Positions 1 through 64,000 of a stretch of DNA of 64,000 bases are shown here, piece after piece. The notes under the pieces were generated by a model. That model was given only the letters and a program-made list of their open reading frames with translations. It searched no databases and was not told the DNA's origin. Position 1 is the stretch's first letter. The number at the start of each line of letters is the position of its first letter. The position numbers were made by a program, and so were the translations under genes. The DNA is from Artocarpus heterophyllus (Eukaryota > Streptophyta > Magnoliopsida > Rosales > Moraceae): NCBI GenBank assembly GCA_025403435.1, contig JAJQZP010000440.1:558001-622000 (forward strand), read 5' to 3'.

Positions 1-210
1 CTGCGGTTGCGGTTGGGGTGTTATCGATTGCACGAAGTAGCTTTTAGCTGCTATGAAAACAAGAGGTCAATGGAGATGTAGTCAGTGAGACATGGTTTGA
101 TGTAGCTTGCGTCTGAGCCAACGATAGCTTAGGTGTGGTTGGCGATGGCAACGAAGAGGACATTCTACAAGGTGGCATTCAATAGACCAAGTAGGTAAGT
201 CTTACCCAAG

Positions 211-664
211 GGTGAAAATATGAATATCGGTACTTTAAATTTACAAAAATTTCGAAGAAAATATTGATATCAGTGGAAATATTGAAAAAATTACAAAAAT
301 TATGAATTTTTGTTTTATATTGAAATTTTGATATAAACTAAGATTGTGTAAAAAAACAATACTCTACAACCCTTGATAAATCAATATTTTTACTGATTTA
401 TTATGGTATTAACCAAAATTTTCCTTAAATATTAGCATTCGGACAAAAATTTCTCTATATTTTTAAAACTTTGTTCGAAATTTTAGAATTTCTAAAGTCT
501 CAAAACATCCTCTAGGATTAAATTAAAACAACTCTCAAAGTTGTTTTAAAAATTTTGATAAATATTCGAAAAAAATTGTTTATACCCAAAAGATATTTCG
601 GGACCTTTGAATTATGAAAATTTCAGGGAAAATTTCAGAAATATAAGAGAAATTTTTGTCCATG
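211..664. mobile_element. 454-bp AT-rich insertion in laccase exon 5, 12-bp direct repeats
   Basis: The insertion interrupts laccase exon 5 and is flanked by the 12-bp direct repeat GTCTTACCCAAG (199-210 and 665-676). The intact gene has this 12-mer once and no insert. There is no coding capacity and I see no clear terminal inverted repeat or poly-A tail. A 9-12 bp duplication would suit a Mutator-like non-autonomous element or a SINE-like insertion. The class is undetermined. An orthologous copy sits at 62341-62792. Confidence 0.7.
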
Positions 665-1288
665 GTCTTACCCAAGTCAACCTGTAGCTTGAATGAGCAT
701 GCCATCAAAGGGTGCCTTCTTCTGCCTAAATTTGGCTCCTAGTTGAAGTGGGCATTGTATGATGTATTTAGGACCATCTGACCATGGATTCCTTGGTTGT
801 CTTACTTCATGTCTGAGAATTGTTGATTGAATTTAATGAGAAGGAGAAGAAAAAATTATAAGAACAATAATGGGAGGAAGTCTCAACAATTAACATATTT
901 ATTATTGGTTGTCTTTGTGACTACTGACTACTATTATGTTATATATATATATATATGGTCACTGACAATATATTTGTATATATCTTTTTTAAAGTGACAC
1001 GTACACGCATGGTGATGTATGATATATGGCACTGATGAATGACAGTGCTCAAAAGAAGATGCATCAAATACCAGTGGATTGTAACGTTACGGTTTCCCTT
1101 GTTATAAACAATGACCATGACGGTATCTACTCTGCGAAATTTACCGTTTAATGTCAAGATGTTCTTGGTGCTGCACAGCCTTGTGTAAAGGGTTTCTTCC
1201 AACTGTACACATCATGTGCAGAATACTTAACAGATTTTACGTAAGAATGCAGGCAGAATACAAATTTAGGCCCTATGGCCATACAAAT

Positions 1289-1291
<3 letters not shown>

Positions 1292-1326
<35 letters not shown>
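1292..1326. repeat. TA dinucleotide microsatellite
   Basis: A run of about 17 TA units lies in intron 1 of the laccase pseudogene. The duplicate at 63434-63462 has a different unit number. Confidence 0.95.
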
Positions 1327-1327
<1 letters not shown>

Positions 1328-1484
1328 CTAGCTCCCACATAATGTGCGTGTATGTATGAAGTCTATATAAAGGTTACCACAAAAGAATAACGAGCCCAAG
1401 CTTGGCATTGGAAGACGCCAACGAGCACTAGAACCCCTCAAAGTTGCAGCTTAAAAACAACCTTCATGATCACCAACTCTTTTT

Positions 1485-2180
1485 GAACCTTTCATACTTC
1501 AAGTCATGGTTTGGCAAGCTGGTGCCCGAGATCGACAGGCTAGTGAAACATAAATCATTACACGATTTGCCATAGACGGCAGGCCGATGGTCTGGTTTGG
1601 TAGGTTGATGGTTAGAATCGGCATGCCAGTGGCTAGGTTCAATATGCCAATGGAGTGTAAATCCCGTTATGCGTTTTCACGCGTTTTGATCCGGATTTCA
1701 ACTCAGTTTTAAATTTAGAAGCCTTATCTAAGTGGAATTAACTCCCAGCAACCTACTATAAATAGGATACTTATTCCTATTGTAATTTAATATCACTAGA
1801 GAAATTTAGAGAGTATTCAAGTGAGAGAAACTCTGAAACTACTAGAGGGCTATTGTTCATCATCCCAAACCTTAGCTCTGTTTTCTCTTGTGTGGTTGGA
1901 AGGAGACGTTGCCAAGGAGGAGAATTGAACGACATGTGCCCACTCGCACTCCAGTTGTAGAAAAAAACATAGCAAAAAAGACTTGTTGGTTGAAGCTCTT
2001 TTGGATGCGATTCTCGGTAGCAATTCTGTCGAAGTTTTTCCTATCAGAAGTGCGGTTCCAATTTTAATAGGGACGAAAGATCTTTTATTAATTGATATAT
2101 ATAGCATGTCAAACTTGTTATTTGAAAAAAGACTTTGATTTAAAATTTTTAAAATTCTATTGTGTATCGTTTTTCCAATA
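1485..2180 (+). mobile_element. copia LTR fragment, same family as D and B
   Basis: This block aligns along its length with the 3' two thirds of solo LTR D (12709-14720). Shared features are the palindromic GGCAGGCCGA-type motif, a TATA box (TATAAATAG near 1758), the block around CCCACTCGCACTCCAGTTGT, and an end near 2173 matching the D terminus TTTCCAACA. It abuts the first exon of the laccase pseudogene, so it replaced the promoter. The same junction exists at 63640-64000. The 5' boundary is not sharp. Confidence 0.7.
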
Positions 2181-2184
2181 TGTG

Positions 2185-3420
2185 TCGAGGGTATTTGTGA
2201 CTCTAGCCTTGAAGTGAAGGATCCCAATACCAATGGTAGTCACAATCCACCATATTATTCAAAAAAACAATGTGCTCTCATGGCTTCTATTGAACAAGTA
2301 ACCACCGGTTACCAAAGCTTCATAGGTCACTCAACTTCTTGTTTCCTCCCCCAAGCTATTGTAAAAAAGAAAGCAAGAGACTGATGTGAAAAATTGTAGT
2401 GGGAATAATTTTCAACCATGTCAATGAATCTCTCGTAAGTGGCATAAAAAAGTTCCTTTTGTTGTTGGCCAAAACTTGCAAAGATATTTCGATAAAACAT
2501 CATGGAGCACCTTGCAAAACAAATGACTTAAAAAAAAAGAATATATAAAAACAAAATAAAACAAATAAAAAAATGCTCAAAATCATCATAGAGCTAATTG
2601 GTATCGTTATTAACTAAATTAAACAACAATACCATGTAATGACGCCAAAAACTTATTGTGAAAAATCCGCAAGTGTACATAATCGTAACCAAGGAATAAA
2701 GTAATGAGTATAAGAGTATCGTTCCTATACGAATTGCATTAATTTAATTAAGTACCAAAATTGGTTAACTTTAAAGTTAGTTAAGTGATAGAAAATAAAA
2801 TAGAAAATAATAATAAACAAAATATAATAAATAAATAAATAAAAATGATACAAACAAATATAGACTAGGGCATCCACTTTTACCAAAACTAATATAACTT
2901 AATTCATTATTTTTACTAACATTATTGTAATATTTGAAGGATGAGTAACCTAACTTATTCAACGCTTTCTTCCAAGTTACGCCAAAATTCTCTATATATT
3001 AACCCACTATGTTTTTATGTGAATTTAAATATATTAAAATTTATTAAGATTTGTGGTTCTGTAAATGCCCAAGCAAGTCAAGTTGCGATATTACTACTAT
3101 GCCTGTCACAAGAAGCTATTCCTATAAATCTCCTTTCAGTTTCATTATAGGTCTTCTAATCAGTTAATTGGTGTTCAGGTAATTAAAAGCATTAAGAATA
3201 GTAATAAACACAAAGCAACAAACTCTTATAGTATAAATCTTTGAACGCAAAAATAAATAAAAATTAAATTAAAATAGAATTGGCAAATCATATCCTTAAC
3301 AAAAGAAAATTAAAACATAATTAAAAATGAAATAACAGAAAATATTGGTTTTGGCATAATTGAAGAACGAAAATAAAAAAATAGAAAACTAGAAAATAAA
3401 ACCAAATTAGAGGTGTCACA
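2185..3420 (-). mobile_element. degenerate Ty3/gypsy remnant (LTR, primer site, leader/gag traces)
   Basis: Positions about 2656-3420 match, in reverse orientation, the 3' half of gypsy solo LTR E (15147-16542), including the blocks around AGTATCGTTCC and GACTAGGGCATCC. Next to it (2638-2651) the minus strand reads TTTTTGGCGTCA, close to the TTTGGCGCC-type primer site of Athila/Tat gypsy elements. Further left, 2185-2640 contains gag-like minus-strand codons (for example RNFFMPLTRDS) broken by stops. No frame is intact. Boundaries are approximate. Confidence 0.5.
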
Positions 3421-4785
3421 GATTTATTGGGTTCTTCTTCTATATCTTCTCCTTCTAATTGTAGCCTCTAAGAGTGCATTTGATTGGAGTATTTTTTGGA
3501 CTCAGTGGACTCAAATTTGAATTCTTTTATCAAGAATCCTTTTGATATGTGTTTGTTTTCCTCAAAATTTGAATCAAATGAGTATCAAGAATCTAAGTTT
3601 TTAGAGTTCTGAACCCCCTAAACTCTTGATACTTAGATATCTTTGCTATAGTAAAAGCTGATATTATTTATCCTGTAGAAAAAAATTATAACTTCTTCAT
3701 TTGATTTTTAATTAAGATGATTCTTTTTTCTTTATGTTCCTAATGAAGAGAGGAATAAATTAAGAACCATATTGCATATTTTTAAGGATCATTAATATTA
3801 AGATTTTATTAGATTTGTTAATAAATTTAAAACTTTTTTTACTACCTCTCGAAACACAAATTTCAATTTTAGTCTATATTCAGATTAAAACTTAAATGCA
3901 CATCTAAACTTCAATTTAGGTAACAATTTAAATCACTAATTTAAATCATACAACTTAAATTAAATTACTAATTCGAATTCATTTACTAAACAGACCATAA
4001 AAATTCTTTTTCCAATGAGAAAAACCGAAAACCAAAAATAAGACCGAAACCTAAAATATTTTTTCGTCTTTTTTTCTTTTCTCGGCTCAACTTGCAAAGC
4101 GGTCTTTGGGCCGGTGAAAGAGCTTTACCAATACGCCCTTTAGATATATACAATATACAATATCTATATAAGAGGCGCGTGCCTCTTTTCTTATTATTTT
4201 TTCTTTTTCCTGTTCTTTCGTTTCCTGATTCGCACGCCACGTAAGACAATCAGGCGCAAATCGAATTAAGGAAGTTGATAGTGCGCCATGTGTCGCGGCA
4301 AGATTGGAGCTAGACTTGAAACGGGCAAAGTGGGGAAATTCGGCTGGAAGAGAAGTTGGGCGCAGGCGTACATGCTGGAGCTTCCAAACACCGAATCATC
4401 AATGCTGAGTAGTGCTCTGACCAGTTGAGCCCACGGATTTCACTTGCTGGAGAAGGAGAGTGGCGTGCATTCACTTGCTGGGCTGTTGATAAGGGAAATC
4501 GGACGGCTGGTGGAACTCAGCCTCCTATTTCGCATGTGGTTCTTGTTTGGGCATATTTTAAGTTCGAATTTTGAAACTCATTTCGGTGATCCTGTTGCCC
4601 TTCAAATTAATTCCAATTGCCATTTTACCCAATTCACCTGTAGAATTGAGAGGAAATAATAATTAAAAAAAGAAAACAAAATTTAATTAAACTAAAATAA
4701 AAACAACTGAAAAGTAATTGAAAGATTCAAAAACTAATAAAATATTAAGTTAAGAAATATAAGTTACTAGTATAAGACTAGCTGA
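3421..4785. other. unassigned intergenic DNA, possible MITE at 3474-3996
   Basis: I recognise no gene here. The part from GAGTGCATTTGATTGG (about 3474) to CTAAACAGACCAT (about 3996) has imperfectly inverted ends of the kind seen in small DNA transposons, but the match is weak and I found no clean target duplication. Positions 4250-4640 are richer in GC than the surroundings, with short open frames of no recognisable family. Confidence 0.3.
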
Positions 4786-5073
4786 TCACTGATGAACCTC
4801 TTCAAAGAAAGATGGCCTTACACCAGACTGATCAACATCCATTTTGGACAACACTACATGTTTGTGCTCTCTAAAGGATTTCGTTACAGCGCGCAGCACA
4901 TCACCTGGGTTAGTTTGCAAACCATTATGAACACACCTATTCCGAGTCTGCCAAATCTGATCAACCGCAACAGTTCTAATGAGATTAAAAATCACGATTC
5001 TCGTTCCTTGAACTATAGAGCCTGTTACCTGCGTAGTAAGGATCCAATTCAACAGGTTCTCCCCCGAGCAAAT
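4786..5073 (-). pseudogene. LINE reverse-transcriptase C-terminal remnant, distal part
   Basis: The minus strand encodes NLIRTVAVDQIWQTRNRCVH, typical of the region just after the zinc-binding RT C-terminal domain in plant L1-type LINE polyproteins. It continues the fragment at 19802-20450. The two halves were one sequence before copia element A inserted between them. Confidence 0.6.
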
Positions 5074-5339
5074 TGTTAGAGATATTGCTGGGTTGGAGAT
5101 TGATTAATGAAATTCAGGATATCATTACTGCCTTGATATCTATTACGATTGTGTCAGCTAATGTTATGCCAAGATTGTTGGGATATTATCATGGACTCAA
5201 TATTGCTATAGTTAATGCTAAAAATGTACGATTGTATTTTTCTTATTTTTGGTATAGCAGAAATTATATATATTGTTATGTTTTTTTTTGGAAGGGTAAT
5301 AGATGAAAAAGAATCTTTTTCTTGTTTCGGAAGTTCTAA
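5074..5339 (+). repeat. 5' LTR of copia element A
   Basis: Begins TGTTAGAGATATTGCTG and aligns with 19531-19801 at about 90 percent by eye. The last clearly shared bases are near 5339. Confidence 0.8.
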
Positions 5340-5404
5340 TGTCACCAAAGCAGGTTTGGTGCTGTTGAATTTTTTTTAGCTATTCTTTTTATTTTCTGGT
5401 TTCA

Positions 5405-5726
5405 TGGATAACCAGACAGACAAGAATGATAAAGAATACTAAAACTTCTTTCTTTCTGCATCTCTCTAATAATCCCGGTTCCATTTTAGTGTCTTCTACA
5501 CTAAACGGGGACAATTACACCAAATGGAGCAGAGCGATGCTGAAGGCTCTCAGTGCCAAAAATAAGTCTGGATTTGTTGATGGAAAATTTTCCAAACCCT
5601 CTGCTTTAGATCCAAACTTTGGGGCATATAAGCAATGTGACGACTTGGTTGCTTTATGGATCGTGAATGCAATAGTTCTGGACCTCGCAGGAGATGCCGT
5701 TTATGTAGAAACTGCAAGGGATCTTT
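5405..5726 (+). pseudogene. copia A gag, N-terminal segment
   Basis: Encodes NNPGSILVSSTLNGDNYTKW and a following LWIVNAI segment, typical of the N-terminal gag domain of copia elements. The start region near 5405 is out of frame with the rest. The frame breaks at 5726 where element C inserted, and resumes at 12347 with the next gag codons (WLDLEERFSQSNG). Confidence 0.8.
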
Positions 5727-6194
5727 TGTTAGAATAAAATTGTGATGAAAACCATCATCACCTAGGATCGTTCATGTCAAATCGTCAAGAATATTAATAA
5801 GATGCGGAAGCTAACCTGAATCCATTGATTGAATGTGATTATTGAGTCTTTTGGTTGAGGATCTTCCAAGTCTGGTACGTAAATCCTCCTTCTCAGAATG
5901 CTCTGTAATCTCTCTGTAGATGGAAAACAGAAAAATAATGTACGTACTGACTTGGAGACCACAACCCCTTTATATAATTGCTAAACCTTAGCAATTATCC
6001 TTAATTACTAATTTAGCCCATCATAAAATTAGTAATTATATTTTTTGTCTCTACACATAGGAGGCCCACACTTAATGATGCATTAAAAGCCTAAAACCTA
6101 AATTGATCACTTTTAATTAGGCAACCCTATTGATAGCATTTAATTCACATTTATTTAATATATTAGCCCATATATATTGGATTTTGATCCAACA
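5727..6194 (-). repeat. 3' LTR of copia element C
   Basis: A 468-bp terminal repeat whose plus-strand reading begins TGTTAGAATAAAATTG and ends TTTTGATCCAACA. Most of it is repeated at 11957-12341. Confidence 0.88.
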
Positions 6195-6622
6195 ATCTCC
6201 CACTTGGGCTATATATATGAAACTTTATAAATGTGTATTATACCTTATGAGCTCATGAATTTTGCTATCAAAACCTTATGTACCTCAACAATCTTGTCCA
6301 TTAACCATATCAATATAGGACCAAAGCGAGCTTCGTTACATATGTCGTAACTAGACCCATCAATAATCACATATACCAATACAACTAATGACAAGATCAA
6401 GCATTGATGTGTAGCATGAAAATTTCATGCAATGTGATCTTAACATGCCTATTTCCAATTGGTCCACCTTAATACTTTAGTGAGATCAAACCATACCAAA
6501 ATCAGAGTGTGAATAAACTGAAACTTTATTTCTGCAGAAAATAACCTTAAAATATCCATAAACTAAAATAACAAAAATGTCTATATCATAAGAGCATTTA
6601 AAATTACAAACTCCCACTAAAA

Positions 6623-9600
6623 CTAAATATCCTGAAATGATATGACACCCATACGAGCAGTGTGCTCATGAAACATTTTGAATGACAATCCTTTAGTAAG
6701 CGGATCTGCAATCATGGAGTTTGTGCCAATGTGCTCTATAGACAACTGTCCACTCTGAACTCTTTCTTTCACAACTAGGAACTTGATCTCTATATGGTTT
6801 GGCTTCGTCGAGCTCCTGTTGTTGTTGGAATACAAAACTGTTGACTTATTGTCACAAAATATCTTGAGTGGTCTTTGAATACTGTCCACTATATGCAGCC
6901 CCGTGACAAAATTTCGCAGCCATATTCCATGATTGGTCGCCTCATAACACGCTATGAACTCTGCCGCCATTGTAGAAGATGCTATAAGAGACTGTTTAGC
7001 ACTCTTCCAAGAGATAGCACCTCCAGCCATTAGGTAGACATAGCCTGATGTAGATTTCATACTATCTTGGCATCCAGCAAAATCGGAGTCAGTATACCCA
7101 ATGATCTCTAGCTGTTCTGACCTCTGATACGTGAGCATGTAATCCTTTGTTCTCTGAAAATACCTCAAGACTCGTTTGGCTGCTACTCAGTGATCCTTTC
7201 CAGGATTGCTTAACTACCTGCCCAACATTCCTGTAACGTACGCAATATCCGGACGCGTACAAACCTGAGCATATATTAGACTCCCTACTACTGATGCATA
7301 AGGAATCTTCTGCATTTCCTTAACCTCAAAATCATTCTTAGGGCATTGATTGAGACTAAACTTGTCTCCCTTAGCCACAGGGGTATCACCTGGTTTACAA
7401 TCCTGCATGCCATATCTCTTAAGAATCTTTTCGATATGGCCCTTTTGTGATAATCCTAAAATACCCCGAGAGCGATCTCGGTGTATCTGTATACCCAACA
7501 CAAAATAGGCGTCACCAAGATCCTTCATTTCAAATTTCTTTGATAGAAATCTCTTGGTTTCGTGCAACAAGCCTATATCGTTGCTGGCAAGCAAAATGTC
7601 ATCGACATATAAAACCAGAAAAATGTACTTACTCCCACTGAACTTGTGGTATATACAATCATCGACCAAATTCATCTCAAAACCGAACGAGATTATAACC
7701 TGATGAAATTTGTAATACCATTGACGAGAAGCTTGCTTAAGCCCATATGTAGATTTCTTTAATTTGCAAACCATCTTCTTTGCATCTCCCGACACAAAGT
7801 TTTCTGGTTGCACCATATAGATTGTTTCATCAATGTCACCATTGAGGAACGCAGTCTTAACATCCATCTGATAAAGCTCAAGATCAAAATGTGCCACTAA
7901 TGCCATTATAATCCTAAAAGAGTCTTTCAAAGAAACCGAAGAGAAATTCTCTTTATAATAAATGCCTTCTTTCTGTGTAAAGCCTTTAGCGATAAGACGA
8001 GCCTTATACCTCTCCACATTGCCTTTCGAATCCCTCTTGGTCTTAAATATCCATTTGCAACCAATGGGTTTTGCACCTTCAGGCAATGGGACAACATCCC
8101 AAACGTCATTGTCTTTCATAGACTTTATCTCTTCATTCATGGCATCAATCCACTCTTGAGATCTAGAACTTGCCATGGCTTGACGGAAGTTGATTGGATC
8201 ATCTTCCACCATACCAATGTCATACTCATGTTCTTGGAGAAATACAATGTAATCATCTGGCACCGCACTTCTCCTTTCTCTAGTGGATCTCCTTAATGGC
8301 ATAGGTTCTTGAGGTGGTTGAGTTTGTTCTTTTGGAACAATTTCTGGAATGGGAGGTTCTCCGACATTGTCTTGATTTGGGTCTGCTTCTTGAACGATGT
8401 CAGGAGTAGGAACCTGATCAATGTCAATAACAGCTGTGGGAATATCAACATATTCCTCTTCAAAGACAAAGTCCCTAACCATATCTCCTCCCGTAAACTC
8501 GACATCCTCAAAAAACCTGGCATTTCCCGTCTCAAATATCGATTTAGTCGTGGGATCATAAAACTTGTACCCTCTGGATCTTTTAGAGTGTCTAATAAAA
8601 TAACAACTAACCGTCCTTGAGTCCAGTTTTTTTTCATTAGGCCTATAAGCCCTTGCCTCAGCTGGACATCCCCAAATATGCAAATGCTTTATACTAGGCT
8701 TCTTGCCCGTCCAAAGTTCGTAAGGGGTTTTGGCAGTTGCTTTAGTTGGAACCCTATTAAGGATATACGATGTAGTCTTAAGTGCTTCTCCTCAGAGTGA
8801 TTCTGGTAAGGCAGAATGAGAAATCATACTCCTCATCATGTCCTTAAGCGTTCTGTTTCGTCTTGCAGCAACACCATTCATAGTGGGCGAACCCGGCATA
8901 GTGTACTATGGGACGATACCGCTTTCCTCTACGAACTTAGCAAATGGTCCCAGACGTTGTTCACCTGAACCATCATATCTACCATAGTATTCACCACCAT
9001 GGTTAGATCTGACGCTTTTAATCCTTTTGCTTAGTTGATTTTCGACTTTAGCCTTATAATTTTTGAACACATCCAGCGACTGTGACTTTTCATGAATGAG
9101 ATATATGTAGCCATATCTGAAAAAATCATCTATAAACGTTATAAAATATTGTTGACCATTCCAAGATGCCGTAGGGAATGGCCCACAAATGTCTGTATGT
9201 ATAAGTTCTAAGACGTCCAAAGTCCTGTTGGCTTCAAATCTCCTTGTATTGGTTTGTTTTCCTTAATACAGTTAACACAAATATCAAAATCTGTAAAGTC
9301 TAAGGGGTCGAGAATTTCGTCTAACACAAGTCTCTCTATTCTCCTTCTGGAGATATAATCCAATCTCTTATGCCATAACGCAGCTGAATTCTCATTGGTT
9401 AATTTTCTCTTTATACCTTGTGTACTTAATTGCAAGGATTCATTAAATAAAGCAATTGTATCAAGTAAATAAAGATTATCGTAACCTGATAAAGAACCGG
9501 AACCAACTAATTTTGAATCATGAAACAAACTAAATTTTTTATTTTCAAATGAACAAGAATAACCAGATTTGTCCAAAGCTGAAATAGAAATCAAATTCCG

Positions 9601-9864
9601 TCTAAGAGACGGTACAATAAATGTTTCATCTAGATCCAAATAAAATTCAGTCTTTAACAATAATCTAAATTTTCCTATTGCTTCAACTTTAACTTTCTTG
9701 CCATCGCCCACGTAGATATATCTTTCACCATCATTTGGCTTTTGGCATCTCAGGCATCCCTGTATAGGCACACTGATGGGAGTGGTTGCACCAGAATCCA
9801 TCCACCAAGTGTGTTCAGGTACCGAAGTTAAATTAACCTCAGAACAAATTAAATTAAGAAGCAT
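6623..9864 (-). pseudogene. copia C pol: protease, integrase, reverse transcriptase, RNase H
   Basis: In minus-strand order: protease with WWMDSGATTPIS (about 9790); GAG-pre-integrase; integrase (HTDICGPF near 9195, then MNGVAARRNRTL); the integrase C-terminal part (HIWGCPAEARAY); reverse transcriptase with MDVKTAFLNG and the catalytic YVDDILL (near 7600); and RNase H with YTDSDFAG, ASSTMAAEFIA and ADPLTKG (6623-7168). Defects I can see: a stop between gag and protease (near 9880), a frameshift near 9210-9230, a stop near 8906, one near 8792 and one near 7214. All other domains are in order and near normal length. Confidence 0.9.
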
Positions 9865-9879
9865 ACCTATTCTAGCACG

Positions 9880-10700
9880 TCAAGCATGATAATTGGTGCA
9901 ATGCTTCTTCTTATGTCCTGCAGCTCCACAGAAGAAACAACCCGTACCTTCCGGAGCAACCAGTCTCTTTTGTTGCTTCTTTTGAGGTGCCGTAATTGCA
10001 GCTTCCTTATCCTTCTTCCTTTTCTTCCCTTTGTCCTTGGAAGTATTAGCCAAGTGAGCACTTTCTGTCTTTTCTTGCTTCAACCTTTCCTCTTCTTGCA
10101 CACAATGTGAGATGAGCTCATTAAGAGACTAAGTCTCCTTTTGGCAGTTATAGCTTACCTTAAACTGACTGAAATGTGCAGGAAGAGATATAAGAACCAA
10201 ATGCACTAGCAAGTCCTCAGAAAGGTAAAGCTTAAGTGCTCTTAATTTTGAAGCAAGATGAGACATCTGCATGATGTACTCCCTAATGTTCCCCTTACCT
10301 TTGTATCTCATTGAGATGAGGTTTGCCAAAAGTGTACTTGTTTCAGCCTTTTTATTTTTGGCAAATCTCTTCTCAATGTCCTCAAGGAACTCTTTGGCTG
10401 TCTTTATCGTTTCCGATATAGTGCCCCTGAATGCTTCTGGAATGGCATTCTTTATGATCATCATACACATGCGATTTGACTTCTCCCACCTTTCCATGTC
10501 CTTCTTTTGATTAGAGGAACTTTTATCTGTAAGAGGTGCAGGAGAAGGAACCCTTAACTCAAGGTCGAGATCCATGACTCCGAGAACTATTAGGAGGTTC
10601 TCTTGCCATGATTTGAAGTTGCTACCATTCAGCATAGGAATTGAATTGATGTTGACAGTAATATTAGAGGCAGAACTAGTAGCTGAAACAGAGAACAAAA
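9880..10700 (-). pseudogene. copia C gag with CCHC zinc knuckle
   Basis: The minus strand reads a gag capsid-type domain (LNGSNFKSWQENLLIVLGVM, KGNIREYIMQMSHLASKL) followed by a lysine-rich linker and a zinc knuckle, CFFCGAAGHKKKHC. One in-frame stop at about 10129 separates the capsid from the nucleocapsid part. The first ATG is uncertain because the apparent N terminus lacks one. Confidence 0.85.
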
Positions 10701-10713
10701 TAAACAAAACCAA

Positions 10714-11838
10714 AACAAGCTCACATAAGAATCCATAATAACAATAATAAATCCAAATAAAGGTAACCCCATCTCAAGATATCGGGCACTCTATTAATAT
10801 TTAGTCTTTGTACAAAAATATCAACTTGTAAGTGATATCTTGGTGTAGTAATCAAACACTAACAATAAGAACATGTCAAACAATAAATCTTCCTTTGGGC
10901 CGATTTATTGTTTACATGTGAAATCGAATAATCATCACGTGTTTATCACCACAATTGTACATGCAATTCTGTCAAATATTGCATTTCTTTGGGCCGGTCA
11001 ATATTCACATAAGTTGTATGAACACAACTTTTTATATTTCAAAACAAATTAATTTCCATAAGAGAGGCCACTTTGGTGACATGTTGCTTCAATTAATTCA
11101 TCTCAAATATATATAAAATACCAATATTTGAATTTAAAATTACACCAAAAATGACCAAAAAATAAAAATAATAATTAAAAAAAAATTTGTCAAAGTCAAC
11201 CTGGTCAGAGTCAACAGTCAAAGTCAACATTGGCTGGGTCGGGGCTAGACCAGGTCGGGAGAACCCTACCCGGATCCTAACCCAGCCCTTTTTTTTTTGG
11301 TCACCTAGGGGTGAGAGCTGGTCATGGGCCCAGCCTGTGTATGCTATCCTTAATCCAGTCACGGGCCTAGCTGTCCCGTGTATATATATATATATATTTA
11401 TAAGCGGTAACCCAGGGGTTTGAGTCCCTGGGTTTGAACTGATCACGGGCCCAATCGGGCCCATGTAAAGAGTCTTCTCTGGTCTGGGCCGAAGCCCAGA
11501 CCTGCCTCAAAGCAACCCTAGGGGTCTTTCGACCCATGGGTGAAGATGACGGGCGGCCTAACAGTTGCCGCCCCTATGCTGTGGCCAGACGGCCGCAACT
11601 TCTCTACTCCAGATGGTCGCGCCCAGACACGGCCGACGCTGGCAGTTGTGGGGCCAGCCGTCGACGAAAGCACCTTTTTTTTTTTTTAATTCCACATGCG
11701 GCGGCCACAGTGGCCGTCGCTTTCTTGCTACGCCACGGCCTCTGGCCGAGGCACTGTCTATCCGGCGCAGCCGAGAGTCCTTCGTCGGCGGCAATAAGGA
11801 TGCTGCAGGTCTTCCCGTATTACTGAACCATAAAACCC

Positions 11839-11895
<57 letters not shown>

Positions 11896-11956
11896 CCCCA
11901 AAATATCGATGCTTTACGAAGGAAGACTGCATAACATTAATGGTCTTTTTTTTTTT
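10714..11956 (-). other. element C leader, GC-rich, with hairpins and TA runs
   Basis: This 1.2-kb stretch lies between the truncated 5' LTR and gag of element C. Positions about 11210-11830 are unusually GC-rich for this window. They include an inverted repeat, AACCCAGGG/CCCTGGGTT (11409-11417 with 11426-11434), and a GGGCCC repeat next to it. TA runs lie near 11380-11399 and 11846-11894. Open frames here have low-complexity or unrecognised products and are probably not coding. Confidence 0.5.
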
Positions 11957-12341
11957 GTAATTCTGAATCTATTGATAGAATGTGATTCTTGAGTCTTTTG
12001 GTTGAGGATCTTCCAAGTCTGGTACGTAAATCCTCCTTCTTAGAATGCTCTGTAATCTCTCTGTAGATGGAAAACAGAAAAATAATGTACGTACTGACTT
12101 GGAGACCACAACCCCTTTATATAATTGCTAAACCCTAGCAATTATCCTTAATTACTAATTTAGCCCATCATAAAATTAGTAATTATATTTTTTGTCTCTA
12201 CACATAGGAGGCCCACACTTAATGATGCATTAAAAGCCCAAAACCCAAATTGATCACTTTTAATTGGGCAACCCTATTGATAGCCTTTAATTCACATTTA
12301 TTTAATATATTAGCCCATATATATTGGATTTTGATCCAACA
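11957..12341 (-). repeat. truncated 5' LTR of copia element C
   Basis: Matches about 5813-6194 of the 3' LTR. The first 85 or so bases of the plus-strand reading are missing and are replaced by a T-run and unrelated sequence. Confidence 0.8.
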
Positions 12342-12346
12342 TCTTT

Positions 12347-12708
12347 GGCTTGATCTTGAAGAGAGGTTTTCTCAAAGTAATGGGCCGCACATCTTTGAAC
12401 TCCAACAAAAAATCAGTTCTATGTCGCAAGGTCTTGATTCTATCACAGTTTATAACTCAAAGCTAAAAGGTTTATGGGATGAACAAAATGTTTATGCTCC
12501 AATACCTCCCCGCACGTGCCAGTCAAGAAAGATTTTTGAGTCTTATAGAGATAGAGATCGCACCATGCAATTTTTAATGGGTTTAATTAGATGAGGCTTA
12601 CACAGTTGTTTGTGGGCATATCCTTTTGATGAACCCCATTCCAGTTGTGAGTAAAGCTTTCTCGTTAATTCTTTACAAGGAAAGACAACGTGGCATTATT
12701 AGTCCATG
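12347..12708 (+). pseudogene. copia A gag, middle segment
   Basis: Continues gag directly after the TCTTT duplication with WLDLEERFSQSNGPHIFELQ. A stop near 12592 and frame changes follow. The segment ends at solo LTR D (target duplication CCATG) and resumes at 14726. Confidence 0.75.
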
Positions 12709-14720
12709 TGTTAGACATGTACGCCCTAAGGAGTAAAAATGTAATACGTTTTTGGAGACATTTTTATCAATAAAGAATTTATTCTTTTATATATACCAAA
12801 TCTTGTCCTCTTTACGTTCATATTTGTTGAATGTATGATAAGCAAACAGTAGTCTGAGACTGTCAGTCTAAACCTTAAGAATTGGGCATATGATGGATTG
12901 ATTATGCGGAAGACATGATTCTTAAGGTGACGGTCTAAAACATATGATCCGCAATCGAGGGAATAAAGTTGGGCACTTTATTCATGTAAAGATTGTTATG
13001 TTGTCTATATCCCTTATGGGAGATGGTTTGTCTTGACCATCGGAGTTGGACTCCATGAATAGAAACATTGGCGCGTTGTCATAGGTGACGATGTGTTGGA
13101 TCGGGACATAAAGTGAATTGATTTGGATTAATAATTCTGTCTCGGTAAATCGATTCACTTTAGACATTCATTTGTATTGTATCTTAATCCTAAGATGAAT
13201 AGTGGGCCCGTTGTCTCGACTTGTGTCTTTTGATGTACCAATGGGTGACTCCCACATCTCTATAGTGGTATGCATGCCGGTATATTGGAGGCATGACTCT
13301 TGATAGCGTAGACTTGTTATTCATAGATATGGAATCTATAGCTCCTCTTTAGGAGTAATGATATCCTCTTATATGCGTTGTCCTGTAATTGGAAAACTGG
13401 AGTGCTCAACCATTTGGATACATAGGTGTAACCGAATGGTATACTATCTTTGGATAGTAAGTTTTCTAATGGTGAGACAATAGAACGTAAGATAAAAATA
13501 ATCGAGAAGGTAAGACAGAACTTGTCCTTAAGCCGATTATGGATGATCATATGGGGATACGATACACTATGATATGTCATGGAGACTTAGCTACACGAGC
13601 TTCGTAATTCTATAAAATTCGAGAGTGCAGCTCCAAGCTTTTAGTGGAGTAGCGTTGGAGTTGATAATTGTGAAATGTATATCTAGGATATTGGGTTTCG
13701 TAATTATCATGAGCTTGAACTTTATAGGTCCATTTTGGTCCCCTTTGCTAGCTCACAAAGTCCTGTAACGACACGGCGTGCTTTTCCAATAATTGGTGAC
13801 TTATGTCGGATTTATCAGATTGGTTTAAAATTTGTAAGAATCAAATAATTCATGTTTGTTTATCGGTTGAATTAATTTTGTAAGAAATTAGTTCAAGATA
13901 AACTTGTTGAATTATTGCGATCAGATAATTCTTGTCCGTTTATCGGTTGTTTTAATTTTAGACAAATTAGAACAAGATAAACTTGTAGAATTATTGTGAA
14001 TTGATTTATTTTCTTAGAGATTATCTTGATAAAGTTTGTTTTGATAAGATATCTTCTCTATTAGGTTATTTGAATTAGAACTAAGACTTTATCCTTTAGA
14101 ATCTCGGGTGGAAAATAAAAGATTCGCGGAGATTTTTTCTCAGGAGTTTGGTCTGCCAAATGACGTGGTCGGCCTGCCGAACTGGCCTGTTCGGCCTGCC
14201 GATCAGCAAGAGATAAGATTACGCGTTTTCACGCTAATATTATCAGATATTGATCCGAACTTGATTCTGTTTGGAGTTTTTGAGACCTAATCTGATACGG
14301 ACTGACCCCAGGACCAATAGCTATATAAAGGGAGTGAGTCTCATGATTTACTCAGATCAATTTGAGAGATTAAGAGTGATACTCTTCTAGTGAGCATCTG
14401 AAAACTCCCTGAGAGCTTTTGTTCACAAATCACGAACACTAGCTTTGGGTTCTCTCTATTGGTTAGAAGGAGAGTCACAGGTGGAAAAGCTGTACGTGTG
14501 AGCCCACACTCACTCCGGTTGTGGATAGAGAATAGCAAAGAAGACCAGTTGGTTGAGGCTCTTCTGGAACATTACTTCTCTACACAGGTTGCGGAGGTTC
14601 TTCGTCACACAGAGGTTAGAAAGATCTGTCTAATTTATACATATAACATGTCAAACTTGTGTTTTGGAAATTACTCTGATGAAAATTTTTAAAATTCCAC
14701 TACGCACCGTGTTTCCAACA
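12709..14720 (+). mobile_element. copia solo LTR D
   Basis: A 2,012-bp sequence beginning TGTTAGACATG and ending TTTCCAACA, flanked by the 5-bp duplication CCATG (12704-12708 and 14721-14725). It is the plus-strand counterpart of the B LTRs (32677-34666 and 48345-50354). A CCAAT box and TATATAAAG lie near 14313-14330. Two copies of the palindromic TCGGCCTGCCGA lie upstream (14169-14180 and 14191-14202). No internal domain is attached, so it arose by LTR-LTR recombination. Confidence 0.93.
14321..14330 (+). promoter_or_regulatory. TATA box of LTR D
   Basis: CTATATAAAG lies just downstream of CCAAT and about 120-150 bp downstream of the repeated TCGGCCTGCCGA palindromes, the normal place for the retrotransposon's own promoter. 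Confidence 0.6.
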
Positions 14721-14725
14721 CCATG

Positions 14726-15146
14726 ACCCACACCAGATTCTGCTGCATTGGCTGCTAAAGGAAATAATCATGTCGGTAAATTCCAAGGGCAAAATTTCTC
14801 TAATAATTCTAAACCCAATTGTGATTTCTATGGAAGGATAGGACATGCAAAAGAAAAATGCTATAAACTGCATGGTCTTCCTCCAAGTCACAAGCTTTAT
14901 AAAGGTCCAAATCAATCCACTCCAAAACAAGCATATGCTAATCACGCATACACCTCCCTTCGAATGGCACAAAAATTTTCCTTCACACCAGGGCAATGTC
15001 AACAGATATTAGCTTTGATCGATACTCAGCCTCGATCAAACCTTGTAGGTAATAGCACCTCATAAAATAATTTGACAGGTATTGCTCTCAATGCTACTCA
15101 TTTTCCTCATTCAACTGCTTGGATTCTCGATTCTGGGGCTACAGAC
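14726..15146 (+). pseudogene. copia A gag zinc knuckle and start of protease
   Basis: Encodes a degenerate zinc knuckle, CDFYGRIGHAKEKC, in which the second cysteine has become tyrosine, then KLHGLPPSHK. After a stop (about 15063) comes AWILDSGATD, the protease active-site motif. The frame is cut at the aspartate by solo LTR E and resumes at 16543. Confidence 0.8.
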
Positions 15147-16542
15147 TAATAATTTAGTTTTAGACTATTTAATTAGATGATTCTCACTTAATATTTTTGT
15201 TAGTTTTAAGCAATTTATAAAAATTTGATAGTGTTTTATGCTCTTTTATAGGTTTTGAGGAAAAAGATGTATATTGGTAAAGCACGGGGCAAAACGGATC
15301 GAAAAATGAGCGAAACTGGACTCGGGGACAAAACAGAGCCTAGATGCCAGCTTATAGGCGCCTAGGCACTCTTGTAGATAAAGTCTCACACAGAAAACCA
15401 GAGAGCATAGCGCCTAGGCGCCATTTGGAAAGACCAGTGTAGCGCCTAGGTGCTACAATCCTAGCGCCTAGGCGCTACTTTGAAGCCTACGGGCCACAGC
15501 AATAGCACCTACGTGCTTGTTCAAAAATTCCTCTAAAGACCTTTGTAGTGTGTAGGTGCTACAATTCTGGAGCCTAGGCGCCATTACGAAGACTAGGCGC
15601 TAGAAAATCAAGTCTAGACGTCGTTGCGATTTCAACTCAAATTTCAGTGTAATTTCACTCCAAAATTGCCCTTTTAAACCCTAGCCTATAAATAGAACAT
15701 TATAAAGGGTTGGAAGACGAATTTTAATAGAGAAAAGCTACAAAAAAGAAGGGAGAACTCATTGCCATAAAGAAGAAGAATGGTGCAACCCAGAGACAGA
15801 AATCATCTTCGCATCCAAACAGAATTCTTTTCTTTAACTCATTATGTTTAAGATATTATTTAGGATTGTTTTTAGTTTCATTATGAACTAATTTGCTCTA
15901 TTTTAGGGCTACGATGTAGCCGGATTATGAATGTTAATTTTTATTTAATTTAATTCAATTTGATGTTTATTCATTATCTATGTTGAGTGTTTAATCTAAT
16001 CTTAATGCTTGTAAAAGTTTCGCATCTTTTGCATGATTTGTGATTTAATTTAAGGCTGAGAAGCGATAATTAAATTAGACTATAATTGAATGCCATGAGA
16101 TCATCATAGGATAGAGATATCTATGAGACTTGTGTAACTGGTGAATTTCTTATTCTTAATGAATCTTGGTAAGTTTAGAGTGTCTATAGAGATGTAAGAA
16201 ATTTGCTAACTAGGATAAATTATTAATGCTTGAGAAAGATTAATGACTACCTAAGAGAAATTTGTTATCGACATAGGAGTAAACATCAGTGGATTAAATT
16301 AGATAATTTGAATAGGATTAATTTAGGTAAAATCGGATGCCCTAGTCTTTTATTTATTTAGGTTTTCATTTATATTATTTATGTTTTGTTATTTTTCTAT
16401 TTTATATTTGATTGTTCAAATAATTTTAGGGTTAATCAATTTCGGTACTTAGCTAAATTAACGCAATCCTCGTGGGAACGATACTCTACTAACTCTTTAT
16501 TACTTATTTACAATTCTGTGCACTTGCAGATTTTTTGCAACA
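15147..16542 (+). mobile_element. Ty3/gypsy solo LTR E
   Basis: A 1,396-bp insert between the duplicated target CAGAC (15142-15146 and 16543-16547). It splits the protease motif of element A exactly after DSGATD. It ends CTTGCAGATTTTTTGCAACA. The expected first bases TG are now TA. The end contains GGGAACGATACTC, shared with the gypsy remnant at 2656-3420. The 15350-15610 part carries many GCGCCTAGGCGC palindromes. Confidence 0.82.
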
Positions 16543-19500
16543 CAGACCATATGGTCGGCAACCCCTCAATGCTTTCTCATGTTACATCTATTGTTTTTAA
16601 AATTGTTAGATTATCAAATGGAGTAGATGTTCCTATTTCTCATATTGGTAGTGTTCACTTAACACCCAATATCACCTTGAGCAATGTTCTTTGTGTGCCC
16701 ATCTTTCAATTCAATTTAATCTCCATAGGAAAGCTCATTAATGATGCAAATTGTCATATTACTTTTCTTCTTGATCCTTGTTTAACACAGGACCGGTCCT
16801 TGAAGAAGAAGATTGGAGTGGGTAGATTGCATGATGGCCTTTTCCTTTTTCAATTTCCTCCAATTTCACCAAAATGCTCACAAGTTTATGTGTCTTCTAC
16901 AGTCTCATAAGTGGTGTGTCCTACAGTTCAAAACTTGTGGCACCAACGCTTAGGTCACCCTAGCTTTGGTCGTTTTAAATTATTACCATAGTATATTTCA
17001 GATTTACATAATTCTGTTTAACCTGAAGTTTGTAAAATTTGTCCACTTGCTTTCCATTTCTTCAGGTAATAAACGTATTGTCGAACCTTTTGATACGATC
17101 CATTATGATATTTGAAGAAAATACCATGTTGCTTCTCTATTCGGTGCACATTATTTCCTTACCAGTAGATGATCACACAAGATGTACCTAGGTTTTTCTT
17201 ATGCAATGTAAAAGTGAGACTATTCAGTAAGAAAGTTAAAGTATTGCGTTCAGATCATGGCTCAGAATTTGAGATGATAGATTTTTATAAAGCAAAAGGG
17301 ATTGTGCATGAATTGCGTTAGCACACCATAATAAAATGGAGTTGTAGAAAGAAAGCATAGCCATTTACCAAATGTTGCTAGAGCCTTGCGTTTTCAAGCA
17401 GGCTTTCCCTTACACTTTTGGGGTGAGTATGTGTTAACCGCGGTTTATGAGACCTTTGCTCTTGAGTAAAACTCCGTACGAAATACTTTTGGGTTCTATT
17501 CCCTCCTTTTCTCACTTAAAAGTCCTTGGGTGCTTATGTTATGCCACTAATGTAAGCCCATCAAAAACAAAATTTGACGCTAGAGCATCTCGTTGTATTT
17601 TCCTTGGTTATCCTTATGCTCAAAAGGGTTACAAGCTATATGATGTAAACACCAAAAAAGTCTTTGTGTCTAGAGACGTCAAATTCCATGAAAATATTTT
17701 TACTTTCCTTCATGGGTCAAGCTTTCCATCAAATACACATATTCCGCCACTTTCCATAGCTGAACAAGATTTTTATATGTCACCCACACAAGCTCATGAA
17801 AATTATGAAATTGATCATATAGACAATCAAGTCATTAACAATCCCACACCCGAACCACTGTCTTCTACACCACAAATTTGATGGTCCACTCGTGAATCTC
17901 GTCCACCATCTTACCTCAAAGATTACCACTGTCAGTTGGCCACATGTGATCATTCAACTCCAAGTACTTGTCATCCATTGCATCAATTCTTGTCCTATAA
18001 TAAATTCTCTTCCTCTCACAGCTCTTTTTTAGCTTCCATATCTTATAACCAAGAACCTCAGACCTTTAAACAAGCTATGCCTGATGAAAACTGGAGACAA
18101 GCTACGGCAGAAGAAATAAAGTTTTGGAAAAAAACCATACTTGGGAACTTACTATCTTTTCCCCCCAACAAGAAGGCGATTGGTTGCAAATGGGTGTACA
18201 AAATCAAGTATAAATCTGATGGTACTATTGAGCGCCACAAGGCCCGCTTAGTGGCAAAAGGTTACAACCAAAAAGGACTTGATTATCAAGAAACATTTAC
18301 ACCAGTCGCAAAACTCACTACTGTCTGCTGTCTTTTAGCCATTGCAGCCGTCAAAAATTGGAATCTTCATCAACTTGACGTTAGCATTGCTTCTCTTCAT
18401 GGGGATTTAGATGAGGAAGTTTACATGCAACTTCCACCAAGTTTTAAAAGTCAGGAACCAATAACATGGTGTGTAAACTTCAAAAATCTCTCTATGGTTT
18501 AAAATAAGTTTCACGTCAATGGTTTGCCAAACTTTCTAACAAGTTGTTAGGTGTCGGCTACATGCAATCAAAGGCAAATTATTCCTTGTTTACAAAGGTC
18601 AGGAATAATTACTTTACTGTCATTCTTGTATATGTTGATGATATCATTGTTGCAGGAGATGGTGTTCCAGAAATCCAAAGAGTCAGACAATTCCTCCGAA
18701 GCAATTTCAAGCTACGAGATCTTGATCATCTGTAATTTTTTCCTGGCATTGAAATAGCACGATCAAAGAATGGGATTTATCTTAGCCAAAGAAAAAATGT
18801 CCTAGAACTGCTTGAAGAATTTGCTCTCCTTGGAGCATGTTCTTGCAAAACGCCCATGGAACAAAATATAAAACTGAGCAATTCGGATGGAGAACTTATT
18901 TTTGATGTCACGGCCTATAGACGGTTGGTTGGTTTGCCTACTTTACCTCACTGTTACTCGGCTAGACATAGCTTATTGTGTGCAGATACTTGGTCAATTC
19001 CTTGATCATCCAAGACAACCACATTACTCCACTGCGTTACTAGTCTTATGTTACTTGAAAGGATGTCCTGGCCAAGGCATTTTTCTCTCCGCCTCTAGTT
19101 CTCTCCAATTACGTGCTTATTGTGATTCGGATTAGGCAGGTTGTCCCGACTCTTGCTGCTCCATAACAGGTTATTGTGTTCTTCTTGGTGATTCCCCAAT
19201 TCCATGGAAATCAAAGAAACAATCTACAGTATCACGTTTCTCTGTCAAGACAGAGTACCGGGCCATGGCCACAACATGTTGTGAGCTAAGCTGGTTGACT
19301 TATTTGCTAACAGACCTTGGCGTCCCTCATCTTCAACCTGCTTCTCTTTACTCAATCTTCCACGAACGAACTAAACACATTGAAATCGACTGCCACTTAA
19401 TTCGAGAGAAAATTCAACGAGGAGTTCTTCGTGTTGAATATGTTCGTTCGTAGCACCACGTAGCTGATGTTTTTACAAAGTCGCTTGCAGAAGGACGTTC
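16543..19500 (+). pseudogene. copia A pol: protease end, integrase, reverse transcriptase, RNase H
   Basis: Plus-strand order: protease/pre-integrase (16548-16910, HMVGNPSML through KKKIGVGRLHDGLF); WHQRLGHPSFGRF (about 16935); a heavily decayed integrase core (17050-17450); the integrase C-terminal part (YEILLGSIPSFSHLKVLGCL, 17470-17881); reverse transcriptase (IGCKWVYKIKYKSDGTIERH near 18180, LVYVDDIIVAGDG near 18630); RNase H (about 18900-19453, ending with the TKHIEIDCHLIREKIQRG region). Many frameshifts and stops. Confidence 0.88.
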
Positions 19501-19519
19501 AAGATCTTGACCTTCCATC

Positions 19520-19530
19520 TTGAGGGGGGC
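19520..19530 (+). promoter_or_regulatory. polypurine tract of element A
   Basis: TTGAGGGGGGC directly precedes the 3' LTR, where it would prime plus-strand DNA synthesis. Confidence 0.75.
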
Positions 19531-19801
19531 TGTTGGAAATATTGCTGAGTTGGATATTGATTGATGAAATTCAGGATAACATTACCCCCTTGATTTCTAT
19601 TATGATTGTGCCAGCTAATGCTATGCCAAGATTATTGGGATATTGTCATGGACCCAATATTGCTATAGTTAATGCTAAAAATGGACAATTGTATTTTTCC
19701 TATTTTTGGTATAGCAGAAATTGTATATATTGTTATGTTTTTTTTTTTTTAAGGAGAGTAATAGATGAAAAAGAATCTTTTTCTTGTTTCAAAAGTTTTC
19801 A
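19531..19801 (+). repeat. 3' LTR of copia element A
   Basis: Begins TGTTGGAAATATTGCTG and ends near AAGTTTTCA. Matches 5074-5339. Confidence 0.82.
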
Positions 19802-20450
19802 TCCCCATCAATTCGATCCTTATAGACCACTTGTTGCCAAACAAAATGAATTCGGCAAACAAACAATCCACAAAGATATGAACTAAATGTTCATTTGCTT
19901 GACCACACATCACACACAAAGAATTAGCTCTTCCGCTTGGCCAAGTCATCTTATCCTTCGTTGGTAGAGCCTCATTTCCAATCCACCAAAGCAGCAGCTT
20001 CAATCTTTCATGGATCTGAGCTTTCCAAAGCTGATTCTCCTCAAAGTGGTGATGCTGATCCTTATACTTTGCATCTTTTGACAGCGAAGAAACCCGAGTG
20101 GTTAGGCCTCCACACTGGCCGATCCTTAGTTGGAGCAGGAAGAAGATTGATCTTCGGGATTTGCATTGCACACTGAGAGTCGAAGATAGCATAAACCACC
20201 TGCACATTCCACACACAGAATACCAGGATAAAACAGAGAATGGACTTTCCTATAATCCCCGGCCCCACTCGGATTGAAGGTTGCTCTACACTGTACACCA
20301 TTGGGCCATGGAACCCAAGAAAAGCTATCAGAATACACTGTACATAGCCACAAACTTTTTCAAGCGGATCCCTCACTGACAGAATCCATTGAATCTTCAT
20401 GTTCGTTGTTACCTTCCAAAAATGATCACTAGCGCAATGCACAGCACAGC
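19802..20450 (-). pseudogene. LINE reverse-transcriptase zinc-binding domain remnant
   Basis: The minus strand reads the domain that follows reverse transcriptase in plant L1-type LINEs: LPAPTKDRPVWRPNHSGFFA, then LWKAQIHERLKLLLWWIGNE, LPTKDKM, and the C-x2-C ... H-x4-C zinc-binding pattern (CVMCGQANEHLVHIFVDC). It is spread over more than one frame, so it is decayed. Copia A is inserted at its C-terminal side, and the remainder lies at 4786-5073. Confidence 0.75.
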
Positions 20451-22243
20451 CTGCTCATTAGTCAGAACCCGCTAACCATGCTTGGCCTAAAAAGCTCCAT
20501 TGAAGTCTTCAACTCCTCTTGTCACAGTCATAATATGTTAGTAGTTCCATGTTATATTTGTTAAATTACATGAACACGTCTCTTCAGATTCAGCGATTCA
20601 CTGCCAAAACAAGAGTGATTTTATGCTTCACATATATATTATCACTTCCTATGTGTAATATCGTTCAGACTTCTAGACATGGAATAAAATTCCGTTTTTT
20701 ATGTTATTAAAATGAAAAATGCTACTATTGGTGATACAATTATCAAGATTATAGGATTGTGTTAAGATTTGCATATAATATAGTAGAACACAGTTCTTTT
20801 CTATTTTTTTAGCATGTTATAGTTCTTTTTCAATAACACGCGATCGTAATAAGCACCAGTGGTCTCTGGTATGTTTATTTTTGAACAAGAATTTTCATTG
20901 ATTGTCTCTGTGGCTGTGGTGCCGATGGAGCCTTGTATATCTTAAACAGGACCTACCTTTTTTTTGCATAGATTGATGAAATTCGCTGGATTCGTAAGCT
21001 TCGTTAATTGTTTTGTCTTGCCTGAACAAGTTTTAATATTCCAGCCACTTTAAATACTAATACTATAACTATTAATGATTTTTTTTTCCCACTCTTCTCC
21101 CGTAACACTGCTTGGTTTCAGACTTTTTCTACTACTATGTCCGGCTCCTCATGTTGTAATCTTTTTTCTTTTATTGTCACAATTTATTCAATTTCATAAC
21201 ATTTTTTTTAGGAGTTTTAACTTCCTGCTTGAGTTGAATCAATGTTGGCTTATTAGTGAACTCACAAATAAGAAAAAAAAAAGTTTATACGCAAGTTGTA
21301 GAACTCAATGTTGTGTTTTACCTTTCTTTTTTGTTATTATGCTCAATAAGAAGTAATGTTATAACAAAATAATTGGCTTATTGTTATTTCTTTGATATTT
21401 ATTGTCTTTTTTTAGTGTCGTTTATATTGACTATTTCCCCTGTTCCTGTCTCATTGTTGGTATTGTGTCGTTCCTACCATATCGTCATTTTGAGATCTTG
21501 TCGCTCAAGCAATTTACGTGCCAGGTTTTAAACTATGAAAGTCGTTTTAAAACATAAAATGAGTTCAAACTCTTGTTCAGTGAAGCAATAAGTGAGACGG
21601 TTCAACTTCAATGTCCTTTTTTGTAATCATCTTGGACAACTACTTGTTTTTTTATGTCGTTTACTAACTTCCTGTCGTTTGATCTTTTAACCTTATATTG
21701 TCGTTAACCCATTAAAGTTGTCTTTAAATTTAGCATTTGCCGAGTATTTGAAACGCTTTAATATTTTAATCGGCAAGTGACGTGGGATTATAAGATTTTC
21801 CCCTCTTAAGGAGAAAAATTTTAGGCTCTTCAAGTTCTGGTTGAATATAAATGAAGAGACGCAAAAACTTAATAGCCACATAGCTTTTCAAAATTAAACA
21901 TTGAATATTAGAAATATTTCCTACTTCTTTTAATTAAACACTAAAATTGCATTACTTTCTTTTTGTTGTTCAACTTTCATAAGATAAATTTTGATTTTTT
22001 TTTTGTTCTTATTTAAACTTTGACAGTCCATCATCATATTTACCTATTGTTGGTCATAGAGTTGTGAAACAGGTTGTTCATGTACTCGTCAAAAAGGATT
22101 ATCCAGAGTTGACTAGTTTAAAATATAAATGCGGACATTAAAGTTGATAAAATCAAAACTAAGGACCATACGACAACAAATGGAGAAGAGAGAGAAGAAG
22201 ACGACATTGATAATTTGATATGGGCAAATGGAGCGTGTTCTTC
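20451..22243. other. 3' flank of the laccase gene, no gene seen
   Basis: AT-rich DNA without a recognisable gene. Positions about 20890-21360 are duplicated at 58940-59460, and 22020-22243 at about 60700-61005, marking this as the downstream flank of a duplicated laccase unit. The last 200 bases probably hold the laccase 3' untranslated region. I could not fix a polyadenylation signal. Confidence 0.5.
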
Positions 22244-25200
22244 TCAGCATGGTGGCATGTCTGGTGGTGGGGGTAACACATGAGTATCTGGAGCTTTACC
22301 GTTTTTCACTATGAAGGCCATGTTCATCCCCCACGACATGTGCCTCTCGTAGTGGCAGTGCATATACCATACTCCTATTTCACCAAACCAACAAAAGAAC
22401 ACACGTCATTATCATCTTTGCTGAAAATTTTACCCAAAGCAATTTTAATCTGACAAGCCTTCTTCAAGTTTTTCCCCCTTCAATGCTTTCTCATTTTACA
22501 TCTACTATTTCTAAATGTGCTAAATTACCAAATGGAGTACATGTTCCTATTTCTCATAATACTAGTGTTCAGTCAGCTTTCAATTCAATTTAATTTCCTT
22601 TGGAAAGCTCAAAGCAATTCTAATCTGACAAGCCTTCTTCAAGTTTTTCCCTCTTCAATTGCACTTTTCTGTTGTCATATGATTCTTGCAAAGTATAAAA
22701 GAGAATAACAAAACTAGAAACAAACGAATCAAAAGGAGAATTTTTAGTAAGGTATAAAAAATATCCTATTGATGTTGAACAGCTTCAAACAATCATGTTT
22801 TGATTAAATTTTGAAAATATACGTATCTTTTTGTTCTGATAAGATTATAGTATAATCTGATGGAACTGCACAATATCAATAAGGTATGCTTTATACGCTA
22901 TACGACCTTTGTACAACAAAAAACTTGCAGCCAATATGATGTATGTACCTGGATTATCTGCCTTAAATCTGATAGTGATCCAGCCATTTATAGGGACAAT
23001 AACACTATTTTGAAGAGGAGGATCAACAAGATTATACTTCAAAGGATCCTTGTGCTTATTAAAATTGCCAAAGCCCCATCCAACCACGTAGAAACTAAAT
23101 CCATGCAAATGCATGGGATGTTCACTCGTAGCAAATATACTTGTCCCTTGAAAAACAATTTCCACATTGGACATGTACTCGACCACCTTTATTTCTGTTC
23201 CTCTCTTTGGCAGCTGCAAGTACAACGGAGGATCTTCAGTTGTGAAGTTGAATTTTAGCAGTGGGAAGCTCGGAAACCTAACTCCAAACGCACCATTGAT
23301 GTGATAATAGTAAGCTTCTAATATGTCAATCGATGTTGGGGTCACAAAGCTTATGTTGTTAACACTAGCTGATATACGAGTCCCATTTGGCCCTTGACAC
23401 GAAGTGTTCGTGTGAAAAGCGCAAGGGAATGAGTTCAAAGAGAGGGTGAAGAACAATGGAGTTGTTATGTGTAATGGAACGTCTATGGGGTGATATTGGT
23501 TGGCTAAGCTTCTTAACTTACTTGTGAAACGAACCAACGAAATAGTGTCGTTCTTAGATGGAAGCTTAGGGACAAAGGAAGGTGACAAGGTGGGAATATT
23601 AGTAGTATTAGTGTGGTTGTGTTTGTAGTGTATTATGGCCGTGGCGGTGGTTTCGTCGACAATGAGACGAGGATTAGGAGAGTAGATTTTAGCGGCCATA
23701 TGGTAAAGGTAATTAGGGTTTTGGTCAGTTGTGAACAATACGTCAATGGTTTGGCCAGGTGATATGTAGACCTTGTCAGTGAGCAATGGCTTGGTGTAGC
23801 TTGCGTCTAAGCCGACGACAGTTAGGGTGTGGTTGGTGATGGCAAAGACAAGAATGCCCTGCATGGCGGCATTCACTAGACGAAGTAGGTAAGTCTTACC
23901 CAAGTCAACCTGTAGCTTGTATGTATCTGTGAAATATTTAACAACCAAACCATTATTATAATAAAATAGTGGTTGATAGTACGTACAATATTAAGCTCAT
24001 AGGCTTCAAGAGAGGAATTCTTTGATAGAGTAAAGAAAAAGGCCTTTTAGTCCTTTACAATTTTGAATATTCGAAAATAAAAATTTATTTTGTTATATAT
24101 ATATGTATATATTTTGTTTGGACAAATATGCTATATCCTATAAAAAAATATCTTACTAGTAAGACTCAACTTTGAATCGGTAGATCACCTCATAATTAAT
24201 ATCAGATTTAAAAAATAAGACAAGTTAAGAAAATTGATGCAGCAGAATTGGGAATGTAGAATCTACCAACCTAACTTATACAGGATTTCAAAATCTACTT
24301 AAGAAAACCTCTAAGAGGGAAATTCCTTAATATGAGAAAAAACACTTAAATTTTGTATCTAATACTTAATATTCTAGTATGCTAGCTAATATGGCTATTT
24401 ATAGCCATTTAAGAAAATGACAATAATACTCACTAAAATAAACGACTAATTAGACAAATAACGATAAACTAATAGCAAAACAAAGATAAAACATGAAAAC
24501 GACTAATCTAAATAAATCCTCGTTTTTAGTTTTAAGAGTTCTGCCAGGGGTATTTTTTCTCCTACTATAGAACATTTTTTTTTCTTTTTTGCTGTGATAT
24601 GGTTTTTGATGTGAATTGCCAGTCGGGAGTTATAAACTACCAATAGGATTTTTTTTTCCTCTTACTACATAATTCTCTCTCTAAAAACAAAATTCTGCAA
24701 CCTTTTTATAAGAACATGCTTGGTCTTCATCTCAATCTTCACAAAGTTCAAATTTTCAATTTTAAATATAGAAATAATACCATCAAGTGTGGTGTTCTAG
24801 CAGTGAATATGGAGTACCATAGTAGGCTTATGATCTCAAGTTCATGTGCAAGGTTACCTCAAAAGGGTATTAAATATAAAGGCTTGTTTCTTGTTAGCCT
24901 AATACTATATTTAGAATGTTTTATCTTCGCTATTAGTATATTCAATGGGACTAGGGTAATGTGTTCCTTTTTCAAGAAGTAGGGTTTGCTTGTAAGGCTT
25001 CTAATGAACATTCTTGTCAGTATTTGAGGGACTCCTTTTGTAACATCCAATGAGTTATGCTAACATTAGTCACTCCCTCCTAAGACTTTTGTTCAGCAAA
25101 AAAATAATGAAACCCAAGTAGGTCTTAGTATTTGGTTTTAGAATTGAGAAATACATCGCAATGCACTTATTCAACTATAAAGAGATTGACCTGTTGGTTT

Positions 25201-28200
25201 TGAGCTGCAAGGATAAAGATAACCAGGTAGACCATTGATGGTAAAGGCATCTGAAACAATAGGATCTCCTCCAGATTGCAGAAAATAATTATAAGTCTTC
25301 ACTATATCTTGCTTCCACCATTCTCCTGCAATGCAATCAATAATTTTCCTAATTATTCTTATTATTTTTAAAATATATATATGTATACATATATAGCAAA
25401 GAGGTACTTATATATAGATGTGTAATCTTATATAGAGTGTTTAGGAATGTAGTTAGAACTAAAATATTCTAGCATATAGGGGCTTTACACTATAACAAAC
25501 TTTTGTTTTACACTTTCTAGATGGTTGGAATCAATTAGTTCCAATTGATTCAACTAGGTTCCAACTAGGTTACACTTTAGACAATGGGTTACAAGATTCC
25601 CAAACCTTTTCGTAGATAAAGGGAGAAAATAAAGGAGCCTTGGCATGTTAAAATGTATGTAATGTTTTATATCATAAATTTTTTATATAATTATATATTA
25701 TACCTAATATGACGGGGAATTCAGCATGAGGCTTGGAAAAAGGGTAATTGGTTCTATTTTTGGGGTAGATGATGATGGCACCATGGACGGTGGCTCGGTC
25801 CCACTCACTATGTGCATGCCACCAAAGGGTGCCTTCTTCTCTGGAGAATATGATCGTTTGCCTAAACTTGGCTCCAGGTTGAATTGGGCATTGTGTGATA
25901 TATTCAGGACCATCTGACCATGGATTTCTTGGTTGCCTTACTCCATGCCTGAAAATTGTTGATTGAATTTAGAGAGAAGGAGAAGAAAAATTTAAGAATC
26001 TAGAGAGAAAATAAGAACAACATTGAGGAGAATATTCTAAACAATTAGTATATTAATTATTGGTTGTCTTTGTAAGTACTGACTATCACTAGGCTATATT
26101 TACAAGCACTAACAATTTTAGTGATAATGTATACTGATAAATTATAGTGTGGTGTTCGGAAAAATCCATTAATTAATAAGTATAATTAATTAAAGATTTT
26201 TCAGTAACTAAGTCATTAAGTTCATAAGAAAGTAAGAGTTTAAAACCTATAAGCACAAATTCCTATTAAATTGTTGGGCACGACAACAATATGACAAGAT
26301 TTATCATACTATGTGCATATTGAGCTAGTTTAGGAATGACCATGTGTTTTCAGCTACAATGCTTAACGTTAAACTATGATAGTAGAAATAAGATGAACAA
26401 TAATTAAAGAGTGCAGAAGCTTAAGATCAACTTGAGACAAGTCAATAAATCCTTAATGATCCAAGCAAAATTTTAAGATTAGAAAACCCTCCCATCTAAA
26501 AGTCAAGACGAAGCAATTTTATCAGTAAGATATGTAAAATTCAATAAGTAAGAATTTCAAGTATAATACTGTATTAGTAGTATATTAAATAATTGATTGA
26601 CAGTCTAATGTGGTTAAATGACATTGATTAGCTCTTGCTTAATTTAGAGAGTTTTATGCTAGTGAGATCAAGGAACTGGTGTTATGAGTGTCATGAAATA
26701 GGTTAGTACTTATGGTGGCCTAGAAAACCTTGAAATTAATATTGAAGTGGTTAAACGACATTGATTAGCTCTGGCTTAATTTAGAGAGTTTTATGCTAGT
26801 GAGATCAAGGAACTGGTGTTATAAGTGTCATGAAATAGGTTAGTACTTATGGTGGCCTAGAAAACCTTGAAATATTGAAATTTAAATACTTAGGCTGGAG
26901 ATTTGCTTGAAAAATCCCATGTTATGTTTTTGGAAAATTATAAAATAAATTCCAAAATTCTATAGTTAATATTAAAGCTTGATTTTATAGCTCTTTCGAA
27001 AAAATAATTTGGTTTATGATTTAACACTATGATTTAAGGCTGAGAAAATTTTAAACTATATTTTTGGAGACCAAATGCCTTTTTGGTCGTTGTTTCTATA
27101 GATTCTACAACCAAATTTGGTTGCAAAAAATTTGTTTTTTAAACTTTTGTAGCAACCAAACTCAATTTGGTTGCTAAATATCTCGTCGTGGAAAACAAAA
27201 TTTATCGTAGTAACTTGAAAATTTAATATACAAGAAATTCAAGTATAATATGGTGTTAGTAGTACTATAAGCTATGTTTATAATAAAGCATAATTAGCTC
27301 ATGCGTGATTTGTTAAGTGCTTAAAAATTATGTTTTGCAAATATAATTTTTTACTTGCTGAATGAAGGTTAATTCAGTTATGTTTATGCTGTAGCTAAGA
27401 TACTTGTCAGCAACACTTGATAGGTAATGGCGAGCAGTGGATGATTGGTGGAGATAAGAATGAATACAACTTACAAAATGAATCTTCCGCAGCAGGTTTA
27501 AAATGAATTATGTATCTATATTTCAAATAGTTTTAAGTAAGTATATTTTAAAAATTGAGGTTGTAGTTATACAACCTCTAGATAATTTTAAGATTAATAT
27601 GTTGTAACGGATATCGTAACAAATATATGTAATTTCAAATAAAAAAATTTATAACGATATTTAATTTGGAAATGTTTTAAATTTGTTTTGTTTTAAATTA
27701 AGAAATGTTTATAAGAAATTGTTTTGAGTATCTACCACTGTGCCTTAAAAAAACATTCCACAAACTAAGTACTTTGTGTTAAAATATGTTTAAGTTTAAG
27801 AGGTAACGACAACATAAGTAGGGTTGTTATATATAGTACTTAAAAGAAAATGTCACTAAATACCAGTGGATTGTAATGTTGCGGTTGCCTTTGTTATAAA
27901 CATCGACCACGACGGTATCTCCTCTGCGAGCATATATCGTTGGCCCGGGAAATTTACCATTTATTGTCAAGATGTTCTTGGTGCTGCACAGCCTCGTGTA
28001 AGGGTTTTCTTCAACCTGTACATCATAAGCATAAAACGGTTCCCCATTTACTTCTCTCACACACACACACACGCACATACAAGTAAGAATGCAGGCAGAA
28101 TACAGATTGTATATGTAATAATGCTCACAAATGATGAAATTAAAATGTATAATACTAGGATGCCGGTATGATATTATTCTTTGGCTTCTGATCACACGTG

Positions 28201-28397
28201 ACATGATGATATATACACACACATATATAATATACGTATGTGTGCGCGCTAGCTATATAATGTGTGTACATCATGTATATATGTATATATGAAGTACATA
28301 TAAAGATTACCACAAAAGAATAATGAGACCAAGGTTGGCATTGGAAGACGCCAGCGAGCACTAGGACCCCTAAAAGTTGCAACCTTAAAGCCTTCAT
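22244..28397 (-). CDS. laccase (multicopper oxidase), six exons, apparently intact
   Basis: Secreted multicopper oxidase that couples one-electron oxidation of phenols to reduction of O2 to water, in the apoplast. Exons by GT-AG junctions and phase: 28311-28397, 27864-28015, 25704-25948, 25191-25325, 22949-23926, 22244-22374, giving 575 residues, the usual plant laccase length. Residues 1-22 look like a signal peptide ([15 protein letters not shown]). All four copper motifs are present: [32 protein letters not shown], and [13 protein letters not shown], whose Met is the likely type-1 axial ligand. The end is PPPPDMPPC. The motif style resembles the LAC14/LAC15 group, an inference from a few residues. 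The exon 2 acceptor (TACAG before 28015) is the least certain junction. Introns 2 and 5 contain repeats. Broken relatives flank it on both sides. Confidence 0.9.
22436..22484. repeat. 49-bp direct repeat, copy 1, in laccase intron 5
   Basis: Matches 22611-22659 with two differences. The two copies flank a fragment of copia sequence. Confidence 0.9.
22485..22610 (+). mobile_element. copia pol fragment captured in laccase intron 5
   Basis: About 126 bp match element A at 16569-16735 (shared blocks include CAAATGGAGTA, TGTTCCTATTTCTCAT and TTTCAATTCAATTTAAT), with an internal deletion of roughly 45 bases. No LTR or transposon end is present. It sits between the 49-bp direct repeats at 22436 and 22611. 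It lies on the strand opposite to the gene. Confidence 0.82.
22611..22659. repeat. 49-bp direct repeat, copy 2, in laccase intron 5
   Basis: Second copy of the repeat at 22436-22484, directly after the captured copia fragment. Confidence 0.9.
26610..26876. repeat. tandem duplication in laccase intron 2
   Basis: Two copies with a 137-bp period (starts at 26610 and 26747). They share the run from GTGGTTAAA to GGCCTAGAAAACCTTGAAAT with only a few differences, so the duplication is fairly recent. Confidence 0.9.
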
Positions 28398-28470
28398 GAT
28401 CTCCAAACCTTACTCTTTCTTACGTTTTTAGTATATGTCTGTTTTGTGGTTAACAAAAGAGCCTGTCTAG

Positions 28471-28488
28471 TGAGCATATATATGCTCA
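28471..28488 (-). promoter_or_regulatory. TATA-containing perfect palindrome upstream of laccase
   Basis: TGAGCATATATATGCTCA is an 18-bp perfect palindrome centred about 80 bases upstream of the laccase ATG. Its core is the only good TATA box in that interval. It is absent from both pseudogenes, where a copia LTR fragment takes the place of the promoter. Confidence 0.5.
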
Positions 28489-31400
28489 AATTTCGTAGCT
28501 ATCACCAGCACTCGCATACGTTATTAATTTGTGCACCTTAAGTCTCTGTTGTCCTCACTAAAATCCAAATTCTGGTATTTGTCTTGTCAGACGTTCAACT
28601 TATAAAAGTCATCTAATTACTATAAAATTTCCACGAGTGTACTCGACCGTCTAGTTCATTTACCTAATGCGTGATAAATTGAACTATAAGATTATCTACA
28701 TCCAACGTAAGGTACAACATTTTCTCTTCAGTGTCGCACATGAATTGTCAACAGTTGCAGTGTAAGTGTTTTTCTAAAGTTTTGAACGATTGTGGGTTAT
28801 GTTGAAAACCAAAATTTTCAAAAGAAAGAAAAATCAATTCAGGCAAATTGAAAAAAAGTCTAAAATATACAACGTTATTGAAAAAAGTAAAAGTTTATCC
28901 TTCCTTGATAATGAACCAGATGGTCAAATAGTCCTGTTATATACACATTAACTGTTGCAATCCATATATATGTCATATTTTTTGCCACCATATACATCTT
29001 TCCCTAAATACGTAACAACGAAAATGTAAAAGAAAAAACGTTTGAAAACTGTCAGTCATAAGGATACGTGTTCATCTTTGACCCAAATTTATTACTTTTC
29101 AACTTCCTCAGCGAATCAAAGGGCATTTTATTCACGTCAAGACAAACCAGACAAACCTGCTCTTGTCGTTGAGGATTAAAAAAAAGGAGAAAAAACACAA
29201 ATCAATTATATCTATATGCATAATAGTTTGACCAAATACCTCCAAAGAGTATGTATATTTAGACAAATTTATGCGTGTCATTCTCATTTAAAGACATGTT
29301 AATTTATTATGTATTTTATAATATGGTGATTAAAGAAAGCTTCGATAAGGAAAATTTGGATTTTTCAAAAGATCAGACGCTCACTTCATGCAAGAAAATA
29401 ATACTTCATTAACGCAAGAGGATAATGATTGAAAATATTGAATTAGTCCTTAGGCTTACGAGATATATTGTAGACTTTCAATTGTGAAGTTAAGATAAAT
29501 CAAAATTTTCAAAGTATTTTAATCATTGAAAACATTGATGTCATAACATAACTACTACATATGTAATTACAAAATGCGATATTATTATGACAATTACAAT
29601 GAAATTTCTGTTATTTTAAAAATATTTTTTAAAACCTTTTTTTTTTTTTGGCAAATTTCAATTCAAGTTAAATGAATTTTTTCATATACATAATGTAATT
29701 ATCTCTTATAGATTTACGGGGCTTATTAAAGAGTGATTGCTTATATAGTTAACGTACGCATGTTGTAAGAACAAAACAATAAATCATACCCGGATGGAAT
29801 TACGTTTATGTTGACCAAATGATAAAGACTTTGGAAACCTGCACTCCCTATAGAGCCCTATTGGCTGGATCAATTTATTGTTGGAGAATTTTAGAGGAGA
29901 GTTGCACAATATGATATCATTTTTTACTTGTGGGATCAGTTGGTGTCAGTCTATTGGAAAAGTCGATGATTATGATCACAAAAGTCATCACAATATATCT
30001 TTTCCAAGGATGAGAATCTATTTTTGAACCAGTTAAGTGCGAAGTCGCACATACAAGCATGGCAATTAATATAAGATTGGAAGCGACAGTTGCGTCTATG
30101 ACTAACTATTCAGAATTATTAGCAAAAATATTAATAGGTTTAATTACAAGAGACAGAAGAAGCCCATTGGAGACCATATTTTGCAATTGTTTATGGGCCA
30201 CTTGGCCGAACAATAAAAATGAGAGATACTATTATTCAAATCAGAGAGCAAAGAAATATAGAAAAATAACAGTAATCTTATTTAACTTTATAAGATTATA
30301 ATCTCACTATTAACTAAACAGTAAGTTCTAATCTAAAAAGTACACTACATATTAGATTGAGGTCTGCTACTTTGTTAGTAGCGAAGTTGTAACCCATGAA
30401 GATGAAAAAAGTTTTTCTATCAATAATAACTGGACTATTGAAGCCTACCTCATTACAGTGCACATCTTTGATCACATTGACAGCATCAGATTTTGCCTCA
30501 TTATTAGGCCAAAATGGTGTCCTCAACCAAAAAAAAAAGGTGTCAAAATAGGATAAGAATAGTGATCAGACTGTAAAAGTATACATTTTATAAGGATAAA
30601 ATCATTTCTTTATGCGTTGATTTCTCATTAAATCTCTTAATTAATAGCATTTTTGTATTTAACAGTGTTTTCATGTCTTAATGTAAAAATACGTTTAATG
30701 ATATATTTTATGTTAATAATATTTCTGGAGATTTTTAGAATCCATTTCGTATGTAAAATATTAGTTTAGTTTGAAATTAGTCAAAATCATAAAAATAGTT
30801 AGTGGTAATTTTATTTTAAGTTTTAATGTGTTTTAAGTCTATAAATATGTTCTCTAATATTTTTATTAATTTTTAAAAATATTTTCAAGTCTTAAAAATC
30901 ATGTCTGTGTTAAACCAAAAGAGATTAGAATTTGATAAGTTAGTAATTATTTTTGTATGCTTTATTGTAAAATAAATATTTTTAAAATTATTGTGAATAT
31001 TATGTTTGTAAAATCATTATTTTTGTTTCAATTCTTTGTCTTTAAATTTAAAATATGATGGAAAACGGAGTAAAACGACATCAAAACTGGCAAAATTGGA
31101 CAACAAATACCTCAAAAACATAAAAATATTTGAATTTAAATCTAGAGGGGACACATGGTACGTTCCTAGCCTTTGGATCACGCTGCCATTCACTGTAGAC
31201 CATCAAATTGTTTGCCACATGTCACGCACTGTTCCAGTTGCCAGACAGTCTGGCTCGTGTGTCAATTGGGAATCTCAGGCCCTCTTTGATCGTGTGTGGT
31301 CCATCTCACGTGTGTGTCTTCCAAGCTATCAAATATAATTACCAGAACTAATTTGTCCATTGGATCACAAATTGGATGCCTAAGATAATGTTGCTCAAGT

Positions 31401-31588
31401 GCGTGCAACCGCTGCGCAGCACTGAAAAATGCTCAAAAAATTCAAATCCTTAGGGACCTGAAATAGGAGAGAAAAGAAGAAAAAATGGTAAAAAATGATC
31501 AAATTGCACAATTTGATCCGTGAAGTCAAGGAGAATAGTAAAAAGAGAATTATAAAAATAACGAACAATATATTTTAGAGCCTATAAA
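28489..31588. other. laccase upstream region, AT-rich, no gene
   Basis: No recognisable gene apart from a LINE RNase H remnant at about 30040-30530. Positions 31030-31400 are less AT-rich and end near solo LTR F. Their origin is unclear. Confidence 0.45.
30040..30530 (-). pseudogene. LINE RNase H domain remnant
   Basis: The minus strand carries NNEAKSDAVNVIKDVHCNEV and VIIDRK, resembling the alpha-helix plus acidic-residue segment of the plant RNase H (RVT_3) domain. Positions 30050-30240 are clearly similar to 53640-53830. Open frames are short and shifted. Confidence 0.45.
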
Positions 31589-32149
31589 TGTGACGACTTG
31601 CCTTTTTAGGTAGTCATTTTATTTTCTTAAACATCGTTTCATAAATAGTAATCTTACTTACTTAGTAAGAAAAATATTGAAATAATTTTTTTTCTTTAAA
31701 CCTTCTTTAAGACTGATGCGACCTCTATCGCATTTTAAGTTGAGACCTAGCTCAACACATGCCCTTAAAATCATTTCAAATCATTTCTTAAAACTTAATA
31801 AGAAACATTTATTAAATCATAGCTTAAAACTTTACTTTATAATTACATAAAACATATCGTAAACTGTATCTTAAAACTTTGAATACAATTCTTAGAATTC
31901 TGATTTTCTTAAAACTTCGCAAACACAACATTAAACAATAAAAAATCTTTTCTTTACGTAGCGGAAGCAAACAGTGATGGTATCCATACCTAAATCTTCG
32001 CATCTGTCCTCCGCAGCACCCAGCTCTTCTAACGGGTCCTACTGGTCACCAATAAATTACCTACAGCATGAAGAAACTTTTAATGAGCTTTTGCTCAGTA
32101 AGTTCAAACATAAACTCACAAATCATTTAATCAAGCTTTAAAACTTTTC

Positions 32150-32420
32150 TCATAAAAACCTTTCTCTTGAAACATTTTCATAAACGTTTTCTATAAACAT
32201 TTCTGAAAACGTTTTTCATAAACGTTTTTCGTAAAACATTTATGAAAACGTTTTTCATAAACATTTTTCATAAAACATTTCTGAAATGTTTTGCATAAAC
32301 ATTTTTCGTAAAACATTTCTTGAACGTTTTGCTTAAAACGTCGTTCATAAACCTTTTCTTGAAAACATGAAAATGTTTTTCATAAATATTTATCATAAAA
32401 CATTTCTCTGAATGTCTTTC
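32150..32420. repeat. degenerate short tandem array in LTR F
   Basis: A dozen or so imperfect units built on AAACGTTTTTCATAAACATT follow one another with variable length of about 20-24 bases. Confidence 0.8.
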
Positions 32421-32676
32421 ATAACATAACATATAAATATTTCATAAAAAGGAATTCAAGCAACATCAAAATGCAAGACTCCATTTATGCTCAATTATTA
32501 ACTTCAATTATGAGCATTTTATGAACATTTTTTTCTTACTTTAACTTTCTATCTTCGTTCTTTAACTTTCTTTACTTTATAACCTTTAGTGTTCGTACCA
32601 ACATCTTTAATCATGAGATCATAAATGTGATGCTCCCCTTGTGGGAGACTTAAGACCATCGAACTTGGTGGTCATG

Positions 32677-34666
32677 TGTTGGAAACAAAGTACGCAGCGG
32701 AATTTTAAAAATTTTTCATCAGAGTAATTTCCAAAATACAAGTTTGACATGATATATGTATAAATTAAACAGATCTTACTAACCTCAGTGTGCCGAAGAA
32801 CCTCCGCAACCCGTGTAGAGAAGTAACGTTCCAGAAGAGCCTCAACCAACTGGTCTTCTTTACTATTCTCTATCCACAACCGGAGTGAGTGTGGGCTCAC
32901 ACGTACAGCTCTTCCACCGGTGACTCTCCTTCCAACCAATAGAGAGAACCCAAAGCTAGTGCTCGTGATTTGTGAACAAAAGCTCTCAGGGAGTTTTTAG
33001 ATGCTCACTAGAAGAGTATCACTCTTAATCTCTCAATTAATCTGAGTAAATCATGAGACTCACTCCCTTCTTATACCTATTGGTCCTGGGGTCAGTCCAT
33101 ATCAGATTAGGTCTCAAAAACTCGAAACAGAATCAAGTTCAGATCAATATATGATAAGATCCGCGTAAAAACGCGTAATCTTATCTCCGCTGATCGGCAG
33201 GCTGAGCACATCATCCGGCAGGCCGAACTCCTGAGAAAAAATCTCCGCGAATCTTTTATTTTCCACCCGAGATTCTAAAGGATAAAGTCTCAGTTTTGAT
33301 TCAAATAACCCAATAGAGAAGTTATCTGATCAAAACAAACTTTATCAAGATAATCTCTAAGAAAATAAATCAATTCACAATAATTCTACAAGTTTATCTT
33401 GTTCTAATTTTATCCAAAATTAAAACAACCGATAAACAGACAAGAATTAACTGATCGCAATAATTCAACAAGTTTATCTTGAACTAATTTCTTACAAAAT
33501 TAATTCAACCGATAATCAGACATGAATTATTTGATTCTTACAAATTTTAAACCAATCTGATAAATCCGACATAAGTCATCAATTATTGGAAAAGCACGCC
33601 ATGTTGTTACAGGATTTTGTGAGCTAGCAAAGGGGACCAAAATGGACCTATAAAGTTCAAGCTCATGATAATTATGAAACCCAATATCCCAGATATACAT
33701 TTCACAATTATCAACTCCAACGCTACTCCACTAAAAGCTTGGAGCTGCACTCTCGAACTTTATAGAATTACGAAGCTCGTGCAGCCAAGTCTCCATGACA
33801 TATCATAGTGCATCGTATCCCCATATGATAATCCATAATCGGCTTAAGGACAAGTTCTGTCTTACCTTCCTAATTATTTTTATCTTACGTTCCATTGTCT
33901 CACCATTAGAAAACTTACCATCCAAAAATAGTATACCATTCAGTTACACCTATGTATCCAAATGGTTGAGCGCTCCAGTTTTCCAATTACAAGACAATGC
34001 ATATAAGAGGATATCATTACTCCTAAAGAAGAGCCATGGATTCCATATATATGAATAACAAGTCTATGCTATCAAGAGTCATGCCTCCAACGTACCGGCA
34101 TGCATACCACTATAGAGATGTAGGAGTCACCCATTGGTACATCAAAAGACACAAGTCGAGATAACGGGCCCACTATTTATCTCAGGATTAAGATACAATA
34201 CAAATGACTGTCTAAAGTGAATCGATTTGCCAAGACAGAATTATTAATCCAAATTAATTCACTTTATGTCCCGATCCAACACGTCGTCACCTATGACAAC
34301 GCGCCAATGTTTCTATTCACGGAGTCCAACTCCAATGGTCAAGACAAACCATCTCCCAAAAGGGATATAGACAACATAACAATCTTTGCATGAATAAAGC
34401 GCCCGACTTTATTCCCTCGATTGTGGATCATGTGTTTTAGACCATCACCTTAAGAATCGTGTCTACCGCATAATCATCCCATCATATGCCCAATTCTTAA
34501 GGTTTAGACTGACAGTCTCAGACTACTGTTTGCTTATCATACATTCAACAAATATGAACGTAAAGAGGACAAGATTTGGTATATATAAATGAATAAATTC
34601 TTTATTGATAAAAATGTCTCCAAAAATGTATTACATTTTTACTCCTTAGGGCATACATGTCTAACA
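32677..34666 (-). repeat. 3' LTR of copia element B
   Basis: A 1,990-bp LTR, homologous along its length to 48345-50354 and to solo LTR D. It is 20 bp shorter than the 5' LTR because it lacks one GATCGGCAGGCC-containing unit near 33200. Confidence 0.93.
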
Positions 34667-34675
34667 ATCTCCCAC
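34667..34675 (-). promoter_or_regulatory. polypurine tract of element B
   Basis: The minus strand reads GTGGGAGAT directly before the 3' LTR, the standard copia plus-strand primer. Confidence 0.75.
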
Positions 34676-34680
34676 TTGCA

Positions 34681-37600
34681 CTAAGTGAGTAAATACAGCA
34701 AATTTCGCATCCCCATAGCTTCCACATGCCTCTCGAAGACTCTCCTAGTAAGTTTCTTCGTAAATGGATCAGCTAAATTGTCCTCTGACGCGATCTTGCA
34801 CACCGTGACATGCCCGCCCTCAACGAAGTCCTTTATCACATGATACTTCCGATCAATATGCTTACTCTTCTTGTGAAATCTTGGTTCCTTAGCATTAGCT
34901 ACCGTCGCACTGTTATCACAGTACAATGATACCGCCTTATCCATACCAGGAACTACTTCAAGATCCCCAAGGAACTTGTAGAGCCACACTGCTTCTTTTG
35001 AAGCATCACTAGCTGCCACATATTCGGCCTCCATCGTTGAATTCGAAGTGCAATCTTGCTTTGCACTTCTCCAACTGATAGCATCGCCACCCAGAGTAAA
35101 CACAAACCTCGAAGTCGATTTTCTAGAATCCAGACAAGATTGAAAATTTGAATCAGTGTATCCTAGAGGAGTCAAGTCCTCACCCGAATACACAAGCATA
35201 TACCCTCGAGTCCTTCTCAAGTACTTGAAAATATGCTTTACCGCAACCCAATGGTTCGGTCCTGGATCCGCCTGAAATCGACTTACAATCCCGACCGCAT
35301 AGCTAATATCCGGTCGTATGCAAAGCATGGCATACATGAGATTACCCACTGCCGAAGCATAAGGCACCTTCTTCATGTATTCTCTTTCTTCATAAGACTT
35401 TGGAGAGTCTTTCTTAGAAAGAGTAATTCCAGACCTAGATGGTTGCCCACCTTTCTTGGAATCCTGCATTGCAAACCTCCTGAGAATTTTATCTACATAG
35501 CCGGCCTGTGACAAAGCTATCATTTTGTTCTTCCTATCCCGAATGATCTGGATATCGAGAACAAAAGTCCTTCATGTCAAACTGCTTGGTCAACCATAAT
35601 TTGACCGATGACAACGCCCCAACGTCATTGCCAAGCAGAATGTCATCTACATAGAGCAGTAGAAAAACCACCTTCCCATCCTTAATGTGTTTGTAAACAC
35701 ATGGTTCATCCACGTTTTGTGAGAACCCATAAGTCTTGATCACTTGATCAAATCTTATGTTCCAAGAACGAGAAGCCTGCTTAAGTCCATAAATTGACTT
35801 TAGCAGCTTACAAACCTTACCCTCTTGACCCACGACCTTGAACCCGTCTGGTTGTTCCATATAAATGGACTCATCAAGATAGCCATTCAGAAAAGCCGTC
35901 TTGACATCCATCTACCAAATCTCGTAGTTGAGAGCGGCAGCTATGGACAAGAGAATCCGGATGGACTTAAGCATGGCTACAGGCGAAAAGGTTTCCTCAT
36001 AATCGATTCCTTCCTTTTGCGTATAACCCTTAGCTACCAGTCTAGCCTTAAAGGTTTCACCTTTCCATCCACTCCTCTTTTCCTCTTGTAGATCCACTTA
36101 CACCCTATGGGTTTTACCCCTTCGGGAAGATCCACAAGCTCCCAGACCTGATTAGTCTCCATAGACTTCATCTCTATGTTCATGGCCTCTGTCCAGAGTT
36201 TTGAATCAACATCCTTCATAGCTTCTGCGTAAGTATAAGGATCCCTGTCATGTTCATCCGGTTCAGCCAAAAAGACCTCCCCATTGAACATATACCTTTC
36301 AGGGTGACGCCCGATCCTCCCACTACGCCGAAGCCCCTGAGGTTGTTATTCAGGTTTGTTTAGTTTTTCTACACCGATCGGAATGGTTTCATTCGGAACC
36401 TCCGGAGTGAACGAATCACCCCTTAACTCCTCAAGCACCACTTTGCTTCGAGGTTTAAAGTCGTCTATGTAACTCTCCTCAAGTAAAGTTGCATTAGTTG
36501 AAACCACGACTTTATTTTCCTTAGGGTTATAAAAATAACCCCCTTTAGTCCCTTTTGGATATCCTACAAACACGCAAACTTCTGAACGTGCTTCCAACTT
36601 ATTCGGATCCTTAAACAGGACATGAGCTGGACATCCCCATATACGAATATGGTTTAAAGATGTCTTTCGTCTTGTCCACAACTCGTGAGGAGTTTTAGGG
36701 ACCGATTTTGAAGGCACATTGTTCAAAACATAACATGCGGTTTGTAGTGCATATCCCCAAAAGGATAAAGGCAATGATGAATAACTCATCGTGGATCGAA
36801 TCATGTCCAACAAAGTCCTATTCCTTCTCTCTGCTACGCCATTTTGCTGCGGAGTGCCCGGCGCAGTCAAATGGGATAAAATCTCATTCTCTAACAAGTG
36901 TCCCAAGAACTCATCAGAAAGGTATTCCCCACCTCGATCAGATCGAAGTGCCTTTATGGGTCTACCCAATTGCTTTTCCACTTCAGCCCGAAACTCCTTG
37001 AACTTATCATAAGTTTCGCTTTTGTGGTGCATTAGGTACACATACCCATATCTTGAGTAATCGTCAATAAAATTGACGAAGTACTCATACCCTCCTCGTG
37101 CCCGGATGTTCATTGGTCCGCAAACATCACTATGCACAAGTTCTAGAACCCCTTCGGCCCTATTGCCCTTAGACCCGTATGGTCTTTTGGTCATTTTACC
37201 CTCCAAACAAGATTCACATTGAGGTATAGATTCCACCTTTAAGTGACTTAAAGGTCCATCCCTTACCAACCTTTGAATCCTATTCAGGTTAATATGGCCA
37301 AGGCGCAAATGCCAAAGATAAGTCTTATTAGAGTGAGAAGTTTTAAGTCTTTTCGAGTTATTATCATTTATCTCAGCATTAAGCAATAAGTCCATCTTAG
37401 GTTTGATAAAATATAGATTATTTTGCATCCATCCAGAACAGATAAAAGATTTGTTTTTACGAATCACCACTTTTTCATTAAAAGATACCACGTAGGAGTC
37501 TTTAAATAAAGAAGATACAGAAATTAAATTCCTTTTAAATTTAAGAACATCAAAACAATCTCGCAAAATTAAATTCCTATAATTATCAAAATAAAGATGG

Positions 37601-37829
37601 ACATCTCCTACTGCTTCCGCTAAGACTAAGGATCTATCGCCCATCCGAAGCATTAAGTCTTCACGAAGTAGACTTCTCTTTTCTTTGAATCCCTGCAGAG
37701 AAACACAAACATGATTAGTTGCACCGGAATCTATGACCCAGATGTCACTGGATTCCTCAACCAAACAAGTTTCTAAATATAGAAGATCACACCTACCTCC
37801 CTTGGAAAGGTAGTGCTTGTAATGCTTCT
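34681..37829 (-). pseudogene. copia B pol: protease, integrase, reverse transcriptase, RNase H
   Basis: Minus-strand order: the second half of the gag knuckle region, protease ([13 protein letters not shown], about 37735), pre-integrase with the HHCC zinc motif ([12 protein letters not shown] ... CESCLEGK), integrase core ([40 protein letters not shown]), and its C-terminal part ending at a stop near 36346. Reverse transcriptase follows ([48 protein letters not shown]) with a frameshift near 36060, a stop near 35912 and a further frameshift near 35550. RNase H (GYTDSNFQSC, STMEAEYVAASDA, DNLADPFTKKL) ends at 34681. Protease to integrase is still one long open frame (36346-37764). Confidence 0.92.
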
Positions 37830-39804
37830 TGTAACGCCCCTATATGGGGGTTAACAGTTTTTAATGAGATAAAATAAAAATAAATAATAAAAGTAAAACC
37901 TTAAAAATAAAATTTGCCCGGGACTTAAATGAAAACTCTCAACTCAAAAATAAAAATATAAACGATAAATAAACCACAGTTTTAATATAGCACCTTAAAT
38001 TTAATAATATAAACTGTTGTCATCATCATTTTAACCCTCAACACATTGTAATACAGTCACAGAAAGTAACAATTGATGCTTACATTATCATGAAGAACAT
38101 TCTCAACAATTGAAGCAGTCCCAATGTAATATAGCTACATCACTTCCTCAACTATATTTCTCGTAGCCACCTCACACTTAGTGAGTCCTGAAAAGATAAA
38201 AATATAAGGGTATGAGCAACACTATGCTCAGTAGAGAAAGCCATTACTCACCTTTAGGTTTTTATCATTACCACATTAAAACCTGCATGGTTAGTAAGTC
38301 ACATCATATTCCAGATTATGAGGTTTATTATGATCATATCTTATGGATACCGTAGTTAATCATTACCAAGTGTCATAATTACACATTTATACAAATATTA
38401 CCAATCATCATTGTTCCTAGGTATCCATGTTAAATTGAGTATCACTCAACTCATCGAAACTCAAATGGGCGCCCTTGATCACCCTATAAACATTCCAAGG
38501 GTGTTCCGGTGAGGGGACATCAAGCCCCGAGTCCTCACCAAATCGATTCCTGTACAGTGTGTTCTGGGACTTTCAACCCAAGGAAGCGTCATCACCTTCC
38601 CCCTATTTTACCTTTTAGGGTATTCATGCCCAAGGACGTAATCGCCGCCCTCTTCATGTCTCACCATTTCTCCATATTAAATCATTATTAATAGAGTCAG
38701 TTTTCCTAACCATGCTTCTCAATTTATAACATGTGTCAATTCATTATGTTCCTCGCCGTACAATACAAGACGAGTCCATGTCATAGTTTCATATGTGATA
38801 ATCATATAATATCAGTTCAACATAGATATATATATATTGCGGCAAAACAATCAATTTTAATTCTATAAAAACCTCACAAAAGATGAGTAATAGAATCCCT
38901 ACCTTTCAAGCTTATCAACAGTCTCTTAATCCTGGAATCAATTAACGTTAGCTCCATACTCCCTTGATCCTAAGGCGTGCATAAGGACAATTAAAACTAA
39001 AGCACAACATACAACTACATTCATAAAATTTATTTTAATTTAATCTTAGAATTTCAAGAAATAACCACTGCCCATAGAGGTATTATAAAGTTTAACAATA
39101 TAAATTTTCTGTCTAGGGCATATACACTTAGACTTCATACATATGCTCCAAAATAGCAACAAACATATACTTAGGTTTAAGAACGCAAATTTGAATAATC
39201 CTTTAGTATAAAAGAAAATTTATAAATGAAAGACTAAATTTGTTCATAAGATTCTAACCTCGGATTATGGTTAGTTGGAAGCTTGAAATGGCTTCAAAAC
39301 AGGTTCCTTTACTTCGGTATGACTGAAATTCTTGCTCAAATGGAGGTGATGGTGGCTGATTTTTATGGCTGCCTTGAAGAAGTTCTCTAAGTATTTTGCT
39401 TCAGCAAAAAAAATGAGAAGAAGAGTGTGGGAACCGTGGAAGAAAAAGGAAGAAAAGATGAAGTCTTTGAAAAGAAGTGATAGAAACAATTATAGAGGAG
39501 ACATGTTGAAGCATGTCACGGAGGAAATAAAGAAAATGAGGGTCAAGAGTAGTTGGAAAAGATATCCTTATGTCTCATCTAAAGACTTTAACACACATAA
39601 TGCCAATATGACATTTTTGAGATTTATTAGAAGTTCTAAGGCTTTTTAGTAATCATACTAAATAAATATAGGAGAATTTTAGAAAATTTAAAAATAGATA
39701 AAAATAAATATTATAAAATAAATTTAAATGAAGCAATTTTTTTTTATACATTAAAAATTAATTTAATTACCTCAATACCCGTTAGAAGAATAACGGGTGT
39801 CACA
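37830..39804 (-). repeat. 3' LTR of element G
   Basis: Plus-strand reading begins TGTAACGCCCCTATATGGGG and ends TAACGGGTGTCACA. Same length as 44064-46038. Differences seen at about 38467, 38667 and 38755. A hairpin, ACCCGTTA/TAACGGGT, lies at 39777-39798. The 94-residue open frame at 39365-39649 is repeated in the other LTR and has no recognisable family, so I do not call it a gene. Confidence 0.95.
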
Positions 39805-39820
39805 GCTCTACCCCCCTTAA
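39805..39820 (-). promoter_or_regulatory. polypurine tract of element G
   Basis: On the minus strand TTAAGGGGGGTAGAGC immediately precedes the LTR start TGTGACACCC, as in many plant gypsy elements. Confidence 0.8.
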
Positions 39821-40758
39821 AGAAATTTCGTCCTCGAAATTTCAATTCTAGCAATACTAGTAAAAATTATGATTCCACTATGATTCCAATTCTGAGTCTA
39901 AACCGTTAATGTTGTTTGTCCTCCAAATTTAAGTTATCGTATCTCCACTTATTTACTTGCATAATAAATCTTACTCCTAAATCCCTCAATGAGAGTATTT
40001 CTGACAAGTTTCAACTTATAACACCGTATAATAGTCTAAGAATCTGATCAGGCCTACATATTGACCATATCATGATTCCAGTCCTTCATTGTCCATGGAC
40101 TGTGATTTACAATCACATTTAAGGAGATTGCCAGAGAAATTTTATATACTTCATCTTTAGGTTCCTTTTCCTTTTTGAGTAAGGAAAAGTCAAATATATT
40201 TGATTTCATACCTCAACTAATAAACTAAAACATAATCATAAAACATATATCACAAACACTTATATTCAAAACCATACATTAAACTTATTCATAGAGATAT
40301 TAAACGGAATCTCTGGTTGCAAACATACCCGACATATTTTTCATTAAACAGCTATCCTCATGACACAAACATTCAATCCAAATAATATACTCATATTTCA
40401 TATGGAATATCCCCATAACTGACTTTGGTACTTCCACATAATATTAACAGAATATTACACATTACAAACATGATACGGATACGTTTCGAGAGTACAAGGC
40501 ACTCCGTATACCAGCTATCCATATCATGCATGCTTAGAGGATACAAAAACATCGATAAACAAAAGATCGGACCTTAAGAAGGATGCGTTTCGAGAGCATC
40601 AAGTACTCCGTATCCAGCCATCCCGGCATTAGGCTCAATGAATCTAAAAGATTGAACAACAACGTACCACAAGAAACACAGAATACAAGGCAAACGGTTA
40701 TTCGTAACACACGAAATACGGACACACATGCCTACATGCCAAAGATAAAACAAAAAGA
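39821..40758. other. element G interior, 3' noncoding part
   Basis: No gene seen. An imperfect direct repeat of about 54 bp (40477-40530 and 40581-40634, both opening GGATRCGTTTCGAGAG) lies downstream of the LOG-like ORF. Confidence 0.5.
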
Positions 40759-41409
40759 TTACAGATGGAGATTCAAATCAATTGGCCGCTCCCGGCTTTC
40801 CCTTTCCCATTCAAGCTTGGATGTTGCAGTGTCGGATTCTGGATGTATGATTTGCATTTTATCTATCAATTCCTCAGCTGTTGAAGCAGTGACAAAGATT
40901 TGTCTCTCCGATTCTGTAGTGATGTTTTCTTCCACAGCGTAATCTAGAAATTTCAAAAGACCGTCATAAAAACCCTTTACGTTCAGCAGTCCCAAAGGTT
41001 TGGAATAAAAGCCCAACAATTGCCCACAAGCAACTATAAATATTTCCTCAAGAGTACCTAGACCACCAGGTAATGCTATAAAAGCATCAGAATTATAGAT
41101 TATGTCTTTAAAATTTTTAGGGATACTCCTGACTCCTTCTCCCTTACCTATGGCTTCCTTACAAAGGTTTCCTTCAACTGGAATATGAGGCCAAATTCTT
41201 ACATCAGTAGCGTCACTAGACCTAGCTGCTAGTGCCATATTTACCATCATTTTTATACTACCACCCCCATAGATTATGTTAATCTTCTTGCGTGCTAGGA
41301 CTTGCCCTAAGTGATTTGCAGCTTCTAAATAAGCTTTATCTTTTCCAAGGCTGGAACCACAAAAGACACAGACATTCTTTATTTTCTTCGTGGACTGGGA
41401 GGTAGACAT
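40759..41409 (-). CDS. LOG-like protein (cytokinin riboside 5'-monophosphate phosphoribohydrolase family) inside element G
   Basis: 216 residues from the first good ATG, close to the usual LOG length, in one uninterrupted frame. The LOG enzyme hydrolyses cytokinin nucleotide to free base and ribose 5-phosphate in the cytosol. Seen here: the Rossmann start VCVFCGSSLGK (13-23), INIIYGGGSI (43-52), the signature PGGLGTLEE (114-122), and KPLGLLNVKGFYDGLLKFLD (137-156). The middle (56-108) is divergent: the family's conserved QRK-type segment before SDAF is IPKNFKD here, so the catalytic arginine may be lost, and the Gly after GGGS is absent. After SKLEWE the C terminus ends DLNLHL, an LxLxL pattern. 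Plant LOG genes normally have several introns, so this is an intronless captured copy. Activity is uncertain. Confidence 0.82.
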   Translation of the reverse strand: MSTSQSTKKIKNVCVFCGSSLGKDKAYLEAANHLGQVLARKKINIIYGGGSIKMMVNMALAARSSDATDVRIWPHIPVEGNLCKEAIGKGEGVRSIPKNFKDIIYNSDAFIALPGGLGTLEEIFIVACGQLLGFYSKPLGLLNVKGFYDGLLKFLDYAVEENITTESERQIFVTASTAEELIDKMQIIHPESDTATSKLEWERESRERPIDLNLHL

Positions 41410-42052
41410 ATTTGGTTTATAGAAGTGGTTGCTTAATGTCTGCTCCACTTAGACTTCGGGTTCTACATGAGTTTTTAAAGATGAGAAATATACAAAAAGG
41501 GCTAAAGAGATAGACAAGTAGGTAATGAAAAGGTAATCCAAAGATTTAAACAAAATCTTGTGCGGATAAGAAAGTAAGATAAGGTGATTGATAGTTTACA
41601 GAAAATTTGATTCACTTTTTGAAAAAGATTAGACTCTAATTGTATAACTTTTGACAACTGAGAACAATTCGACAGAAGACCCTCATGACACAACTGTAGA
41701 CTTTTTGACAAATATACACCAAGTCTAGAAATTTAATATAAACGACAAATACTGTAGAACTTTTGAAATTTGAGACACAAATCTTGAAATATCTGGATAA
41801 GCTTTTCAAAATTCAAACATATTACTATACCGTATGTGACGTGTCTGATAAAATAATATATTTTATTATATATATATTTAAGAAAATCATAAATTAAATA
41901 AGATATTAACACTTACTGTATCAATCTAATAATCACAATTATTTCAAACACAAAAGCAAATATTTTGAGTAAAAGAAAAACACAAACTGTTGAACATCAG
42001 CTAAAACTGCTTCAAATAAGTAAAGACTAAATAACCTTTATAGAGCGATGAC
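41410..42052. other. element G spacer between the two ORFs
   Basis: About 640 AT-rich bases with no recognisable gene. It may hold the promoter or 5' leader of the LOG-like ORF. I see no convincing single TATA box. Confidence 0.45.
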
Positions 42053-42574
42053 TTATTCCCCATCCAGTTTTCTTATGGCTTGGCAAACAGGATCTAAAAA
42101 TACCATATTCCTGAGGCGTTGTCTTTCTGTATAAAATTTAGGCCAGAGTTTAAAAATAGCTCCTTGAACATATCCACTAGGGTGACCGTGGAGAGGAGGA
42201 TGGATGCTATCCAAGTTCTCCTTTGAAAGTCCATCCCTACAAAACCTTATTTTATCCTCTCTATTCGTAGAAATATAACCAGGTGAAGTACATTTACCGT
42301 TACAATTTTGTCTTCCACATTTGTTACAAGTGACCACGATGGCACGAGCTCTTCTTTTCATTGCACTACGACTGGTACCTGTTCCTGGTAAACCGACATC
42401 TTGACTAAAGTCACTCGGACGGATTTTCCCCTCTATTAACATTCTCACATCACAAGGGATGCCAAAACGCATAAGAATCCACAACCGAGTAATTCTAGCC
42501 TTGTATTTCTTTCTAAGAATCTTTTGGGAGAGTGATGGGAAATACTTTCTCAGGTGTTGGTACTTTGGGTCCAT
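42053..42574 (-). CDS. cysteine-rich basic protein resembling flexi-type virus nucleic-acid-binding proteins
   Basis: 173 residues, intact, with a true ATG at 42574. The N-terminal 60 residues are basic and helical in character. Residues 66-78 form a Ser/Arg/Lys-rich stretch (GTSRSAMKRRARA), followed by four cysteines at 83, 86, 91 and 95 (C-x2-C-x4-C-x3-C) and then SPGYIS. A basic run followed directly by such a Cys cluster and a PG motif is the layout of the small nucleic-acid-binding proteins encoded at the 3' end of carlavirus-type genomes, some of which suppress RNA silencing. The spacing is not the CCHC knuckle of gag. The C-terminal half (100-173) I do not recognise. The family call is by eye only. 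It could instead be a highly derived gag or an unknown plant gene. It lies in the gag position, about 1.5 kb after the primer site. Confidence 0.5.
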   Translation of the reverse strand: MDPKYQHLRKYFPSLSQKILRKKYKARITRLWILMRFGIPCDVRMLIEGKIRPSDFSQDVGLPGTGTSRSAMKRRARAIVVTCNKCGRQNCNGKCTSPGYISTNREDKIRFCRDGLSKENLDSIHPPLHGHPSGYVQGAIFKLWPKFYTERQRLRNMVFLDPVCQAIRKLDGE

Positions 42575-44043
42575 GATGAGATGAAAGAAGAGTAAATAGA
42601 AAGGAAAAATTAAGATAGTAAATTGCAGAATCCTAGAATTCCTTCTTCTTTTAGAGAAAAAGAAGAATTTTTAATGAAAAAGAAGAGGATTTGCGATTTA
42701 GAGAGAAAATAACAAATTAAGAGAGAAAAAGTGAACTCGGAGAAATAAGCTCCTATGCACAGTAAACGTATTTGTAAACATTAATTAAACCACTGTATAT
42801 GACACGTATAGAGACCACGTGGGAGAGACAGTGTGAATCAAACTGATTTAGGATTTAAACTAGGCCCAAATGTTCTTAGTTGAAAATGGTCAGGTTGTTT
42901 CGGGCCTTAACACATTTAGAACGAGTTAAATAACAAACATAAAATTGAAAACCAATTTGTATAAATCTTAAACCCAATTTAAAGCCCACTATAGATAAAG
43001 TTAACTATGAACAACAAATCTAATTTAACGACAACAAGGATCTTCCTGAATGATATTTAAAATCATTTCATAACAACATAATCTTCCAGCAACTCAAATA
43101 ATTTTGTTTTAATCAAAACCTTATTGAACAATGCATACACCCATATGTTATTCCTAATACTCAACATCTATCAATGGATTCATCATCATTACTACCAAGG
43201 GTTTAGAATGCGACTAACCTTGAAATCAATACGATTTACGTCTTTCAACGTAGACCATATCAATGAACAAAGACACTTGATGTTACTACTTAAGAACATC
43301 TATAATCCCCATAATTCTACTCATACAATATATAATTTCCTCATATAACAAAACCTTAGGTAACCAAAAGATTCACTGATACACTTAAATACAATGTACG
43401 TAACGAAATATTCCAATTTTGAGATTCATGCATTCTAGACTTTACACAGTCTCAACAGACCAAAAGTCTAACATTTATCTCTCTCAAGATTCAATACCAT
43501 GATTCCCAACTTATATCATATTCCTCAAATATATAGAACTTTTAAGAAAAGACATTGACACTTATGTGCTCCATCGAATCCACACATAATCATTACTTAG
43601 GTTTGAATCAATTACGAAAAATTTGGCATATCTATGTCAAACTTTAAAATCAATAAATCAAGCCTTATATTTCTTATTGTTTTTCACGAGACAAAAGGCT
43701 TTTAAATCCTCGTATCTATACGAATTTCTCATCGTTTATACGAATTAGATATGCTTATAGATCCAAATATTATACGAATCTCTCATAAGCATTCTACTTA
43801 TAAACTCATTCCATATAATTATCATTCCCTTATAACTATTAATACTTTCCTTCTATATAATTATTGTACTCATATAACTATTGATATTTTCATTCTATGG
43901 CCTTTCCATGTTACATCCTTCTAGACTGTATAAATCAATGTGAAGGTTCATTTTGATGATGACAATAAAAATTCAGCTTCAAAACCATCTCAAAAATATA
44001 TTTTTTTAAAGTGGTGCTACACTCCCTAGGTTAACCGAACCTA
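42575..44043. other. element G leader
   Basis: The 1.5-kb leader between primer site and the first ORF has no recognisable gene. A palindromic G-box, CCACGTGG (42815-42822), lies 240 bases upstream of the cysteine-rich ORF. A hairpin with stem CCTAGGTT/AACCTAGG (44025-44032 with 44038-44045) overlaps the edge of the primer site. Confidence 0.55.
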
Positions 44044-44056
44044 GGCTCTGATACCA
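44044..44056 (-). promoter_or_regulatory. primer-binding site of element G (initiator tRNA-Met)
   Basis: The minus strand reads TGGTATCAGAGCC, complementary to the 3' end of plant initiator tRNA-Met, seven bases inside the 5' LTR. Confidence 0.9.
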
Positions 44057-44063
44057 AAAATTC

Positions 44064-46038
44064 TGTAACGCCCCTATATGGGGGTTAACAGTTTTTAATG
44101 AGATAAAATAAAAATAAATAATAAAAGTAAAACCTTAAAAATAAAATTTGCCCGGGACTTAAATGAAAACTCTCAACTCAAAAATAAAAATATAAACGAT
44201 AAATAAACCACAGTTTTAATATAGCACCTTAAATTTAATAATATAAACTGTTGTCATCATCATTTTAACCCTCAACACATTGTAATACAGTCACAGAAAG
44301 TAACAATTGATGCTTACATTATCATGAAGAACATTCTCAACAATTGAAGCAGTCCCAATGTAATATAGCTACATCACTTCCTCAACTATATTTCTCGTAG
44401 CCACCTCACACTTAGTGAGTCCTGAAAAGATAAAAATATAAGGGTATGAGCAACACTATGCTCAGTAGAGAAAGCCATTACTCACCTTTAGGTTTTTATC
44501 ATTACCACATTAAAACCTGCATGGTTAGTAAGTCACATCATATTCCAGATTATGAGGTTTATTATGATCATATCTTATGGATACCGTAGTTAATCATTAC
44601 CAAGTGTCATAATTACACATTTATACAAATATTACCAATCATCATTGTTCCTAGGTATCCATGTTAAATTGAGTATCACTCAACTCATCGAAACTCAAAT
44701 GGGCGCACTTGATCACCCTATAAACATTCCAAGGGTGTTCCGGTGAGGGGACATCAAGCCCCGAGTCCTCACCAAATCGATTCCTGTACAGTGTGTTCTG
44801 GGACTTTCAACCCAAGGAAGCGTCATCACCTTCCCCCTATTTTACCTTTTAGGGTATTCATGCCCAAGGACGTAATCGCCGCCCTCTTCATGTCTCACCA
44901 TTTCTCTATATTAAATCATTATTAATAGAGTCAGTTTTCCTAACCATGCTTCTCAATTTATAACATGTGTCAATTCATTATGTTCCTCACCGTACAATAC
45001 AAGACGAGTCCATGTCATAGTTTCATATGTGATAATCATATAATATCAGTTCAACATAGATATATATATATTGCGGCAAAACAATCAATTTTAATTCTAT
45101 AAAAACCTCACAAAAGATGAGTAATAGAATCCCTACCTTTCAAGCTTATCAACAGTCTCTTAATCCTGGAATCAATTAACGTTAGCTCCATACTCCCTTG
45201 ATCCTAAGGCGTGCATAAGGACAATTAAAACTAAAGCACAACATACAACTACATTCATAAAATTTATTTTAATTTAATCTTAGAATTTCAAGAAATAACC
45301 ACTGCCCATAGAGGTATTATAAAGTTTAACAATATAAATTTTCTGTCTAGGGCATATACACTTAGACTTCATACATATGCTCCAAAATAGCAACAAACAT
45401 ATACTTAGGTTTAAGAACGCAAATTTGAATAATCCTTTAGTATAAAAGAAAATTTATAAATGAAAGACTAAATTTGTTCATAAGATTCTAACCTCGGATT
45501 ATGGTTAGTTGGAAGCTTGAAATGGCTTCAAAACAGGTTCCTTTACTTCGGTATGACTGAAATTCTTGCTCAAATGGAGGTGATGGTGGCTGATTTTTAT
45601 GGCTGCCTTGAAGAAGTTCTCTAAGTATTTTGCTTCAGCAAAAAAAATGAGAAGAAGAGTGTGGGAACCGTGGAAGAAAAAGGAAGAAAAGATGAAGTCT
45701 TTGAAAAGAAGTGATAGAAACAATTATAGAGGAGACATGTTGAAGCATGTCACGGAGGAAATAAAGAAAATGAGGGTCAAGAGTAGTTGGAAAAGATATC
45801 CTTATGTCTCATCTAAAGACTTTAACACACATAATGCCAATATGACATTTTTGAGATTTATTAGAAGTTCTAAGGCTTTTTAGTAATCATACTAAATAAA
45901 TATAGGAGAATTTTAGAAAATTTAAAAATAGATAAAAATAAATATTATAAAATAAATTTAAATGAAGCAATTTTTTTTTATACATTAAAAATTAATTTAA
46001 TTACCTCAATACCCGTTAGAAGAATAACGGGTGTCACA
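44064..46038 (-). repeat. 5' LTR of element G
   Basis: Pairs with 37830-39804, same length, nearly identical. Flanked on the outside by CTTCT. Confidence 0.95.
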
Positions 46039-46043
46039 CTTCT

Positions 46044-46740
46044 TTATATGCCTGACCTTACCACAGAAGAAGCACTTAAGCTTCTTTGGGTTCTTCTTCT
46101 TCTTCTTCTTGCTCTTGGTTGCAGGAGGAATAGAAGACTTCCCACTCTTGGCCCGTTGCTTCTTTCCATTCCCAGAGTTAGGATTAGAACCAGAAGCAGC
46201 TACCATATTGGCCTCACCACCAGCAGGAGACTCCCTAATCAGCAGTTCAAACTCCTATAACTGTTTCATCAGTTCTGTCAAGGTCATATCCCGTCTGTTG
46301 CTTAAATTAAAAGTAGCTCTAAACGGAATAAATTCCTTAGACAGAGTCTCAAAGACCATAGTCATCTGAGTTTCAGCATCAATGTCGGCTCCATTGGTTT
46401 GAGCCTCAGCGAGGTAACCCATGACCAACATCATGTGCTCCTTTACAGATGTCCCCGGTCTCTATCTACAGTTTAAGAGTTTCCCCCTTGCCGCTTCGTT
46501 ATAGCCTGGCCTCCGAACATATCCTCAGCGGGCCTGATCATTAGCATTTTTCCAGCGGTCGTACGCTTGGAATTGCTCATTACTTGAGTCTCCTGTAGGC
46601 TCGGGAGGACAAGGAGTTGTCAGAATATATTTCAGTTTCTTAAAGGAAAGGACGATGTCCAGGTTCCGTTTCTAATCATTATAGTTCTCACTGGTTAATT
46701 GGTTTTTGTCAAGTATCGATGATAAAGCGTTTTTAGACAT
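46044..46740 (-). pseudogene. copia B gag, cut by element G
   Basis: The minus strand starts with ATG at 46740 (MSKNALSSILDKNQLTSENY), continues through KEFIPFRATFNLSNRRDMTL, a lysine-rich linker and the zinc knuckle CFFCGKVRHIKK, which is broken at 46044 and continues at 37829 with HYKHY. At least two stops interrupt it, near 46465 and near 46258. Confidence 0.85.
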
Positions 46741-48329
46741 TTTCAATCTACAATAAAGAATCATGTACCAAACATAAGCAAACATATATAATAATTTCGT
46801 AAGATAACACAATCATGTAAAATCATACAAATGTGTTTATGTGTCAAAACCTTGAAAATATCACAACCTTACAACGATAATTCCCAACTGAGAATTCAAC
46901 AAGCTCCTAGGGGAGTCATGCCAAATTCAATTAGGAACACGGATCCCCTCCAGATTAATATATGCCATCCAGGACCCGTATGATCCAGCATATACTAATA
47001 ATCGTTTCTTTGGCCATTAATTTTATTAACAGAGCTCTTAGGGGAGGTTAATAATAAAATTAACGTGTGTGTATAACCACCGTTTCAATATTTTATCCAT
47101 GATTTATAATCACCACCTAGGGGTGTGCAACCATAAATCATACTAAAATACCTTATCCTTTCAGAGATCCAATCTGGTACATGATAGAAATCCCTTCCTA
47201 GGGGTCAGGACCACCATGTTCTTCCTATGGAGCAATGATGGAGGCCTTAGGTCTTCTCTTCGAAAACCTTCTCCCACTCAATCTTTTGAAGTCAAGGTTT
47301 TATTTTAAAATTATGCATGAACAATTTTAATATGAGCGGCACTCCCTATTCTATATGGCATGTTATCAATATACATAGTAAATCATATTATAATGCAGAC
47401 AAGCAAAGCTACAAGCAAAATAATAATAACCGTAATATTATGGTTCCACCCTAGAGAATAGAGAACTAAGATTATAAGAGAATAATCGAGACATTTATCG
47501 ATTCTTCATCCTTGAATCCTCAAGTTGTATCCTTCTTCATGTAATATCCATCTTCAAGTCTTCAATCCTGAATGAATCGAATACTTCATATTTCCGTTCA
47601 TATCCAAATTTAATGTTTCTTAGAATCGTCCCAAAAATAAAATTAAAACTGCACCTGAAAAATTGCACCTTTTCTGGACACCTAACAGCTCTCGGTCGAC
47701 AGGCCGGTCTGGGTGATCGGCCTGCCGATTATGAAGGTTCGGCCTGCCGACAGAGCACCAAAATTTCTGCCCCACTGTCGGCCTACCAGACCACACGTCC
47801 GGCCTGCCGATCTGTGACCTTCGGCCTACCGATCAAACAGAAAACCCTCAATCCAGAAAATACAATTTTAATGCAATTCATCAATTTTATTTTCAACAAT
47901 TCAAAAACATAAAATTAGAGACTCAAGAAATACCTGGAGGCGCCATCATCAATCTTCTAGATTCGACTTCTCAATCCGTCTTCTCCGAATAATTATTTAA
48001 TTACAAATTCTTACAAATTAAAAATTAAATAACAATTCCTAGACGGAGATGATAGTCCGCCATCTAATTACATGAAAAACCTAGATACACATTCTAACCT
48101 CTAAGAAACCATAACCGGTATTAATTAATTAATAAATAATTAAACAATGATTTAATCAACCATAATTAATTAATAAACATTCACCACATAATCTATGACA
48201 ACATATATATTATATAGAAACCTAGAGTGCCATCTCTCTATAAAATTCAATTCAAGCATAGGAGAGATTAAGATCACAAAATTTATGCATATAACATGAT
48301 CACAAACTTGCAAATTTATGTAAAAAATT
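46741..48329 (-). other. leader of copia element B
   Basis: A 1.6-kb leader between the primer site and gag. Positions 47692-47835 contain five or six copies of the TCGGCCTGCCGA palindrome or close variants, the same motif that recurs in the LTR. No gene otherwise. Confidence 0.7.
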
Positions 48330-48342
48330 GGCTCTGATACCA
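48330..48342 (-). promoter_or_regulatory. primer-binding site of element B (initiator tRNA-Met)
   Basis: The minus strand reads TGGTATCAGAGCC two bases after the 5' LTR. Confidence 0.92.
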
Positions 48343-48344
48343 AT

Positions 48345-50354
48345 TGTTGGAAACAAAGTACGCAGCGGAATTTTAAAAATTTTTCATCAGAGTAATTCCA
48401 AAACACAAGTATAACATGATATATGTATAAATTAAACAGATCTTACTAACCTCAGTGTGCCGAAGAACCTCCGCAACCCGTGTAGAGAAGTAACGTTCCA
48501 GAAGAGCCTCAACCAACTGGTCTTCTTTGCTATTCTCTATCCACAACCGGAGTGAGTATGGGCTCACACGTACAGCTCTTCCACTGGTGACTCTCCTTCC
48601 AACCAATAGAGAGAACCCAAAGCTAGTGCTCGTGATTTGTGAACAAAAGCTCTCAGGGAGTTTTCAGATGCTCACTAGAAGAGTATCACTCTTAATCTCT
48701 TAATTGATCTGAGTAAATCATGAGACTCACTCCCTTTTTATACCTATTGGTCCTGGGGTCAGTCCATATCAGATTAGGTCTCAAAAACTCGAAACAGAAT
48801 CAAGTTCGGATCAATATCTGATAAGATCTGCGTAAAAATGCGTAATCTTATCTCCGCTGATCGGCAGGCCGAACATTCTGATCGGCAGGCTGAGCACGTC
48901 ATCCGGTAGGCCGAACTCCTGAGAAAAAATCTCCTCGAATCTTTTATTTTCCACCCGAGATTCTAAAGGATAAAGTCTCAGTTTTGATTCAAATAACCCA
49001 ATAGAGAAGTTATCTGATCAAAACAAACTTTATCAAGATAATCTCTAAGAAAATAAATCAATTCACAATAATTCTACAAGTTTATCTTGTTTTAATTTTG
49101 TCCAAAATTAAAACAACCGATAAACAGACAAGAATTAACTGATCGCAATAATTCAACAAGTTTATCTTGAACTAATTTCTTACAAAATTAATTCAACCGA
49201 TAATCAGACATGAATTATTTGATTCTTACAAATTTTAAACCAATCTGATAAATCCGACATAAGTCACCAATTATTGGAAAAGCACGCTGTGTTATTACAG
49301 GATTTTGTGAGCTAGCAAAGGGGACCAAAATGGACCTATAAAGTTCAAGCTCATGATAATTATGAAACCCAATATCCCAAATATACATTTCACAATTATC
49401 AACTCCAACGCTACTCCACTAAAAGCTTGGAGCTGTACTCTCGAACTTTATAGAATTACGAAGCTCGTGTAGCCAAGTCTCCATGACATATCATAGTGCA
49501 TCGTATCCCCATATGATAATCCATAATCGGCTTAAGGACAAGTTCTGTCTTACCTTCCTGATTATTTTTATCTTATGTTCCATTGTCTCACCATTAGAAA
49601 ACTTACCATCCAAAGATAGTATGCCATTCAGTTACACCTATGTATCCAAATGGTTGAGTGCTCCAGTTTTTCAATTACAGGACAACGCATATAAGAGGAT
49701 ATCATTACTCCTAAAGAAGAGCCATGGATTCCATATTTATGAATAACAAGTCTACGCTATCAAGAGTCATGCCTCCAACGTACCGGCATGCATACCACTA
49801 TAGAGATGTGGGAGTCATCTATTGGTACATCAAAAGACACAAGTCGAGATAACCGGCCCATTATTCATCTCAAGATTAAGATACAATACAAATGACTGTC
49901 TAAAGTGAATCGATTTGCCAAGACAGAATTATTAATCCAAATCAATTCACTTTATGTCCCGATCTAACACATCGTCACCTATGACAACGCGTCAATGTTT
50001 CTATTCACGGAGTCCAACTCCAATGGTCAAGACAAACTATCTCCCAAAAGGGATATAGACAACATAACAATCTTTACATGAATAAAGTGCTCAACTTTAT
50101 TCCCTCGATTGTGGATCATGTGTTTTAGACCATCACCTTAAGAATCGTGTCTACCGCATAATCATCCCATCATATGCCAAATTCTTAAGGTTTAGACTAA
50201 CAATCTCAGACTACTGTTTGCTTATCATACATTCAACAAATATGAACGTAAAGAGGACAAGATTTGGTATCTATAAATGAATAAATTCTTTATTGATAAA
50301 AATGTCTCCAAAAATGTATTACATTTTTACTCCTTAGGGCATACATATCTAACA
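48345..50354 (-). repeat. 5' LTR of copia element B
   Basis: 2,010 bp, plus-strand reading TGTTGGAAACAAAG to ATATCTAACA. It has the full set of GATCGGCAGGCC units (about 48855-48915). Flanked outside by TCATG. Confidence 0.93.
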
Positions 50355-52500
50355 TCATGTACCTCACATCTAGGAGGTCAAACTTTAACTTTATTTTTAT
50401 TGCCTCATAACAAGGAGGTTGGTACAACACTTTCGTTTTCTCTTTACGTTACATTCTTATTAACTTTAGTGATCATTTCAAATGCAATCACATCATATGC
50501 AAACACATTTGCAATTCATAGCTTGTACTATAAAATCTATTGTATAACAAATGCAACATATTGCTTAATAAATACATCATAAAACGCCAACACATTTTGC
50601 AAATCATAACTTGTATTCTAACACTTATTGCATAACAAATGCAACATATAATGAAATCATATTTTACAAATTATAACTTTTATTCTAAAACTTATTGCAC
50701 AACAAATGCAACTTATTGCATAACCAATGCATCATATAACTTATAACTTAAATTATAAAACATCATGCATTGTCATAATGCAAAACATACTTTAAATACT
50801 TTGAAAATCATTGCAAACTTATTTGCATATTATATAAATACGCATTTAAAAATTATTTACTTCATGCTGTAAGTGAGATTTGAAACTTACCCAAACTATG
50901 CTCTAGCGTTCTCTATTCCATTCCTTTTCCTTCCATTAGTCGGCCTTTACGTCCTGATCAAATAACAGTCGACTTATTAGTTAACTTTCTTTATTATCAA
51001 TCCACTCGATTGATAATAAAACGTAAACATTAACTATTCTTTCCTTTATTAACTTGACTAGTATGCTTTAGTTTACTGTTGTCTTTACTTAACCTTATAA
51101 ACTATCGGTTTACCTTTCCTTCACTTAGCTTTGTAACCTACCAGGGTTACTTTTCCTTTTAACCTCGTAACCCATCGGTTTACCTCTCGTTTACTTAAAC
51201 ATCCCTTATTAAATCTCCCGTCTCACATGACGGTTATGTTACTTAACGTATTACGGAACATTTTTCATCTAAGAACGTTATGCTAAATCGGAGTGTTCGA
51301 CTCCGTTCTAGCCGTTTCTTTAATAATGACGATTTTACCCTTAACGGGTTTTTTCGTCACCCTTGTAATGTTATAAAACTCATTCTCATATAAAACAATG
51401 TAACAATCACTGATCATGCATTTCATAAATTTTCATGAAAGCATCTAAAACAATTTATTTTAAAACGGTTCATACTGTAGACGAGATTCCTACTTACTTG
51501 GACTCCAAGCTAAGCAGGTCCAGTTGTACCTCGTTGTATCTACAGTATGCGAAGCATCCTCTGCAGTGCTCCTTGAGCAACCATGAATGGCTAAGAATGC
51601 TTCTTGGAGATCATACATTACTGGAACTGTCATTCTGGACTCAGTTACTGCTGTTTGAATTGCTTCGATCCACGTACAATCGGTACCAGATGATTTTCAT
51701 TGGAGTGGAATTTGCACAAACAGAGGTCACCATTGAGTTCAAAGCATCGAAACGAGTCAGGAGGCGGTCTCGGATCTTCGATCAGAGGTCCAGATCATAA
51801 AAATCCAAAGTCACCGTTGACTGACATTGACCGGCCATTAACCGACTTTGACCGGCCGTTGACCAGCGGCGATTGGCTCCGTTGGGGGCTGAGCTCGAGC
51901 CTACCCCCCCTAAATCGACCCTTTTGAGTCCAATGGCCGTGTCAATTTCACCTAATTTTGCCTCTAACATAGCGGGTAGGAGCTCAAAGACGGTGGCCAA
52001 AAATGGAGATTCTGATCTTGATTCTCCGACTGTGGAAACCTGAAATTGGCTGAGGGCTTTTGCTACCCATCCTCCTCTGAGTGTTTCCCTTCCATTGCAG
52101 CCCCTCAACGCTGTCAAAATTGACAAAATTGAAGCACTCAGGGTGGCCCACGGCGGCGGTAGGCGAGCGAAGCAATCCGGCCGTTGATGAGCTGCCACCA
52201 AGGGTAGGTTTTGTTCCTCTCATCACGATGGTCGTGTAGGAACAAGAATCACATCGATCAGACGTCGGACGGAGAAATAGGTTTCTCTGCCACTTTGGGC
52301 CGCGCGTGAGGCTTTCTCCTACGGCTTTTTGGGCAGCAGGGCACTTTGTTGGACTCAACTCGTCGAGAGCTTTCCATTGGCGCGGGAGGTGTCGAAAACG
52401 GATGCCAAAATCTCGAACGAGATTTGAGGAGAGAGAGAGAGAAAATCTAGAGAGAGAAAATAGAGAGAGAGCCAAATTTTTTCTTATTTTTTCTTCTTTT

Positions 52501-52510
52501 CTTTTTATAC
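52501..52510 (-). promoter_or_regulatory. TATA box of LTR F
   Basis: The minus strand reads GTATAAAAAG, followed about 40-75 bases downstream by a CT-rich tract (GA-rich on the plus strand, 52430-52472). Confidence 0.55.
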
Positions 52511-52687
52511 TTTTGTAAAAGAAATTGTGGTCCACACAATCCAATTCTTACACTGCATTGCTCTAATACTGTATAATTTTTCATGTTATTATATAGTATT
52601 TTTCATTAAACTGTACTTTTTGTCTTAATATAATCCTTAACTTAATGCATTTTTAATGCATTAAAAATTTTCAGGTGTTACAATAAA

Positions 52688-54007
52688 TACAGATGTTTAC
52701 ACGTTAGTTCTCGCACCCCGTCCTTTCTTTCTTCGGCTAACTGTTGAGCTTCTAGCATAGTAGTCTCCCCTTTTTCGATGAGATGCTACTAAAGCGCTCC
52801 TCTAGCCCACTAAAAATAATAAAATAGTGCCTAAATTAGTGTAGAAAGTTTAGTGAGGTAGAGAGGTAATCTTGTATGTATCATACACTAATATATATTT
52901 TAACTCTATATTTGCTTTGTAATGCTTATATTTTTATAGAATAAATTAAGTTGAGTTTTTACTGCATTATAAAGAAGAACTGGCACAATAAATGCTTATT
53001 AATGCTTGATTTATCGTCGACAGATAATGACATAGTGTATTCTTGAACCATTTAATAAGTCGAGGTTTTGTCGAAATTAATGCAATAATTTATTCCATTA
53101 AAATATAATAATTTTGATATGTTATTATCTTTTCTATCTTAAAATTATATTAATTATAATTGTAGTAATAATAGTTATAATTTTTATAATTAGTGCACCA
53201 TATCATTAGTGAGAGATGATTGTTTTGCTACTTTTTATAGGAAAACCCTTATTGTATTATAGCTTGCTCTATTGTCGCTTTAAGTTGACTTATAAAATTA
53301 GTAAAAGTGCTTGTTATTAACGGAGAAATACATAATAAATTAAATGTTTTAGATAATTAATTAAAGTTAAAATTTCATATCAGTTATGAGATATATAAAG
53401 GATTCTCGAAACTTTAATATTTTCATTTTATATTTTAAAGTCTTATTTAAAATTGTTAAAAATTAATTGTTTTCTTTAAAATCTCCTTAAATCACCCTTC
53501 AATCTTTCAAATTCTTACATCTCTATAGATACGACAACCTTTCTATATTACATACGTCTGCATTTAAAGAATCATTTTGGGTGATACATCATATAGAATA
53601 GTCAAAGATAAATATTGTGCAATAATAAACAAATTAAGGCATGAACATGATAATTAATATGATATTGGAAGCGACAATGGCGTCTATAACTGACTACTCA
53701 AAATTATTAGCGAAATTAATATAGAATAACTGTAGGTAATTGAGGAAGTCAACTGGAGACCATGTTTGCAATAGTATGTGCCATCATATTGGCAAAACGA
53801 GAAACATGAGAGATACTATAGTATAAATAACGAAGAAATAATATCCATAATAATGGGACTGTCAAAGCTTGACACCACATTATTGGGCACATCCTTGATG
53901 ACATTGGGCTTTAGAGAATTGTGACTTGGAGCTTGTTAAAAAGTGTGGAGTCAAATTAAACATCTTTTAGATTTCATCCCATGTAGAGGATTTTGAACCC
54001 AGGTGCC
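52688..54007. other. AT-rich intergenic DNA with LINE RNase H remnant
   Basis: No intact gene. Positions about 53640-53950 on the minus strand contain ISHVSRFANMMAHTIANMVS, matching the end of the plant LINE RNase H domain (the N-x-x-A-H motif). They are similar to 30040-30250. Confidence 0.5.
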
Positions 54008-57000
54008 TGTAACGCCCGTCATTTTCTTTAATAAATACTTACGTTGATTTAATGTTAGAATATAATACTTTAAGTACTATTATTATTTATGTTAAATAAA
54101 TTAACTTTTTGTTTAGTAATGTCACGGGTGACTGCCACGAGGGATCGATGTACTTGGGATGTTCATATCAAAAAATGATGATAAGTATAAAGTATTTATT
54201 GTTTTTTAGGAGTTTCAACTTACTCTAAATTTATAATCTTTTTGATGCTCTAAAGTTATGTATGCCCTAGAATTATATTCTTGATGATGACAAAAATTTT
54301 ATTGCTTATTTTCTTATTTTTTATAACATCTATGATGTCATGATAATTAATGTGTAACATTTTTATTATAGCATTAAGAAACTAGATAATATAAAGTGTC
54401 CAAAAGAATAATGTGTAAATTAATATTTTTGGGGTCATAGGAGCAAATATTATTGTTGTATATAAATAATTATGTATTATAAATTATATTATATTATGTA
54501 TATATCCTGAGTTACAATCGTATAGTATAATATAATATAATATAATATATCATATTATATTATAAATATTAACATGTGAACTAATTGCCGTGCATGATTG
54601 AAAAGAAAAAAAAAAAAGAAAAAGAAAAAAAAGAAAAAAAGGAAAACCTAATTAGTTAGATGACACTCATCTAAAAAAACAGGAAAAAGCCTAATTAGAT
54701 TAGGATTATATTCATTTAAAAATAGAAAAAACCTAATTAGATTAGAATTAAGGTTTACTACACTCATCTAATCTCTTTTTTCTCATAAACTATAAATATA
54801 ACTTTAAACTATTAAAGTCTTCATTCTCTTAATTTCCAGCTAAAAAAAATTCTCTCCCTTACTTCTCTTGAAAATCTCTCCAAGAAAGCCTCCATCATCT
54901 CTCTAATTCTTAAAGCCAAAAATTCATTACTCTTATTTACTTTCAAGTCAAAGTAGAAGGAATTCTTTTTAGAGATCTTGTGCATAACTTTTCGTATTTG
55001 TTGAACAAAGCATAAGAATTTAACGCTTAGTTTAGAGTTTTTATGGTTTTGAATTTTTATGATTGATATGTATTGTTTTGTGATATTTATTGGGAGCAAA
55101 CATTATTGTTATGCATAAATAATTATGTATTATAAATTATATTATATATTATGTTATAATTATATTATATTATATTATTGCACATACATATATGTTCAGT
55201 TATAATTGTATATTATATTATATTATATAACATATAAACTAATTGCTGTGTATGACTGAAAAGAAAAAAAAAGGAAAAAAAGAAAACCTAATTAGATTAG
55301 GATTACACTCATCTAAAAAAAGAAAAAAAAACCCAATTAGATTAAGATTACACTCATTTAAAAAAGGGGTAATCTAATTAGATTAGGATTAGAGTTTTTT
55401 ACACTCATCTAATCTTTTCTCTCTCATAAACCTATAAATATATCTTTAATCCACTAAAGTCTTCATTGTACTTAATTTCTAGCCAAAGAAAATTCTCTCC
55501 CTCACCCCTGTCACAAATCTCTCTAAGAAAGCCTTCATCATCTCTTTGATTCTCTAAACCAAAAATTCATTACTCTTATTTACTTTCAAGCCAAAGTAAA
55601 AGGAATTCTTTTTAGAGATTTCTGTACAAGTCTTCGTATTTGTTAAAGAAAATATAAGAATTTAAGGTATGGTTTAAAGGTTTTTATGGTTTTGAATTTT
55701 TATGATTGATATGTATTGTTTTGTGATAAACTTTACTAGAGAATTGTTCTTTTATGTTGTGAATGTGCGAGCATGTATATTTTTATAAAAAATAAATTAT
55801 TTTGTATATTACTTTGACCGTAACAATGTTATTTTATGGTTGAAAGCATTTACGTTCTTATGATATCATAAAATTTCATGAAAATAAGATTTTGTTATTA
55901 GAGTGTGATATGAGAATTTTAGGGTTTTCGGTTAGTCGGTAAGGTTGTTGGTAATATTTTGAAATTGAATGATTTTATTTTGCTGCAATTTTTGGATATG
56001 ATGTGTATGTATATGTTACGAATGTTTGGGATTTGTTATAAATTTTTGTTCAAAATATTTTTAAGGTTATGAGCTTCCGATCAAACATTGCTCACGAAAT
56101 TTTATTTGTTGACAGATTTGTATTTGTGTCTTATAGAGTCTGTTTTATAGGACAAAATACGTCTTTTGATTCTATAAAAAATCATGAATCATTGTTAGCA
56201 TGTTAAATAACTGTCTATAAATTTTTAGCTTCATATTTTCATTATGTTTTAAGATAAAATTCGTTGATTGCCAAGTACTCAGTGGTCATAAATGTCTGCC
56301 TAATGTGCTCTATATAATTCGTAAGATGATAAATCATATTTTTAAATGTGTTAAGCGTAATTTATTATTTTTTAACTTTTATTTATATGTTAAGCATGTC
56401 ATATGAAAAGTTCAGAAACATATATCATACATATTTGATTTTATAAAAATATTTGAATGAAATGTGTTCGCTGTTTTGCATGTCTAGTGTTAAAATTAAC
56501 TTTGAATTTGAACATGTGTTTTGAATTACTCAGAATTTATTTGAAGCTAAATTTGGATATGTTATGACTTTATGTGTTTATTATGTGTAATAATTTTTAT
56601 AAATTATTTTATACCATAAATTATTTAATAAATAATTTTTAATCAGGACTGGTCACTAATCAGGCTTTGCTGGCAAATTTTGTAGTATTAATTTTATGCT
56701 TTATTTATGGCTAAAGAAGAATCTGAGCATTATATATATGTGTTAACTTTATTCTTGCAAATTTTCATACTCAAATTGAATGTGAATTAAAACATATAGG
56801 GTTATGAATCCTTGAAGGTCCATTTGTTATTATGACTAACAGATTTACTTGAATGTTTTGAAAAATTGGAAAAAGGTATTTTGGATAAATATCTTGAAGA
56901 GAAGAAAATTTGAGTGATGTTTATATATTTAGCTATGTTATAGAATAATTCTTACATTTTATTCATGCTTATAAGTTGAGATAAATTTCTAAGTGATTAA

Positions 57001-57990
57001 AAGTCAAGTTTTTTGTCTTTATATTTCTTGACTCTAAGTGCATGTTTGTAACTCAAAGATGCTTTGTTTTATTAAGAATGATGTATGATAATGTAATATG
57101 ATATTAAATAATATTATAAACATGATATTAATTTTGTGTTTTATATGAATGTTTAACATGAACACTCTAAAAGGTGAACACAATGAGAACCGCGGCAACG
57201 TCACCCAATTTAAGGTTTAGTAAGCAAGCAAGTAAGTCAAGTAAGTACATTCTCACCTGCAACATAATAAAAGTTTGCAAAAAAGTTTTGAGAATATATT
57301 TTTTGACAATTTTTAAGTTTGTTTTTACATATTGTCTTCTCATGAAAACTTTTGTTGCAACAAGAAAGTTTAACAGATGTTTTAATGACGAGGTATGTTA
57401 AAGGTATATATATGTATATCTATCACTTAATTAAACATTGCACACTGTATGCTTATGTTTATGATGTCCCGTAAGGTTTGGACTTGTCATGTTTGGTTTG
57501 AGAGTAGCTACCCCACTCTTCTCATGACGACACGCCAATAATGTTAATGGTATATCGCTTAGGCCCTTAAAGATAAAAAGAATAATATTTTAATATGGAA
57601 GTTTAAATAAAAAGATATGTTCTATATAAACTTGTGCCTCATGCACTACTATGATTACGATTACACTATTATGTAATGATTTTTATGAAATGTTTTATGT
57701 TGTAAGATAGAAATATGTACTTACTAAGCTTATGCTTACTTAGTTTATATCTTATTGTAGATAAAAATAAGTTGTAGGTTGACTGGGATGGAGGATAAAA
57801 ACGAGCGTGTGTGCAAGAAGTGTTGGATTGGAAACGAAGTCATATCATGAAAGGAATTTAAACTCAAATAAAATTTAATATATTATGTTCCGTATTTTTA
57901 TTTGTTTGAGACCAGTTATGTTCGTGATATGTTCTTTAAAAAACTTATGTTTTATTGAATGTAATTTGCACTTTAGATTTTTAGTTTCTT
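54008..57990 (+). mobile_element. LTR-like block H, boundaries uncertain
   Basis: Begins TGTAACGCCCGTC, the usual start of a plant gypsy LTR. It contains plus-strand TATA boxes (54791-54800 and 55433-55440) followed by CT-rich leaders, and the hairpin-like CTAAGCTTATGCTTA (about 57726) typical of such LTRs. I could not find the 3' end or a target duplication, and there is no coding domain, so it may be a solo LTR or several fragments. Confidence 0.4.
54441..55728 (+). repeat. tandem duplication of a promoter-containing block
   Basis: Copies 54441-55085 and 55094-55728 align along their length, from GAGCAAAYATTATTGTT to TGTATTGTTTTGTGATA. Each holds an AT-rich part, a purine-rich tract, CTAATTAGATTAGG motifs, a TATA box and a CT-rich leader. 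The copies are clearly diverged. Confidence 0.85.
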
Positions 57991-60984
57991 AGTTTATTTA
58001 TTAAAGAATACGCTGTATAGTTCATTTCTTCGTAATTAGTATTAATTAGTTCTTTGATTAGAAGTTAAGAGTGCTTGCATTATATGTGTGAGTTTGTATT
58101 TGCTAAATATATGTTTTTTTTTTGTAAACTTAATTTTCTATAGGTGGTCGGTTAGTCGAATAGCTTAGATGTTCTGTCGGGCTAACTGAGAAGGTAAAGT
58201 TAAATTCGATAAGTAGTTTTTAAAGAAAAAATATATATGTGTGTTCCTGGGATATTTCTCTGAGTGTTGTTGATTTTTTTAAACTCCTTATCGGTAATTA
58301 TTATGTTTAACGGTAAAAACAACGTTAACTGTGGCGCCCGTAAAAGCAACTCTATTGAAGATGCCGGAACAATTGAACAAAAGGGAGCTCTTATGGTAGG
58401 ACAAAAAATTTTACCTTACCTGTATGTACTGTTATTTCACTTATTGAATTAAATTTTTAATGATCTAATCTGTGAGTGTTCATGTTCAGAATTTACAACA
58501 CACGATGCAAAATTACTTTCCATTATAAATCAGACTTTTGAAAATTTATTAGGTGTTTGCAAGCATTGGTTTGAACTGATTTTTATTAAAAACATTATTG
58601 TATGTGAGAGGTTTACATTATAGCAACCAAAAGTTTTGGTTGAAATTAATAATACCTAATACCCAATTTTAGTAGTTAAAAAACAATACCTACCTATAAG
58701 ATAAAATGCATGTTCTACCATAAATATAGAAATATGTGTATGCTTTAATTGTATTTAATGATGTGACAATTTATATTACTTGCTATATTATGTTAAGCAA
58801 GCTAATAATTTTAAATATAAATTAAATTCTAATAATTTTAAACGTGAATTTAATAAATTCTTTTTTTATGGAAAAAAATGGAAACAAGGTAAAGGAAGGG
58901 AATTAAAATAAAATAGAATTGGGAATCAATTTTGTTCCAAGCATTGCCTATCGAGCCTTGTATCTCTTAAACTAGATCTACTGCTTTTTTTTTTTTTGGT
59001 GCAGAGATTCACGAAATTCACTGGATTTGTAAGCATTGTTAATTGTTTTGTCTTGCCTGATCAAGTTTTAATATTCCAGCCACTTCATATACTATTAATA
59101 TTACTATTAATGAATGTTTTTTTTTCTTCATCCCGTACACAGCTTGGGTTTTCCAAACTGCCTTCTGTACATATCAACTACTATGTCCGAAAGTTTGCTT
59201 CTCATGCTGCGCTATTTTTTCTTTTCTTTCTTTTCTTTTTTTTTTTTTTTTTTAATGAGTACTCTTTTTCTTTGATAGTTTATTTATTTAAACTTCTTGC
59301 TTGAGTTCGATCAATGACTCAATGCTGGCTTATAAACTCATTAACAGAAAAAAAAAAAAAAAAAAAAAGTGCTGCGAAGAAATAAAAAAGTGTTTAAACA
59401 CAAGTTGTAAATCTCATTCTTGTATTTTCCCTTTCTTGTTTGTTATTATGCTCAAAATAATTGGCTTCTTGTTATTTCCTTGATATTAGGTCCAGATATT
59501 TCGTCATTTTTGCTTCATTTATTATTATAGTGTGTCAGAAATATGATTAAAACTGAAACTTTTAAACTAAAAATTATAGCATATCAGAATTTTATACTAT
59601 AGCTTACCTTTTCTAATTACTGTAGCATGTGAGAGCTTTATACTGTGACAACCAAAAGTTATGGTTTGAACTAATTTTAACAAATGGCCTTTTAATCCTA
59701 ATGTTTTTCCACTTTGATAGTTTTTTCTTTACCAAATGCCACGCCGTTCTACTATAGAATAAGCTACGCTTAATTTGTTCCTTCCCTGTTTCACGGATTT
59801 CTTGGATTCTTTCTTTCTGGTCTTGCATCTGTTTTGTGTCCAAAGTTATTAATTTTATAGAGGCTGTGAAGAACGTGATTTTATTACACTTTCCCTATAA
59901 TTTATTGGCATCTTCCTTGGTCTAATTTACAACTCCTCTTCAAATCCAACAATTTCCATTCATATGCATCTATATCAAGTGCTTGTGTGATAATATTCAT
60001 ACTTGGTTTTCTGATCTCTTTTTTTTTTCTTTTTTTTTTTCTGTCTGTCTTAATGTCTCTCAGATGTTATTGTTTCTTTTGTAATCTTAATCCTATCCTC
60101 CATGTTCTGGTAATGTTTTTATAATATACTCTAGTATTGGCAGTTTATTAACAAACTTTCTAAAGAGTTTTGTTTATCAATAATCTTCCTACATACGAAT
60201 ATAATGATTGATTAGTTCTTTTTATCTGTTCTCATTTTTTGTTGAAATTGTATATCTATCTATTATCTCCTATATATATATATATCCTCTTCTCTTTATC
60301 TTATTCTATAATTTCATTCCTATTATAATATATTAACTTGAGTTTTTTTTTTTTTGAATTAGTTTTTCCTCTTTAAGTCTCTTTCTATATAAGAGAGGGT
60401 TTCAACAGCCTTTTTCAACAAGAGTTTAACAGTCTTTTATTATTACAAAGTCCATAATGTCTCAGGTATATCACAATTCTCGCAGCTTTAATTTCTCTTT
60501 ATTTTATTTTTTGTTATGTTACTTATTCTTGTTTCCCAATCCACTTTTTAAAGAATACTGTGTTCATTCTCTTTATAGAAACTGAAGAGTGCTAGCAGCG
60601 TTTTCTTTCTCACACTCTGCATTCAACTTAAATATATATAATGTAATAAATAATTATTTTGCTTTTGCAGTAAATTGTCCCCTTTTTTTTTCTCTTTTCT
60701 TTAACCTTGACAGTCGATCATGCTTTATCAATTGTTGTACTCGGCCAGGAGAATTATCCAGAGTTGACTTAGGATATTATCTTGTAGGGTTAAATTTTCC
60801 ACAGATTATGGGAAGTTGTTTGTTAAATTCCTATTTTGGGCGCATTATCACGAATCAAAATTCAACAGCTGAAAATCTTAAACAATTACAATCAAACATG
60901 AATGTTGATAGAATCAAGACCAAGGAGGCATACGACAGCAAATGGAGAAGAGAAAGTTGAAGACGACCTAAATGATTTGACGTG
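57991..60984. other. AT-rich DNA; duplicate of the laccase 3' flank
   Basis: No gene seen. Positions about 58940-59460 repeat 20890-21360, and about 60700-60984 repeat 22020-22220, so this is the downstream flank of a second laccase unit. T-runs and A-runs are frequent (59005, 59236, 59350, 60020). Confidence 0.6.
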
Positions 60985-61412
60985 GGCAAATGGGGCATGT
61001 TCTCCTCAACCTGGTGGCATGTCTGGCGGTGGAGGTAACACATGAGTCTTTGGAGTTTTACCCTTTTTCACTAAGAAAGCCATGTTCATTGGATGTTCAC
61101 TCCATGCGGATGCATGGGATGTTCACTCCCGCCAACTAAACTCGTCCCTTGAAATACAATCTTCACATTCGAGTTGTACGCCACCACCTTCACCTCCGTC
61201 CCTCTCTTCAGTGTCTCCAAGTGCAACGAAGGATCTTCAATCGTGAAGTTGAATTTCAGCAAACTCAACATTAATGTAATAATAGCAAGCTTTTAACATG
61301 TCAATTGATTTTGGGCCTAAACGAGACCCATTAGGCCCGTGACACGAAACAGTGTCATTGTAGGAAGGAGGCTTGGGGATCAAAGGAGGAGATGACGAGG
61401 GAGCACTAGTGT

Positions 61413-62089
61413 TAGGGGTGAACAACGGGCGGGTTTGCAGTTTTTGGGCGGGTGCGGGGCGGTTTTTTAAAGTGACGGGTTGGTGATTAACCAACCCATA
61501 AACCGCCCGTGGAATGGCGGGCGGTTTCGGTTTGGGGACGGACGGGTTGAGTCTACACTAATGTACAATATAATTTTTTGAGCTCTTTTTTATTAAAAAA
61601 AAGTAAAGAAAATTTGTAGAAAATATAAGACGATAATGTATGAAGCATTCTCAACAACAACCAAGTTTGACGCCTAAAGACAATAACCATATTCACAACA
61701 AATTAAGAAACATAATCATTCATTGCAACAAGAAACATCAACTATATATGAAGTGATGAACAAAGTCAAGAATTCTTGTTCTTCCATAAAACCTGTTCAT
61801 TGGGTTCGAAAATAACAGGATACTACAGATGAAATGATGAACAAAGTCAAATGTTCTTTTTCTTTTTAAAGAATGAGGAGTGGGAGAGGTTTAGATTAAG
61901 ATTTTTTTTTTTTTTTTTTAAGAATTAGGCGGGCGGGTTCAGGTTGAACCTGCCCCCTAAAATTTAAAACCGTACCCGCCTGCCAACATATGTAGGCGGG
62001 CGGGTTGAACCCGCATAGTCTTTTTTTTGGGCGGGCGGCCGGCAGTTGCGGGCGGCCGGTGGTTGCGGGGCGATTTTTGTGCACCCCTA
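61413..62089. mobile_element. non-autonomous hAT element, 677 bp
   Basis: Terminal inverted repeats TAGGGGTG and CACCCCTA, flanked by a perfect 8-bp target duplication, ACTAGTGT (61405-61412 and 62090-62097), the hAT signature. Both ends carry several GCGGGCGGG-type subterminal repeats. The interior is AT-rich with no transposase. It interrupts exon 5 of laccase pseudogene psi-2. Confidence 0.93.
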
Positions 62090-62340
62090 ACTAGTGTTAC
62101 TAGTTTGGTTTTGTTTGCAGTGTATTATGGCTGCGATTGCGGTTGGGGTGTTATCGATTGCACGAAGTAGCTTTTAGCTGCTATGTAAACAAGAGGTCAA
62201 TGGAGATGTAGTCAGTGAGAAATGGTTTGGTGTAGCTTGCGTCTGAGCCAACGATAGTTTAGGTGTGGTTGGCGATGGCAACGAAGAGGACATTCTACAT
62301 GGCAGCATTCGCTAGACCAAGTAGGTAAGTCTTACCCAAG

Positions 62341-62792
62341 GATGAAAGTATGAATATCGGTACTCTAAATTTACAAAAATTTCAAAGAAAATATTGATAT
62401 CAGTGAAAATATTGAAAAAATTACAAAAATTATGAATATTTGTTTTATATTGAAATTTTGATATAAACTAAGATTGTGTAAAAAAACAATACTCTACAAC
62501 CCCTAATAAATCAATATTTTTACTGATTTATTATGATATTAACCAAAATTTTCCTTAAATATTAGCATTCCGACAAAAATTTCTCTATATTTTTAAAACT
62601 TCATCTTAAATTTTAGAATTTTTAAAGTCTCAAAACATCTTGTAGGATTAAATTAAAACAACTCTCAAAGTTTTTTAAAAATTTCGATAAATATTGGAAA
62701 AAATTATTTACATCCAAAAGATATTTCGGGACCTTCGAATTATGAAAATTTTGGGGAAAATTTCAGAAATATCAGAGAAATTTTTGTCCATG
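62341..62792. mobile_element. 452-bp AT-rich insertion, orthologue of 211-664
   Basis: Flanked by GTCTTACCCAAG (62329-62340 and 62793-62804) at the same exon 5 position as in psi-1, so it was present before the duplication. Confidence 0.75.
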
Positions 62793-63067
62793 GTCTTACC
62801 CAAGGCAACCTGTAGCTTGAATGAGCATGCCACCAAAGGGTGCCTTCTTCTGCCTAAACTTGGCTCCTAGTTGAAGTGGGCATTGTGTGATGTATTTAGG
62901 ACCATCTGACCATGGATTCCTTCGTTGTCTTACTCCATGTCTGAGAATTGTTGATTGAATTTAATGAGAAGGAGAAGAAAAAATTATAAGAACAATAATG
63001 GGAGGAAGTCCTCAACAATTAACATATTTATTATCGGTTGTCTTTGTGACTACTGACTACCATTATG

Positions 63068-63098
<31 letters not shown>
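63068..63098. repeat. TA dinucleotide microsatellite
   Basis: TA run in intron 2 of psi-2, longer than its counterpart at 937-955. Confidence 0.95.
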
Positions 63099-63099
<1 letters not shown>

Positions 63100-63428
63100 T
63101 CACTGACAATATATTTGTATATATATTTTTTAAAGTGATACGTACACGCATGGTGATGTATGATATATGGTACTGATGAATGACAGTGCTCAAAAGAAGA
63201 TGCATCAAATACCAGTGGATTGTAATGTTACGGTTTCCCTTGTTATAAACATTGACCATGACGGTATTACTCTGCGAAATTTACCGTTTAATGTCAAGAT
63301 GTTCTTGGTGCTGCACAGCCTTGTGTAAGGGGTTTCTTCCAACTGTACACATCATGAGCAGAATACTTCACAGATTTTACCTAAGAATGCATGCAAAATA
63401 CAAATTTAGGCCCTATGGCGATACAAAT

Positions 63429-63433
<5 letters not shown>

Positions 63434-63462
<29 letters not shown>
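63434..63462. repeat. TA dinucleotide microsatellite
   Basis: TA run in intron 1 of psi-2, shorter than its counterpart at 1292-1326. Confidence 0.95.
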
Positions 63463-63463
<1 letters not shown>

Positions 63464-63639
63464 CTCCCACATAATGTGTGTGTGTATGCATGAAGTCTAT
63501 ATAAAGGTTACCACAAAAGAATAACGAGCCCAAGCTTGGCATTGGAAGACGCCAACGAGCACTAGAACCCCTCAAAGTTGCAGCTTAAAAACAACCTTCA
63601 TGATCACCAACTCTTTTTGAACCTTTCATATTTCAAGTC

Positions 63640-64000
63640 ATAGTTTGATAAGCCGGTGCCCGAGATCGGCAGGCCAGTGAAACATAAATCACTACACAAT
63701 TTGTTATAGCCGGCAGGCTGATGGTCCGGTTTGGTAGCTTGATGGTTAGAATTGGCATGCCAGTGGCCAGATTCAACATGCCAATGGAGCGTAAATCCCG
63801 TTATGCGTTTTCACACGTTTTGATCCAGATTTCAACTCAGTTTCAAATTTAGAAGCCTTATCTAAGTGGAATTAACTCCCAGCTACCTACATTAAATAGG
63901 ATACTTATTCCTATTGTCATTTAACATCACTAGAGAAATTTAGAGAGAGTATTCTAGTGAGAGAAACTCTGAAACTACTAAAGGGCGCTATTGTTCAACA
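63640..64000 (+). mobile_element. copia LTR fragment upstream of psi-2
   Basis: Repeats 1485-1855, including the GATCGGCAGGCC motif near 63664. It continues past the window edge. Same LTR family as D and B. Confidence 0.7.

What the first reader, a model, noticed from the sequence alone, without database searches (positions are those of the whole stretch)
37830..46038. Non-autonomous LTR retrotransposon that has swapped gag-pol for a LOG-like gene and a virus-like cysteine-rich gene
Seen: matching LTRs, target duplication, primer site and polypurine tract, and an interior with no retroviral domain but two intact ORFs in the direction of element transcription. Known: LOG makes active cytokinin, and cysteine-rich proteins of carlavirus type bind nucleic acid, can suppress silencing, and in at least one case act as a transcription factor that promotes cell proliferation. 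Inference: an element carrying both could favour its own spread by dampening silencing and altering cell division, or the pair may simply be transduced passengers. I know of no described element with this cargo.
Basis: partly seen in the sequence, partly recalled or inferred. Interest (0 to 1): 0.88.

Follow-up and report, generated by a model that had tools for sequence, protein, structure and literature searches.

The report
Retrotransposon carrying two accessory genes only
This is a recently inserted plant jumping element that lacks its own copying machinery and keeps two accessory genes, one related to plant-virus proteins that block RNA silencing and one related to a hormone-activating enzyme but probably no longer able to do that job.

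Summary
37830-46038 (minus strand) is a complete LTR element: two 1,975-bp LTRs with 3 differences, a CTTCT duplication, a Met-type primer site, a G-rich tract, no detectable gag-pol, and two intact sense ORFs far longer than chance gives. The virus-like ORF belongs to a large family (855 database matches, 120 seen, named ones from plants). One relative lies intact, in sense, 204 nt after the integrase ORF of a Ty3/gypsy element (L001), so a gypsy accessory gene is likelier than a stray viral capture. The family resembles flexivirus nucleic-acid-binding proteins / silencing suppressors by profile and, modestly, by predicted fold. LOG-domain ORFs in plant LTR elements are already in print, so 'no described element' is wrong for LOG. 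The window LOG lacks the catalytic Arg and substrate-pocket residues, so cytokinin activation is unlikely; it keeps a C-terminal LxLxL tail common among its relatives. Best reading: a non-autonomous element, moved in trans, that kept gypsy-type accessory genes without gag-pol. Copy number in its genome, dN/dS and the gag-pol partner could not be tested; the genome search did not complete. The gypsy-flexivirus link is the most interesting part.

The parts
37825..37829 (.). target-site duplication CTTCT, left
46039..46043 (.). target-site duplication CTTCT, right
44064..46038 (-). 5' LTR (element reads on the minus strand), TGTGACACCC...GGGGCGTTACA
37830..39804 (-). 3' LTR, 3 differences from the 5' LTR in 1,975 bp
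44045..44056 (-). primer-binding site TGGTATCAGAGC (Met-tRNA type; assignment recalled)
42053..42574 (-). 173-aa ORF, flexivirus NABP-like protein of a gypsy-associated family, Cys motif CX2CX4CX3C
40759..41409 (-). 216-aa ORF, LOG-family protein that keeps PGGxGTxxE, lacks the catalytic Arg, and ends in LNLHL
39805..39820 (-). polypurine-type tract TTAAGGGGGGTAGAGC next to the 3' LTR
39827..39838 (-). TTCGAGGACGAA, resembling the 3' pol end / tract region of Tekay-type chromoviruses (recalled)
32677..50188 (-). Ty1/copia element that holds the insertion: repeats 32677-34500 and 48345-50188, 95.9% alike (outer limits not traced)

Best explanation
A non-autonomous plant LTR retrotransposon, mobilised in trans. 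It lost gag-pol (or formed without it) and kept two gypsy-type accessory genes in sense orientation, in the order NABP-like then LOG-like. Shown: complete ends, recent insertion, intact ORFs, homology of both ORFs, and an NABP-like gene directly downstream of gypsy integrase in L001. Inferred: (1) a related element with the same LTR, primer site and polypurine tract supplies gag-pol; (2) the NABP-like protein binds RNA through its basic stretch and Cys cluster and dampens silencing of element RNA, as flexivirus relatives are named to do; (3) the LOG-like protein no longer activates cytokinin and works, if at all, as a nucleotide-binding or host-repressing accessory through its LxLxL (EAR-type, recalled) tail.
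For: Ends and age. NABP family: 855 database matches with an alignment query, best 120 listed, named ones from Populus, Xanthoceras, Acer, Hibiscus, Rhamnella and Orobanche, clusters of up to 566 member sequences (repeat-like). L001: Ty3/gypsy integrase ORF 104-1594 (PF00665 2.4e-16, PF17921 1.4e-12), then intact NABP ORF 1799-2344 with PF05515 3.3e-8, 34.2 bits against a cut-off of 23, 51% identical to the window protein. LOG (YgdH) in LTR-element consensuses of Citrus and Populus is in print (PMC9289625 section 12). A contig length of 8,723 is shared by a LOG hit (P0065) and an NABP hit (P0149), which hints at one contig (chance about 2.5% by a length-jitter test among contigs of 5 kb to 1 Mb, 8% from 3 kb). 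The 90% cluster of the LOG ORF holds 8 member sequences on 12 contigs (P0016; the window's own may be among them); an NABP 133/139 identical, from residue 35 on, stands for 8 members (P0001). Catalytic loss.
Against: No pol is left in the window element, so its lineage is not shown. Its primer site and 3' end look chromovirus (Tekay)-like while L001 looks Athila-like (both recalled), so the genes may have been captured by a foreign chassis. NABP beside pol rests on one contig, whose 3' LTR is not on it. Co-occurrence of NABP and LOG outside the window rests on one shared contig length; five short lengths (734 to 1309) also coincide, at least some by chance, since a 734-nt contig cannot hold both genes. 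No copy number, dN/dS or expression. The window NABP alone is below Pfam's cut-off (16.3 against 23). The window LOG is on a very long branch (1.21), and the window NABP shares a 0.66 stem with one relative only, which could also mean relaxed selection. P0001 lacks the first 34 residues.
Confidence: 0.6

Rival explanations
1. Chimeric element: a Tekay-type chromovirus derivative (primer site, polypurine tract, LTR) captured the accessory genes of an Athila-type element by template switching, and they amplified on the new chassis. This is a sub-case of the best explanation, so the two odds overlap.
For: Met-type primer site and the TTCGAGGACGAA...AAGGGGGG 3' end look Tekay-like by recall; the integrase ORF upstream of NABP in L001 shows no chromodomain by Pfam at E 0.001.
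Against: Lineage labels are recalled; Met primer sites are the commonest in plants (39% of elements, PMC6317226); a scan of IMG/VR for the 3'-end pattern found nothing, so no Tekay relative was compared.
Confidence: 0.35
2. One reading: the element makes active cytokinin through LOG and suppresses silencing through NABP, favouring its own spread.
For: Both ORFs intact in a young insertion; the NABP family resembles silencing suppressors.
Against: In the LOG, Arg99 is Asn, Lys100 Phe, Met96 Ile, Trp129 Gly, Glu125 Ile (Corynebacterium numbering). Alanine at the AMP-binding and catalytic residues nearly abolished activity there (PMC4979012, passages). Glu122 and the PGGxGTxxE motif are kept.
Confidence: 0.07
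3. Passengers: a transduced host LOG transcript and an endogenised carlavirus fragment with no function, hitch-hiking in a LARD-type element.
For: Divergent proteins; loss of LOG catalytic residues.
Against: The NABP family is multi-copy, with named members from plants and one gypsy context; the LxLxL tail and the Cys cluster are kept; the closest NABP sequence is 96% identical over 139 aa without a stop.
Confidence: 0.2

Closest known systems
Extra ORFs (eORF / aORF) of plant Ty3/gypsy elements, including YgdH/LOG-domain ones (PMC9289625; PMC7264820, PMC11728184; Steinbauerova et al. 2011 not held)
   Same: [quoted passage not shown] LOG-domain ORFs reported in elements of Citrus and Populus
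   Different: Here gag-pol is absent and the LOG-like ORF is paired with an NABP-like ORF; the NABP relation was not seen in the papers read in part or in the search listings
Flexivirus (carla-, viti-, tricho-, allexivirus) nucleic-acid-binding protein, PF05515 / PF01623
   Same: Basic stretch, Cys cluster, profile match for most family members scanned, predicted-fold matches
   Different: About 180 aa with a conserved C-terminal helical part; found beside gypsy pol in L001; no virus gene seen beside it in the window or L001
LONELY GUY cytokinin riboside 5'-monophosphate phosphoribohydrolase
   Same: PGGxGTxxE motif and full-length homology; best solved match At2g37210, E 2e-43
   Different: Catalytic Arg, adenine-pocket and prenyl-pocket residues replaced; C-terminal LxLxL tail
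LARD-type non-autonomous LTR elements (recalled)
   Same: Long LTRs, interior over 4 kb, no gag-pol
   Different: Two intact protein genes kept

Membership tests
LTR retrotransposon | Near-identical LTRs with TG...CA ends, TSD, primer site, polypurine tract | tested here: met
Non-autonomous (LARD-type) element | Interior without gag-pol domains | tested here: met
   the two long ORFs match LOG and NABP families; 32 of 32 other interior pieces of 40 aa or more show no retroviral domain
Athila lineage of Ty3/gypsy | RT/RH/INT of Athila type | not testable with these tools
   no pol in the window element; L001 has gypsy integrase, Athila assignment recalled
Gypsy 3' accessory ORF | Sense ORF between pol and 3' LTR, conserved between elements | tested here: inconclusive
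   position after pol shown for one relative, L001; the window has no pol to refer to; the 3' LTR of L001 is not on the contig
Flexivirus NABP (PF05515) | Profile match above the gathering score | tested here: not met
   window protein 16.3 bits against 23; L001 relative 34.2 bits, met; 22 of 27 family members match at E <= 0.01
Flexivirus NABP | Cys cluster next to a basic stretch | tested here: met
   C at L001 residues 85, 88, 93, 97 kept in 93, 95, 96, 94 of 98 rows and in the window
Flexivirus NABP | Nucleic-acid binding / silencing suppression | not testable with these tools
   bench test needed
LOG enzyme | Catalytic Arg99 and Glu122 (Corynebacterium numbering) | tested here: not met
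   Arg replaced by Asn, Glu kept (residues from PMC4979012)
LOG enzyme | PGGxGTxxE motif | tested here: met

The most novel reading that the evidence does not exclude
Plant Ty3/gypsy elements encode a widespread accessory protein that shares ancestry with the flexivirus RNA-silencing suppressors, so retroelements and RNA viruses exchanged an anti-silencing gene, perhaps from element to virus. The window element would be a streamlined parasite of its relatives that kept only this suppressor and an EAR-tailed, catalytically dead LOG protein that represses host genes.
Probability: 0.3. Interest if true: 0.85.

Novelty: new variant of a known kind. Interest (0 to 1): 0.6.

Why it matters
If the gypsy accessory protein suppresses silencing, plant LTR elements carry a counter-defence gene shared with RNA viruses. 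That could help to explain how some families amplify in heavily silenced genomes and where the flexivirus suppressors come from. A non-autonomous element that keeps only such genes would suggest that they pay their way without gag-pol. The LOG branch offers a test of how a hormone enzyme turns into a non-enzymatic accessory.

Tried and rejected
Endogenous carlavirus: rejected as the main reading, because the relatives seen are about 180 aa, multi-copy, from many plants, and one lies after gypsy integrase. Active LOG: rejected on residues. Hidden gag-pol remains: none by Pfam in 32 of 32 interior pieces. IMG/VR scans for NABP, LOG, the L001 pol piece and the 3'-end pattern gave nothing useful (one search gave one LOG-like locus at 26%, not followed). 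A first NABP model was too weak to use (pLDDT 68); a deeper alignment with the L001 protein first gave 83.5. Solved structures: 9 matches, all E above 4. Pairwise dN/dS of the window and L001 NABP genes is saturated (dS about 4, dN 0.46), so it is no test of selection.

Weak points: the shared contig length 8,723 has a 2.5 to 8% chance under a length-jitter test on lengths I copied from the listings, 119 of 120 LOG rows and 124 of 125 NABP rows. The age of about 58 to 108 thousand years uses recalled substitution rates. Lineage names (Athila for L001, Tekay for the chassis), the Met-tRNA assignment, the EAR meaning of LxLxL, the LARD label and the family membership of most viruses are recalled. 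Steinbauerova et al. 2011 is not held; I recall from its abstract that two Athila-like elements showed similarity to LOGL4.

Full report
What is there. A repeat search of 36500-47500 found one pair of direct repeats. Extended, they are 1,975-bp LTRs at 37830-39804 and 44064-46038 with 3 differences. The element reads on the minus strand: 5' LTR, primer site TGGTATCAGAGC at 44045-44056, an NABP-like ORF at 42574-42053, a LOG-like ORF at 41409-40759, a TTAAGGGGGGTAGAGC tract, 3' LTR. The target duplication is CTTCT. With recalled rates of 1.3e-8 and 7e-9 per site per year the LTR difference gives about 58,000 to 108,000 years. The two ORFs are 205 and 229 codons stop to stop; 0 of 2000 first-order simulations of the interior reached 205. 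The other 32 interior pieces of 40 aa or more were all scanned against Pfam and show no retroviral domain; the few matches are sub-threshold (best E 0.015). The element interrupts a Ty1/copia element: integrase and SH3 domains at 36346-37653 and repeats of 95.9% identity at 32677-34500 and 48345-50188.

The NABP-like gene. The window protein alone matches PF05515 weakly (E 0.0098). A protein search found 15 relatives, one annotated in Hibiscus cannabinus; 14 of 15 carry PF01623 as precomputed. An alignment search found 855 matches at E <= 0.01 among 2411 candidates, the best 120 listed; named ones come from Populus, Xanthoceras, Acer, Hibiscus, Rhamnella and Orobanche, and one cluster has 566 member sequences. 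The 735 not listed may include viral proteins. Of 27 members scanned, 22 match PF05515 (best 1.2e-8) and 23 match PF01623 (best 1.3e-6). The four Cys are kept in 93, 95, 96 and 94 of 98 aligned rows and in the window; the 98 rows are a hand-made choice out of 127 sequences at hand. A model of the L001 relative, not of the window protein (pLDDT 83.5), found 53 viral predicted structures at E <= 10, none at E <= 0.001. Of the first 30, 26 have a name and all 26 are proteins of plant flexiviruses (family by recall), nearly all named nucleic-acid- or RNA-binding protein or RNA silencing suppressor; 4 are unnamed; TM-scores are modest (0.23 to 0.38 by query length). Solved structures gave no usable match. 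So homology to flexivirus NABPs rests on agreement of moderate profile and weak fold signals, not on one strong match. In a tree of 97 rows (one short row dropped) the window protein pairs only with P0002 (100/99), on a 0.66 stem.

The gypsy context. A scan of genome contigs with the family alignment returned one locus, L001 (3,330 nt, labelled a Nomurabacteria MAG, evidently plant DNA). It holds a Ty3/gypsy integrase ORF at 104-1594 and, 204 nt further, an intact NABP-like ORF at 1799-2344 in the same sense. No chromodomain was found at E 0.001; I would call it Athila from recalled motifs. Database entry P0139 equals the translation of L001 1787-2344. No LOG-like gene was found on L001: P0065, P0021, P0069, P0107, P0023 and the window LOG gave no convincing tblastn match there (best 13 residues of P0065 at E 0.032), but the contig ends before a 3' LTR. 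L001 is the strongest evidence that the NABP-like gene is a gypsy 3' accessory gene; it is a single contig.

The LOG-like gene. It matches Arabidopsis At2g37210 at E 2e-43. Of 3,893 database matches at E <= 1e-20 the best 120 are listed; 87 of these 120, the window's own cluster included, end in LxLxL within the last 15 residues. Many of the 120 are near copies, several of them named as Populus. In a tree of 114 of the 120 (6 dropped for length), the window protein lies in a set of 100 rows, 82 of them LxLxL-tailed (99/96; midpoint root). Five rows that I take as canonical LOGs lie on the other side on a 0.77 branch. The window's own branch is 1.21 and meets another long branch, so its exact place is unsure. 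The tail label needs about 15 changes on that tree, so it is clustered, not a single clean gain. Residues tested in Corynebacterium LOG come from passages of PMC4979012. Among 112 LOG-like relatives (the window protein, five canonical ones and two over 330 aa left out) 104 keep Arg99 and Glu122, but only 9 keep Lys100 and 8 keep Glu125. The window has Asn at 99 and Phe at 100, keeps Glu121 and Glu122, and also lacks Met96, His97, Glu125 and Trp129. Loss of Lys100 and Glu125 is thus common in the group, and loss of Arg99 and Trp129 is rare outside the window copy (7 and 3 of 112). It is unlikely to activate cytokinin.

Pairing outside the window. Contig lengths in the LOG and NABP listings share seven values: 8,723, one Xanthoceras chromosome, and five short ones (734 to 1309), at least some of them by chance. 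A jitter test puts at least one coincidence at 2.5% for contigs of 5 kb to 1 Mb and 8% from 3 kb. This is a hint only.

Known work. PMC9289625 (section 12 and passages read) reports YgdH/LOG domains in LTR-element consensuses of Citrus sinensis, C. clementina and, without its filter, Populus trichocarpa, and cites Steinbauerova et al. 2011, which is not held. PMC7264820 (parts 1 and 2 of 3 read) reviews accessory ORFs. PMC6317226 (passages) and PMC11728184 (passages) describe extra ORFs, with Athila ones given as 3' examples in the latter. In PMC11963269 I saw only its listing and a reference entry. My paper searches on carlavirus or NABP together with retrotransposons listed no report of the NABP link (listings only, and searches showed 20 of 67, 20 of 52 and 20 of 30 papers). 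PMC9289625 does not mention NABP or flexiviruses in its main text. PMC3136472 (passages) describes endogenised RNA-virus sequences, with no mention of nucleic-acid-binding or cysteine-rich proteins by those terms.

Mechanism. Shown: a complete young element without detectable gag-pol but with two intact accessory ORFs. Inferred: mobilisation in trans, RNA binding and silencing suppression by NABP, and a non-enzymatic role for LOG. Confidence in the whole is 0.6. The main gap is that the genome itself could not be searched: 15 identical requests did not complete (listed in Tried and rejected).

Noticed in passing
L001 2348-2416 and P0215: After the stop of the L001 NABP ORF the frame stays open for 22 codons and resembles the C-terminal extension of a relative (P0215) that ends in LSLSL; possible stop readthrough or an old longer form.
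   Followed up: partly
window 22845-23990 and 27827-28252, minus: Multicopper-oxidase (laccase-type by recall) gene pieces, Pfam PF07731, PF00394 and PF07732.
   Followed up: no
window 6623-10773, minus: Another Ty1/copia element in several frames (RVT_2 at 7214-8788; frames).
   Followed up: no
window 43806-43898: 42-bp tandem repeat, 2.2 copies, in the non-coding 5' interior of the element.
   Followed up: no
window 40477-40520 and 40581-40623: Two copies of about 44 bp, 84% alike, just downstream of the LOG ORF.
   Followed up: no
P0017 and P0018 (Xanthoceras): LOG-like proteins that look like two LOG domains, one partial, joined in one annotated protein.
   Followed up: no
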